Shown here: piece by piece, positions 1 to 64,000 of the stretch
Layout: each line of letters starts with the position of its first letter
How positions within the stretch are numbered: position 1 is the first letter of the stretch
Assembly: GCA_002104985.1 (NCBI GenBank)
Contig: MCGO01000002.1
Coordinates: 868,001-932,000, forward strand
DNA: 64,000 nucleotides
Source: Rhizoclosmatium globosum
Taxonomy: Eukaryota > Chytridiomycota > Chytridiomycetes > Chytridiales > Chytriomycetaceae
Direction: 5' to 3'
Notes under the pieces: model-generated
Database searches by the model: none
What the model saw: the letters and a program-made list of their open reading frames with translations, nothing else
Told to the model about the DNA's origin: nothing
Translations under genes and position numbers: made by a program

Positions 1-1511
1 AAATGGACCGAAGAAAGTTGCATGAGCAGTTCACAGAGAATGTTGGCTGTGGTTCGTTTTTCAACGAAAACCATTCCACGAAAGTGTTTTAAGGAGTGAG
101 TGGGGATGATTTGGATTGTAGCGTGAGGATATGATGTCGATAAGGGTCCATACTTTCGGTGTGATGTCTTTGTATGAAAGAGTTTCCAAAGATGGAATTG
201 AAGGAGGTCTGGGAATGTAAATGGTGGAACTTCTGAATTGCTGAATCAGCCTTGACATCTTTAGTGCAAGATGAGAAGGAAGACTTAATGACGATGATAT
301 AATATTAGCTCACCATCAGTTTGAGCCCGCTTTCGATTATAACAGATACTATTAAATAACCGCATCGCAACTCTTCCGGCACACCATACCCCAAGATCAA
401 TCTCCAACTCTTTCACAAGTGTCAAACATCGCCCCACTGACTCTTTTAATGATGCATCCAGTGCTTGAATTCGATTCAACACGTACACGTAATACGCAAA
501 CAGTTTCCCAGACGAAGAAAGAGTTAATTCCTCCATCCAATCCAAATCACCAGCATCATTTTTTGATATCGCTTTATCATACACCATGCCCTCCGCAACC
601 GGATTATACTCAATCAAATACTCTTTCGCCTTTGAAACGAATCCATCCAACATCCCACGTTCCTTGACCGTCACGATTCGACAGTCTAAACATTTTTGCA
701 GTTCGACTAATTGAGAGACGGCAACGTCCCGCGTGAGAGTCTTTTGATAGATTGGACTTGCAGTCATTCCAAGGACTTTGGGTTTTGGAGAGCCAGGTGG
801 GATGGAGTGGTAGAATTCCGACATGATAGAGCGTATGGTGGTTCTTCCATGCGTGATGGCATTCATCGAATATTAGAAGGGAGACGTTGTCTTGTAAGCT
901 CTGAATATTGGGGGGAGTTTTTAAAAGAGTCCGCGTTTCAAAGAATACTGATTTACCATGAATCCGTGGCGTAAAGTGTTGAGAAAGATTTGAGGGGTGA
1001 AGACGAGGACTTGTTTGTGTGACATTTCGACGGCCCAGCCAAGGGCGTCCCAGTATGAGACAGAGGCTGAGTCTTCGCGGGAGTATTCGCCAACAACGAG
1101 TTCAGTGGCTTGCCGTATTTTCTCAGCCTGTTGAGTGACGAGGGAGACTGTGGGAACCAAAAGATGATTTTCTTTGGTTGACGAGGAAGACGAATCCCAG
1201 ATATGACTGTGAAGCTAGGAAAGGATGTTGGATTGGTTGGTTGTTCAAGGAAAATACGTACTCCTCTGGCCTCTGATCCTCTGAACCAGTCTCCTCCTTT
1301 AAAGCCAATAAACCCTCTGAATCAATTTGTCGCTGAGTTTCTTTGCCACTTCGTCGCGGTCTATTGGAACTAGTTTTGCCGCCATCTGTTCCATCAACAG
1401 AATAGAAATGAGAGTCTTCCCGCTTCCCGTGTCCAAGAAAGCAATGATATTAGATCGTTGGGCCTCATTGAGCAGTTCAATCTGGTAGGGCCTAGGCTGA
1501 GCAGCCGCCAT
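1..1511 (-). CDS. Dicer-like helicase, N-terminal part (runs off left edge)
   Basis: The start is ATG at 1511, with an in-frame TGA just upstream. The N-terminus reads [12 protein letters not shown], followed by Walker A TGSGKT. An intron at 1215-1313 joins ...KLIQR to LHSHIWD..., leading to [13 protein letters not shown]; a second at 901-956 leads to [17 protein letters not shown] (DExH box). Further on are [18 protein letters not shown] and [10 protein letters not shown], the usual order of Dicer/RIG-I superfamily-2 helicase motifs. In this family the helicase precedes the PAZ and RNase III domains of the small-RNA-producing nuclease; those would lie outside the window. The frame breaks twice without room for an intron, just after [10 protein letters not shown] (about 840) and just before [10 protein letters not shown] (about 80). 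A further intron between about 260 and 330 is likely. The family call is firm; an intact gene is not shown. Confidence 0.75.
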
Positions 1512-1548
1512 TTTTCACGAGCACAAAAAAAAGGAGAGAGCTTCTAAG

Positions 1549-4500
1549 ATGACGTCGCAACTCGACTTTCTCTTTGCCCAGAGCAGCAAACTGACATCGC
1601 ACATTGTGTCGGAAAGCGAAGTCAGCAACTCGGCGACGGTCGAGCGCGGCCTGGCCCAAATTGACTTGGCGACGCGGCGACTTGGCGCGACTTCTTCGTC
1701 TTCTTCTTCGTTTCGGCGTCTTCGTCGGTGGCTGCGGCGGCCGCGACTCAGAACGCCGCATTTCTTTTGGCGGCAAAGGGCTTCGACGCGGAAAAGGCAG
1801 CCGCTCAGATTGGCGCGCTGCTCGACGTCACTGCCTCTGCTTCAAGTGGCCCTACGAGTACGACACAGGGCGCCCTCTCTACTAGGGACAATGTCGTATC
1901 GCTCGCTGATGCACAGGACTTGGACGCCTTTCTGCTCAAGGAGCTGCAGGCTGCCTCCGCCTCCGCAATCGACAATGCGAGACGCGCTGCTCTCAGAGAC
2001 TGTAGACGCAGACAGGACAAGCTGCTCGTGCAAGACTGGCAAGCGAGAAAGAAGCGTCTGTTTGGTGAACTGTCTTCGTCGGCTCAAACCTCAAATGCTA
2101 CTCCCTTCAAACTGCACAAGTCTTTTTCTTCAACGACTCCGGCTCAGCCATCACACTCTACCCCTTCCTCGTCTTCCGCTTCTTCGGGGAATGCAGCAGC
2201 TGGCTCGTTTAACCCTTTCTCATCTACTTCCAATTCAACATCCACGCCTGCAGCTGCCATTTCACTCCAAATGCTAAACAAACACAAAGCATATGCTCAA
2301 GCAGTCTCAACTCTCATCCACTCTCCAAACTCTTCCATCCAAGACCCTTTCGCCCTCTTTACAGAAGTATCTCAACGTCTGGAACGTGTAAACACGGCCC
2401 CTCACTCTCAGGCTCCCTCTCAACTCTCAAAGTGTTGGCAGCTCTTGAGTTACATGTTTGGCTCTGAGTCTGTGAATGGAATTGTTTCTGACGATGTTGG
2501 TTCTATTTATCAATTGGTTGGTGGTGTCAATGGTCCTGCATTGGAGGATGGGGATGAAGTTGTTGCTTTGAGAAGACGTATTGTCGATGGTAAGTGTGCG
2601 GAGCGAGATATGTATTGAGTGACATTTGATGAGAAAACGCGAGCGAAGCGAACAAACTTTGTCACAGTATGTGTTTGAGTGAAGCGAACAGACTCGTCTC
2701 ACCTTTCCTTTACCCACATACTAACGAAAACTCAACAACAACAAAAACAAGGTGGCCGCACATTCCTCCAAACCTTGTACTACACCTACATCCAACACCT
2801 CCTACACGCCTCGCGCGCCGAAATCGGAGGCCTCCCTACACCACACACCTACATTTCAACCTACATCCGCATGAAATACACAAAAAACGCATCCTGGATC
2901 GCGTCCGCGAACCTCGAAGTCCACGGCGGCGAAGCAACCTGGGCACACCTCTTTTACCTCGTCCGATGCGGTCTTGGCACGGAAGGCATTGAATATGTTG
3001 AGAAGAAGGAGGCGTATGTCGGGGCAAAGTTTTCTTTGTGGTACCGCCAGTTCTTGTCTGAGGGTCGACTTGTTGAGAAGGCTCGGGCTGAGGTGTTGGA
3101 GGATTGGAACCAGAATATTAGGCCTTTGTTGGATGCGGCTGGTGGTGCGGGTGCGGGTGCGGGTGTGGGATCTAAAGTGGATCCTTTTAAGGTTGCGTTG
3201 TACAAGATTATGGGGCGTTGCGATATGGCGAGAAAGGCGCTTCCTCAGAGTGTGGCGGAGGTTGTTGCGCCGAGTGTTGAGGATTACTTGTGGATCCAGT
3301 TGATGCTTGTTTCTGAGGAGCTTAAAGCGGAAAGAAGTACCACGGCGTATGCAGGAGACAAGTATGGATTGAAAGACATGGTAAATATCTCCCCCCCCAC
3401 TTGCACCCCATCATCTACACCGACTAACCACCTCCAAAAAAAATCTAACAGAGCAAAACAATGCAAAAATACGGTCCAACACATTCAACAAATCCCCACA
3501 CGTCTACTTCCTCGTCCTCCTCCTTTGCGGAGAATTCGAACGCGCCGTCGCCTTCCTCTACACAAGCACACCCACAGACCTGATCTCCGGCGGCCCGAAC
3601 CTCGACGCAATCCACTTTGCAATCGCCCTCGCGTCCAAGAACCTCCTCCGCGTTCCTGAGAACCCGCGCGGGTTGACGGCGGCTCCGTCGCGGACGTTCT
3701 TGTCACGCGGGAAGGCTGCGATTCGGCGTACTTTTGTTTGGGAAGGTTGTGTATCACTACGCGAAATTGTTTTTCCGGAGTGATCCTGCAGACGCTGTTT
3801 GTTATCTTGCGGTTCTTGGGAACTATGCGGGGGAGGTGCGGGATGGGGAGATGGAGGATGTTGTTGCGGGGAGTGAGCGGGACTATGCGAAGCTTTTGGA
3901 TGGGTATTTGAAGGAGCTTGTTGTTGAGAGTGTCTCTGGGGGGAAGAGTGTTGGTGTTTTGTTGGGGGAGAGTGTATCTGGACGGGATGTTCGTGTTGCT
4001 GGGGAGATTGAAAAGTTGGGACGCGTGTTGAAGATTGGGGGTGGGTTTGAGGAGCTTTGTAAGAGAGTGTTTATCCCTGCTGCGAAGGAACTGGAGGCTA
4101 AGGGGAGAGTTGGGGATGCGGTGAAAGTGTATGATGCTGCACAGGAGTGGGATGTTGTTGTTGGGGTGTTGAGTAAATTGGTTGGTGAGGCGTTTGTTGC
4201 TGGAGTCGCAGCAGCTGGTAGTGGCGGCGCCGTCGGCGGTCTTGCAGGATTATACGGTGTCGCCGCGTCAACGGGTAAACCATCAGCCAGCACCTTGACC
4301 GGCCAAGGCGTCTCCCTCTTTGGAAGTGCAACACCTACCAAATCCACACAACAACAACCATCACAACCAACCGTCATCCCCGTCGTTGCTCAAGCCACAC
4401 AAACCTGGGAAACATATACCCGCCGCGGCCCGTCCATCCTCTCCGCCATTTCTCCACAAAACCAAAACGCACTCACAACCCTCTTGAACTTACACAAGTT

Positions 4501-4839
4501 CCTCGCGCTGTCTAGTGGAAGCGCACACGCGGCCGAGGCGTTGGACTTTTTGAAGGCGAATATTAAGCTTGTGCCGACACCGGGTACGAGTGATATGCCT
4601 GCACTTGTGCGTCTTGCGCAGGAGTTTAACGGGTTGCCTGCTGTGTTGGCGAAATGTGTTCCGGGGTGTTGGTTGTGACGATGGAGACTTGTGTGAAGGT
4701 GTATCAGGCGCAACCGGTGCGTCGTGATGAGTGTAAGAAGTGGGGGCGGGCTGTTCTTGTGTATGCTGGAAATATTCAGTACCGAATTCCTAGTGACGTG
4801 TTTGCAAAGTTGAATCGCTTGGAGGTTGGTATGAATTGA
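1549..4839 (+). CDS. NIC96: nucleoporin NIC96/NUP93
   Basis: This is a linker nucleoporin of the inner ring of the nuclear pore complex. The N-terminus begins LDFLFAQSSKLT and includes GFDAEKAAAQIGALL and DLDAFLLKELQAASASAI, followed by a Ser/Thr-rich linker. The alpha-solenoid contains MQKYGPTHF-like and VYFLVLLLCGEFERAVAFLY segments, and the family ending is IQYRIPSDVFAKLNRLEVGMN. Introns are 2590-2751 and 3381-3451. Four frame breaks interrupt it: in the TCT/TTC run near 1700, at 3482-3486 (one T short of TTT), near 3731-3743, and at 4663-4666 (one G short). Each is repaired conceptually by a single base, so I read them as sequence errors in an essential gene. It starts 37 bp from the divergent Dicer-like ATG. 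Confidence 0.9.
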
Positions 4840-5160
4840 GAAATGTCGTGTGGTTAGGGTGATGTGTCGTGTTATCTGTTGGTGGTCTGAGGTACAAGGT
4901 GGGGTTTTAATATTCTCGATTGAATAAACCAGATGGAATATCAAATACACGCGATTCATTACTTAAATCCGTACTAAAAATGAGAAAACTTGCCAAAAGT
5001 AAGCGGCAAACCCGTTTCATCCAATACAACACAACGCCAACAACGAAAACAAGAAAAAACAACAAAAGAATGTGTAAGTGACAGGGGAGGGTGTGGGGTA
5101 GTTTTAAATATGACGCGGAAAGTTTGATTTTGTGGAAATGCTTTTATGTGTAAACTCATT
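4840..5160. other. 3'-to-3' intergenic spacer
   Basis: This is the convergent spacer between NIC96 and TIM50. It is A/T-rich in the middle, and I see no conserved reading frame in it. It presumably holds both 3' UTRs and poly(A) signals. Confidence 0.6.
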
Positions 5161-7095
5161 TTACTGAGTAGCGGTAGCAGGAGCTGGGGCAGCAGCACCT
5201 GGGGCGCCTGGAGCCTCAGGGTTTCCAGCACCCATCATATAATCAAACAGCTTCAACTATAACAAGATGGGGTTTGGAAATCAGATTGATAGACACAACA
5301 ACAAAAAACACAACACGTTACCTTCTTATCCTTCATAGCCTGCAACTGAGCCATCTGTTCCTCCTCATGCTTCTTCTTGGCTTCCTCCATCTGCTTCACC
5401 TGCTCCTTCTGCTCCTTCAAGAACATGGCATACTCCTCTTTAGCAGCATGTTCAATCAAGTCAATCAGGTTCGTCCGTTTCAGGGACCCGCCAGAGACGT
5501 TACTGCCCGGCTGAGCGGCTGGTCCCTGTTGCTGTGGGTTACTGATTCCACGGCCAAAGAGGGCGCCGACAAAGTTTCCGACGACGGATGAGAGGCTTGA
5601 CGAGGGTTTCGCGTCGGCAGCGGCGGCGATTTCGTCGGTGGATGTGACGCCGCGTTGTCGGCGGTCGGATTCGGCAAAGTCGGCGCGGAGTTGCTCTTTT
5701 CGGGCGAGCCAGCCGGACCATGGGTCGTTTGGTGTTGTTGAGAGGGATTTGAAGGATTTGAGGAGAGGGCGGAGGTCGTTGAGGTTAACGATTGTGGCCA
5801 GGAGAGCCATTTCTGTTGTTTGTTTTTTTGGAGGGATGAATGGGTTCAGCAAACGATGTTTGGGTTGAAAGATTTACCTTCGAGGAGCTTCATCAACTTG
5901 GACAATTCTTCGTCACCCTCTTCTCCCTTCCATGGCTTCAATTCAATACCGTTTTCGGGTTGGAGTTGGAAGTTCTCTGGGTCAGTGTCGACGACAATAA
6001 TCTTGCCGAGGTCTCTGTTGAGGCAGGAGAGATCCTTCACGTGCTTAATTCCCATAAGACGAGTTGAGTCACGGTACAAAGAGTACATGATGTAATGGTA
6101 AGGATCCAAAGTTTCAATGACTGGTTGAGCAACCTATGCAACCAGAATATGCAAGTTAGCCTGATTATCGCAATTTCCCAGGGATAAATGTAACGCACGT
6201 GGTTCAAAGAAGTGGTGAAAATGACGACTTCAAAGTATCTTGAGAGGTACGAAATGAATTGCTTGACACCAGGTCTGGTCGCAACACGCCAACCATTGTC
6301 CTTGTCCCAAACCAAGTGAACCAGCGAATCATTCAATTCCAAACAAAGAGTGTATGGACGTTGGTAAGGCTCTGGAAGAGGATCTGGGAGAAGTTTGACG
6401 GATGGAGGCTCAACAACACTCTTTGCACCCAAGTGCAAGAACTTTCTGACACGGTTGTGGTGGCCAGAGAAACCTGGCTCCTTATCATCTTCTGTGGCAA
6501 GACCTTTATGAATCGCATCGTCAGCACCACTAGTTGGATCAAGGATGGGGAAAGACAAGGAAGGGCAAAAACGCAAAACACATCTCATGAAGCAGACTCA
6601 CTCACCCATGTAGACATAGGCACCGACAAGGGCAGCCACGGCAAGAGCACCAACGCCCTTTGAACCCTTCGCAATTCGCTTTCGTTCCGCTTCATCGGCC
6701 TGTTCCTTCCAGCGACGACGACGCTCTTCCTCCTCGGGCGACACTTCCTCGTCCAAGTCCTCGTCCTTTTCCTTTTCCTTTTCCTTCTGATTTGGTTGTT
6801 GCTGTTGTTGAGTAGAAGAAGCAGACGCAGACGCAGCAGAATCCGAAGCCGCCTTCTTCGCAGCCTCGGCCTTTGCCTTCTGCGCCGCCAACGCACGCGC
6901 AAACAAATCCATTCCATCGTCGTTTTTGTCTTTGTTGTTGTTGGCGTTGTTGGCGTTCTGGGCCTTTGATGTTGCCGACATGTGACGCACGGACACGGAC
7001 ACTGACGCTGACGCCGCATTCAGAGTTCGTGCGAGATGTGGTGCGGGTGGAACGCCAGAGAGGCGGACGGCCAAACGGGCGGCGCGGGGCAGCAT
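5161..7095 (-). CDS. TIM50: mitochondrial inner-membrane import receptor TIM50
   Basis: TIM50 is the presequence receptor of the TIM23 translocase. My model has five exons, with introns at 6530-6601, 6134-6198, 5813-5877 and 5257-5321, and gives an uninterrupted 555-residue protein. The N-terminus is an Arg/Ser-rich presequence (MLPRAARLAVRLSG). A charged low-complexity stretch follows, then one membrane segment (GVGALAVAALVGAYVYMG). Next is the FCP1/HAD-like domain: LCLELNDSLVHLVWD, WRVATRPGVKQFISYLS, FEVVIFTTSLNH and IIVVDTDPENF. The catalytic DxDxT box is degenerate, as is common in TIM50. The family C-terminus NLNDLRPLLKSF is followed by an added coiled coil and a Pro/Ala tail. An upstream in-frame ATG at 7143 is possible, but 7095 gives the better presequence. 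Confidence 0.9.
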
Positions 7096-7648
7096 TTGTT
7101 TGGATTTGGTTGGTGTTTGGGTCTTTGTGCTGGAAAAAAGCAAAAGGGTGGTGACTCACTCCAGAGTGATGTGGCCGACAATTCTGTTGCGTATTGGAAA
7201 TCTTTGGAGAGACGAACTCGAACACGCGATACGCATTTCCTATGGATACTCTTACTGACAAAATGTGTGAAAAACGTTAAGGCTATCTGGTATACGTCGT
7301 TACGACGAAATACGGCGAAAACCGATGAGTGAGACTCAAAGTCGCGTCGCTCTAGATTCACAGTGTTTTAAAAGAACAGTTTTCATGTGTGCAACCTTCT
7401 TTTCAGAGGACTTTGTTGGTATTCTCCCGTTTCTGATAGGGTTCTTGGTTTCTAGGTGCTACATTGTTTGAGAATATGGCATAATTAAACACCAAGTATT
7501 TAGAATTGAAAAATGGGACCATAAATAACGTATCCGTGTGGCTGTTTGCTATGTGACGCCCTATTGTGCCGATCCGATCGCAAAGACGCCAATGAGATGG
7601 CCAATCGTTTTTTGATACCCAACGATTTTTGAAAATCTCCTCGTAAGA
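7096..7648. promoter_or_regulatory. divergent intergenic region
   Basis: About 550 bp lie between the TIM50 start (-) and the next plus-strand gene. It probably holds both promoters. No individual element can be assigned, and the open frames here show no protein-like features. Confidence 0.35.
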
Positions 7649-8463
7649 ATGACGTCGCAAAGAAATCCTCTCGAAATGGAAGCGCCGTTCGCCATCTCTC
7701 AATCACAAGTTGTTCCAGTTTTCAAGGCGACGGACACTTCCCGACCAAACCCGATCGACACCAACGCCCAAAAAGCCTGCAAAACCGAAACCGCTTTTGT
7801 CGCCCACAAACCATCTCCCCTAACCCCTCCCTCCAGCATCGCCGGTGGCTGCACCCCTCCCCGCCCCCTCCGCCCCTTTCTTTTCCACCCAATCTTCCTC
7901 ACACGACAAGACCAAACCAACAAGATTATTTTTACCGAAACCACCACCCAATACGCCACATCTCCACAAGACTGTTTCCAAAAAAGTCACACTTCCCTAT
8001 CCACATCCCTCTCCGCCACAAAAGCACCTCTCGACCGCTTAACCCTCGCCGTCGCCGGCCTCCTCTTCAAACCCACGTCTCCACCTCCTTATGGCGGAAC
8101 AAAGAAGGCTCCCGGATTCCTGAAATTCAAGGGTTCCTCTGCATCGGATCTCTTGCGGTTCATGGTTCTGAGGCTGTTGGGCATTACTGGAAGTTTGGGG
8201 ATAAGAAAGCGCTAGGTTCGCTTGTGAAAGCGGCGAATCGCGTTTTGGGGATGCAGTATTTGGGGAGGAAGGATTTATTGGATGAAACTATGTTGAAGGG
8301 GATGAAGAAGAGTGGATTGATTCCGTGGGTTGGAGCGGCGAGGATTCCTGTGCATCTGCGACATATCGATGAAGATTGTGTTGGTGGTCAACAGGGCCAA
8401 GTTGGTGAAGGAGGGAAAGGGAAAGCGGGAGAGGTTGAGTTTGTACCTATCCGTTTTAGATAG
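7649..8463 (+). CDS. unrecognised protein, frame interrupted
   Basis: The most protein-like part is the C-terminal third (about 8105-8463), containing GFLCIGSLAVHGSEAVGHYW, KALGSLVKAANRVLGMQYLG and GLIPWVGAARIPVHLRHID. It ends at TAG 8461-8463. The N-terminal part is Pro/Ser/Thr-rich and opens at ATG 7649 in another frame. The two are joined only by one or more frame changes around 7850-8110, from a missed intron or an indel. I cannot assign a family. Context gives no help: it sits 68 bp upstream of the ZZZ3-like gene on the same strand. Confidence 0.4.
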
Positions 8464-8531
8464 CTCTGCTTTCTATATAGACTAATTTATTTACTTCTTG
8501 TTTGTATTTTGAGATTGAGATCATTGCAGAA

Positions 8532-10184
8532 ATGGACGAAATCCAACAAGAGTAACTATCCAAACCAGACAAATCCCACACGTTCCTAACAACAACCTCG
8601 GATGGCGATTGCAGTATAGAACTCCTCAACTCAACCATCGCCGTCCTTCAGAATCAACTGCGGCAAAACGAACTTGATGTCAACCACCTCAAATCGCTCA
8701 AAGAAGAAGCGCTCAAAGATCCAGCCTCCTTCGTTGCTAAGCTTAAAGCAAAAGTGCGAAGATAACCATCTGCTTCATTCGGGATCCTCATGCTGACCCA
8801 CTGCAACCTCATAGGCGGTTAGGATCCCAACTCTCCAGAATATCGTGGCTGTCCCAGACGTCGACATAGAGAAATATAAGTCTAAATTAACGGCTGCGGC
8901 AGCTGTTTCATACCCAGGAAATGAAGGTACACTGGTTTTCTTTTAACCTTTGACACTCACAAACTCAACAAACAACCAAAAAGGGTCAGTAACTGATCCC
9001 TCGCAACGACGACGTATGGATTTATTCAAACCGGTTCATTATAGCGTATTTCCACCGATATCTGTGCGTGTTTCTCAATCAATTGATGAGTCTTGTTACT
9101 TTTACTTTCGTATGAGCCTATATTTACTTACGGCGATTCCTGTTTTGAACAGTCTGGTGCTCCAGCGGATTCGAATGAAGCTGCTGTAAGAGACTTGTTT
9201 CTTCGCTGAATATATTCCTAACCACACAATCATCTCAAACAAAACAAGCCTCAACCAGATGTAGGAACGAATAAACGTTCAATGTGGATGATGTCCGAGA
9301 AAGTAAGCTGTGTTTCTTTTTTACTATGATGTGTGATGGTCGCTGATTGCTTCAAATTGATTTGTAGTTGAAGTTGAAGGAACTGATTGACAAGTATCCA
9401 TGGAACGGCCAGAGTGCGAACGCTCGAGCTGCGTTGTTTGCGGGGAGCTAAAAACGCGAACTCATGGGCAGGTATTGTGACTCGATATTTTTGGGAACGT
9501 CGAGTTTGGACATAACTCATTGCTTCAGATTTCGTCAATGTTGCAACGGTTAATGAAAAATGATGATCCGTTGGGACTCAGCTTGTTGGAACATAATTCG
9601 TTTGCTGCGAATATGGATAGGTATTGTCTCAACTCTCAGTCTTGCATTTCTGGTTTCAACTCACAGAATACGTAGAACCTCTGGGTCTGTTTATGCCGAG
9701 AACCACATCGCCAAAATGGAAGACAGTGATAGCGATGTATCCGATATCGACATCGATCCTGCGTTGAAGAATACGGACGAGTATATGGTAACAGCCCTTT
9801 TCAAAACCTCCGTTAGCCTAGTCTCTAAAACTGTCTACGCATATCAAAATAGGAACTGATGAAACTCAAAGTGATTGCGAAAATGAGGGCGAAAGAACAA
9901 GCTGGAAGTGTCGACCGAGTGGAAGCTGTTCATCACAGTTACTCGTGTGATTCGTGTCAGATTTCACCAATTGTAGGGATTCGCTGGAAATGTAAAGATT
10001 GTCCGTATGAGACGCAGGTGGATCTTTGTAATGAATGTATTCGGACTGATTTTCAGACTGGTGAGTGGTTTTCTTTTCGTTTAGTGGAACGGGACCCTGA
10101 TGTATTGTTGTAATTATAGAGATTCATAAGCTAGATCATGATTTTGAAAAGATTCTAAGGCCTCAAGAGCCATGGGATGAATAA
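8532..10184 (+). CDS. ZZZ3-like protein: coiled coil, SANT/Myb and ZZ zinc finger
   Basis: My model has eleven exons, with introns at 8552-8614, 8754-8814, 8927-8983, 9064-9152, 9186-9248, 9303-9367, 9472-9528, 9621-9666, 9788-9852 and 10061-10119. The N-terminal helix includes LNSTIAVLQNQLRQNELDV and LKEEALKDPASFV. A SANT/Myb-like segment follows (LKLKELIDKYPWNG, then LKTRTHGQISSMLQRLM). The ZZ finger has YSCDSCQISPIVGIRWKC, KDCPYETQVDLCNEC and a final IHKLDHDFE, giving the paired Cys/His zinc ligands. The same order of elements occurs in animal ZZZ3, a histone-reader subunit of the ATAC acetyltransferase complex. A chromatin role is therefore inferred. One base is missing in the G run 9442-9445; restoring it makes the length a multiple of three (342 residues). 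Confidence 0.72.
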
Positions 10185-10230
10185 AGCGAAACTACGTAAT
10201 ATATTCATCCAGTTCCAAAATTCAAATACT

Positions 10231-10770
10231 TCAGACACCCCAATGGTCAGGCACTTCGAACGAGTAAATCAATTCTGCGTTGTTGTACAGTTCACAGCCA
10301 TTGAGGTGTGGCAGTCTTGACAACTCAACAGGAACTTCACCCGTCAACAAGTTTCCATTCAAAAGTAGTTCATTCAGACGACAAGCTGGCCAAGCTCCCT
10401 AGGAATGTTTCCAACCATAAAACACTCAGCGAGACACAAGGTTCAAGTTTGGTAAGTTTTCCCAACTCAGCAGGAAAAATCGTTGGTACATCAGGATTAA
10501 CTTAAGACCCAAGTGCAAGTCCCTGAGATTCTTCAAGTTTCCAAGCTCAGGAGGAATGGGACCCATTACGTTTGAGTCAAAAATGCTCAAATCTTCCAAC
10601 AAACTTAGGTTTCCCAGCTCTGGAGGAAGACATCCGTTGAGACCCGTATTTTCCTGTAAAGCCAAGACTCTGAGGAAGCTCAAATTGCCAATCCATGATG
10701 GAATCACACCAGTGAATTGGCAGTAGGAAAGATCAAGTTCTTCAAGTTGAACAAGAGAAGCATTCCAGCA
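10231..10770 (-). CDS. plant-type leucine-rich-repeat protein (5' end unresolved)
   Basis: Repeats of about 24 residues fit the LxxLxLxxNxLxGxIPxxLGxL consensus. Examples are LEELDLSYCQFTGVIPSWIG, LNGCLPPELGNLSLLEDL, MGPIPPELGNLKNLRDL and LNELLLNGNLLTGEVP. The C-terminus ends in FEVPDHWGV with a stop at 10231-10233. Such proteins are protein-binding and usually extracellular. The frame breaks near 10390 (one T short) and again near 10750, so the 5' boundary is uncertain. A signal peptide could lie in upstream exons on this strand. Confidence 0.6.
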
Positions 10771-10776
10771 GGAATC

Positions 10777-11690
10777 TTACATTGAAACGTAAAGAAATTC
10801 CAATGCAAAATACGTAAACCAGAGTTCAAACAGCCCCCTCCTTGACAATGCAAAACAGTGTATTATGCCTATTATTTGTGCCAAAAAAATGTATGATAAC
10901 ACAGGATAATAACATACACACATCCAGAATAACAGTAAGTCATCTGTAATGCATGATAATGTGTTTGTCATTTGAAACCCCACATTCTTGTCCTTCCAAA
11001 TAACATCTGTGGACACTTGAAACACAAAGTATTCATAGTCGTACAAAATAAAGACATGACGAATATTCTTTCTACACTCTTGTGAATCATTATTCTTGCA
11101 AAATGTATTGTCCACTCAATTCTTCACAGTGGGTGTTGCAGATGATCCAGAAGCTATAACAGGTCTTGCAGATATTCATGTCCCCCTTCTAAGATGTTTT
11201 GACAGCTGTGAATGACTGACAGACTTGGAAATGTTTCAAACTGAGAGCAGAAGCTGTCGGTGTCCATGGGCTTATCATGGATTACATTCTTTGAGTGGAT
11301 AAAATGTCAATAAACTTGTTGCCTTGTGATATATGTCAGTGATAGCAAGACACAGTTAAGCCAATTGCCGAAAGCAGTTAGTACGTAATAAAATGATTGA
11401 TGTGTGACTTACGCTTTTGGAAGTTCTGACACTGGAGCTTGGGTGTTTGACTTAGCACTTGTGTCTTTTTCAAGTCCAATATGGCTTGGGTCTTCCAGTA
11501 GTTGCGTTTTTGGTCTTTGACGTTGACAAATTGCCGTGGCAAATTTGGTGATTCTGACATTGTTGTCAAGGTGTGTTAGGTTGACTGTAGGTATCGACAG
11601 ATATGGGGTAACCTGTGGGTGTTTGGACGGACAACTTGTGTGGCAGGCACTGGAAGTGTTTGTTGTGAAAAAGCAAAGAACTATGATCAT
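10777..11690 (-). other. possible upstream exons of the LRR gene, unresolved
   Basis: Two minus-strand open stretches lie here. One (11409-11690) begins with a hydrophobic, signal-like MIIVLCFFTTNTSSACHTS. The other (10777-11115) is partly hydrophobic. I see no domain and no convincing splice chain connecting them to the LRR repeats. They could be an N-terminal secreted region, a separate small gene or chance. Confidence 0.2.
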
Positions 11691-13494
11691 GTGTGAAATC
11701 CACGGACAGACAGGAGTGGTCCGGAATCTCCACGCAACCCTGTCACGCTCACCTTGAAGTGCTAATCACACTTCCAACTATGTACCTCCATCTTGGGAAA
11801 GTTAGTCGGTTCTGTAGTTAAATAGTGAGGGTGCGGACTACCTGTCGACAGATCACTCGGAGAAGATTTCTCTGTCGTAACAGTGGGTTCACCTCAAATC
11901 TTTTGCATCTTAAAATAGTCTTTCAGATCTTTCTCAAACTGATAAGACATTCTGGACAAGTTGTCTTTGTAAGAAAGTGTGAGTTACGTTCATTTCCTTC
12001 TTAGGACCACATTGTTCTCCAAAAACACGCTCGAAATCGTTGAAATTGCAGATTAACAGCAGATACAATACTTTGCAAGTTTTGGGCGAAAGACAGCCTC
12101 TTAAACTCGAAAATCGCGCAATTGAGGCAAAACACTTTCCAAAAATTGCGCAATTCTTGCTCCTTATCACACCAACTGCCACCAGCCTACATGCCCAGCA
12201 AAGTACAGAGGATATTGCAGATTGTGTAGCAAGTAAGCGGCGCTAGATCCATCGGATCAAAAATGCGGTGATGTCTTAAGTTTTGTTTGCTCTGATTAAC
12301 AACAATATAGGTATGGCAATGCACCTCCTGGTATTGTACCAAACTCTTTTGAGTCGGAAAAGCGTAATCATGCTGTCAAGGGTGGAAACATTGTTCTAAC
12401 TGGACATTGTTGGGCTGTTACCCAGAACCTCAACATCTCAACCAACCATTATTTTACCCAACCAAATCAAAGTAAGTGTCACTTAAACAGCTGGCAACAT
12501 CTCTCTAACAAAAATTCTCTTTATGCACTTGCCTTCATTGCTTGTTTGGTACGCACATCATCCACGTTTTGAATACTTGTGTTCGATACAAGTCCACCAC
12601 AACCTGTGCAACTAAGTTAAATACATGATTCGGACTTAAAAGCTCCAAGCTCGGAATGATCATTGAAAACAAGGACATCTGCGATTCAAGAGGGAAATTC
12701 ACTTCCTCTAATGATGACATGCTTGTTTGATTTTGACTCTATTTCTTGTTTTAAATCATTAAAAAATGCTTCTATTTGAGTAACTATCTATGTCAATTCC
12801 AATGTAATAGAATCACATAATCACGAACACTGAATAAGCATACCACGCTTGGAATATGCTGAATGTACCATAATGCAATAAATGTCTATGTATGCAACCT
12901 GGTCTAGTTCATCTATACTGACTGACTTTTAATGCATTAAGTGGTATTCCGTGTATTACAAATGCTCCATCATAACTAGGGCTCAGACTTCCGAGCGTGA
13001 CAAGCATTATTGTGCATTATTTCACATTATTTCACGTTATTTTCCACTATTTTCCAGTATATTACATATTGGGAGTTTACAGATGATGGTTGTGGTGAGG
13101 CTGCTTTGGCTTTCGGCAAGGCCTTCTTGAGAGAGGATACTTCGGAGCTGAGATGCTGCAATAGCTTGAAGATTTCATCTGGGTTGGGTATGGATTGCAT
13201 TGAAAGGTAACCAATATGGGAAGGAGGAGGACGACAGGAAAATAGAGACAAATATTTACCAGAGACATAACCAAAATAATATTATTTTATTTTCAACACA
13301 ATTAATTATTACAACAAACGTTCTAAAACTTGTCAATCACACCCTTTTCAAGGTTCCACTTTGGAGTGTGAATTTCAGATTGATTTCAGGTCCATTTCAA
13401 GTTTGTAAGATCAATTTGAGAATGTGTTTTGGAATTGACCTGGAATGGGCTCAAATTCACGTGAAATGCATGTGGAATTGCTCCAAGTTATTTC
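11691..13494. other. region without a supported gene
   Basis: The sequence is A/T-rich and precedes the satellite. One possible plus-strand exon pair is a cysteine-bearing stretch ending at about 12229 and 12311-12472 (GNAPPGIVPNSFESEKRNHA). It is flanked by plausible AG and GT sites, with a 12230-12310 intron. Minus-strand open stretches at 12535-12720 and 13027-13251 have no recognisable family. Nothing here is annotated as a gene. Confidence 0.3.
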
Positions 13495-15561
13495 TCCAGA
13501 ATCCAAATCCAAATGACTGATTTTGTAGAGACTGATTTGTTTCTGTTGACTAGAGAAAAACGTTTGGATAATTGGCAATGTACGGCCTGTACTTGAAGAG
13601 AGTGGCTCAGCCACTCTGTTCCATCATTGTCCCAAAGACATTACACCACCAACTCACTCACACTTTCTGGCTTCAACAACACCAAAGCACATGTTGCAAA
13701 ACTGGCAGGCGTCTTCATTGATGTTTCCCCATGTAACGTGGTAAAAAATGGTTTCAGCCAAAAGCAGCTTAGGCACAGTCGATTCTATCCAGAATCCAAA
13801 TCCAAATGACTGATTTTGTAGATACTGATTTGTTTCTGTTGACTAGAGAAAAACGTTTGGATAATTGGCAATGTACGGCCTGTACTTGAAGAGAGTGGCT
13901 CAGCCACTCTGTTCCATCATTGTCCCAAAAGACATTACACCACCAACTCACTCACACTTTCTGGCTTCAACAACACCAAAGCACATGTTGCAAAACTGGC
14001 AGGCGTCTTCATTGATGTTTCCCATGTAACGTGGTAAAAAATGGTTTCAGCCAAAAGCAGCTTAGGCACAGTCGATTCTATCCAGAATCCAAATCCAAAT
14101 GACTGATTTTGTAGATACTGATTTGTTTCTGTTGACTAGAGAAAAACGTTTGGATAATTGGCAATGTACGGCCTGTACTTGAAGAGAGTGGCTCAGCCAC
14201 TCTGTTCCATCATTGTCCCAAAAGACATTACACCACCAACTCACTCACACTTTCTGGCTTCAACAACACCAAAGCACATGTTGCAAAACTGGCAGGCGTC
14301 TTCATTGATGTTTCCCCATGTAACGTGGTAAAAAATGGTTTCAGCCAAAAGCAGCTTAGGCACAGTCGATTCTATCCAGAATCCAAATCCAAATGACTGA
14401 TTTTGTAGAGACTGATTTGTTTCTGTTGACTAGAGAAAAACGTTTGGATAATTGGCAATGTACGGCCTGTACTTGAAGAGAGTGGCTCAGCCACTCTGTT
14501 CCATCATTGTCCCAAAAGACATTACACCACCAACTCACTCACACTTTCTGGCTTCAACAACACCAAAGCACATGTTGCAAAACTGGCAGGCGTCTTCATT
14601 GATGTTTCCCCATGTAACGTGGTAAAAAATGGTTTCAGCCAAAAGCAGCTTAGGCACAGTCGATTCTATCCAGAATCCAAATCCAAATGACTGATTTTGT
14701 AGAGACTGATTTGTTTCTGTTGACTAGAGAAAAACGTTTGGATAATTGGCAATGTACGGCCTGTACTTGAAGAGAGTGGCTCAGCCACTCTGTTCCATCA
14801 TTGTCCCAAAAGACATTACACCACCAACTCACTCACACTTTCTGGCTTCAACAACACCAAAGCACATGTTGCAAAACTGGCAGGCGTCTTCATTGATGTT
14901 TCCCCATGTAACGTGGTAAAAAATGGTTTCAGCCAAAAGCAGCTTAGGCACAGTCGATTCTATCCAGAATCCAAATCCAAATGACTGATTTTGTAGAGAC
15001 TGATTTGTTTCTGTTGACTAGAGAAAAACGTTTGGATAATTGGCAATGTACGGCCTGTACTGAAGAGAGTGGCTCAGCCACTCTGTTCCATCATTGTCCC
15101 AAAAGACATTACACCACCAACTCACTCACACTTTCTGGCTTCAACAACACCAAAGCACATGTTGCAAAACTGGCAGGCGTCTTCATTGATGTTTCCCCAT
15201 GTAACGTGGTAAAAAATGGTTTCAGCCAAAAGCAGCTTAGGCACAGTCGATTCTATCCAGAATCCAAATCCAAATGACTGATTTTGTAGAGACTGATTTG
15301 TTTCTGTTGACTAGAGAAAGACGTTTGGATAATTGGCAATGTACGGCCTGTACTTGAAGAGAGTGGCTCAGCCACTCTGTTCCATCATTGTCCCAAAAGA
15401 CATTACACCACCAACTCACTCACACTTTCTGGCTTCAACAACACCAAAGCACATGTTGCAAAACTGGCAGGCGTCTTCATTGATGTTTCCCCATGTAACG
15501 TGGTAAAAAATGGTTTCAGCCAAAAGCAGCTTAGGCACAGTCGATTCTATCCAGAATCCAA
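13495..15561. repeat. 294-bp satellite array, left block (about 7 units)
   Basis: Head-to-tail units repeat with a 293-294 bp period. A landmark is the perfect 7-bp stem with 3-nt loop GAGTGGCTCAGCCACTC in each unit. Units here are the A variant (catgtaacgtgg and cagtcgattc), with a few single-base differences such as a G/T change in gtagaGact. The last unit is cut at CCAGAATCCAA by the LTR element. A 60-codon minus frame recurs in every unit only because 294 is divisible by three. Confidence 0.97.
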
Positions 15562-16264
15562 TGTGACCGGGATACCGGCTCGGCCGTCGCCAAGCACGTC
15601 AGGTTGTCCATGTCCGACGTAACGGTACCTAGCACGTAGTCAATAGTATCTCACTCATACATAAAAAGGAAAACGTCACCTTATCACCGATCCCCTCATC
15701 TCGGATGCGCCAGTGGAAGTCACCTCCTTCCCACAGTCCGTCCAGTAGGTCCAAGCCCACATTACAGCGAATCCCTGTCGCAAGCCGTCCTGTTCGCATC
15801 CGCAGTCGATCACTGTCCTCGGTCCACATCCACCGAACCCGTCCAGTGATCCCGGTTGATCGTTGATCAGCTCCTATTCCCGTAGCGCGGGTCTGGGTAG
15901 GTGGGAAACCATCCAGCTTTGAAACCCGTACTAACCCTCCTGTCCTTACATGCCTGCAGTCATGGTGCCTCCTTCCATCCCTTACAGGAGGTCAACCGAC
16001 GCTCAGGCTAGACACTACGCTCGAAAGGGGGAGAAACGTACCTAGGCCACCTCGCTCAAGTATGTCGGGTGGCGTCCCGTCCTGTTCCAGACGCCCTCCA
16101 CCAACGAAGCCCGTTCGCACGCTGCTTTGTTCACAAGGTAGTTTCTATTTTTTACATTTTCCCCCCTTCCGGTGCTTTCTCACACAGCCACCGGATAATA
16201 AACAAATAAATAAAGAAAGAATAAAAGAGAAGTCCGCAACCCTCCCTCCGTCAGATCCCTGACA
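15562..16264 (-). repeat. 3' LTR (703 bp)
   Basis: On the minus strand it starts TGTCAGGGATC and ends CCCGGTCACA, so it has the TG...CA ends of an LTR. The same terminal CGGTCACA recurs at 22642-22649 directly before the primer-binding site. This identifies the LTR boundary even though no full second LTR remains. The left edge abuts satellite sequence. Confidence 0.75.
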
Positions 16265-16281
16265 GTGGGCCCTTTTCCAAA
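16265..16281 (-). other. polypurine tract
   Basis: Read on the minus strand, TTGGAAAAGGGCCCAC immediately precedes the TGT of the 3' LTR. This is the expected position of the plus-strand primer in LTR elements. Confidence 0.5.
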
Positions 16282-16554
16282 AAACCCCTAGGTACTCCGT
16301 TACCTAGAGTCTGAAACAGGGAAAGGCTACCGACATGTCCAAACGAAACTAAAAACCAACACAACCAACTCCACCACTCATCCAGCTGCTGAAGAAATGA
16401 AAGGGCTGTTCTCAACTCGCTCCAGGGCGCGAGCCATGAGAACACCTTTCTTGCCATAATTGTATGAGTAGGCGCGTTCGTCCTAGTAGTGCCCTGGTCA
16501 CTGGTGGATCCAAAGATCTTGTATTTAATTACCTAAAGTGGTGTTAGGAAGGGG

Positions 16555-17520
16555 CTACTTGCGGGTAGCCTCATCCTCTTTTTGATTCCTCTTAAGTAAT
16601 CTTAAAGCTCTTTGTTCAGCGGCGTCAGTAACTACAGGCGGTTGGATAATCTTTTCTACTGGTTTGGCTTTTGCCTTTCTTTTCTGCTGTTGGACTTCAG
16701 TTGAAGTTGTGTCAATCTCAAGTGGTATTGCTAAGTCACCACTAACTTTCTCAGACATTCGCTCTTTCATCTTTTTGTTATTCTTCCATAAAGGCCTTAC
16801 TTTCTTTTATTCTGTTCCCAGAAGTCACTTATAACTTCCGAGGCATATCCTCTTCTCGTTGCCAATGGCGTTCCTTTCGTCCCCACATCTCCCAACTGGT
16901 GAGATACTCAAAGGAGGTTGGATTGACAGTCTTTTTAAATCTAAGATTTTATCATAATTAATTTTGGGTTATCGATGTCTTCTTGACTAAAAGTAGGGTC
17001 AATCTTTGCAAGTAGCCAAGGGCTTGCGCCAGATGCATATTGTTGTTTGTGAGTGGGTCTTCTTGTTAGCTTCTCATCGTCTAACCATTTCTTGTACTCA
17101 GTCTCAAAGTCATCACCTGCTAATTTCATGGCATCTTCTGCACTGTCAACAGGTACTCGCGCTGTAATGGTCTGAGTCGACTAGCATGCACTGTTCTAAC
17201 AACAATTTGGTTGCCAGGGAATCGTTCAACGACTCTATATTTTGTTTGAGCATCCCCTTCCGCTCGGTCAACAATTCTAACGGGTCCAACCCATCGTGGA
17301 ATAAACTTCTTTCCAACTTTAAGGCGTTGCGCTTCGGCAGTAAGGGGAACCGCCAACCAGGCACGTTCTCCTACTCTAATTCATGAGAAGGGTCAACAGT
17401 ACTATTTGTTTGGGTTGCATACTTTTCTTGTTCTTTATTAACATTATCTATAATGACAGATCTAGAAGCTTGTAGGCCTCTTACTAATCTCTCAGTAATG
17501 ATTTGATGTCTTCTGGTGAG
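16555..17520 (-). pseudogene. integrase C-terminal region (GPY/F-like) and tail
   Basis: The sequence reads from RRHQIITERLVRGLQAS through a charged helix to KVGKKFIPRWVGPVRIVDRA and VVRTVHASRLRPL. The KFIPRWVGPVRIV part matches the GPY/F module that follows the integrase core in Ty3/gypsy elements and binds DNA. A lysine-rich tail (MKLAGDDFETEYKKW, then KAKAKPVEKIIQPPVV) follows and ends at 16555. I see no chromodomain. Frame changes at about 17130 and 17370 break it. Confidence 0.65.
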
Positions 17521-18300
17521 TTTCACCAACCACTGCTACATCATCAAAGTCACTGTCCATCTCGTTCACTAAAGTAATGGGGGTTTCATCATTTGTGGGT
17601 TCAAAGTCATTAATTATGAAAGTTTGGATAGGAGCTTCGTCAAATAAGAAGGATTCACCAACTGTAAAGAATTGAGTGGCTCCATCCCACAAAGGGACAC
17701 CTCTCACTACAACAAAGTCTTTAGTAGTTGCATCAACTAAAGGTATGATGTAGTCCACATATGTTCTAGTGGTAAAGTTATAGGCCGGTACATACAGCGT
17801 AAATACCTGGTGTTCCAAGAACAGCTGAGGTTCAGGGTTATCTTCAGGGAGACTATCAGGTAAGTTGTTTCCTATTTGTATTAAGTTCTTTCGGGAGAAG
17901 ACATTTATTATTCTTTTTGCAGGTTTGTTTTCAAGTACAGTTCTAACTTTGCCATCCGCTGTTGCCGCTCCAATGCGGAAGTTCCCAATTCTTGGGATAT
18001 CTGTCCCGTCTTCTAATTTAAAAGTATATGAACTGGGTAGTCTGTTCGGTAATCTTGTTTTGGGTGTAAGTTGTGGATGAGGACTATTGCATCTAAGTTG
18101 TATTTTTCAAAGAGTTTCCTCAATACACGCTGTGGGTTATATTCTGTTTGGTATCCATAAAGATGTTTGGATAGTTTACTTTGAATAAACTGTCGAAAGG
18201 ATCGGTAGGACCGATAGCTATTTAGGGAGTTTTTCCGGAAATGGTTCTTCAACAGTTTCTTGGGAAGTCATAATGAGTGTTCTGGGGTGGGGTCAAGAGA
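17521..18300 (-). pseudogene. unrecognised insert between integrase core and C-terminal module
   Basis: About 250 residues lie here. They include YGYQTEYNPQRVLRKLFEKY, DAIVLIHNLHPKQDYRTDYP, DGTDIPRIGNFRIGAATADG, YVPAYNFTTRTYVDYIIPLV and PLWDGATQFFTVGESFLFDE. The open frames run in the element's orientation and join both flanks apart from one frame change near 18050. Ty3/gypsy integrases normally have a short linker here. The composition is that of a folded domain, but I do not recognise it. Confidence 0.5.
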
Positions 18301-18310
18301 AGTTGGTTTT

Positions 18311-19530
18311 TCAGTAAGGTCTGCTCACAGTCAGGTAGGACTTTTTCAATGTCAATGGGGTTAATTCCAGAAGTAAGTCAGAAGGTAATCGAGCGTCAAA
18401 TCCATGGAACATAAAGAATGGTGTTTCTCCTGTAGTACCATGGGCATGAGTTCTATACGCAAATAAAACATAAGGGAGTATGGTTTCCCAATCATCAAAA
18501 GTGTATTTATTAATGTAATGTCTTATTCGCTCTGACAAGTTTTTGATAAGTCGCTCGACCATCCCATTTGCTCTGGGCCAGTAGGGACTGGTGAACGTCT
18601 TATAAAATCCAAATCTCCTGGAGAGTTGCAACATAAGATTGCTGTTAAAGGGTTCTCCACCGTCAGAATGTAAGTAAACAGGGACGCCGGTATGGCAGAA
18701 TACTTTCTCTACTAACGCCTCAGCGACTGTTTTGGCTTTAAGGTCCGGTATTGGGATGGCTTCTGCCCATTTAGTGAAAGAGTCAACAACAACCATGATG
18801 TATTTGTTACCTGTTTTCTCATCTGGTTTTGGTGGTTGCATAAAGTCAACAAACACTCTTTCCCAAGGGTGTTTTCCAATTGGAATTGGAAAGACATATC
18901 CAGCTTTTTGTCGGAAATCTTTGGCAGTATTACATTCAGGACAAGATTTTATTTCATTTTCTAATTGTTCTTTACTGTTGGCCACCAATAGCGGTCAAGG
19001 AGGGGTGTGTAAACTTTCTCAAACCCATAATGTCCAGCAAATAGGTCTGAGTGGAGGAGATCCAGGATTTCTCGTCGCATGTTGTCTGGTACACATAACG
19101 TCACGCGCGCTGGTTGCTTTCGAACTTGTTGTTTTGAGGCGTTATGGATTTTGAAAAGGAGTCCATTGCTGTCAACGATGAGGTCCTTTGACAATGCAAT
19201 TAGGTTATCTTTTGTTAAAGTTGTTTCACCCTCCTTTGGTTCAGGTACTGTACCATACTGGCGAAATCTTAAAAGTGGGCCAAAGTGGGTATCGGCGAGT
19301 TGAAGTTCGCGGATTTCCTTAACTGTTTTACCTGAATTCGGTAATGTTATGTTAAGATTTGTTTCAAAGTTATCAATGTTTACATCTGAACAGAAGGTAT
19401 AGTATTGAGGATTCTCTTTATTTGTCCATGATGTTCTGTCAATCAAAATCGATTTATCATTTCCGTGGAAAGTTGTGTGTAACTGCAGGGCGACGTGGTC
19501 GCTTTCCCATTTTCTTGAGTCGATCCTCAC
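18311..19530 (-). pseudogene. integrase: H2C2 zinc-binding region and DDE catalytic core
   Basis: The first part (19530-18961) continues from the nuclease domain. It carries the zinc-binding approach REILDLLHSDLFAGHYGFEK, followed by YTPLLDRYWWPTVKNN and, after a frame change, KSCPECNTAKD. The core reads WERVFVDFMQPP (first Asp), VPVYLHSDGGEPFNS (second Asp), and YWPRANGMVERLIKNLSERI (the Glu). It ends DARLPSDLLLELTPL. This DDE enzyme inserts the cDNA into the genome. The catalytic triad is present; the reading frame is not intact. Confidence 0.85.
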
Positions 19531-20405
19531 GTCGAAGTGTTTCTTATCAATCCTATTGTCTATAAGTATGTGTCAACTCTCCAAAAAGGGTATACTTTAT
19601 TATCATATGCTTTTAAAAGCCAAGTAGAGCCATGAGGTTCTGGGTGTTTTACTCGAAAGCCGTCGTGGAAGTGTTCAGTCATTGATTTGAACCAAATTTG
19701 TTCTTCGGCGCTGATAGTCGAACCGAAACAATCCACCAAGTTTTCTTCGACGGCAAACGGCATCACATCTTTCTCCGAATCTGGGGCAATGTTTAAGTCG
19801 CCCATAAGCAGAACAAAGTGTTTCTTACGTAGGTGTAGGCAGTGTCGTTTTAATTTTTCAAGGAAGTTTATTTTAAATAGATGTCTTTTCTCATCTCTAT
19901 TCCCACTTGGTGCGTAACAATTGACAATAGCAAAGTCGCCGAGTGTAATGGTAAGGATACGACCCTCCGGGTCAGCCTCGTCCATCGCACCATACGAGTG
20001 AATCTCGCCTTTCAAGTCCTTTCTCCATAGAGTGGCTACTCCGTAATGTCCCGAAAGGTTGTCGCTTATAGCGCAACTCCAATTTGGAAGGGTTTGCATT
20101 TGTGAGAGGAGTTTTGTGGACTTGCGTCCCAGTCGCGTCTCTTGAAAACATATGACACTTCCTCCTAACATGTCTAAGTATTGTTCCATAATTGTAGCCT
20201 CGGTCTGTTCTTCATTTATTTCGGTATTACTCTTCTTCCAAGCGGTGTATGAATTACTAAAACCATTTAGATTCTGAGACGTGAAGTTCAGACTTGGGCA
20301 TCGCGTTCCTTCGAGTGGTTCGCGGTTTTTCTTATAGGCCTCGAGAGATGGGATCTTTTTATTGACAGCGCGTAGTGGTCGTTCTTCTTTTGTAGTTTCT
20401 TCCAT
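19455..20405 (-). pseudogene. ExoIII/APE-type (EEP) nuclease domain embedded in pol
   Basis: About 310 residues carry the complete ordered motif set of the endonuclease/exonuclease/phosphatase fold. Counting from Met at 20405: FTSQNLNGFS (Asn45), VICFQETRLG (Glu89), IVNCYAPSGN (Tyr164), LLMGDLNIAPD (Asp203, Asn205), FWRVDTYL (Asp278), and after one missing base at about 19558, WESDHVAL (Asp-His). The GDLNIAP and SGHYGVATLW segments resemble ExoIII/APN2 repair enzymes. The domain is continuous with RNase H upstream (overlapping frame, -1 offset at about 20400) and with the integrase region downstream. It is labelled a pseudogene only because of the frame breaks. Known LTR elements normally lack such a domain, which is typical of non-LTR elements. 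Confidence 0.82.
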
Positions 20406-20499
20406 ATTCCTCGCATCGTATCACCAAGTGAGGTAAATTTGTCGATTGTTTGGTTTGCAAGTTTAATAAAAGCAGTTTTATTGTTTTGAGATAAAGCTT

Positions 20500-21712
20500 G
20501 AACCAATGTTGTTGGTTCTGTCTGAGTACCAACGTTCTCAAATTCTTTTTCTTTTCGTCCTAAATATACTCTTGATAGAGTATCGGCGACAATTTGCGTG
20601 TCGCCGGGGACATGGACCAGTGTCAAGTCGTAATGCGAAAGGGCATAGGCCCATCTTGAGAACCGTCCTGTAAGTGCTCCATTTTTGAAAAGGCTTAATA
20701 AGGCGCTATGATCAGTTTCGACAGTCGCCGGTTGGTTGAAGATATATCGATCGAAACATGTTACTGCCCATATCACCGCGAGCCCTTCGCGATCTGTATT
20801 CGAGTAACGTTTTTTCGACGTCTGTAAGTGTTCTGGATATAAATGCGACCGGTTTACGGTCAGTTTTCTTGTTTGATTCTCCTTGAATAAAGAGGGCTCC
20901 GCCGAGTCCCGTGCCGGACGCATCGCACTCAATCACTAGTTTATCACCTTCTTTTGGAATTGTCATAAGCGAATCCTTACAAAGTTCGCGTATAAGTGTA
21001 TCGAAGGCGTGTTGACACCAAGGGTCCCAAATAAACTTTACACCGTCTTTTATTAAATTATAAAGAGGTGCTGATATATTAGCAAAATCTTTAATAAAAC
21101 GTCGGAAGTATTGCGCGAACCCTAAGAATCGTTGCATTTTGGGGACGCTCGTTGGCCGTTCCCAATTTCGTAGGTCCTGCATCTTACTTGGATCTTTTCT
21201 GAGGCCGTCCTCGGAGATTACATGTCCTAAGAAAGGGAGTGAAGTATGGAAGAGTTTACATTTACTTGGTTTCAATTTCAAGTTGAACTGTTCGAGTCTT
21301 CAGCTCTTCTAAATGTTTGAAGTGTTCGTCAACTGAATCACTAAACACTATAATATCATCAACGTAAACGGTAAATACCCATTTAAAACCAAAAAGGACT
21401 CGATTTGCACGTTGGGATGTTGGGAGTGCGTTAATCAATCCGAAAGGCGTAGCTTAAGTCTTCAGTGATGGGGATTTGTCAAACCACCGAGAGTTACCAC
21501 AATGTGGTCTTTAAGCATTGCTGTCCTTCCTAAACCTTCAAAAAGGGGAATCTTCGCACCTGGGTTGAATTTAATTTCATGTGGTGGTAGTCTTTCTGTA
21601 CCAGTCACGATGCCTTTGCGGAAGACATTCGCGAAGCTTCGTATCATAGCGTCCATTCGAGCGAGAACATTGTCACCAAAAGTTCTAGAAATATGGGAGT
21701 GTGGAATCTATT
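20500..21712 (-). pseudogene. reverse transcriptase and RNase H
   Basis: The RT N-terminus has LPPHEIKFNPGAKIPLFEGL. After missing sequence come TPFGLINALPTSQRANRV and FTVYVDDIIVFSDSVDEHF, with the catalytic YVDD encoded at 21355-21366. The thumb/connection reads SKCKLFHTSLPFLGHVISED and MQRFLGFAQYFRRFIKDFA. RNase H reads KLVIECDASGTGLGGALF, NTDREGLAVIWAVTCFDRY, VETDHSALLSLF and VPGDTQIVADTLSRVY. The RT stretch between NPGAKIP and TPFGL, which should include the first catalytic Asp, is missing. Frame changes occur near 21445, 21280 and 20790. This copy cannot encode active RT as it stands. Confidence 0.88.
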
Positions 21713-22620
21713 CCCAGATTTCATCGTCCGTCAATGTACTTGCCGGCGGTAGATAATTGAGATGATCTTCCCGACTCTTATCTTTTGTTGGTATAGAGTT
21801 CATGATGAGATTAGAATTGTGGTCTTCGCCTATTTCAGTTGTAGACGTCGAAGATCAACGGTGTTCGGGGTGATTTCGATCGATAAAGTAGTGAATAGAT
21901 TTTATCAAAGTTTGGGACTTTGGCTTGTTCGCAGATCGACAGTGTTGACCAATTCGATTCATTCGAGATTAAGCTACAACAGTCGTCATCAAATTCTTCG
22001 GCGGCGTCGATAGTCGGTGTTTTGAAGTAAAGGGCCGTTTCTGGATAGTCAGTTTTTTTTTATTCAAGAAATAATAGGTAAGATGTGAAAGAAAGGGAAG
22101 AAGAGAGGACTGGTGTTCTTCTGGCTGGTCAGAATATTCCGACGTACCCAAAAATTTCATTTGTCGTTTTCTTCCTTCACATCCTTGTCAACCAGGCAAG
22201 GCTCAAGTGATTCATATTCGTAAAATAAAGAGTTTATTTGATTCGTAAAGTGTAAAAGGTATTAGGGTAGGTGAGGGGAGTTGGAATAAGCCTGCTCCTT
22301 CCATCCTCCAGTCACTACAGTCTTGTGTTTGTTACACTACTGAATCGTTTCGGAATCGATTTCGAAGTGTATGGTGCTGTATTTGTAGTTGTTGTTGTTG
22401 TAGTTGCTGGCGATCCTCGATGATTAGTCATCTATTTGTCAGTGTCATTACGACACCATAGTTTCATCATTTATAAAGGTAGGCCGGAGCCCTGTATAGA
22501 GGCGGAGTAAACTCAACGCAGTGCGGAGCTAAGCTCAACGCTATAAACAATCATCTCGACGGCCCAAAGGCCGGAGGAATAAGACCAGCGATCGACGGAC
22601 CAATCGTCTCGCTACACTCG
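21713..22620 (-). other. element leader region lacking recognisable gag or protease
   Basis: This region lies between the PBS and RT. I find no CCHC zinc knuckle and no DTG/DSG aspartic-protease motif. Only about 0.9 kb is present, too short for gag plus protease. The stretch DDEIWE and SHISRTFGDNVLARMDAMIR near 21740-21640 leads into RT. Confidence 0.5.
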
Positions 22621-22622
22621 CA

Positions 22623-22649
22623 TTTGGTGTTGGGCCCCCACTGTGACCG
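22623..22649 (-). other. primer-binding site and 8-bp 5' LTR remnant
   Basis: On the minus strand, CGGTCACA (identical to the 3' LTR end) is followed by one G and then TGGGGGCCCAACACCAAA. The TGG start directly after an LTR end is typical of a tRNA-primed PBS. Which tRNA is used cannot be decided from the sequence. Satellite resumes immediately to the right, so the rest of the 5' LTR is absent. Confidence 0.55.
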
Positions 22650-25600
22650 CCAAAAGACATTACACCACCAACTCACTCACACTTTCTGGCTTCAACAACA
22701 CCAAAGCACATGTTGCAAAACTGGCAGGCGTCTTCATTGATGTTTCCCCATGTAACGTGGTAAAAATGGTTTCAGCCAAAAGCAGCTTAGGCACAGTCGA
22801 TTCTATCCAGAATCCAAATCCAAATGACTGATTTTGTAGATACTGATTTGTTTCTGTTGATTAGAGAAAAACGTTTGGATAATTGGCAATGTACGGCCTG
22901 TACTTGAAGAGAGTGGCTCAGCCACTCTGTTCCATCATTGTCCCAAAAGACATTACACCACCAACTCACTCACACTTTCTGGCTTCAACAACACCAAAGC
23001 ACATGTTGCAAAACTGGCAGGCGTCTTCATTGATGTTTCCCCATGTAACGTGGTAAAAAATGGTTTCAGCCAAAAGCAGCTTAGGCACAGTCGATTCTAT
23101 CCAGAATCCAAATCCAAATGACTGATTTTGTAGAGACTGATTTGTTTCTGTTGACTAGAGAAAAACGTTTGGATAATTGGCAATGTACGGCCTGTACTTG
23201 AAGAGAGTGGCTCAGCCACTCTGTTCCATCATTGTCCCAAAAGACATTACACCACCAACTCACTCACACTTTCTGGCTTCAACAACACCAAAGCACATGT
23301 TGCAAAACTGGCAGGCGTCTTCATTGATGTTTCCCCATGTAACGTGGTAAAAAATGGTTTCAGCCAAAAGCAGCTTAGGCACAGTCGATTCTATCCAGAA
23401 TCCAAATCCAAATGACTGATTTTGTAGAGACTGATTTGTTTCTGTTGACTAGAGAAAAACGTTTGGATAATTGGCAATGTACGGCCTGTACTTGAAGAGA
23501 GTGGCTCAGCCACTCTGTTCCATCATTGTCCCAAAAGACATTACACCACCAACTCACTCACACTTTCTGGCTTCAACAACACCAAAGCACATGTTGCAAA
23601 ACTGGCAGGCGTCTTCATTGATGTTTCCCCATGTACGTGGTAAAAAATGGTTTCAGCCAAAAGCAGCTTAGGCACAGTCGATTCTATCCAGAATCCAAAT
23701 CCAAATGACTGATTTTGTAGAGACTGATTTGTTTCTGTTGACTAGAGAAAAACGTTTGGATAATTGGCAATGTACGGCCTGTACTTGAAGAGAGTGGCTC
23801 AGCCACTCTGTTCCATCATTGTCCCAAAAGACATTACACCACCAACTCACTCACACTTTCTGGCTTCAACAACACCAAAGCACATGTTGCAAAACTGGCA
23901 GGCGTCTTCATTGATGTTTCCCCATGTAACGTGGTAAAAAATGGTTTCAGCCAAAAGCAGCTTAGGCACAGTCGATTCTATCCAGAATCCAAATCCAAAT
24001 GACTGATTTTGTAGAGACTGATTTGTTTCTGTTGACTAGAGAAAAACGTTTGGATAATTGGCAATGTACGGCCTGTACTTGAAGAGAGTGGCTCAGCCAC
24101 TCTGTTCCATCATTGTCCCAAAAGACATTACACCACCAACTCACTCACACTTTCTGGCTTCAACAACACCAAAGCACATGTTGCAAAACTGGCAGGCGTC
24201 TTCATTGATGTTTCCCCATGTAACGTGGTAAAAAATGGTTTCAGCCAAAAGCAGCTTAGGCACAGTCGATTCTATCCAGAATCCAAATCCAAATGACTGA
24301 TTTTGTAGAGACTGATTTGTTTCTGTTGACTAGAGAAAAACGTTTGGATAATTGGCAATGTACGGCCTGTACTTGAAGAGAGTGGCTCAGCCACTCTGTT
24401 CCATCATTGTCCCAAAAGACATTACACCACCAACTCACTCACACTTTCTGGCTTCAACAACACCAAAGCACATGTTGCAAAACTGGCAGGCGTCTTCATT
24501 GATGTTTCCCCATGTAACGTGGTAAAAAATGGTTTCAGCCAAAAGCAGCTTAGGCACAGTCGATTCTATCCAGAATCCAAATCCAAATGACTGATTTTGT
24601 AGAGACTGATTTGTTTCTGTTGACTAGAGAAAAACGTTTGGATAATTGGCAATGTACGGCCTGTACTTGAAGAGAGTGGCTCAGCCACTCTGTTCCATCA
24701 TTGTCCCAAAAGACATTACACCACCAACTCACTCACACTTTCTGGCTTCAACAACACCAAAGCACATGTTGCAAAACTGGCAGGCGTCTTCATTGATGTT
24801 TCCCCATGTTACGTGGTAAAAAATGGTTTCAGCCAAAAGCAGCTTAGGCACAGTCATTCTATCCAGAATCCAAATCCAAATGACTGATTTTGTAGAGACT
24901 GATTTGTTTCTGTTGACTAGAGAAAAACGTTTGGATAATTGGCAATGTACGGCCTGTACTTGAAGAGAGTGGCTCAGCCACTCTGTTCCATCATTGTCCC
25001 AAAAGACATTACACCACCAACTCACTCACACTTTCTGGCTTCAACAACACCAAAGCACATGTTGCAAAACTGGCAGGCGTCTTCATTGATGTTTCCCCAT
25101 GTACGTGGTAAAAAATGGTTTCAGCCAAAAGCAGCTTAGGCACAGTCGATTCTATCCAGAATCCAAATCCAAATGACTGATTTTGTAGAGACTGATTTGT
25201 TTCTGTTGACTAGAGAAAAACGTTTGGATAATTGGCAATGTACGGCCTGTACTTGAAGAGAGTGGCTCAGCCACTCTGTTCCATCATTGTCCCAAAAGAC
25301 ATTACACCACCAACTCACTCACACTTTCTGGCTTCAACAACACCAAAGCACATGTTGCAAAACTGGCAGGCGTCTTCATTGATGTTTCCCCATGTTACGT
25401 GGTAAAAAATGGTTTCAGCCAAAAGCAGCTTAGGCACAGTCAATTCTATCCAGAATCCAAATCCAAATGACTGATTTTGTAGAGACTGATTTGTTTCTGT
25501 TGACTAGAGAAAAACGTTTGGATAATTGGCAATGTACGGCCTGTACTTGAAGAGAGTGGCTCAGCCACTCTGTTCCATCATTGTCCCAAAAGACATTACA

Positions 25601-28600
25601 CCACCAACTCACTCACACTTTCTGGCTTCAACAACACCAAAGCACATGTTGCAAAACTGGCAGGCGTCTTCATTGATGTTTCCCCATGTTACGTGGTAAA
25701 AAATGGTTTCAGCCAAAAGCAGCTTAGGCACAGTCATTCTATCCAGAATCCAAATCCAAATGACTGATTTTGTAGAGACTGATTTGTTTCTGTTGACTAG
25801 AGAAAAACGTTTGGATAATTGGCAATGTACGGCCTGTACTTGAAGAGAGTGGCTCAGCCACTCTGTTCCATCATTGTCCCAAAAGACATTACACCACCAA
25901 CTCACTCACACTTTCTGGCTTCAACAACACCAAAGCACATGTTGCAAAACTGGCAGGCGTCTTCATTGATGTTTCCCCATGTTACGTGGTAAAAAATGGT
26001 TTCAGCCAAAAGCAGCTTAGGCACAGTCAATTCTATCCAGAATCCAAATCCAAATGACTGATTTTGTAGAGACTGATTTGTTTCTGTTGACTAGAGAAAA
26101 ACGTTTGGATAATTGGCAATGTACGGCCTGTACTTGAAGAGAGTGGCTCAGCCACTCTGTTCCATCATTGTCCCAAAAGACATTACACCACCAACTCACT
26201 CACACTTTCTGGCTTCAACAACACCAAAGCACATGTTGCAAAACTGGCAGGCGTCTTCATTGATGTTTCCCCATGTTACGTGGTAAAAAATGGTTTCAGC
26301 CAAAAGCAGCTTAGGCACAGTCAATTCTATCCAGAATCCAAATCCAAATGACTGATTTTGTAGAGACTGATTTGTTTCTGTTGACTAGAGAAAAACGTTT
26401 GGATAATTGGCAATGTACGGCCTGTACTTGAAGAGAGTGGCTCAGCCACTCTGTTCCATCATTGTCCCAAAAGACATTACACCACCAACTCACTCACACT
26501 TTCTGGCTTCAACAACACCAAAGCACATGTTGCAAAACTGGCAGGCGTCTTCATTGATGTTTCCCCATGTTACGTGGTAAAAAATGGTTTCAGCCAAAAG
26601 CAGCTTAGGCACAGTCAATTCTATCCAGAATCCAAATCCAAATGACTGATTTTGTAGAGACTGATTTGTTTCTGTTGACTAGAGAAAAACGTTTGGATAA
26701 TTGGCAATGTACGGCCTGTACTTGAAGAGAGTGGCTCAGCCACTCTGTTCCATCATTGTCCCAAAAGACATTACACCACCAACTCACTCACACTTTCTGG
26801 CTTCAACAACACCAAAGCACATGTTGCAAAACTGGCAGGCGTCTTCATTGATGTTTCCCCATGTTACGTGGTAAAAAATGGTTTCAGCCAAAAGCAGCTT
26901 AGGCACAGTCAATTCTATCCAGAATCCAAATCCAAATGACTGATTTTGTAGAGACTGATTTGTTTCTGTTGACTAGAGAAAAACGTTTGGATAATTGGCA
27001 ATGTACGGCCTGTACTTGAAGAGAGTGGCTCAGCCACTCTGTTCCATCATTGTCCCAAAAGACATTACACCACCAACTCACTCACACTTTCTGGCTTCAA
27101 CAACACCAAAGCACATGTTGCAAAACTGGCAGGCGTCTTCATTGATGTTTCCCCATGTTACGTGGTAAAAAATGGTTTCAGCCAAAAGCAGCTTAGGCAC
27201 AGTCAATTCTATCCAGAATCCAAATCCAAATGACTGATTTTGTAGAGACTGATTTGTTTCTGTTGACTAGAGAAAAACGTTTGGATAATTGGCAATGTAC
27301 GGCCTGTACTTGAAGAGAGTGGCTCAGCCACTCTGTTCCATCATTGTCCCAAAAGACATTACACCACCAACTCACTCACACTTTCTGGCTTCAACAACAC
27401 CAAAGCACATGTTGCAAAACTGGCAGGCGTCTTCATTGATGTTTCCCCATGTTACGTGGTAAAAAATGGTTTCAGCCAAAAGCAGCTTAGGCACAGTCAA
27501 TTCTATCCAGAATCCAAATCCAAATGACTGATTTTGTAGAGACTGATTTGTTTCTGTTGACTAGAGAAAAACGTTTGGATAATTGGCAATGTACGGCCTG
27601 TACTTGAAGAGAGTGGCTCAGCCACTCTGTTCCATCATTGTCCCAAAAGACATTACACCACCAACTCACTCACACTTTCTGGCTTCAACAACACCAAAGC
27701 ACATGTTGCAAAACTGGCAGGCGTCTTCATTGATGTTTCCCCATGTTACGTGGTAAAAAATGGTTTCAGCCAAAAGCAGCTTAGGCACAGTCAATTCTAT
27801 CCAGAATCCAAATCCAAATGACTGATTTTGTAGAGACTGATTTGTTTCTGTTGACTAGAGAAAAACGTTTGGATAATTGGCAATGTACGGCCTGTACTTG
27901 AAGAGAGTGGCTCAGCCACTCTGTTCCATCATTGTCCCAAAAGACATTACACCACCAACTCACTCACACTTTCTGGCTTCAACAACACCAAAGCACATGT
28001 TGCAAAACTGGCAGGCGTCTTCATTGATGTTTCCCCATGTTACGTGGTAAAAAATGGTTTCAGCCAAAAGCAGCTTAGGCACAGTCAATTCTATCCAGAA
28101 TCCAAATCCAAATGACTGATTTTGTAGAGACTGATTTGTTTCTGTTGACTAGAGAAAAACGTTTGGATAATTGGCAATGTACGGCCTGTACTTGAAGAGA
28201 GTGGCTCAGCCACTCTGTTCCATCATTGTCCCAAAAGACATTACACCACCAACTCACTCACACTTTCTGGCTTCAACAACACCAAAGCACATGTTGCAAA
28301 ACTGGCAGGCGTCTTCATTGATGTTTCCCCATGTTACGTGGTAAAAAATGGTTTCAGCCAAAAGCAGCTTAGGCACAGTCAATTCTATCCAGAATCCAAA
28401 TCCAAATGACTGATTTTGTAGAGACTGATTTGTTTCTGTTGACTAGAGAAAAACGTTTGGATAATTGGCAATGTACGGCCTGTACTTGAAGAGAGTGGCT
28501 CAGCCACTCTGTTCCATCATTGTCCCAAAAGACATTACACCACCAACTCACTCACACTTTCTGGCTTCAACAACACCAAAGCACATGTTGCAAAACTGGC

Positions 28601-31600
28601 AGGCGTCTTCATTGATGTTTCCCCATGTTACGTGGTAAAAAATGGTTTCAGCCAAAAGCAGCTTAGGCACAGTCAATTCTATCCAGAATCCAAATCCAAA
28701 TGACTGATTTTGTAGAGACTGATTTGTTTCTGTTGACTAGAGAAAAACGTTTGGATAATTGGCAATGTACGGCCTGTACTTGAAGAGAGTGGCTCAGCCA
28801 CTCTGTTCCATCATTGTCCCAAAAGACATTACACCACCAACTCACTCACACTTTCTGGCTTCAACAACACCAAAGCACATGTTGCAAAACTGGCAGGCGT
28901 CTTCATTGATGTTTCCCCATGTTACGTGGTAAAAAATGGTTTCAGCCAAAAGCAGCTTAGGCACAGTCAATTCTATCCAGAATCCAAATCCAAATGACTG
29001 ATTTTGTAGAGACTGATTTGTTTCTGTTGACTAGAGAAAAACGTTTGGATAATTGGCAATGTACGGCCTGTACTTGAAGAGAGTGGCTCAGCCACTCTGT
29101 TCCATCATTGTCCCAAAAGACATTACACCACCAACTCACTCACACTTTCTGGCTTCAACAACACCAAAGCACATGTTGCAAAACTGGCAGGCGTCTTCAT
29201 TGATGTTTCCCCATGTTACGTGGTAAAAAATGGTTTCAGCCAAAAGCAGCTTAGGCACAGTCAATTCTATCCAGAATCCAAATCCAAATGACTGATTTTG
29301 TAGAGACTGATTTGTTTCTGTTGACTAGAGAAAAACGTTTGGATAATTGGCAATGTACGGCCTGTACTTGAAGAGAGTGGCTCAGCCACTCTGTTCCATC
29401 ATTGTCCCAAAAGACATTACACCACCAACTCACTCACACTTTCTGGCTTCAACAACACCAAAGCACATGTTGCAAAACTGGCAGGCGTCTTCATTGATGT
29501 TTCCCCATGTTACGTGGTAAAAAATGGTTTCAGCCAAAAGCAGCTTAGGCACAGTCAATTCTATCCAGAATCCAAATCCAAATGACTGATTTTGTAGAGA
29601 CTGATTTGTTTCTGTTGACTAGAGAAAAACGTTTGGATAATTGGCAATGTACGGCCTGTACTTGAAGAGAGTGGCTCAGCCACTCTGTTCCATCATTGTC
29701 CCAAAAGACATTACACCACCAACTCACTCACACTTTCTGGCTTCAACAACACCAAAGCACATGTTGCAAAACTGGCAGGCGTCTTCATTGATGTTTCCCC
29801 ATGTTACGTGGTAAAAAATGGTTTCAGCCAAAAGCAGCTTAGGCACAGTCAATTCTATCCAGAATCCAAATCCAAATGACTGATTTTGTAGAGACTGATT
29901 TGTTTCTGTTGACTAGAGAAAAACGTTTGGATAATTGGCAATGTACGGCCTGTACTTGAAGAGAGTGGCTCAGCCACTCTGTTCCATCATTGTCCCAAAA
30001 GACATTACACCACCAACTCACTCACACTTTCTGGCTTCAACAACACCAAAGCACATGTTGCAAAACTGGCAGGCGTCTTCATTGATGTTTCCCCATGTTA
30101 CGTGGTAAAAAATGGTTTCAGCCAAAAGCAGCTTAGGCACAGTCAATTCTATCCAGAATCCAAATCCAAATGACTGATTTTGTAGAGACTGATTTGTTTC
30201 TGTTGACTAGAGAAAAACGTTTGGATAATTGGCAATGTACGGCCTGTACTTGAAGAGAGTGGCTCAGCCACTCTGTTCCATCATTGTCCCAAAAGACATT
30301 ACACCACCAACTCACTCACACTTTCTGGCTTCAACAACACCAAAGCACATGTTGCAAAACTGGCAGGCGTCTTCATTGATGTTTCCCCATGTTACGTGGT
30401 AAAAAATGGTTTCAGCCAAAAGCAGCTTAGGCACAGTCAATTCTATCCAGAATCCAAATCCAAATGACTGATTTTGTAGAGACTGATTTGTTTCTGTTGA
30501 CTAGAGAAAAACGTTTGGATAATTGGCAATGTACGGCCTGTACTTGAAGAGAGTGGCTCAGCCACTCTGTTCCATCATTGTCCCAAAAGACATTACACCA
30601 CCAACTCACTCACACTTTCTGGCTTCAACAACACCAAAGCACATGTTGCAAAACTGGCAGGCGTCTTCATTGATGTTTCCCCATGTTACGTGGTAAAAAA
30701 TGGTTTCAGCCAAAAGCAGCTTAGGCACAGTCAATTCTATCCAGAATCCAAATCCAAATGACTGATTTTGTAGAGACTGATTTGTTTCTGTTGACTAGAG
30801 AAAAACGTTTGGATAATTGGCAATGTACGGCCTGTACTTGAAGAGAGTGGCTCAGCCACTCTGTTCCATCATTGTCCCAAAAGACATTACACCACCAACT
30901 CACTCACACTTTCTGGCTTCAACAACACCAAAGCACATGTTGCAAAACTGGCAGGCGTCTTCATTGATGTTTCCCCATGTTACGTGGTAAAAAATGGTTT
31001 CAGCCAAAAGCAGCTTAGGCACAGTCAATTCTATCCAGAATCCAAATCCAAATGACTGATTTTGTAGAGACTGATTTGTTTCTGTTGACTAGAGAAAAAC
31101 GTTTGGATAATTGGCAATGTACGGCCTGTACTTGAAGAGAGTGGCTCAGCCACTCTGTTCCATCATTGTCCCAAAAGACATTACACCACCAACTCACTCA
31201 CACTTTCTGGCTTCAACAACACCAAAGCACATGTTGCAAAACTGGCAGGCGTCTTCATTGATGTTTCCCCATGTTACGTGGTAAAAAATGGTTTCAGCCA
31301 AAAGCAGCTTAGGCACAGTCAATTCTATCCAGAATCCAAATCCAAATGACTGATTTTGTAGAGACTGATTTGTTTCTGTTGACTAGAGAAAAACGTTTGG
31401 ATAATTGGCAATGTACGGCCTGTACTTGAAGAGAGTGGCTCAGCCACTCTGTTCCATCATTGTCCCAAAAGACATTACACCACCAACTCACTCACACTTT
31501 CTGGCTTCAACAACACCAAAGCACATGTTGCAAAACTGGCAGGCGTCTTCATTGATGTTTCCCCATGTTACGTGGTAAAAAATGGTTTCAGCCAAAAGCA

Positions 31601-34600
31601 GCTTAGGCACAGTCAATTCTATCCAGAATCCAAATCCAAATGACTGATTTTGTAGAGACTGATTTGTTTCTGTTGACTAGAGAAAAACGTTTGGATAATT
31701 GGCAATGTACGGCCTGTACTTGAAGAGAGTGGCTCAGCCACTCTGTTCCATCATTGTCCCAAAAGACATTACACCACCAACTCACTCACACTTTCTGGCT
31801 TCAACAACACCAAAGCACATGTTGCAAAACTGGCAGGCGTCTTCATTGATGTTTCCCCATGTTACGTGGTAAAAAATGGTTTCAGCCAAAAGCAGCTTAG
31901 GCACAGTCAATTCTATCCAGAATCCAAATCCAAATGACTGATTTTGTAGAGACTGATTTGTTTCTGTTGACTAGAGAAAAACGTTTGGATAATTGGCAAT
32001 GTACGGCCTGTACTTGAAGAGAGTGGCTCAGCCACTCTGTTCCATCATTGTCCCAAAAGACATTACACCACCAACTCACTCACACTTTCTGGCTTCAACA
32101 ACACCAAAGCACATGTTGCAAAACTGGCAGGCGTCTTCATTGATGTTTCCCCATGTTACGTGGTAAAAAATGGTTTCAGCCAAAAGCAGCTTAGGCACAG
32201 TCAATTCTATCCAGAATCCAAATCCAAATGACTGATTTTGTAGAGACTGATTTGTTTCTGTTGACTAGAGAAAAACGTTTGGATAATTGGCAATGTACGG
32301 CCTGTACTTGAAGAGAGTGGCTCAGCCACTCTGTTCCATCATTGTCCCAAAAGACATTACACCACCAACTCACTCACACTTTCTGGCTTCAACAACACCA
32401 AAGCACATGTTGCAAAACTGGCAGGCGTCTTCATTGATGTTTCCCCATGTTACGTGGTAAAAAATGGTTTCAGCCAAAAGCAGCTTAGGCACAGTCAATT
32501 CTATCCAGAATCCAAATCCAAATGACTGATTTTGTAGAGACTGATTTGTTTCTGTTGACTAGAGAAAAACGTTTGGATAATTGGCAATGTACGGCCTGTA
32601 CTTGAAGAGAGTGGCTCAGCCACTCTGTTCCATCATTGTCCCAAAAGACATTACACCACCAACTCACTCACACTTTCTGGCTTCAACAACACCAAAGCAC
32701 ATGTTGCAAAACTGGCAGGCGTCTTCATTGATGTTTCCCCATGTTACGTGGTAAAAAATGGTTTCAGCCAAAAGCAGCTTAGGCACAGTCAATTCTATCC
32801 AGAATCCAAATCCAAATGACTGATTTTGTAGAGACTGATTTGTTTCTGTTGACTAGAGAAAAACGTTTGGATAATTGGCAATGTACGGCCTGTACTTGAA
32901 GAGAGTGGCTCAGCCACTCTGTTCCATCATTGTCCCAAAAGACATTACACCACCAACTCACTCACACTTTCTGGCTTCAACAACACCAAAGCACATGTTG
33001 CAAAACTGGCAGGCGTCTTCATTGATGTTTCCCCATGTTACGTGGTAAAAAATGGTTTCAGCCAAAAGCAGCTTAGGCACAGTCAATTCTATCCAGAATC
33101 CAAATCCAAATGACTGATTTTGTAGAGACTGATTTGTTTCTGTTGACTAGAGAAAAACGTTTGGATAATTGGCAATGTACGGCCTGTACTTGAAGAGAGT
33201 GGCTCAGCCACTCTGTTCCATCATTGTCCCAAAAGACATTACACCACCAACTCACTCACACTTTCTGGCTTCAACAACACCAAAGCACATGTTGCAAAAC
33301 TGGCAGGCGTCTTCATTGATGTTTCCCCATGTTACGTGGTAAAAAATGGTTTCAGCCAAAAGCAGCTTAGGCACAGTCAATTCTATCCAGAATCCAAATC
33401 CAAATGACTGATTTTGTAGAGACTGATTTGTTTCTGTTGACTAGAGAAAAACGTTTGGATAATTGGCAATGTACGGCCTGTACTTGAAGAGAGTGGCTCA
33501 GCCACTCTGTTCCATCATTGTCCCAAAAGACATTACACCACCAACTCACTCACACTTTCTGGCTTCAACAACACCAAAGCACATGTTGCAAAACTGGCAG
33601 GCGTCTTCATTGATGTTTCCCCATGTTACGTGGTAAAAAATGGTTTCAGCCAAAAGCAGCTTAGGCACAGTCAATTCTATCCAGAATCCAAATCCAAATG
33701 ACTGATTTTGTAGAGACTGATTTGTTTCTGTTGACTAGAGAAAAACGTTTGGATAATTGGCAATGTACGGCCTGTACTTGAAGAGAGTGGCTCAGCCACT
33801 CTGTTCCATCATTGTCCCAAAAGACATTACACCACCAACTCACTCACACTTTCTGGCTTCAACAACACCAAAGCACATGTTGCAAAACTGGCAGGCGTCT
33901 TCATTGATGTTTCCCCATGTTACGTGGTAAAAAATGGTTTCAGCCAAAAGCAGCTTAGGCACAGTCAATTCTATCCAGAATCCAAATCCAAATGACTGAT
34001 TTTGTAGAGACTGATTTGTTTCTGTTGACTAGAGAAAAACGTTTGGATAATTGGCAATGTACGGCCTGTACTTGAAGAGAGTGGCTCAGCCACTCTGTTC
34101 CATCATTGTCCCAAAAGACATTACACCACCAACTCACTCACACTTTCTGGCTTCAACAACACCAAAGCACATGTTGCAAAACTGGCAGGCGTCTTCATTG
34201 ATGTTTCCCCATGTACGTGGTAAAAAATGGTTTCAGCCAAAAGCAGCTTAGGCACAGTCATTCTATCCAGAATCCAAATCCAAATGACTGATTTTGTAGA
34301 GACTGATTTGTTTCTGTTGACTAGAGAAAAACGTTTGGATAATTGGCAATGTACGGCCTGTACTTGAAGAGAGTGGCTCAGCCACTCTGTTCCATCATTG
34401 TCCCAAAAGACATTACACCACCAACTCACTCACACTTTCTGGCTTCAACAACACCAAAGCACATGTTGCAAAACTGGCAGGCGTCTTCATTGATGTTTCC
34501 CCATGTACGTGGTAAAAAATGGTTTCAGCCAAAAGCAGCTTAGGCACAGTCAATTCTATCCAGAATCCAAATCCAAATGACTGATTTTGTAGAGACTGAT

Positions 34601-36884
34601 TTGTTTCTGTTGACTAGAGAAAAACGTTTGGATAATTGGCAATGTACGGCCTGTACTTGAAGAGAGTGGCTCAGCCACTCTGTTCCATCATTGTCCCAAA
34701 AGACATTACACCACCAACTCACTCACACTTTCTGGCTTCAACAACACCAAAGCACATGTTGCAAAACTGGCAGGCGTCTTCATTGATGTTTCCCCATGTT
34801 ACGTGGTAAAAAATGGTTTCAGCCAAAAGCAGCTTAGGCACAGTCAATTCTATCCAGAATCCAAATCCAAATGACTGATTTTGTAGAGACTGATTTGTTT
34901 CTGTTGACTAGAGAAAAACGTTTGGATAATTGGCAATGTACGGCCTGTACTTGAAGAGAGTGGCTCAGCCACTCTGTTCCATCATTGTCCCAAAAGACAT
35001 TACACCACCAACTCACTCACACTTTCTGGCTTCAACAACACCAAAGCACATGTTGCAAAACTGGCAGGCGTCTTCATTGATGTTTCCCCATGTACGTGGT
35101 AAAAAATGGTTTCAGCCAAAAGCAGCTTAGGCACAGTCATTCTATCCAGAATCCAAATCCAAATGACTGATTTTGTAGAGACTGATTTGTTTCTGTTGAC
35201 TAGAGAAAAACGTTTGGATAATTGGCAATGTACGGCCTGTACTTGAAGAGAGTGGCTCAGCCACTCTGTTCCATCATTGTCCCAAAAGACATTACACCAC
35301 CAACTCACTCACACTTTCTGGCTTCAACAACACCAAAGCACATGTTGCAAAACTGGCAGGCGTCTTCATTGATGTTTCCCCATGTAACGTGGTAAAAAAT
35401 GGTTTCAGCCAAAAGCAGCTTAGGCACAGTCGATTCTATCCAGAATCCAAATCCAAATGACTGATTTTGTAGAGACTGATTTGTTTCTGTTGACTAGAGA
35501 AAAACTTTGGATAATTGGCAATGTACGGCCTGTACTTGAAGAGAGTGGCTCAGCCACTCTGTTCCATCATTGTCCCAAAAGACATTACACCACCAACTCA
35601 CTCACACTTTCTGGCTTCAACAACACCAAAGCACATGTTGCAAAACTGGCAGGCGTCTTCATTGATGTTTCCCCATGTACGTGGTAAAAAATGGTTTCAG
35701 CCAAAAGCAGCTTAGGCACAGTCATTCTATCCAGAATCCAAATCCAAATGACTGATTTTGTAGAGACTGATTTGTTTCTGTTGACTAGAGAAAAACGTTT
35801 GGATAATTGGCAATGTACGGCCTGTACTTGAAAGAGTGGCTCAGCCACTCTGTTCCATCATTGTCCCAAAAGACATTACACCACCAACTCACTCACACTT
35901 TCTGGCTTCAACAACACCAAAGCACATGTTGCAAAACTGGCAGGCGTCTTCATTGATGTTTCCCCATGTAACGTGGTAAAAAATGGTTTCAGCCAAAAGC
36001 AGCTTAGGCACAGTCGATTCTATCCAGAATCCAAATCCAAATGACTGATTTTGTAGAGACTGATTTGTTTCTGTTGACTAGAGAAAAACGTTTGGATAAT
36101 TGGCAATGTACGGCCTGTACTTGAAGAGAGTGGCTCAGCCACTCTGTTCCATCATTGTCCCAAAAGACATTACACCACCAACTCACTCACACTTTCTGGC
36201 TTCAACAACACCAAAGCACATGTTGCAAAACTGGCAGGCGTCTTCATTGATGTTTCCCCATGTACGTGGTAAAAAATGGTTTCAGCCAAAAGCAGCTTAG
36301 GCACAGTCGATTCTATCCAGAATCCAAATCCAAATGACTGATTTTGTAGAGACTGATTTGTTTCTGTTGACTAGAGAAAAACGTTTGGATAATTGGCAAT
36401 GTACGGCCTGTACTTGAAGAGAGTGGCTCAGCCACTCTGTTCCATCATTGTCCCAAAAGACATTACACCACCAACTCACTCACACTTTCTGGCTTCAACA
36501 ACACCAAAGCACATGTTGCAAAACTGGCAGGCGTCTTCATTGATGTTTCCCCATGTAACGTGGTAAAAAATGGTTTCAGCCAAAAGCAGCTTAGGCACAG
36601 TCGATTCTATCCAGAATCCAAATCCAAATGACTGATTTTGTAGATACTGATTTGTTTCTGTTGACTAGAGAAAAACGTTTGGATAATTGGCAATGTACGG
36701 CCTGTACTTGAAGAGAGTGGCTCAGCCACTCTGTTCCATCATTGTCCCAAAAGACATTACACCACCAACTCACTCACACTTTCTGGCTTCAACAACACCA
36801 AAGCACATGTTGCAAAACTGGCAGGCGTCTTCATTGATGTTTCCCCATGTAACGTGGTAAAAAATGGTTTCAGCCAAAAGCAGC
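22650..36884. repeat. 294-bp satellite array, right block (about 48 units)
   Basis: This is the same unit as the left block. Outer units are variant A (gtaacgtgg, cagtcgattc). A core from about 25,980 to 34,160 (about 28 units) is variant B (gttacgtgg, cagtcaattc), and its units look identical. Units in the transition zones carry gtacgtgg and/or cagtcattc, one base short exactly where A and B differ. Each unit has the GAGTGGCTCAGCCACTC hairpin. The array ends at CCAAAAGCAGC. Copy number is probably not exact, because identical units cannot be counted reliably by assembly. Confidence 0.97.
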
Positions 36885-37149
36885 CTATCAATTCGGATAG
36901 CAAATCATTAATAATTAGGTTTGTCTTTTCTTAAATTTTTAGGATTTAAGCAGATAAGGGGCAGAAACGGATATCAAGGAGCAATTGCTTTTTTCAGACA
37001 AAAAGTGATTGTCACAGGAAGTACTGTCTGTAACTTGTAAGCTTGTCCATCTGGAGTAATATTGACATTTGTTGTACAATCAGTATTTTTCCAAGATAAA
37101 ATGATTGCAAAATAAACTCAGCCATAATCAGATATTCATCAAAGAAAAG

Positions 37150-37703
37150 ATGACATCAACAAGCAACAACTGGTGGGATGCATACCCAGCGCCCAAGTCC
37201 AGTCCTGAGCGATGGACGCATGACAAAGTAGCTGAGCTTATCCGATCTGAAGCCGTTTCCGGAAAGGACTACTTAGTTGTGGATGTTCGGCGAACAGACT
37301 TTGGCGGAGGCAAGCACCATCCCCTTCAAACACACACTCTCATTCACGCCACAAACAATCACAAAGAACTAACACACTCTTTCCTGAGCCAGGCACAGTC
37401 AAAGGTGCAATCAACGTGCACGCGCAGACCTTCTTTGATCAGCTTCCGGACTTTGTTTCCAAGTACAAGGACGTGCCACTTGTCTTCTTCTTTTGCAACT
37501 CGTCGTCGCAGTCGCAAACAAAGATTGGACGAGGCCCGCGCTGTGCAATGTGGTACCAGGACGCCCTGGACGAGAAGCGAATCACAACTTCGAAGGCCCT
37601 GATTCTGGCCGCTGGCATCAAGGGTTGGGTGCAGCAGTACAAGGACGATGCTGCTCTGGTCGATGGATTCGATGAGGACTTTTGGAAGGTGGAGCATCCG
37701 TGA
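37150..37703 (+). CDS. rhodanese-domain phosphatase/arsenate reductase-like (CDC25/Acr2 type)
   Basis: The protein has 156 residues in two exons. It contains WTHDKVAELIRSE, YLVVDVRRTDFGGG, VKGAINVHAQTFFDQL, then the active-site strand VPLVFFFCNSSS and GRGPRCAMWYQDAL. The order matches the small fungal rhodaneses related to CDC25, Ibp1 and Acr2, which act through a cysteine in a CX5R loop. Here eleven residues lie between that Cys and the Arg of GRGPR instead of five. The intron (37310-37392) has a GC-AG rather than GT-AG boundary; using it keeps frame and restores the GG-TVKGAINV join. It lies just outside the satellite. Confidence 0.75.
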
Positions 37704-37756
37704 TTAGTCAGATAACAATGAATAAATGAATAAATCGATAAATTAGTTCAACAGAA

Positions 37757-39097
37757 ATGTCTTCAAATACGCCACAACCACAACCACCTTTTGGCAGCGC
37801 AACGGCCTCAACTGAATCCTCGGGCTCAGCAAAACAGGTTTCGTTGACGTGCACAGGCCACACTCGACCCGTGAACGACCTGTCCTTCTCGTCCTTTGTT
37901 GCAACGGGCGACTATTTCCTTCTTTCTGCCTGCAAGGGTCAGTCAACAGTCCCGTTAGAACACTTAATCTTACCTGTTAAACCCATCAAGATTCGGTGCC
38001 AATCCTGCGAAAAGGGAGTACAGGAGACTGGGTCGGCAGCTTCAAAGGTTTGGGTTTTGGTGGAGAAGCAAAGCGATCTACTCACGCGGATACAATCGAT
38101 CATAGGACACAAGGGCGCTGTCTGGGGTACTCGAATCACTCCGAATGCTTCTCTCTCTGTCACTGGAAGTGCTGATTTCACTGCAAAGGTTTATTGGAAC
38201 ACCTATCACTCCTATACCCTGCTTAGCTGATATACCTAGGTGTGGGATAACGTTACTGGCCAACCAATAGTCTCCTTTGAACATCAACATATCGTAAAGA
38301 CCGTCGATGTCTCTGGTGCGTCTACCAACACCTTTCTTCCCCCCAGCAAACAACTCCACTTACACTTTTTCCATCAACAGACGACGGCAGATACGTCCTC
38401 ACAGGCGGAAACGAAAAGAAACTAAAACTCTTTGACCAACGCTCCCCAACATCCTCCACAACCCCCGTCCGCACCCTCGAAGGCCTCAACAACGACGTAA
38501 AAACCTGTCTCCTCGATACAACCCACGGTCTCGTCTTCAACGGCGACGGCAAAGAAATGCGCGTCTGGGATCTGAGGAAGAGCGCGCAGGTCAGTTCACG
38601 GATTTTTGAACAGGAGGTGTCGAATTTGAGGTTTTCGTGGGATCGAAAGTATATTATTGCTACCGCTGGGAGACGCGTATTTTTCTATAATGCTATTACG
38701 TGAGTTTTGTTCTTCCTTTTTCTTGTTTGATTGTTTTTTTATAACACATTGATGCAGCGCAAGTTTGGAGAAACAATTCGATGTCTCGGTCGATGCATCT
38801 TGTGCGGCGTTACATCCTTCAGAACTTAAATTTGTTGTGGGAGGGACAAAGGACTTATGGGTGCGCGAATACGATTTCCAAACAGGCTCAGAGCTTGAAG
38901 GTAATTTGGTTATCAACTTGTCTGAACTCGATTCACTCAACAACCTCTTGTCAGTCTATAAGGGTCATCACGGTCCAATTCATTGTACTAGTTTTAGTCC
39001 AGACGGTCAATTATATGCCACAGGGAGTGAAGACGGGACTATTCGATTGTGGCAGACTTTTCCTGGAACTACATACGGACTATGGCAAGCCGCGTGA
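37757..39097 (+). CDS. STRAP: STRAP (UNRIP) WD40 protein
   Basis: My model has seven exons (introns 37938-37990, 38048-38105, 38189-38239, 38316-38380, 38700-38757, 38901-38954) and gives 333 residues in one frame. WD repeats include CTGHTRPVNDLSFS, STGDWVGSFKGHKGAVWG, SADFTAKVWDNVTGQ and HQHIVKTVDVSG. Later repeats are VLTGGNEKKLKLFDQRSP, EVYKGHHGPIHCTSFSPDG and YATGSEDGTIRLWQTFPG, and it ends TTYGLWQAA. The HQHIVKTVD and GPIHC...SEDGTIRLWQT...TYGLW signatures match STRAP rather than other WD40 proteins. In animals STRAP binds the SMN complex and TGF-beta receptors; the fungal role is unknown. Confidence 0.9.
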
Positions 39098-39351
39098 TGT
39101 TGATACAAAGCGTGTACAAAGCGTGATATCTCATCTCAGAGCCACATTGTTGGACAATATGGTGAAATAAATCTATACTTGTGCTCTCAAATCCCACTCT
39201 AGCTCCCACTTTTCAAAAGCATGAGACGAGATTTATTTGGCGTCAATAAGTAACAATAAGCACAAAGTAGTAGTAGTAAATATCCAAATGAAAAAAAAGA
39301 AATGAGATGAAAGAACGGAACAGTCCCCCGGGGAAAAAACAATAAGATAAC

Positions 39352-42300
39352 CTACAACTCGCCCTTCAAAACTCCGTCAATGCAATTATGAATGAACTCC
39401 TTCCTTGAGCTCAAATCCACGGCAAACACCCTTGTCAATTCCTCTCTGACACTCTTTCTAGTGACAGTCATGAGATCAGCGTTGGACAAAATCTGTCGAA
39501 TTTGTGCCAGAATCTGTTCGTCGCTTGGCTGGCTACGTGATGTGGATGCTGACATAACACTACCAGCATACACTACTGGTTGTCCGTAATTGCTTCCTCC
39601 ATACACCGATCCAGGACGAACGGGAACCGCTGCCATTACTGGAGCTCCATAAGCTGATCCACCGTAAACAGATCCAGCCATTTGAGGAATGGCTCCGTAA
39701 GGCATTACACCATAGGCAGACCCATTGGGAGCGATCGCACCATAAACAGATCCTCCACCTACAACAGGGGCACCATATGCTGACGCAACAGGAGCTCCAT
39801 AGGCTGACGGAGCTGGAGCACCATAAGCAGATCCAGCATAAAATGCTGGAACTTGGTATCCACCGGCGATAGAGGGGGTAGCAGAGCGAGGTGGTGGGTT
39901 GGCTTCAATTTGCTTTTGACGAGCCTCTTCGTAATCAGTCCATTTTTCAAGAGGAATCTCAGCAGGATTGAACTGTAGAAACATAGGATCAGTATTATGA
40001 ATTGGTAGTAAAGAGGTGCGGGGACTTACTGGTTCAGAATCAGCATCAACTTCCTTGGTTTGTCCATCTTCAATAACGACACGAGTGTTACCCCATGAGA
40101 AGTCATCAAAGTGCCAGAAAGCGTATAGCGGAATATATAGACCAGAGAACGGAATACAAAGAAGATACTGCGATCGAAAATCAAAACACGTCCCTCAAAA
40201 GTAAGAATCAAGACACTCACCACAACCATCCAACCAATGTGCTGCCACTCCCGCTTCAGCATGAAAATGATGACCTGGAAACCATAAATAGCGGCAATCA
40301 TCAAAATAGAGATGAGCGGGAACGAGAACTGGTCAGGACCCAAAGCAGTTGCAGCATACACCAAGTAAACAATATAAGCCAACGTGGCTGGTTGAACAAC
40401 GGTAGCAAACAAGTCAATAAATACAACGAATCTCATATCAAAACAGCAGACTCCACACAAATTGTTGAGCGTGAGGAGTTCCATGAGGTTGTGCACAGTC
40501 GAGTTGATCCAACGACGTCTTTGAGATAAGAGGACAGCAAATTTGGCAGGACCCACGGTTTTACATTTTGCGTCGGGGATAAATGTTGTTCTCATGTGTG
40601 GGAAGTATTTCATCAAGAGTGTCGTGAGGTATCGATCTTCTCCCAAGTACAACAAGTTCTTGAGGTGCAATGTGTCGACTTGGTTTTCAGAATAATCCTG
40701 AATGATACCAGGAGCAATGAGGAGAGGAATGTTCTTGACGGGAGTTCGGATACGATAAATGGAGAAACATCCAGGCAAACAAGTGACACTTCCAAACAAC
40801 GATTCGAAAGCTTTAGCCAAGTTGTGGGAGATGTAGTATTCGTAAACCTACTCCAGTTGTCAGCAAACAAAAACAGCGTTAAAAGAAAATGCAACAAACC
40901 TGCATGGCGGAAACCCAAGATTCACGCTCATTCGCCAACTTAGTCTCACCACAAAGTCCAATAATTTTAGCGTCTCGAACCATCTGTGCAATCAATCGAT
41001 TCAGAGAATCCTTGTACGGTTCAGTATCGGCGTCGACAGAGAAGATGAATTCGTAGAAAGATGGATCGACACCAATAATGTTCTTCATGTGGTGGTATAA
41101 CTCAAGTTCAAGAGGGTTCATGGGTTGGTTAAAGTGGACACGAGAGAGAAAGCGCATCAAAATCAACTGAGAGTCTCGCTTTCCACTAATAATACCGTAA
41201 GTTCAACAATCTTTTTTCCAAACGAATCCAGACATACCGGTTTCCTGGTCTCTGTCTCTCACTTGGGCGTCCAACCTTGACAACGACAACATACGGAACA
41301 ACACGTCCATTCATTTCATAAAGACCAGAGTAGATCTTTCCTACGTTGTGCTGCTTACTGCCTTCACCCAACGACTCGAACGACTTGGACTCTGGGTCCA
41401 AAGATGGATCCACACCCAAAATGTCCAGCACAATACGGGGAGTGGGTCGATCGTTTCCAGAACCGATAATCATACCGTCGGCAATAATGAAAAGAAGCTT
41501 GTGCTTGTCCTCGTATTCCATGGATGCCAAAGATTCGATTGTCTTGGCAAGAGAGCTTTCACCCTGGAGAATAACGTTAACACACAAAGCAATAAGTATA
41601 AAACAAACCTCAGTGTAACAGGGAACCAAACAAATAACAAACTTATCATGATCTTCAGGAGTTCTCTTTCCTCCAAACTGCAAGGCAGCCAAGAACTTGA
41701 CACCAATCACAATCACAAGAATGGCAGAAGCAGCCAACAAGATGTAGTTAGGAACTTGGCACCGCAAGTCATTACGATGGTCAATGTTACCGATCCAGAA
41801 CAACCCGTCCATACAAGCCAACACATCCTTGTGTGTCTGTGGATCCTGCTTTCTCAAATACTCCCAGTCGGAGGTTGAGTCAGCTCCATTCGCACTGTAC
41901 TTGTCAAACAGGTCTTGGATGTACGTTGTTTGTGGGAAAAAGTTTTTGTTCTTGTAGGCGTCAGAGTAAAAGGCGGATACGTCGTACACTCGGTCGTACA
42001 TTGTGATGACCTTGAAGTTGGCTTTGAGGAGGTTCAAAATCGTTCCAGTGTCCCAGACAACAGTTCCTTTAAGGTAGTCGTCCATGGCGGGGAGGTGATC
42101 GGTGAAAGGAGTTTGTCGCCCATGTTGGTACCACTTTCCGGTACGGATATCACCGTTCTGGTTGGGGAAGTAGATGAATCCAGCAGGCTGCTTGTACGCA
42201 GGACAATAAGTTCCCCAGAACTGAGACTTGTCAAACATTTGCGAAATATCTTGACCAAACACTCCGTTCTCCCAGTACCCTTGGTTGGCATTTCCTCCAT

Positions 42301-45300
42301 TTCTCAAATGCGAGTTGTACTCGTCACCTGCAGAATAATAGTGACCGTACATATATACCATTGGGTTTCCATTCAATTGGTTCTTGGCACTGATCTGTCC
42401 AGCGGACAAGACCTTCTGAGTAGGACAGACAATCAATCCAATACCAATGATGAAGAAGAGGATCAACGCGTTCAAGAACGCAATGATGATACACAATGCA
42501 ACCTTTTCTCTCCAAGCCATTCTACGATCCGCAGACTTCATCCCAGCGCAAGACAAGAAAATGGATGGAATCCACCAGGTAAGTCCCCATGTGAAGCAGA
42601 CCCAAACTTTTCGACCAGCCTTGACTTTCTTTCCCGTAGACAATTCACTCTTCTTCTTGTTCAAGAGTTGGTTCTGCAACAGACGACCCTGCTCAGCAGC
42701 ATCGGTTGCATCCATCTTCTTGAGAGGAATCCCTCCGAGACCTCCAAATTCACTCTCGTAGTGAGACTCAACGTCTTCTCCGACACCGCCAATGCCGTAC
42801 TCTGTCTCAGCTCCGTATTCACTCTCAGCACCTCCCATTGCAGCGTGTCTTTCAGCTTCCTCGATTTCGGCGAGAGAGGCTTCAAGGGACCACCAAACTT
42901 GCTCAGACAAGAAAATCTTGGTGGTACCGACTTTGGCGAGGTCGTCAGTGTGTCCATAGCCGCGACACACAGCTTCACACTGGTTCTTGGGGCCACCTTG
43001 GATGGCAGTGTAATCGCCAACCTGAGAAAGGATGACTTGATGGTATCTGGCGAGGAAATCGGCATGCTTATGTGCAGCTGAGTAGAGCAGTGATGTCGCT
43101 TTGCAAAGGGTTGGCAAACAGAAGGCATTCAACTGGCGTTGAACCACTTGTGCATCAAATCTGTTTGAGTTGGGGTCATCCGACAGCTTGACGTGCAAAA
43201 TAAACCAAGGTTGGGTCTCTGCAAGAGTCTCAAGCACACCTTCCAGCGATGTTCGGAACTATGATGAAAAGGAGTTAAAAAACAATTCCCAAGAATAGAA
43301 TATAAACCTTCTGTCCAACAGTAGAATCCACACCAACAACTTCTCTCTTACCACCCTCCTTTCCACCTCGCTTCAAGCTTGGGAATCGACTCTTTTCCAT
43401 AGCAGCAACAACAGTTCCAGCATCACCCGCGTGTGTCAAAGTAGCCACCATCCTGTCAGAAAAAAGACCCCGCAAAAAGGCCGAAGAAGTACCCGGTTGC
43501 TCCGTGGTTCCACGAATCAACGAAACAAAGTCACTCTGCAAGACATCAGAATTCGCTTCCACAAACAGCTTCGCGTCATATTGCAACGTCGCAACTTCCT
43601 TGGATCCCTCGGCATAGTGAGTAACAGTGAAAGCGTGCTTCGTCTTTTTATCGCCATTTGGAAGAAGGTCAATGTACTTTTGGTATGGAGCAGATCCAGC
43701 CTTTGCCTCAGCTTCTCGAAGCCTTTCCATCAATTTCGAGCCTTTCGTGCCGACAGCGCATTCAAGGTCGATGTGAGGAAGGAGTCCAAGGTCTCCATCA
43801 AAGGCTTCAACAAAGAGCTTTCTGTCAACAGGAAGAATAGCCTCTTCACGGAATCCTTCGGCGCGAAGGACGTCGCGAGGAAGGGTAATGACTTGGTCCA
43901 TCATAAACTGCTCGAGCTTTGCATTGGCATAGTTGACAAGAAGGCGGGAGAACCCATGTCCAGCCGGTTCTCCTCCTGGAAGAAGGACGTGAGGAGATAA
44001 AACAGTTCCAGGCAAATCGACAAGAGCAATAAAGTTTGCCCACTGTGATTCCTCAGTTTCACAGAGAGCATTGTTGATTTGTTCAATGAGGTAACTGTAG
44101 ACGATTGAGTAGAGTGCACGAGCTAAAGCGTCACGCTGCTCAGCGGCAGCCTTCGCATCAAGGAACACTGAGATTTTGTCTTTACGAATCAATTGAGTTT
44201 TGTAAGTGAGGGTGGATTCGAGGGTTGATGGATGAACTCCAAGGAGGTCAGCCACCAAAGAAAGTTGATGAGTGTTTTTGATTGAAGCCGGCTCGTCTTT
44301 CTTTTCACCATCACTATCAACGAATGCAATGTTTCCGAGATGAAGGATGGCAGACAAGAGTTGGAAGAGTTGAGTTTGGTGCCGTGGCCCGATTCCAACA
44401 CTCTTTAATGCTTCACGAAGGGTTTCGAGAGTAAGATCGTCTGTAGAAACACGGCGAATCGAAGATGTGTTCAAGTAATGATAATGTGCCGAACTACAAA
44501 TATTTGGTTAGTTATTTCCCATGGAATTGCTCGCTACATTTTGCGAACACGCATGTTGCTTCGCAAAAGATTGTTCGCTTCGCGCGCACAACTAATACTC
44601 GCTACGCAATATGCTCCGCAAAAGATCGTTCGCTGCGCGCGCACAACTAATACTCGCCATGACGACAACGAGCTCCGCTCGTGGCCTCGCTACGCAATTT
44701 GCTCCGCAAAAGATCGTTCGCTGCGCTCACACAACTAATACTCGGCATAACGGCAACGAGCTCAGCTCGTGGCCTCGCTGCGCAATTTGCTTCGCAAAAG
44801 ATCGTTCGCTGCGCTCACATTTCCGGTATCGTCACGCAAAAGGTCGTTCGCTGCGCTCACACAACAATTAAATTTCGCCATGACGGCAACGAGCTCCACT
44901 CGTAGCCTCGCTACGCAGTTTACTCCGCAAAAGGTAGTTCGCTCCGCTCACATTTCTTCGCTCACAACCACTTCGCTCATGACCACTTTGCTCATGGCCG
45001 CTTCGCACACACACTCAACTCTCCAAGCTGCCATTGAGTCTTCTCATCAGCCGATGCACCTTCGAGCAACAAGTAAAAAACATGAAAGTTGCAACCAGCA
45101 TCGACCGAGGCACCAGAGACACGAGACTTGTCGAGACCAAGATCAATAACCTTGACACCACAAATCTTTGACTTTTTGTGAGAGAATTGGAATTCGTAGT
45201 AAGTTCCTGAACAGGAAGCGTTTGAGTTTGTGGGAGTGGCAGCACGAGTAAAAGCGGCGAGGATGGTGTCGAGTTTGAGGATTGCAGAAACGAGCTTTGA

Positions 45301-45964
45301 CTTTTTGCGTTTTGTCATTGGAGTTGAAGGGGAAGGTTTGAGGGTGGATATTTCGCAGAGATGGCGGGTGAGTAATCTTCTTGTTTCCGTCTTTCCAGAG
45401 TTTGATTCGCCGCTGTTTTGTGTAGACTGTTAGGAATCCAAGGTAACAAGGAATAGAAGGAATGCAAGGGTTGATGAAAAGGCAAGGCAAGGCAAGGCAA
45501 GGGGGGGTGTCATTTAAACAGTGATATGGCACGTACAGCAGGACAATCGCCTGGTCCTCGGCACTCTTTCGCACGTGTTCCCAGGCGGCGGCAGACACGT
45601 CGAGTGCCGAGTGGGAAGGCAGGGCGGCCGGGCGTTGCAGCAGCGGCGTTGTCTTTGCCCAGAGCGCGTGCGACTTTGCGGCGGCGTCGTTCAAGGACGA
45701 GGCCTTTGTCTTGTTTTGCTGCTTTGGCGCGACGAGAAGCCGCGATCCAACTACGAGCGACTCGGCCTTGGTTGAACTTGAACAGTCTTTTGTGCGTTGG
45801 ACAAGGGCCTCAAGCGAGTGTGTTCCGTGGATGCCACTGCCACTGCCACTCGCACTGGGGCCGAGCGTGCTCTCTAGCGCCGCACTCGACGAGAACGGAT
45901 TCACTCTCTGCGCCTGAACCGGCATTGGTGGTGTTGTTGGCATTGGTGGTGGTGGTGCGGCCAT
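39352..45964 (-). CDS. chitin synthase with N-terminal myosin motor (class V-like)
   Basis: My model has nine exons, with introns 45413-45536, 44494-45010, 43259-43307, 41564-41608, 41186-41237, 40848-40899, 40168-40220 and 39973-40029. It gives exactly 1,887 residues without a frame break. The myosin-like head has P-loop [13 protein letters not shown], and the middle carries a cytochrome-b5-like region and membrane segments ([20 protein letters not shown]). Family-2 glycosyltransferase motifs follow: [62 protein letters not shown] and [13 protein letters not shown], then several membrane helices and SWGNTRVV. The tail has repeated SAYGAP/SVYGG units and ends in a DEK_C domain ([13 protein letters not shown]). 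It makes cell-wall chitin at the plasma membrane. An ATG at 46003 would add 13 residues. Confidence 0.93.
44510..44990. repeat. degenerate GC-rich repeats inside a chitin-synthase intron
   Basis: About six imperfect copies of CTCCGCAAAAGATCGTTCGC followed by TGCGCTCACACAACTAATAC lie at roughly 44549, 44610, 44700, 44787, 44836 and 44921. Some are linked by a GAGCTCNGCTCGTGGCCTCG palindrome. They make the second intron (517 nt) roughly ten times longer than most others in the gene. The plus-strand open frames here are by-products of the repeat. Confidence 0.8.
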
Positions 45965-46365
45965 CAATCCGTTTTGTGTCTTGGACGAGAAAGAAAGAAG
46001 CAACAGAAATGAACAAAAAAGGGGCTCTGCTTTGCTCCTTCGAGAACAAAAGAACCCAATTACAAACCTGAGTTCAATTAATACTGTACATCCCGTCTTC
46101 GAGTGTGTCTACATTAATATGCATTCACTACACTCTTTGAACTGGTCTGTCACATTAGAATCCACTCAATATGGGGAATCAAACCCTGTCAGAATGGGTT
46201 CGATTTCTTCTTGTTCTGCCGCTCTGAATATGTAATGGAGGCAGAATAGACCAAGAACAAGGAAAATACACAATAACATAATCGATAAACAATGTTTTGC
46301 ACGCGATCTTGTCCTTTCTTTTTCTGGAACAGTGACAGCCAATCCAATTGATCACTTGTCCAAAA
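45965..46365. promoter_or_regulatory. divergent intergenic region
   Basis: About 400 bp separate the chitin synthase start (-) and the phosphatase start (+). It is the likely shared promoter region. It is A/T-rich from about 46040; no element is assigned. Confidence 0.4.
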
Positions 46366-48328
46366 ATGCAGTCCATGCCACCACCGCAACCACCAACACC
46401 AACACCAAAGGACATTGCAGCTGTGTCCCGGACTTCAAAAACCCATCCAATTAACGTATCGTGGCTGTTTCCGCACACGGTCCTGGCTCCATCGCCAGAC
46501 GGACCTTCTCCTTTGACTTCACATCCAGATGGCATCACAGTGGGTTCCCCGTCTCTTTATCCTCATTAAATTCTTCTGAAAGCATTTGGTTTGCAGCCCA
46601 GAGACCTCCTCGATCTGCTTGGAGTCCCGCAGTCCCAATACCCAACTGGCCGCGCTCCTTCCTCGTCTGGTTACATTGGCGGCTTTCCGGTCGCACGCAC
46701 CATCAAGTAACTATCTCAATTTTGTTTAACCTCTATTATGAAATGCAGTCTCATGTATTCCGTCATTGCTTTGCTTGTCTCTTGACACTCTGAATATGAT
46801 GCCTCGTTTCAAACGCGAAGTCAACTTCATAATATCATTCGACCCTGATCGTAGCCGTGAAGTTCTACCTCATATAATGCTTATCTATCATAACGGACGC
46901 GTGGAAATAATCCTTCTATTCTATTCCATTCCTTCATCACAATTCTTCAATTCCAACTCTCCGACATATTCTAACTTACATCACCTGTAGCCAACCAAAA
47001 CCCGTCCATCTTACCTCCTCCCCAGCTCCACAAGCACGTCCACCACAACAAGCAAACACAACAACCTCAACAGCCCGCACATCCTCCTCAACCTACAAAC
47101 CCAAAACCCCCTCCCCACACCCAACAACCTCCCCCTCCCTCACCCACCTCCTAAAACCCTCAAAATCAGCACCAACAACCTCAACAACAACCATAACCGC
47201 CACATTCACCCCCTCCACAACACCATCCACATCCACATCCGCAAGCGACCCAACATCAATCCACACAGCCCCAGACCGCACAGAATCCACACACGGCCGT
47301 GAAGCCATCGAGACCTTGGAAGCACTGGGAACCGACACGACAACCGCTCCTGACGAAGACCTCGTGAATTCATCAGCGACTCCAACGTCGACTTCAGACC
47401 CGTACCTCACGCTCCCCAACGGCGTCACCGTGCGTGGGAACTTTGGCGCGTATGGCAACGTGGCGTTGAGTAGTTGTCCGGGGAAGAAGGTTCGGCTGGA
47501 TACAGGTCCTGTGAATGGACGTGGTGAGTTTTCGCATCTGTTTTGACGGGAGAAAAAGGAAGGAGGGGTGAAGGAAAACGGGGGTACTAATGTTTTTTCA
47601 AAATAGCTGCAATCAATCGAGACTTGGAATCTGATTTCGCACGGCTGTCGAGCTTGAATATCAAGTGTGTTGTGTGGTATGTTAAGTTCAACGGGGATTT
47701 AAAAAAAAGGGGAATTCTAATCGAAGTGGATTTACAGTTGTTTAAACGACAGCGAACTCTCATTTTTGGGTGCCCCTTTCCAAGTATATCAAGCGGCAGC
47801 TGCAAAGTTTGGAATGCAGATTTTACGGATCCCAATTATTGAAGGCAGTTGTCCGGATCGAATTGAGGATGTTGTGGATATTGTTGAGCGGATTGATGGG
47901 TGGTTGCGAGGCGGTGTCAATGTGTTGATTCATTGTCGTGGTGGTGAGTTTTTCTTTTTGCGTTGAAAGGAGTTTTTATTGACTTGTCTGGGATGGGTAG
48001 GTGTTGGACGTGCTGGTTTGATTGCGTGTTGTCTGTTGTTGAGGAAACGGTTTGTGGAGAATGCCGAGAGGGCTATTCAAGTTGTGAGGCTACGACGGGT
48101 GAGTTTGGTTTTTTGTTTTTTTATTGGATGATGGATGGTTTACATTGGTTTTAGAGTTTGAAGGCCATTGAAACCATGCGACAGGAAGACTTCATTCATG
48201 CGTATCAAAAGTATTTGGAAGAGACGAGAGGGAATGATGAGGAAGAAGATGGGGAGAACGATTTGCCAACATTTCGAAGTGGTTTGGGGAGCAGTAATGA
48301 TATATTTGAAGAGTGTGTAGAAGTCTAG
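46366..48328 (+). CDS. KAP/CDKN3-like cysteine-based protein phosphatase
   Basis: My model has seven exons (introns 46540-46596, 46707-46990, 47524-47606, 47677-47737, 47944-48000, 48099-48154) and gives 454 residues. The N-terminal half is Pro/Thr/Ser-rich and probably disordered; SDPYLTLPNGVTVRGNFGAY is an early ordered stretch. The catalytic half has VVCCLNDSELSFLGAPFQVY and MQILRIPIIEGSCPD, then the signature VLIHCRGGVGRAGLIACCLL (CX5R: Cys nucleophile, Arg binding phosphate). The RAIQVVRLRRSLKAIETMRQ helix follows. The order and the HCRGGVGRAG signature resemble kinase-associated phosphatase, which acts on CDKs. The substrate is an inference only. Confidence 0.85.
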
Positions 48329-48491
48329 GAAACGTCTTGTTATTTATTAGCTGCTTATTTATCAAAAGATTCGCTTAACTTATCTTAATGTTCATGAAGA
48401 AACCAGGGTGTTCTGGAAAATTCGATGGGGTTGAGATTTGGCAACTCAAAGAACGGGGAAAACCAACCAACCTCTTTCCTCCTCGAATACT

Positions 48492-49256
48492 ATGTTCATC
48501 AACCGCCATGCTCCACCACCACTTCAAGCTTACCCCTATACCCCAGTTTATTCCGCAACTACCACGTCGCCTTTGGCTCGAAAGAGAGGGCAGTCATCCT
48601 ACGATGAACCATCAGCCAAACGCACCCACTGGACAGCCTCTTCGCCTCCTCGCCAAGTACCGAAACTCCCGCTGAAGTCAAGCCCACGTATCCCGCAGCC
48701 AACCACTATCCCTCGAATCTCTCTCAAACGAACACACTCTGACGAAATCGACTCAACGTTAGAACAGCTATCCCTCACAGACTATCCGCCTCAACCACCC
48801 CTGAAACGCACCTGCTCCTCAAAAGAACCTACTTTCATAGCATCGCAAGCACTCATCCCCTTCTCCTTCCACAAACAGACACCACCTACCCAAACGCCAC
48901 CTCCATTCCACCACACAGACAACCCCTTCACAATGGACGGCGTGGAACAGTGGGTCTACCACACCGCGTCAACACCATCTTCCTCAACAGACGATGACGA
49001 CGAGGATCGGAGTGATGGTGGAAGTCTCGTGGACCTTGCAAATGGGTTTGAGAGGCTTGGAACCAAGACAGTGCCTGGAGCTAGAACGCCACCATATGGG
49101 CAGGTTGTTTTGTACCGACCGTTTGGAATTGTTGTTGAGCCTGGGGATGAGGAGGACGAGGAGGAGGTTGAAGTGGGGGTTGTTGGAAAGGGGTGTAAGA
49201 TTGAGGAGGTTGAGGAGGATGAGGAGGAAGAAGTTGTGAGTATGGAGTTGGATTAA
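48492..49256 (+). CDS. low-complexity protein A of a tandem paralogous pair
   Basis: This single-exon frame of 254 residues is mostly Pro/Ser/Thr-rich. It has KR-rich short motifs (ARKRGQSSYDEPSAKRTHW, LKRTHSDEIDSTLEQLSLT, PLKRTCSS) and a strongly acidic tail (EEDEEEEVVSMELD). A short ordered segment QVVLYRPFGIVVEP precedes the tail. I do not recognise a family. The KR motifs could be nuclear-localisation signals or phosphorylation sites (inference). The next gene shares the central motif. Confidence 0.55.
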   Translation: MFINRHAPPPLQAYPYTPVYSATTTSPLARKRGQSSYDEPSAKRTHWTASSPPRQVPKLPLKSSPRIPQPTTIPRISLKRTHSDEIDSTLEQLSLTDYPPQPPLKRTCSSKEPTFIASQALIPFSFHKQTPPTQTPPPFHHTDNPFTMDGVEQWVYHTASTPSSSTDDDDEDRSDGGSLVDLANGFERLGTKTVPGARTPPYGQVVLYRPFGIVVEPGDEEDEEEVEVGVVGKGCKIEEVEEDEEEEVVSMELD

Positions 49257-49563
49257 GCGTGATATTTTAGGGAGTGGATAATTTAGGGGAAGTATTTGTG
49301 GAAGTGTGTTTGGGATTGCACAAGAGCGCGTAGTGGTATACAACGCGTTTGTTATTTAATGATTTGAATTATATAGCTATAAAGAAAATTAAAGAATTGT
49401 TTGTTGGATGGAAAGGTGCCCAAGCGCAGTATCCCACGCTCTCATTGTTCAAGTTCTTTTTCTGGATGTGTGGTGTCTCCTTGTTCTTGAGCGCCTCAAA
49501 CACAGAAAAGTGTCAGAAACTAATAGAACCACAACCACCACAACTACCTTGAGCGACACCGAA

Positions 49564-50139
49564 ATGGACTTTGAGACTCCGTTCCTGAACCCTCCACCAA
49601 TTGATTCCTTCACTGCGGAGCCTCGAGCCCGACACCCAAACTCGCCTGGTCCTCAACACCGTTCCTGTGCAACTTCAACTGCCGCCCTCCAAATAAACCA
49701 ACAACCTAACTTTGGATTGATGCGAAAACGCCACGCTAGCACAGAATCAAACGGCTCATCTACGTACAACTACGACGGAAAACGGGCGAGGAATACAAGC
49801 CATAGTCCATACAGCTCTCCATTGGCTGCACGTAAAACCAACCTCCTTAAACGAACACGCAGCAAAACTTCTGAAATCGATATTGAACGAGCCTTGCTAG
49901 ACCTGTCGCTCACTGAACGAAGTCATGGGACTAGTTCACCGGCCCCGAAACGGACGAGTTGGACTGTACAGAATCCACTGATATTTGCAAAGGATGGGAA
50001 CTTTGATGGACACTTTAATTTCAACTTTAATGTGATTATCGCGACACCGGATCCTGAGCCTGCTGAAGAAAATGTGGAATACACAAGTCATAAAGCGTTG
50101 ATTCAAGAGGCGTTGAGGAGGTTGGAGGGGATGGATTGA
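49564..50139 (+). CDS. low-complexity protein B, paralogue of the preceding gene
   Basis: This single-exon frame has 191 residues. It contains RKRHASTESNGSSTYNYDGK, LLKRTRSKTSEIDIERALLD followed by LSLTERS, and APKRTSWTVQNPL. These match the preceding gene's LKRTHSDEID, LEQLSLT and PLKRT in order and spacing. It lacks the acidic tail and ends EALRRLEGMD. The function is unknown. It lies directly upstream of the TIR cluster on the same strand. Confidence 0.55.
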   Translation: MDFETPFLNPPPIDSFTAEPRARHPNSPGPQHRSCATSTAALQINQQPNFGLMRKRHASTESNGSSTYNYDGKRARNTSHSPYSSPLAARKTNLLKRTRSKTSEIDIERALLDLSLTERSHGTSSPAPKRTSWTVQNPLIFAKDGNFDGHFNFNFNVIIATPDPEPAEENVEYTSHKALIQEALRRLEGMD

Positions 50140-50254
50140 TTCAACGTATGTCTTACGTGAATGTATATTACTCCATACTTCGCTGCTTCTTATACGTTCA
50201 AATTAAATACTTCTCCACATTTTCGCCACTATAAAATCGCTGATAAATCGCCAC

Positions 50255-52083
50255 ATGTTCAAAAACTCAGATTCAAAAAGCACAAGCATGTTGTCCAAAT
50301 TCCTGAACAGAAGCTCAGCTCCACCACAGTCCCCACAGCAACAACGTAGTTCCACAACGACAGCTGGTCCTGTCTTTGTGTCCTTCGATGGAGCCAAGAA
50401 GTCGATATTGGTGGATGAGTTCACGACTGTCTCCCAATTGCTGGTCAAAGCTGAGGACAAGTTCCAGCCAGCAAAAGGATCTCTTTCAAGAGCATTTCAT
50501 CATGATGGACACAGCCAAGAGGCGGAGCTGGATCCACAAGATCTTGTACTTCCCTATGTTGTACGTCCTGGAGCATACATCATAGTCCGTACCGAGAACG
50601 ATCCGATTCCAGCCGCGATTCCACAACCACAACCAGTTTCTGTTCTTAAAGCACAATCAGTTCGTACGCCACCATCTGTCACTCAAATCCTAACAAGTCC
50701 ACCACTTAATCGCGGAAACACTCGAATGGACGCACCACTCAGTCCCGTCACTCCAAGACTGCGGGCGAACATTTCGTCCCTTAGCGACGATGAGACATTT
50801 GTTGCTTTGAATAGGGACGCCAAGAAATATGGTGATTTAGACGTTATGCTGTCAATCAATTGCGAAACCATGGAAGAATCCGCCCTTTGGTTAAAACAGG
50901 AGCTAGAAGCACGCGGAGTTACGGTTTGGGTGTGTACCACTGAGTTAAAGGGTGGCGCAAACTTTAGGGATGATATTTTCCATGCGGTCAAAGGATGTCG
51001 AGTTATTATTCCGTTTATCAATGAGAAGTGGGCAAATTCTGGGGAATGTGATTATGAGGTATGAGTGTTTTCGGTGTATTTCTAAGAACTTAACTCTTAA
51101 ATTTTAAGTTTGCACTCGCCATTCGTACAAACTTGATTTCTCACGATTCAGGAAAGACTCATCGCGTTGTGCCAGTGGAAGGAAAAGATGGACGGTCGTA
51201 TGCAGTTCCTGGAATCCGTCGTCCCGCATTTTTACCACTCAAATTCCCTGACATTCAATGGACTGCAAAACCCGCCATTGAACAACTGTCTTGCTCAACC
51301 AATTTTATTGTCTGCGACGGAACAAACTTGCTCGATCCTGAATACCAGAATCTGATTCTGCCAAAAATCCTTTACGGATTGTATAATCTTGGAATTGCGA
51401 TCACTCCATTGGAAAGCGATCCTCCCATGATTCCAATGACCAAGCGATCCCTTCAACACACAACGAATCCCATTGAACTTGCCCAACAAGTCATCACTGG
51501 AATCCAATATCAACTCTCCAACTCACAAGACTTGTTCACCCTCGTCTCAAGGCATCATATTTCCTTCGAAAACACAATGAAGGACTTTGAATTGGAGAGC
51601 TTGTACGAGAATTACCTCGGATACTCCGCAAACGACAGAAACGGATGCCACACTATTTGGAGCTTGGAGTTCAAAATCAAGAAAATTGTCACGTGGGAGG
51701 AAGGCGACGATGTTCCGTTTGATGTGAGAGTAACGGGGACGTTGACTGCGAATTTGATGTCACTCTCCGAAAACCCAAACCCGACAAGGGAATCTGATAA
51801 AGAATATGCACGCCTTAGCCCGTATGTTGATAAACAAGATGCAACAGCGGTGGCTCAATTGTCGGGAACCTTTTTCCGCAGGAGGGGACTTGTTTTGTTG
51901 GATGCGGACGAGATAGTATCACCGCCTGGCTTACTTACGGAGTGCAAATATCGATTGGTACTCCAGCATGATGTTGATGGTACTACCTCAGAGTCTGGGA
52001 GACAAGCGCTTGGGTTATTTTCGGCGAAAGAAGGGAATGAGAGTGATGAATGGACTTCTGTTATTCGACTTGTTGCAGAGTGA
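50255..52083 (+). CDS. TIR-domain protein, copy 1
   Basis: The protein has 592 residues in two exons (intron 51059-51108). Residues about 45-125 form a beta-grasp-like (ubiquitin or doublecortin-like) region: VFVSFDGAKKSILVDEFTTV, then HHDGHSQEAELD and RPGAYIIVR. A TIR domain follows: LDVMLSINCETMEESALWLK, ARGVTVWVCTTELKGGANFR, VIIPFINEKWANSGECDYE and FALAIRTNLISHDSGKT. The Glu of CDYE sits where TIR NADases such as SARM1 and plant TIRs have their catalytic Glu. A C-terminal region of about 260 residues (VITGIQYQLSNSQDLFTLVS, GLVLLDADEIVSPPGLLTEC, EWTSVIRLVAE) is shared by all four copies and unrecognised. NAD-cleaving or scaffold function is inferred only. Confidence 0.82.
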
Positions 52084-52180
52084 TTTCCCCCCCTGTTTTG
52101 CCCATAAATGACAAGTGATGTTTATATTAATAATTAGCTTGTTGAGTGTCCCTTATTCAAGCATTTTTGAGTCCGCACAA

Positions 52181-54024
52181 ATGTTTGCCAAATTGACCGA
52201 AACCATCACTGGAAGATCCACTTCGCCTTACACGACGCCCCCGGTGTCCCCGAAAGCGCCAAACGCGTCAACTATTGAGCGCCCTGCTTTTGTCTCCTTC
52301 AACGGAAGCAAGAAACCTATATTTGTTGATGAAACTACAACCACCCTTGATCTCCTCCGACTCGCTGAAATCAAGTTCAAGCAGCCTGACGGATCACTTA
52401 AGACGGTATTCCTTCATGATGGCCACAGTCAAGAAGCAGAGCTTGATGGTGATGACCTAGTTTCTCCTTATATCAGTCCCGGAACTTATTTGGTTGTTCG
52501 AAATGAGATGGAGAATTCACCAGAGCCTCCGCGAGCGCTTGTTCCCAATCCCAATACGTTGAATAATACCGCAAATACTACTCAACGAAATGAACTCGTT
52601 TCAGCGCACACAGACACACCAAAACAATATCACAGCCCACCACCAACAGCAAGCACTAACTCTCTAAAGCCATCTTCCACAGCGGAAGACGAGGCTTTCA
52701 TCGCATTACATCAAGACGCTCTTAAATACGGAAATTTAGACGTGATGTTATCCATTAACTGTGCGACGATGGAATCTTCTGCCCTTTGGTTAAAGCAGGA
52801 ACTTGAAGCGAGAGGTGTTTCAGCTTGGGTGTGCACCACTGAATTGAAGGGTGGAGCTAATTGGCGTGATGATATTTTCCGTGCAGTTAAAGGATGCCGT
52901 GTTTTGATTCCATTTATTAACGAGCCGTGGGCTAATTCGGGAGAATGCGACTATGAGGTTTCTATGAGTGTTTGTGGGTGTAGTTCCTTTAACATGATTT
53001 GTAGTTCGCTTTAGCAATTCGTACCAACTTGGTATCCCATGACTCGGGAAAAACACAGCGCGCAATTGTCGTTAATGGAAAAGATGGATCATATGCTGTT
53101 CCTGGCATCCGTCGTCCCGCATTCTTGCCACTTAAGTTCCCAGACATTCCTTGGACAGCCAAGCCAGCTGTCGAGCAACTCTCCTGCTCCACCAATTTTA
53201 TTGTCTGTGACAGCACTACCTTGCTGGATCATAAGTTCCAGGGATTGATCCTCCAGCGTATCCTACATGGGCTTTACAACTTGGGAATTAAAATTACGCC
53301 GTTGGCTGATGACTCCCCAATTCTTCCAGTGACCAAAAAGACCGTTCAACCAATGACGGACCCAGTAAGTCTCGCACAGCAAGTCATTACGGGGATTCAG
53401 TACCAGCTGTCCAACGCTCAAGATCTGTTCACCCTTGTATCACGCAATGGTGTATCGTACGACAACATGCTGCGAGAATTTGAGATTGACCATTTATTTG
53501 ACGATTATCTTGGGTACTCCGGAAACAACAGAAAGGGCTGTTACGCGATTTGGAGTCTTGAGTTCAAGATTGTTAAGGAATTGGGTTCTGATTGGAAAGA
53601 AGGGGATGACGTTCCATTTGAGGTTCCAATTTCAGGAACTATGATTGCCCACTTGATGTCTGTTACAAAAAAGAAGGAAGGTGATCCTGAGACGGATGCG
53701 GAGTACAGCAGATTGAGTCAGTATGAAGACAAGCAAGATAGTAAAGCTGTAGCAAAGTTGAAGGGATTCTTTTGCAGACGTCGCGGGTTGGTGTCTCTGG
53801 ATGAATATGAGTTGGATACTCCTGTTGGGATGATTCGCGAGTGCAAATACAGAATTGTGTTACAACACGACGCGGATTCTGCTCTGCCATTGAATAACGA
53901 AAAGTTAGAAGGGGATTCTAAGCAAAGAAGTCAGTCTGGGAAAGTTGCGTTGGGGTTGTTCAGTCCAAAAGTGGGCAACCCTGATGATGAGTGGACGTCA
54001 GTGATTCGCCTTGTTGCACAATAG
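52181..54024 (+). CDS. TIR-domain protein, copy 2
   Basis: The protein has 598 residues in two exons (intron 52958-53004). The start at MFAKLTETITGRS is chosen because copy 3 begins the same way. It keeps the beta-grasp-like region (AFVSFNGSKKPIFVDETTTT, FLHDGHSQEAELDGDDLVSP), then a Ser/Thr-rich linker. The TIR domain has VMLSINCATMESSALWLKQE, WVCTTELKGGANWRDDIF, VLIPFINEPWANSGECDYE, and after the intron FALAIRTNLVSHDSG. The unrecognised C-terminal domain ends DEWTSVIRLVAQ. All TIR landmarks are intact, including the putative catalytic Glu. It lies about 100 bp downstream of copy 1. Confidence 0.83.
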
Positions 54025-54227
54025 AGATTTTATAGGATTTTTTTGTGTATTTGAAATAAACATTGATTAGAGTAATTCAAAGAAACCGAGGTAACCTCCC
54101 TCATTTCCTCGTCATCTGCACAAGCTTGATAAGGATGAATTTGCTCTTCTGCCATTAATCCATGATGGAAATGTCATCTATGACTTGTCATTGGGGCCCT
54201 TAAATTTCATAAGTCCGACATTCAAAA

Positions 54228-56078
54228 ATGTTTGCCAAATTGAGCGACACTATCGCCGGCAGATCTCGTTCCCGCGACACGAGAGCTCAGTCTCCCTTCA
54301 CGCCCCCATTATCCCCCAAAACTCAAAATGTGTCAACCATCGAGCGCACTGCATTTGTCTCCTTCAACGGAACCAAGAAACCAATTCTTGTAGACGAGAC
54401 CACAACCACCCTCAACGCCCTCCGACTCACTGAGATCAAATTCAAGCAACCCGAAGGATCACTCACAACGGCATTTCTTCATGACGACCACAGCGAGGCG
54501 GAGCTGGACATTGAAGACTTAATTTTCCCTTATATAACTCCTGGGATTTACCTACTCGTTCAAAACGACAAGAAAAGCAAGTCTCCAGAGACTCCGCAAC
54601 TGGTAGTGAGCGATCACGAAGCATTGACACCTCTCCAGAGTGTTGTGACTAAACCTCAAGAGACTGAACATGGTTCGACTCTCACTCCCAAGCCGTATCG
54701 CCCTGCACAGTCAAGAGCATGAAGTAACTCTCCAAAGCCATCTTTGGCTGATGACGAGGCTTTCGTCGCATTACATCAGGATGCACTCAAATATGGTAAT
54801 TTGGATGTCATGCTATCCATCAATTGTGCGACGATGGAAACTTCCGCGCTTTGGTTGAAGAAGGAGCTTGAAGCTAGAGGCGTCTCTGTTTGGGTGTGTA
54901 CCACTGAATTGAAGGGTGGGGCCAATTGAAGGGATGATATCTTTCATGCTGTTAAGGGATGCCGTGTTTTGATTCCATTTATTAATGAGAAGTGGGCGAA
55001 TTCGGGGGAGTGTGATTATGAGGTATGAAGTTTTAGTGCCTGATCTAACACAATCTAAAAGTTCGCACTTGCAATTCGTACAAACTTGGTGTCTCACGAC
55101 TCTGGAAAAACTCAGCGTGCTATCGTTGTGAATGGAAAGAACGGATCATATGCTGTTCCTGGCATCCGTCGCCCTGCTTTCTTGCTCAAGTTCCCAGACA
55201 TTCCTTGGACAGCCAAGCCAGCGGTTGAGCAACTCTCCTGCTCCACCAACTTTATTGTCTGTGACAGTACCACCTTGTTGGATCTGAAATTTCAAGGCTT
55301 GGTTCTCCAGCGCATCTTGCATGGACTCTATAGCCTTGGTATTAAAGTTGATTCATTACCGGATGATTCCCCACTAATCCCAGTGACCAAAAAAACCGTG
55401 CAACCAATAACGGATCCTGTGAGTCTTGCTCAACAAGTCATTACGGGGATTCAGTACCAGCTATCCAACGCTCAAGACCTTTTTACTCTTGTTTCGCGTC
55501 ACGGAGTGTCATATGACAATATGTTGCGTGAATTCGAGGTTGAACACTTGTTTGATAATTATCTGGGATATTCTGCGAATGACAGAAAAGGATGTTATGC
55601 GATTTGGAGTCTTGAGTTCAAAATTGTCAAGGAATTGGATCCGGATTGGAAAAAAGGTGGTGTCGTTCCGTCTGAAGTCCCAATATCGGGGACAATGACA
55701 GCGCATTTGATGTCAATTACTAAAAATAAGGACGGTAATGCAGAGGCTGATGCAGAGTATAGCAGATTAAGTCAATATGAAGACCAACAAGAAATTAAGG
55801 CTGTAGCTCAGTTAAAAGGAGTGTTCTATAGACGTCGTGGGCTAGTTTTATTGGATGCCTTTGAGCTGGACACACCAGTTGGAATGATTCGTGAGTGTAA
55901 ATATCGAATTGTCTTGCAACATGATGCGGATTCTGGCAACTCTTTGGATAACGAGAAGCCAGCTGGAGAGGAGAAACAAAGAAGTCAGTCCGGAAAAGTT
56001 GCGCTGGGTTTGTTCAGTCCAAAAGAAGGAAACCCAAATGACGAGTGGACTTCCGTAATTCGCCTTGTCGCGCAATAG
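54228..56078 (+). pseudogene. TIR-domain protein, copy 3, with two in-frame stops
   Basis: It is collinear with copy 2 throughout, with the intron at the same position (55023-55061, only 39 nt). The frame is kept but interrupted by two TGA codons: one in the linker (after PAQSRA, 54720-54722) and one replacing the Trp of GGANWRDD (about 54927). Small in-frame losses also occur: two residues of HSQEAELD and one Pro of FLPLKFPD. The second exon is fully open and ends EWTSVIRLVAQ. A recent pseudogene is the simplest reading. Sequence error or TGA readthrough are alternatives, but TGA works as a normal stop in neighbouring genes. Confidence 0.75.
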
Positions 56079-56184
56079 TTGATTTCGTGTCTCTAAATAA
56101 ACGTCTTGACTTGAAGTACGAAATCAAGTCCAAAAAAATTATTACTGTATTCCCTGACAATTCTTGACAGTTCGCGCCGACACG

Positions 56185-57883
56185 ATGCAGCCAGCCCCGC
56201 CCGCCAATCCACTCCCCCAAACAACACAAACAGCGTTTGTCTCATTTGGAGGAACCAAGAAACCAATCCTCATAACCGCCACAACAAAAACCTCAGACCT
56301 CCTCTGCTTGGCCGAGACGAAATTCGGGCAACCAACCAACACCTTCGTTTCCGCGTCTCTTCACGACGGACACAGCCAAGAAGCCGAGCTTGATGGTGAT
56401 GATCTCGTTTCCCCCTTTCTCGCGTCACCAGGAACTTGGATCGTCGTACAAAGTGTATCAAAATCCGTCGCGCCTGTAACTAAATCTGGAAAGACGGCGA
56501 CGGAGCCAAGTGACGCGAAGGGGAAAGCCGCGGGGAATACTAAACCCAGTATGGAGGAAGACGAGGCTTTTATCGCGTTGAACAAAGATGCTATGAAGTA
56601 TGGAAACCTTGACGTGATGTTGTCCATTAACTGTGCGACGATGGAAACATCCGCGCTTTGGTTGAAGCAGGAGCTTGAGGCGAGAGGTGTTTCTGTGTGG
56701 GTTTGTACTACGGAATTGAAAGGTGGTGCGAATTGGAGGGACGATATTTTCCATGCTGTTAAGGGATGCCGTGTTTTGATTCCATTTATTAATGAGAAGT
56801 GGGCGAATTCGGGGGAGTGTGATTATGAGGTATGATGCTCTATTGCCTGATGTCTTGTTTAACAAAATCTTAAAGTTCGCACTTGCGATTCGTACAAACT
56901 TGGTGTCTCACGACTCTGGAAAAACTCAACGTGCTATCGTTGTCAATGGAAAGAACGGATCGTATGCTGTTCCTGGAATCCGTCGTCCCGCATTTTTACC
57001 ACTCAAGTTCCCAGACATTCCTTGGACAGCCAAGCCAGCTGTCGAGCAGCTTTCTTGTTCGACCAACTTTATCGTCTGTGACAGTACCACCTTGCTGGAC
57101 CTTAAATTCCAGGGCTTGGTTCTTCAACGCATCTTGCATGGACTCTACAACCTCGGAATTAGAATCAATCCATTGGCTGATGATTCTCCATTGGTGCCAG
57201 TTACCAAAAGGACGATGCAACCCATCACAGACCCTGTGAGTCTCGCCCAACAAGTCATTACAGGAATTCAGTACCAGCTGTCCAACGCACAGGACTTGTT
57301 CACGCTTGTATCGCGTCAAGGTGTTGCATATGATAATATGTTGTGTGAGTTTGAGTTGGAACATTTGTACGGGAACTATCTAGGGTATTCCACGAATGAC
57401 AGAAAGGGGTGTAGTGCAATTTGGAGTCTTGAGTTCAAGATTGTAAAGGAATTGGGCGTGGATTGGAAAGAAGGTGATGCAGTTCCACTTGAGGTACCCA
57501 TCTCTGGGACGATGACGGCTCATTTGATGTCAATTATGAAGAATAAGGACGGCGACGCTGAGACTGATGCAGAGTACAGCAGATTGAGTCAATACGAAGA
57601 CCAGGAGGACATTAAGGCTGTTGCTAAGTTAAAAGGTGTGTTTTATCGACGTCGTGGGTTGGTTTTGTTGGATGCGTTTGAGTTGGACACTCCTGTTGGG
57701 ATGATTCGCGAGTGCAAATACAGAATAGTGTTGCAACATGATGCGGATTCTGGTTCTTCAGTTGATGGAGGAAAAGAGACGCGAAGAAGCCAATCAGGAA
57801 GCATGGCACTTGGGTTGTTTAGTCCCAAGGGAGTGAGTGGACCAGACGAATGGACGTCTGTAATTCGACTTGTTGCGCAATGA
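56185..57883 (+). CDS. TIR-domain protein, copy 4
   Basis: The protein has 550 residues in two exons (intron 56830-56875, 46 nt). It has a shorter N-terminus than the other copies. The beta-grasp-like region contains AFVSFGGTKKPILITATTKT and LHDGHSQEAELDGDDLVSPF. The linker is KSGKTATEPSDAKGKAAGN. The TIR domain has VMLSINCATMETSALWLKQE, VWVCTTELKGGANWRDDIF, VLIPFINEKWANSGECDYE and then FALAIRTNLVSHDSGKT. The C-terminal domain includes YSRLSQYEDQEDIKAVAKLK, VFYRRRGLVLLDAFELDTPV and PDEWTSVIRLVAQ. The first half of the TIR is nearly identical to copies 2 and 3, indicating recent duplication or gene conversion. Confidence 0.83.
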
Positions 57884-58030
57884 CCACTTTTAAACTCTTT
57901 TCTTCTACTTGTTTATGCCTTTTCTCTAATTGAGTGTTGAATGGATTTTGGAGTTCGAATTGAAGTTCTGCCGATGTTCTCTTTTTTATTGGCAATCTTT
58001 CAATGTTGAACCTCTTCTTGAAAAAGAAGT

Positions 58031-61000
58031 ATGAGCGAACCATCAAAGCCAGTACCACCACCACTCGGACCACCACCACCACAACCGCCTTCAGTGCCAG
58101 CAACACCGACATCGCCCACGCGTGCAACACCGCAACGAGGCGCATCGCTGCCGCCTGGGATCCAGACGAACATCGAGACTGCTGCATCGGCTGTTGCAAA
58201 GTTCCGCAGTGTCGCCCTGGCCGCGGCTGCTGCGCGAAAGGCATCGATTCGGGAAGAGTGGGTTCAACTTGTTAAATAAGCTGGTTGTTGAGTTCTAACG
58301 AATGAAACAGCGAACCAATCCTCGGCCTTGTCAAAGAAGACGCAACGAAACAGAAGCCACTCAGACACACTCAAACCATCTCAGCCGCCGCTGTCGCCAC
58401 CTCAGGCCGCTCCGCAAAGGCCGATGCGATCCGGGCGAGGACCGTCCGTCGCGAACGATCGGCAAAGAACTCAGTCGTCCACATTGAGCCATTCGGAATC
58501 GGCTCGCGGCCCCAAACACTCTCGCACAAACAAACTGTCATTGGCCCGCGAATCCTGGACTCAGATCCCCTGCGTCTTTCTGCCACCGTCCATCCGTCTC
58601 AGTCGTCTGTTCTCGACGCCAAAAATACCCTTCGTTCCCCTTTGAGGCCATTGTTAAGCCCAGACAATGACGACCAGGATATTGTCCGCCCCATCGTCCA
58701 ATCCCCTCAAAAACTAAAGATTGACACGTTGTTGTCCGCACAGCCTCAGCATTTGGACTCGGTCGTGGAATCCCCTTCTTCATTGAACGATGGCTCGTCT
58801 GAATCTGAAAACGCGGCCGCGGATCCGGTTGAAGTTCTCGTCAGTCAAGAAGATTTAGCTGACATGGATCAAGTAGTCTTGCGCCAGATTTCTGCTCATA
58901 GACATGTTAAGTTGTATTATGCTGAAGATATCAAAGCATTTGATCAACTCCTTGCATGGAGTCAAACATACCCGGAAAAAACAAAAGATCAAGCTTTGGA
59001 AGAATTTTGTCCAAAGATGCGATCTGGGGATGCCCTTGTCTCTCTCATCTATGGTGTGTCTGAATGGGACTATGTGAGTTTGCACGTTATTCGCTGTGTT
59101 GATACTAATCTACAACACACAGGTCCTAACATACAAACATAGTCATACAGACCATGAACACTCTGCCGCTATTCGCGATTTGTTTGAAGAAAAGCTGCTG
59201 AAACATGGAATCTTTCTTGAAATCGAGCATTCCCAGGATAAGGACCATACTTACTTCGTGAAGGTCCTGACACCATTCCATTTTTTGGTTATGGAAGCAT
59301 ACAAGATGGGTCTTCAGTTCCCACTAAAGGTTTGTGCCGAAAATGTGCTTCAGCCACACTTTAAACTCAACGTCCATAAAGGAACCTATTCACTCCCTCG
59401 ATGAAGACGCCCACCCTCCAGAGCAAAAACCAGCACTCTTTGGTCTCATCTCCCCTTACCACCTGAACCTCAACAAACACACAAGTACTCTCGACCCCCA
59501 CGACCTCTCCTCCTTCGAATTCAAACTCGAAACCCCTACAAACGAGCAAGGATATGTCTGGGCGAACGTCAGTGACCAACCATGCCATATTGTCCTCACC
59601 CAATTCTTTGAACGTCGATACCGCCTCCTCCTCGCTCACCACGTTATCATGGCCGTTGATGTAAAAATCAAAACAAGTATGGGTGTTCGTATTGAAGGAA
59701 TCAATTACTTGATTGCGCATCACGTGTATCATGATTTCTTCCCTGTACATGGTGTTGATTCTGACTCTTCTGCGGAGAGAAAGTATCAGAAGAATGCGTG
59801 GCGTAATGTTACGATTAAGAAGCAGGACGCGAAAAAGAAGGAGGTTGTTCCATTGCGAACAAGGTTGTTGAGGGATTGGGTCTATGGACCGCTGTTTGAT
59901 GTGAAGCCTATTGAACTTGTGCGTGAATATCTTGGGGAAGAGGTGAAGATTTGAGGCTTGTGGTAATGCATGTAATACTCACTCTATCCCGCTTTAGATT
60001 GCCTTCTACTTTATCTATTTAGAGTACTACAACCGATGCTTGATTTACTCGTCCTTCTTTGGACTTGTCGTATTTATTTACGGGATTGCAGATTACTTTG
60101 TGAAGGAAGCATCAGGAGGTGACAGCACAACTTCATCACCTGCAGAGAAACTTCACCGTCGTAGCGCCGCCGAAGTCGCGTCCAGCGGTAACTCAAGCGA
60201 CGCCACTGTAGGTGTGCATCAAACCACATTACCACCTGAAAATTGGAAGGTGTTGTTTGATAATGCGCTTACACCCTGGTTCGCGTTCGTCATGTCGCTT
60301 TGGAGTGTCATTTACGTGATTACATGGATGCGTCGATGCAAGTACTATGCATTCAAATGGTCTATGCACAATCATGAGCCACCACCGATTCGACGTGTTG
60401 AGTTCCGCGCTGTTGGAGTCAAGAAGAGTCCCATCACGAACAAATACGAATTGTATTACCCGGAAGAATCACGAACGATTCGAAAATTGATTTCAGGTCT
60501 TGTGATTCTTGGGTTCTTTGGAATTTCGTGTAGTTCGGTGATTTTACAGATTCTGCTTATTTTGCATATGGAGGATCAAAGGTACGTTGAGCAGTTGATT
60601 GGGTTCTCGGCGGCTATGCTTGCTGTGTTGTTGATTCAGATTTGTCGACGTCTGTTCCATCCTATTGCGCATATGTTGAACGAGTGGGAGAATTATCGTA
60701 CTACTGAGGAGTTTGAGCAAGCTCTTGTAACGAAGCAGTTTGCGTTTGAGTTTGTGAACATCTACTGTCATATTATTTACTTGTAAGAGGATTTTTTTCT
60801 CATTGCTGAGCTGTGTCTAACCCCCGTCCCTTTAATAGTGCCTTCATCCATCCCCAACTCAAACGACCTACACTCTTTGGTTTCGATGTACACACAAAAT
60901 GCAGTGAAAAGGACGTTTGCTCTGCTGACGTGATTATCGAGCTCCTCGTCATTTTCATCATGGACCAATTCATTGAACGATTTGAAGAGTACGGAATCCC

Positions 61001-61934
61001 GCAAGTGAAAAAGTTTGGTTGGTTTTTGAAGCGACGGATGGGCGGGCGACGGAATACTGCTGCTGCTCAACAGCTTTTGACGGAGGAGCATGAGCAAGGG
61101 AAACTTGGGAGTGTCTTGACGAATTATGGGACTGGAAAGGGGGATGAAGAGATAGGTGTGGGTGCGAAACGGCCGCAGTATTATCGCGATGCTATTCGGT
61201 CAGAGTATGAAGGGCTTTATGGTAACTACAAAACTTTTTTTCGCTTCTGCAGAAAAGGAAAGTTACTGATGACTTTAATCCAACAGAGGATTACTTTCCA
61301 AAAGCTATTCAGTACGGTTATGTTACCATGTTCGTGACAGCATTCCCACTCGCCCCCATCTTCGCACTCTTCAACAATGTGATTGAAAATCGAATGGACT
61401 TGTATAAGTTCCTGAAGCTTCTGAAGCGAGCTCCACCTTTTTTGGGAGCTGGTATTGGGGTGTGGGAGCCGGTAATTAAAGGAACGTCCATTTTGGCTGT
61501 TACGACCAATGGAATGCTTGTCGCCTTTTCAAGTGAATACTTTTTCAAGACTATTATTTATCCGTATCCATCTGATCAATGGATGACTGTTCGATTGACG
61601 TTTTTGATTATTTGGGTGAGTTCAAGTTAATAGATGAACACGTGCTGATTATGTTTTCCACTTTAGCATCTCGTTATTTTCAGTGCTGCTTTTGTGATTC
61701 TTTGGATCATTCCAGATGAACCCAAGATTGTTAAGATTGCTCGAGCGCGTGAAGAGTATCTGGAGCAACTTATTTTGGATCCAAGCTGTGAAGCTGCAGA
61801 TGAGGAGTATAACACAAAGTGAGTCATATTTAAATATTTTCTGCGTTGAAAACTAGATCTGACACGCATTCTCAAACAGACCGGATCCTGTTGTTTCTGT
61901 TTCAAAACGGCATGGTTTTATTTCATCCAACTGA
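58031..61934 (+). CDS. anoctamin/TMEM16 membrane protein
   Basis: From 58312 onward the model is in one frame (1,077 residues), with introns 59074-59122, 59330-59381, 59943-59997, 60783-60838, 61222-61286, 61616-61666 and 61819-61879. A long disordered N-terminus is followed by the cytosolic dimerisation-type region (ALVSLIYGVSEWDY). Then come membrane segments IAFYFIYLEYYNRCLIY, WFAFVMSLWSVIYVITW, LVILGFFGISCSSVILQI and AAMLAVLLIQICRRLFHPI. The family core EDYFPKAIQYGYVTMFVTAF, PLAPIFALFNNVIENRMD follows. Anoctamins are calcium-gated chloride channels or lipid scramblases; which applies here cannot be told. Exon 1 (58031 to about 58261, Pro-rich) does not join in frame through its apparent intron ending at 58310, so the first exon is provisional. 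Confidence 0.88.
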
Positions 61935-62117
61935 GGTTTTATGGATGACCTCATTTGTTTTTGATCTTTTGTATATGGTGGCAGTTCTGTAGTTCGCAAT
62001 ATATACAGCAAAATTCTTTACGCGCCATGATTCAGAACGTCTTTTTTTTTTGTTGTCATCAAATTCTTCATTCAGTTTCTTGGCAACACGCATTTAATCT
62101 TGGAAGCCAAGCCAAAA

Positions 62118-64000
62118 ATGCACATCAATGACCTTTCATGGATGGTGCTACTTGGTCTTCTTCCCAGCGTAACAGCGATCAGTGCGGTTCGAGACGCATC
62201 TACGGATTGTTTAAAGCTGAATGCGACGTGGTCAAAAGTTGATATCAACCAATGCACAAGCGGCGTTGTGTGAGTTTTCACAATGTTGCTTTGCCCTTAT
62301 TTAACTCCATACCATGCAGTGATCTTTCAGATACCAATGTAAATAGTTCTTTTCCAAGTCCTCTTCCATCAGGTCTTACCAAGCTGTGAGTTGAAAAAGT
62401 GGGTTGTGTCTTGAATCTAATAATGTCCAAACCCTGCAGGCGTCTTCACAACATTCAACTCGCAGGTTCCTTACCAAGCGACCTACCCACAGGACTAACC
62501 TTTTTGTGAGTTCACATGGCCTCGGTCGCCTTTTGTTGTTGAAGGTTCGTCAAAACAGGGAGTGTTCAAACAACAATCTGAATGGAACTATTCCAAGCAA
62601 TCTTCCATCTAAGCTAATAGACTTGTATGTATTCATAAGACTTCTAAATTGTGCTAATATGGATCAATATTGACCAGGATTCTTGACTTCAACCAACTGA
62701 CTGGTTTTATTCCTGATAAACTACCATTGACCATTCAAAACTTGTACGTCCTATACGAGCAATAATATAAAAAAATTAACCGGAATAGATCTTTGAGCAA
62801 TAATCTACTTACTGGGTCAATTCCAATCACGCTTCCTTCAAATTTGATATCATTGTGAGTGGTGATTTAACCTTATCCATTCTAAAATATTTCAGTAATG
62901 CAAGTTACAACAAACTGGATGGTTTAATTCCTGGTCAATTACCAAAAGGACTCGTGCAGTTGTAAGTTGCGCGTTTTGCTTTATTTTGAGAAACATGGCC
63001 TCTAAAGCAAATATTTTGAAATAATGTGCCGGCGCAGGGATCTCACCAACAATCAGCTTGGTGGAACTATTTCAAGCAATCTTCCCACAGGCATCAATTA
63101 TGTGTATGTCTGCCAATTTTTTTAAAAATTTTCATTGAATTGTGAATGACAGATTTCTTGGCAACAATCAATTGACGGGATCACTTCCTGAAAATCTTCT
63201 TGCGCTAAAGAAAATGTACATTCATTGCTCCAATCTTTCCTTGCATATATATATTAAACTCTCATACAGTAACATATCAAATAATCAATTCACGGGCTCT
63301 ATTCCAAACTCTTGGAATTTCTCAAATTTTGATACTTTGTAAGCTTTTTCCTGTTTTACCATTTTATTGAACGCCAACTCAATATCATGAACAGCGACTT
63401 AAGAAATAATTTGCTGACTGGTAATATACCTGACTCTGCGTCATCCAAGGGTAAACTTGATGGATTCAACGGAAATTGTTTTTCAAATTCTGGCAAATAT
63501 GGTCTTACCTTAAATCCATACTGCCCCTCAGCTACGACAACTAGTGCCGAGACAACTGCCTCTGTAAGCGATATCGCAACTAAAAGCAATGCTGCGACCA
63601 CTTTTGAATCCACAACTACGAAAAGTATATTCAGTGACTTGACGACTGTGAAAGCTATTACCTCTCAATCCGAAGCATACACGATTGTCTCTGCTATTAC
63701 AGCATCATCTGAGAATGGAACTACCTCTGATTTCGACACTACTACACCATCAGATGGGACCATCTCTGATCTTGACTTAACTACCTCCACAGATGACGCA
63801 ACTTCTGATCTCAAGGCGACTTCTGATCTCAACACAACAACCCCTACAGATGGCGCAACTTCTGATCCTAACGCGACCGCAACTGTGGATGTGGCTACGA
63901 CCGACCCCAACGCAACTGCAACTGTGGATGCTACAGATGATCCCAACGCGACGGAAACTGTGGATGCTACAGATGATCCCAACGCGACTGAAACTGTGGA
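62118..64000 (+). CDS. secreted/membrane LRR protein, one exon per repeat (runs off right edge)
   Basis: It starts with a signal-peptide-like MHINDLSWMVLLGLLPSVTA. LRR exons follow: NVNSSFPSPLPSGLTKL, IQLAGSLPSDLPTGLTF, NNLNGTIPSNLPSKLID, FNQLTGFIPDKLPLTIQN, NNLLTGSIPITLPSNLIS, YNKLDGLIPGQLPKGLVQ, NNQLGGTISSNLPTGINY, NNQLTGSLPENLLALKK and NNQFTGSIPNSWNF. The first seven repeat exons are exactly 66 nt, the next two 63 and 69 nt, each bounded by introns after codon position 2. After the last repeat a Cys pair (NCFSNSGKYG, NPYC) leads into a Thr/Ser/Asp-rich stalk, likely glycosylated. The product is probably a cell-surface recognition or adhesion protein. No stop occurs before the window ends. 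Confidence 0.85.
63830..64000 (+). repeat. tandem DPNAT-TVDAT repeats in the LRR-protein stalk
   Basis: The coding repeat has a unit of about 36 nt (DPNATETVDATD and variants) and runs off the window end. Each unit has an N-A-T sequon and several Thr residues, so heavy glycosylation is plausible. Confidence 0.75.

Follow-up and report, generated by a model that had tools for sequence, protein, structure and literature searches.

An ExoIII/APE-type nuclease domain in the pol of Ty3/gypsy-type LTR retrotransposons of the chytrid Rhizoclosmatium globosum

By the usual division, APE-type nucleases belong to non-LTR retrotransposons and integrases to LTR retrotransposons. The retrotransposon family encoding dual endonucleases of Kojima and Fujiwara 2005 (Dualen) is reportedly non-LTR; going by that title, it resembles the elements described here as a retroelement with two DNA-cutting enzymes, and differs from them in its non-LTR nature. 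APE-type LINEs carry an ExoIII/APE-type nuclease domain (EEP) and a reverse transcriptase (RT) within one protein, as the present elements do; unlike LINEs, the latter also have LTRs and an integrase, and their EEP profile is closer to cellular ExoIII than to the LINE nuclease. Transposase_22 and DUF1725 are LINE-1 parts. Exo_endo_phos_2 is counted among the domains of predicted camelid LTR elements, in the same table as Transposase_22 and DUF1725 (PMC8605555). Both EEP families stand among 'other' motif models in a further source (PMC6058741), the title of the 2005 paper appears in the reference list of another (PMC5348765), and a survey of fungal LTR elements puts the extra domains of some complex elements down to multiple insertions (PMC3248453).

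The nearest precedent for an EEP in LTR elements is provided by the animal Kuafuorterviruses, LTR elements in which Exo_endo_phos is sporadic and may be host-derived (PMC11673190). In the elements described here, by contrast, the EEP is common in two clades. The RT motifs also differ, being IADD, VADD or LADD in Kuafuorterviruses as given there and Y[VI]DD or FVDD, FIDD and LQDD here, and the Kuafuorterviridae motif is absent from all 13 RT rows of our set, which is without C383, C397 and C257 (C-numbers name contigs or element families of the same genome, and L-numbers loci). Among the open-access papers listed by our searches, we found no report of a Ty3 element with an EEP. The remark of the first-pass annotation that it knew of no such Ty3/gypsy element has to be limited by the sporadic animal cases (PMC11673190).

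We are virtually certain that an ExoIII/APE-type EEP is a standing part of the Ty3/gypsy-type pol in this genome, mostly between RNase H and integrase. The elements share with Ty3/gypsy (Metaviridae) their LTRs, RT, RNase H, integrase zinc-binding domain (H2C2) and DDE integrase in the same order, and differ from them in the ExoIII/APE-type domain, placed between RNase H and integrase or before RT, and in single frames of up to 3901 codons. In the window, the whole 64,000-nucleotide stretch of DNA analysed, a broken Ty3-type LTR element occupies the minus strand from 22649 to 15562. Pfam matches on that strand place its domains in the order RNase H, EEP, Integrase_H2C2 and rve, which bears out the earlier claim of a nuclease between RNase H and integrase on one strand.

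Read in the direction of the element, the window copy begins with an untranslated part just inside the lost 5' LTR (22150..22649; 93% identity to C113 327772-328273), followed by remains of RT and RNase H that lack part of the RT (20670..21836, from blastn pieces against the C113 copy) and include an RT_RNaseH_2 or RNase H stretch in two frames (20720..21029, Pfam). The EEP, at about 19468..20297, was placed by motif positions in two frames; it matches Pfam Exo_endo_phos at 7.1e-9 (36.2 bits against a cut-off of 24.5), is 97% identical to the open-frame C113 copy, and its frame breaks near the 3' end of the domain. Of the motifs listed by the first-pass annotation, the placement between RNase H and integrase holds; RVDTYL spans the frame break, and its last letters are not domain sequence. 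Beyond the EEP lie H2C2 (18967..19092, Pfam 8.8e-10) and the integrase core (rve, 18578..18871, Pfam 1.4e-10), whose D,D,E was read in the C113 copy. A possible GPY/F-like or SH3-like module 3' of the integrase (17126..17380; SH3_Tf2-1 E 0.087, below the Pfam cut-off) is separated from the core by about 250 codons without a Pfam match (17492-18267), and the 3' LTR (15562..16264) is 97.6% identical to the C113 LTR.

The insertion is flanked on either side by a 294-bp tandem array, of 7 copies at 13495..15561 and of 48.5 copies at 22650..36884, both with a 99% match. Another array, of approximately 135-bp units, lies near the C214 element (L038, C214:11650-20000). Elsewhere in the window, the plus strand at 50207-57880 carries a row of similar open frames resembling a tandem gene family, in which FALAIRTNLVSHDSGKTQRA recurs. 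The window copy has lost its 5' LTR, some 5 kb covering gag and upstream pol, and a portion of RT, and what remains is spread over several frames; its frame breaks are therefore decay. Unbroken copies of the same type of element are present elsewhere in the genome.

With the window EEP frame as query, we obtained 48 matches in the genome (57 Mb, 420 contigs), in open frames of up to 3901 codons. By Pfam, the domain order in open frames on C113, C114, C130 and C214 is RT, RNase H, EEP, H2C2, rve; the C114 and C130 EEPs, cut by the end of the analysed stretch and in part weakly scored there, are whole and above the cut-off in the genome-wide Pfam search. We merged 66 RT_RNaseH_2 matches into 62 loci and compared them with 60 H2C2 matches and an EEP set of 87 genome-wide Pfam matches plus two from the window-frame search. 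The search scores the best candidates only, so these locus counts are lower bounds, and the RT_RNaseH_2 list does not include C363, which has an EEP in an open frame.

An EEP lies beside 45 of the 62 RT_RNaseH_2 loci, in the order RT-EEP-INT at 38 and EEP-RT-INT at 7. The remaining 17 consist of 11 RT-INT loci and 6 with neither EEP nor H2C2. At those RT-EEP-INT loci whose EEP is a single match, the RT_RNaseH_2 and EEP centres are 776-1144 bp apart, and the distance between RT_RNaseH_2 and H2C2 centres is 1596-2012 bp at the 38 loci against 576-749 bp at the 11 RT-INT loci. The RT-EEP-INT order is far beyond chance, since it recurs at 38 loci, with the 776-1144 bp spacing wherever the EEP is a single match. 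These loci confirm the first-pass annotation, which placed the nuclease within a Ty3/gypsy-type LTR element's pol, and its contrary case, in which all relatives would lack the domain, is not what the genome holds. Intact elements with one uninterrupted frame, such as it proposed to look for in related fungi, were found in the same genome, where 23 of the 45 EEP-bearing loci have all three domains in a single open frame, judged by the same frame length; several of the 23 are near-identical copies and not independent cases. The recurrence of the arrangement on many contigs stands in for reads across the junctions.

Some loci depart from this pattern. At L044 (C146), L051/L052 (C368) and L053/L054 (C301) the EEP is ahead of RT and not after RNase H, and the RTs of these elements have LQDD, FVDD and FIDD instead of YxDD. 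Beside an intact LTR element, L024 (C384:147590-152500) is the broken remnant of a C130/C257-type element. We considered its EEP-less position C384:149700, with an RT very close to the C130 family, as a possible ancestral state. Its internal deletion, beginning within the EEP and taking out most of it, rules this out and marks the case as a loss; the position is still included in the 11 RT-INT loci. In the one LINE read in the same genome (L046), the EEP comes ahead of RT, and the part of the element that was read has no integrase.

The EEP-bearing elements are LTR retrotransposons, and recent ones. Fully read LTR pairs are 100% identical in C113 (709 bp), C384 (712), C363 (1898) and C416 (1037), and nearly so in C43 (1037 bp, 99.9%) and C13 (272 bp, 99.6%); pairs cut by the analysed stretch stand at 100% in C114 (625 bp) and C130 (209) and 97.4% in C298 (341). 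Target duplications of 4 bp, with ends set by eye, are clear at four of six sites (C113, C384, C416 and C13); C363 fits 4 or 5 bp, and C43 has none. The integrase keeps D,D,E in all six families read, with 35 or 36 residues from the second D to E, and its H2C2 is recognised by Pfam. Additionally, all five clade 1 families read retain the RNase H motifs CDAS, REGL and TDHxAL, and three of four clade 1 frames have a CCHC knuckle by Pfam. For the C130-family RT, the match to Ty3 Gag-Pol (chain 7q5b) reaches 3e-67, and clade 1 thus shows the RT-RNase H-integrase order with a Ty3-like RT. The clade 2 RT is more remote from Ty3, the best PDB match of C146 being a Gag-Pol chain at 7e-13, with 7q5b at 7e-9.

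The nuclease retains its catalytic residues, as the first-pass annotation had proposed from a single copy. Each of N, N, E, Y, D, N, D and SDH, whose roles are assigned from ExoIII and APE1, is present in all ten rows of a ten-family alignment (A1), and C368 and C301 also hold them by eye, with TED for QET around the glutamate in C301. The tryptophan just before the RxD motif, which we take to line the AP pocket, is F or A in the four clade 2 rows, and the WNxNG motif has S for G in clade 2 rows. Against structures, the A1 profile gave its best matches, from 2e-47, to chains of the ExoIII and AP endonuclease group; human APE1 scored about 1e-36, the exonuclease III structure 1ako 1e-22 and AP endonuclease 2 5e-19, with the LINE-1 nuclease far behind at 2e-10. 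We also modelled the window's own frame, which is without the domain end, with AlphaFold2 (pLDDT 77.5, pTM 0.76); structural comparison of this model gave a best E of 5.9e-12 and TM of 0.54-0.72 among the 50 matches listed, all of them ExoIII homologues, AP endonucleases or Mth212; the alignment behind the model was built of ExoIII-like proteins, and the fold match is partly drawn from them. Profile and predicted fold point to ExoIII/APE1 rather than to the LINE nuclease. The domain shares its EEP fold, profile and catalytic residues with the ExoIII/APE1 (Xth) AP endonucleases and differs from them in being part of a retroelement polyprotein. A LINE origin is disfavoured by a profile far from the LINE type and by the very long branch of the LINE row in the EEP tree.

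The element families are divided alike by their EEP and RT trees. In the RT tree (13 rows), a 100/100 branch separates clade 2 (C13, C146, C368 and C301) from the rest, and clade 1 (C113, C114, C416, C214, C130 and the EEP-deleted C384b) has 88/99. The EEP tree, with 13 element rows, one LINE and 41 standalone proteins (every third of 120 listed within the length range, plus two), recovers clade 1 with C257 at 100/97 and clade 2 with C383 and C397 at 100/100. Within clade 2, C13, C383 and C397 have the EEP after RNase H, and C146, C368 and C301 have it ahead of RT. The latter three are grouped by the RT tree (96/94) and not by the EEP tree; therefore, the EEP changed place or was shuffled. A test of a single origin for both clades gave AU p values of 0.081 for the EEP and 0.356 for the EEP-bearing RTs, and the trees are compatible with one uptake of the domain or two.

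Relatives elsewhere were sought among proteins and viral contigs. The A1 profile had 291 protein matches, many of those listed being named exodeoxyribonuclease III. A partial protein of Rhizoclosmatium sp. JEL0117 (P0110) shares 96% identity with the C397 family across 107 residues, and a 349-aa EEP protein of Irineochytrium annulatum (P0008) had no RT or integrase match. No fused EEP-element protein was found among 1409 candidates of a word-sharing search; in a second, of the best 7999 candidates by shared words, three passed and none had the full set of EEP and RT or integrase, both searches detecting only relatives with short words in common. Two of the three are Lytechinus pictus proteins without an EEP domain in the Pfam list, and the third, from Megalops atlanticus, bears the name of an AP-site enzyme and has neither RT nor integrase. 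Of 43 pattern matches on viral contigs, a single one codes for a relative: the ExoIII-like gene of an IMG/VR contig.

Between families, dN/dS was saturated (pS 0.70-0.99) and we give raw pN/pS. For the clade 1 pairs C416/C214 and C416/C114, pN/pS was 0.13 and 0.31 in the EEP, 0.09 and 0.29 in the RT end with RNase H, and 0.07 and 0.26 in the integrase, with 0.24 and 0.67 in the linker before the EEP and 0.17 and 0.59 in that after it. C130/C257 gave 0.21 in the EEP, 0.33 in the linker before it and 0.14 in 20 aligned codons after it. In clade 2, C383/C397 gave 0.39 for both EEP and RT, 0.36 for the integrase, 0.34 for a short linker before the EEP and 0.61 for that after it, with no contrast between the EEP and its preceding linker. 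Set against its linkers, the EEP thus stands out clearly in the clade 1 pair at greater distance, less so in the closer pairs, and inconsistently in clade 2. From these codon comparisons, selection in clade 1 appears to keep the EEP nearly like RT and integrase. Near copies had dN/dS of 0.04 (C113/C384) and 0.09 (C113/C168); the window copy, with few changes, had 0.91 against C113 and 0.08 against C384.

Target nicking, processing of cDNA ends and countering of host repair were named by the first-pass annotation as roles that the nuclease may have. We suggest that the EEP is an enzyme of cDNA repair and 3'-end cleaning, and put the probability of this explanation as a whole, anatomy included, at roughly 0.4. 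The integrase would still perform insertion, since its D,D,E is intact and 4-bp duplications accompany the copies. The EEP would act on new cDNA inside the particle, cutting abasic or damaged sites and cleaning 3' ends, such that the cDNA could be finished and joined; this step would be an element-carried form of base-excision repair, comparable to the dUTPases carried by some other retroelements. We favour this reading because the profile, predicted fold and residues are those of an AP endonuclease, and because a position in pol would bring the enzyme into the particle. Enzymes of the ExoIII/APE type can work as AP endonuclease, 3' exonuclease, 3' phosphodiesterase or RNase H; the sequence does not choose among these activities, and action on cDNA is a predicted activity. 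Counting against repair are the 17 of 62 loci without an EEP, the F or A that replaces the pocket tryptophan in clade 2 and the missing contrast there between the EEP and its preceding linker, and we know of no uracil or abasic-site stress of cDNA for these elements.

The chief alternatives are primer removal and target nicking. The same enzyme could instead serve reverse transcription, by removing the tRNA primer or RNA remnants or by exonuclease trimming of cDNA 3' ends, and not by abasic repair. ExoIII-type enzymes can act on RNA/DNA hybrids, and at 38 of the 45 loci with an EEP the domain comes after RNase H; however, the RNase H motifs kept in all five clade 1 families leave no evident gap to fill, and at 7 loci the EEP stands before RT, away from RNase H, making this role an unlikely one in our estimation. 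We consider it improbable that the EEP nicks or prepares the chromosomal target, so that two endonucleases, one like the LINE-type APE, would share the insertion. It belongs to the same superfamily as the LINE nucleases, and the window copy lies inside the 294-bp array and the C214 copy beside another, but adjacency to arrays concerns only these two copies, the EEP profile is far from the LINE type, the integrase D,D,E is kept, and the 4-bp duplications at four of six sites are as for integrase strand transfer. Retention of the EEP for binding DNA or a host partner would follow the example of non-catalytic EEP proteins such as Crc, itself among the A1 profile matches, yet catalytic residues that do not vary across the ten families of A1, and that C368 and C301 have as well, make a purely binding role hard to credit. 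We give next to no probability to nested insertion, an assembly join or chance as the source of the EEP: the joins of the window copy are broken, and the fungal survey cited above ascribes extra domains to multiple insertions (PMC3248453), but nested insertion and chance joining are ruled out by recurrence at 45 of 62 loci, by a shared frame at 23 and by 4-bp duplications at the LTR ends of copies, and the EEP and RT trees divide the families alike.

Returning to cDNA repair and finishing, we tentatively propose a wider history, possible rather than probable, in which a radiation of LTR elements took a cellular repair nuclease into its replication as a selected third enzyme, possibly twice, moved it within pol and used it to repair or finish cDNA. 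In this genome, LTR elements of a successful group carry an APE-type nuclease together with an integrase, both apparently kept under selection. Thus, pol can absorb a third DNA-processing enzyme and hand it down, and limits on retroelement cDNA such as abasic sites and blocked 3' ends become testable. If the repair reading is true, these elements would carry their own base-excision-repair step, as a third enzyme beside RNase H and integrase.
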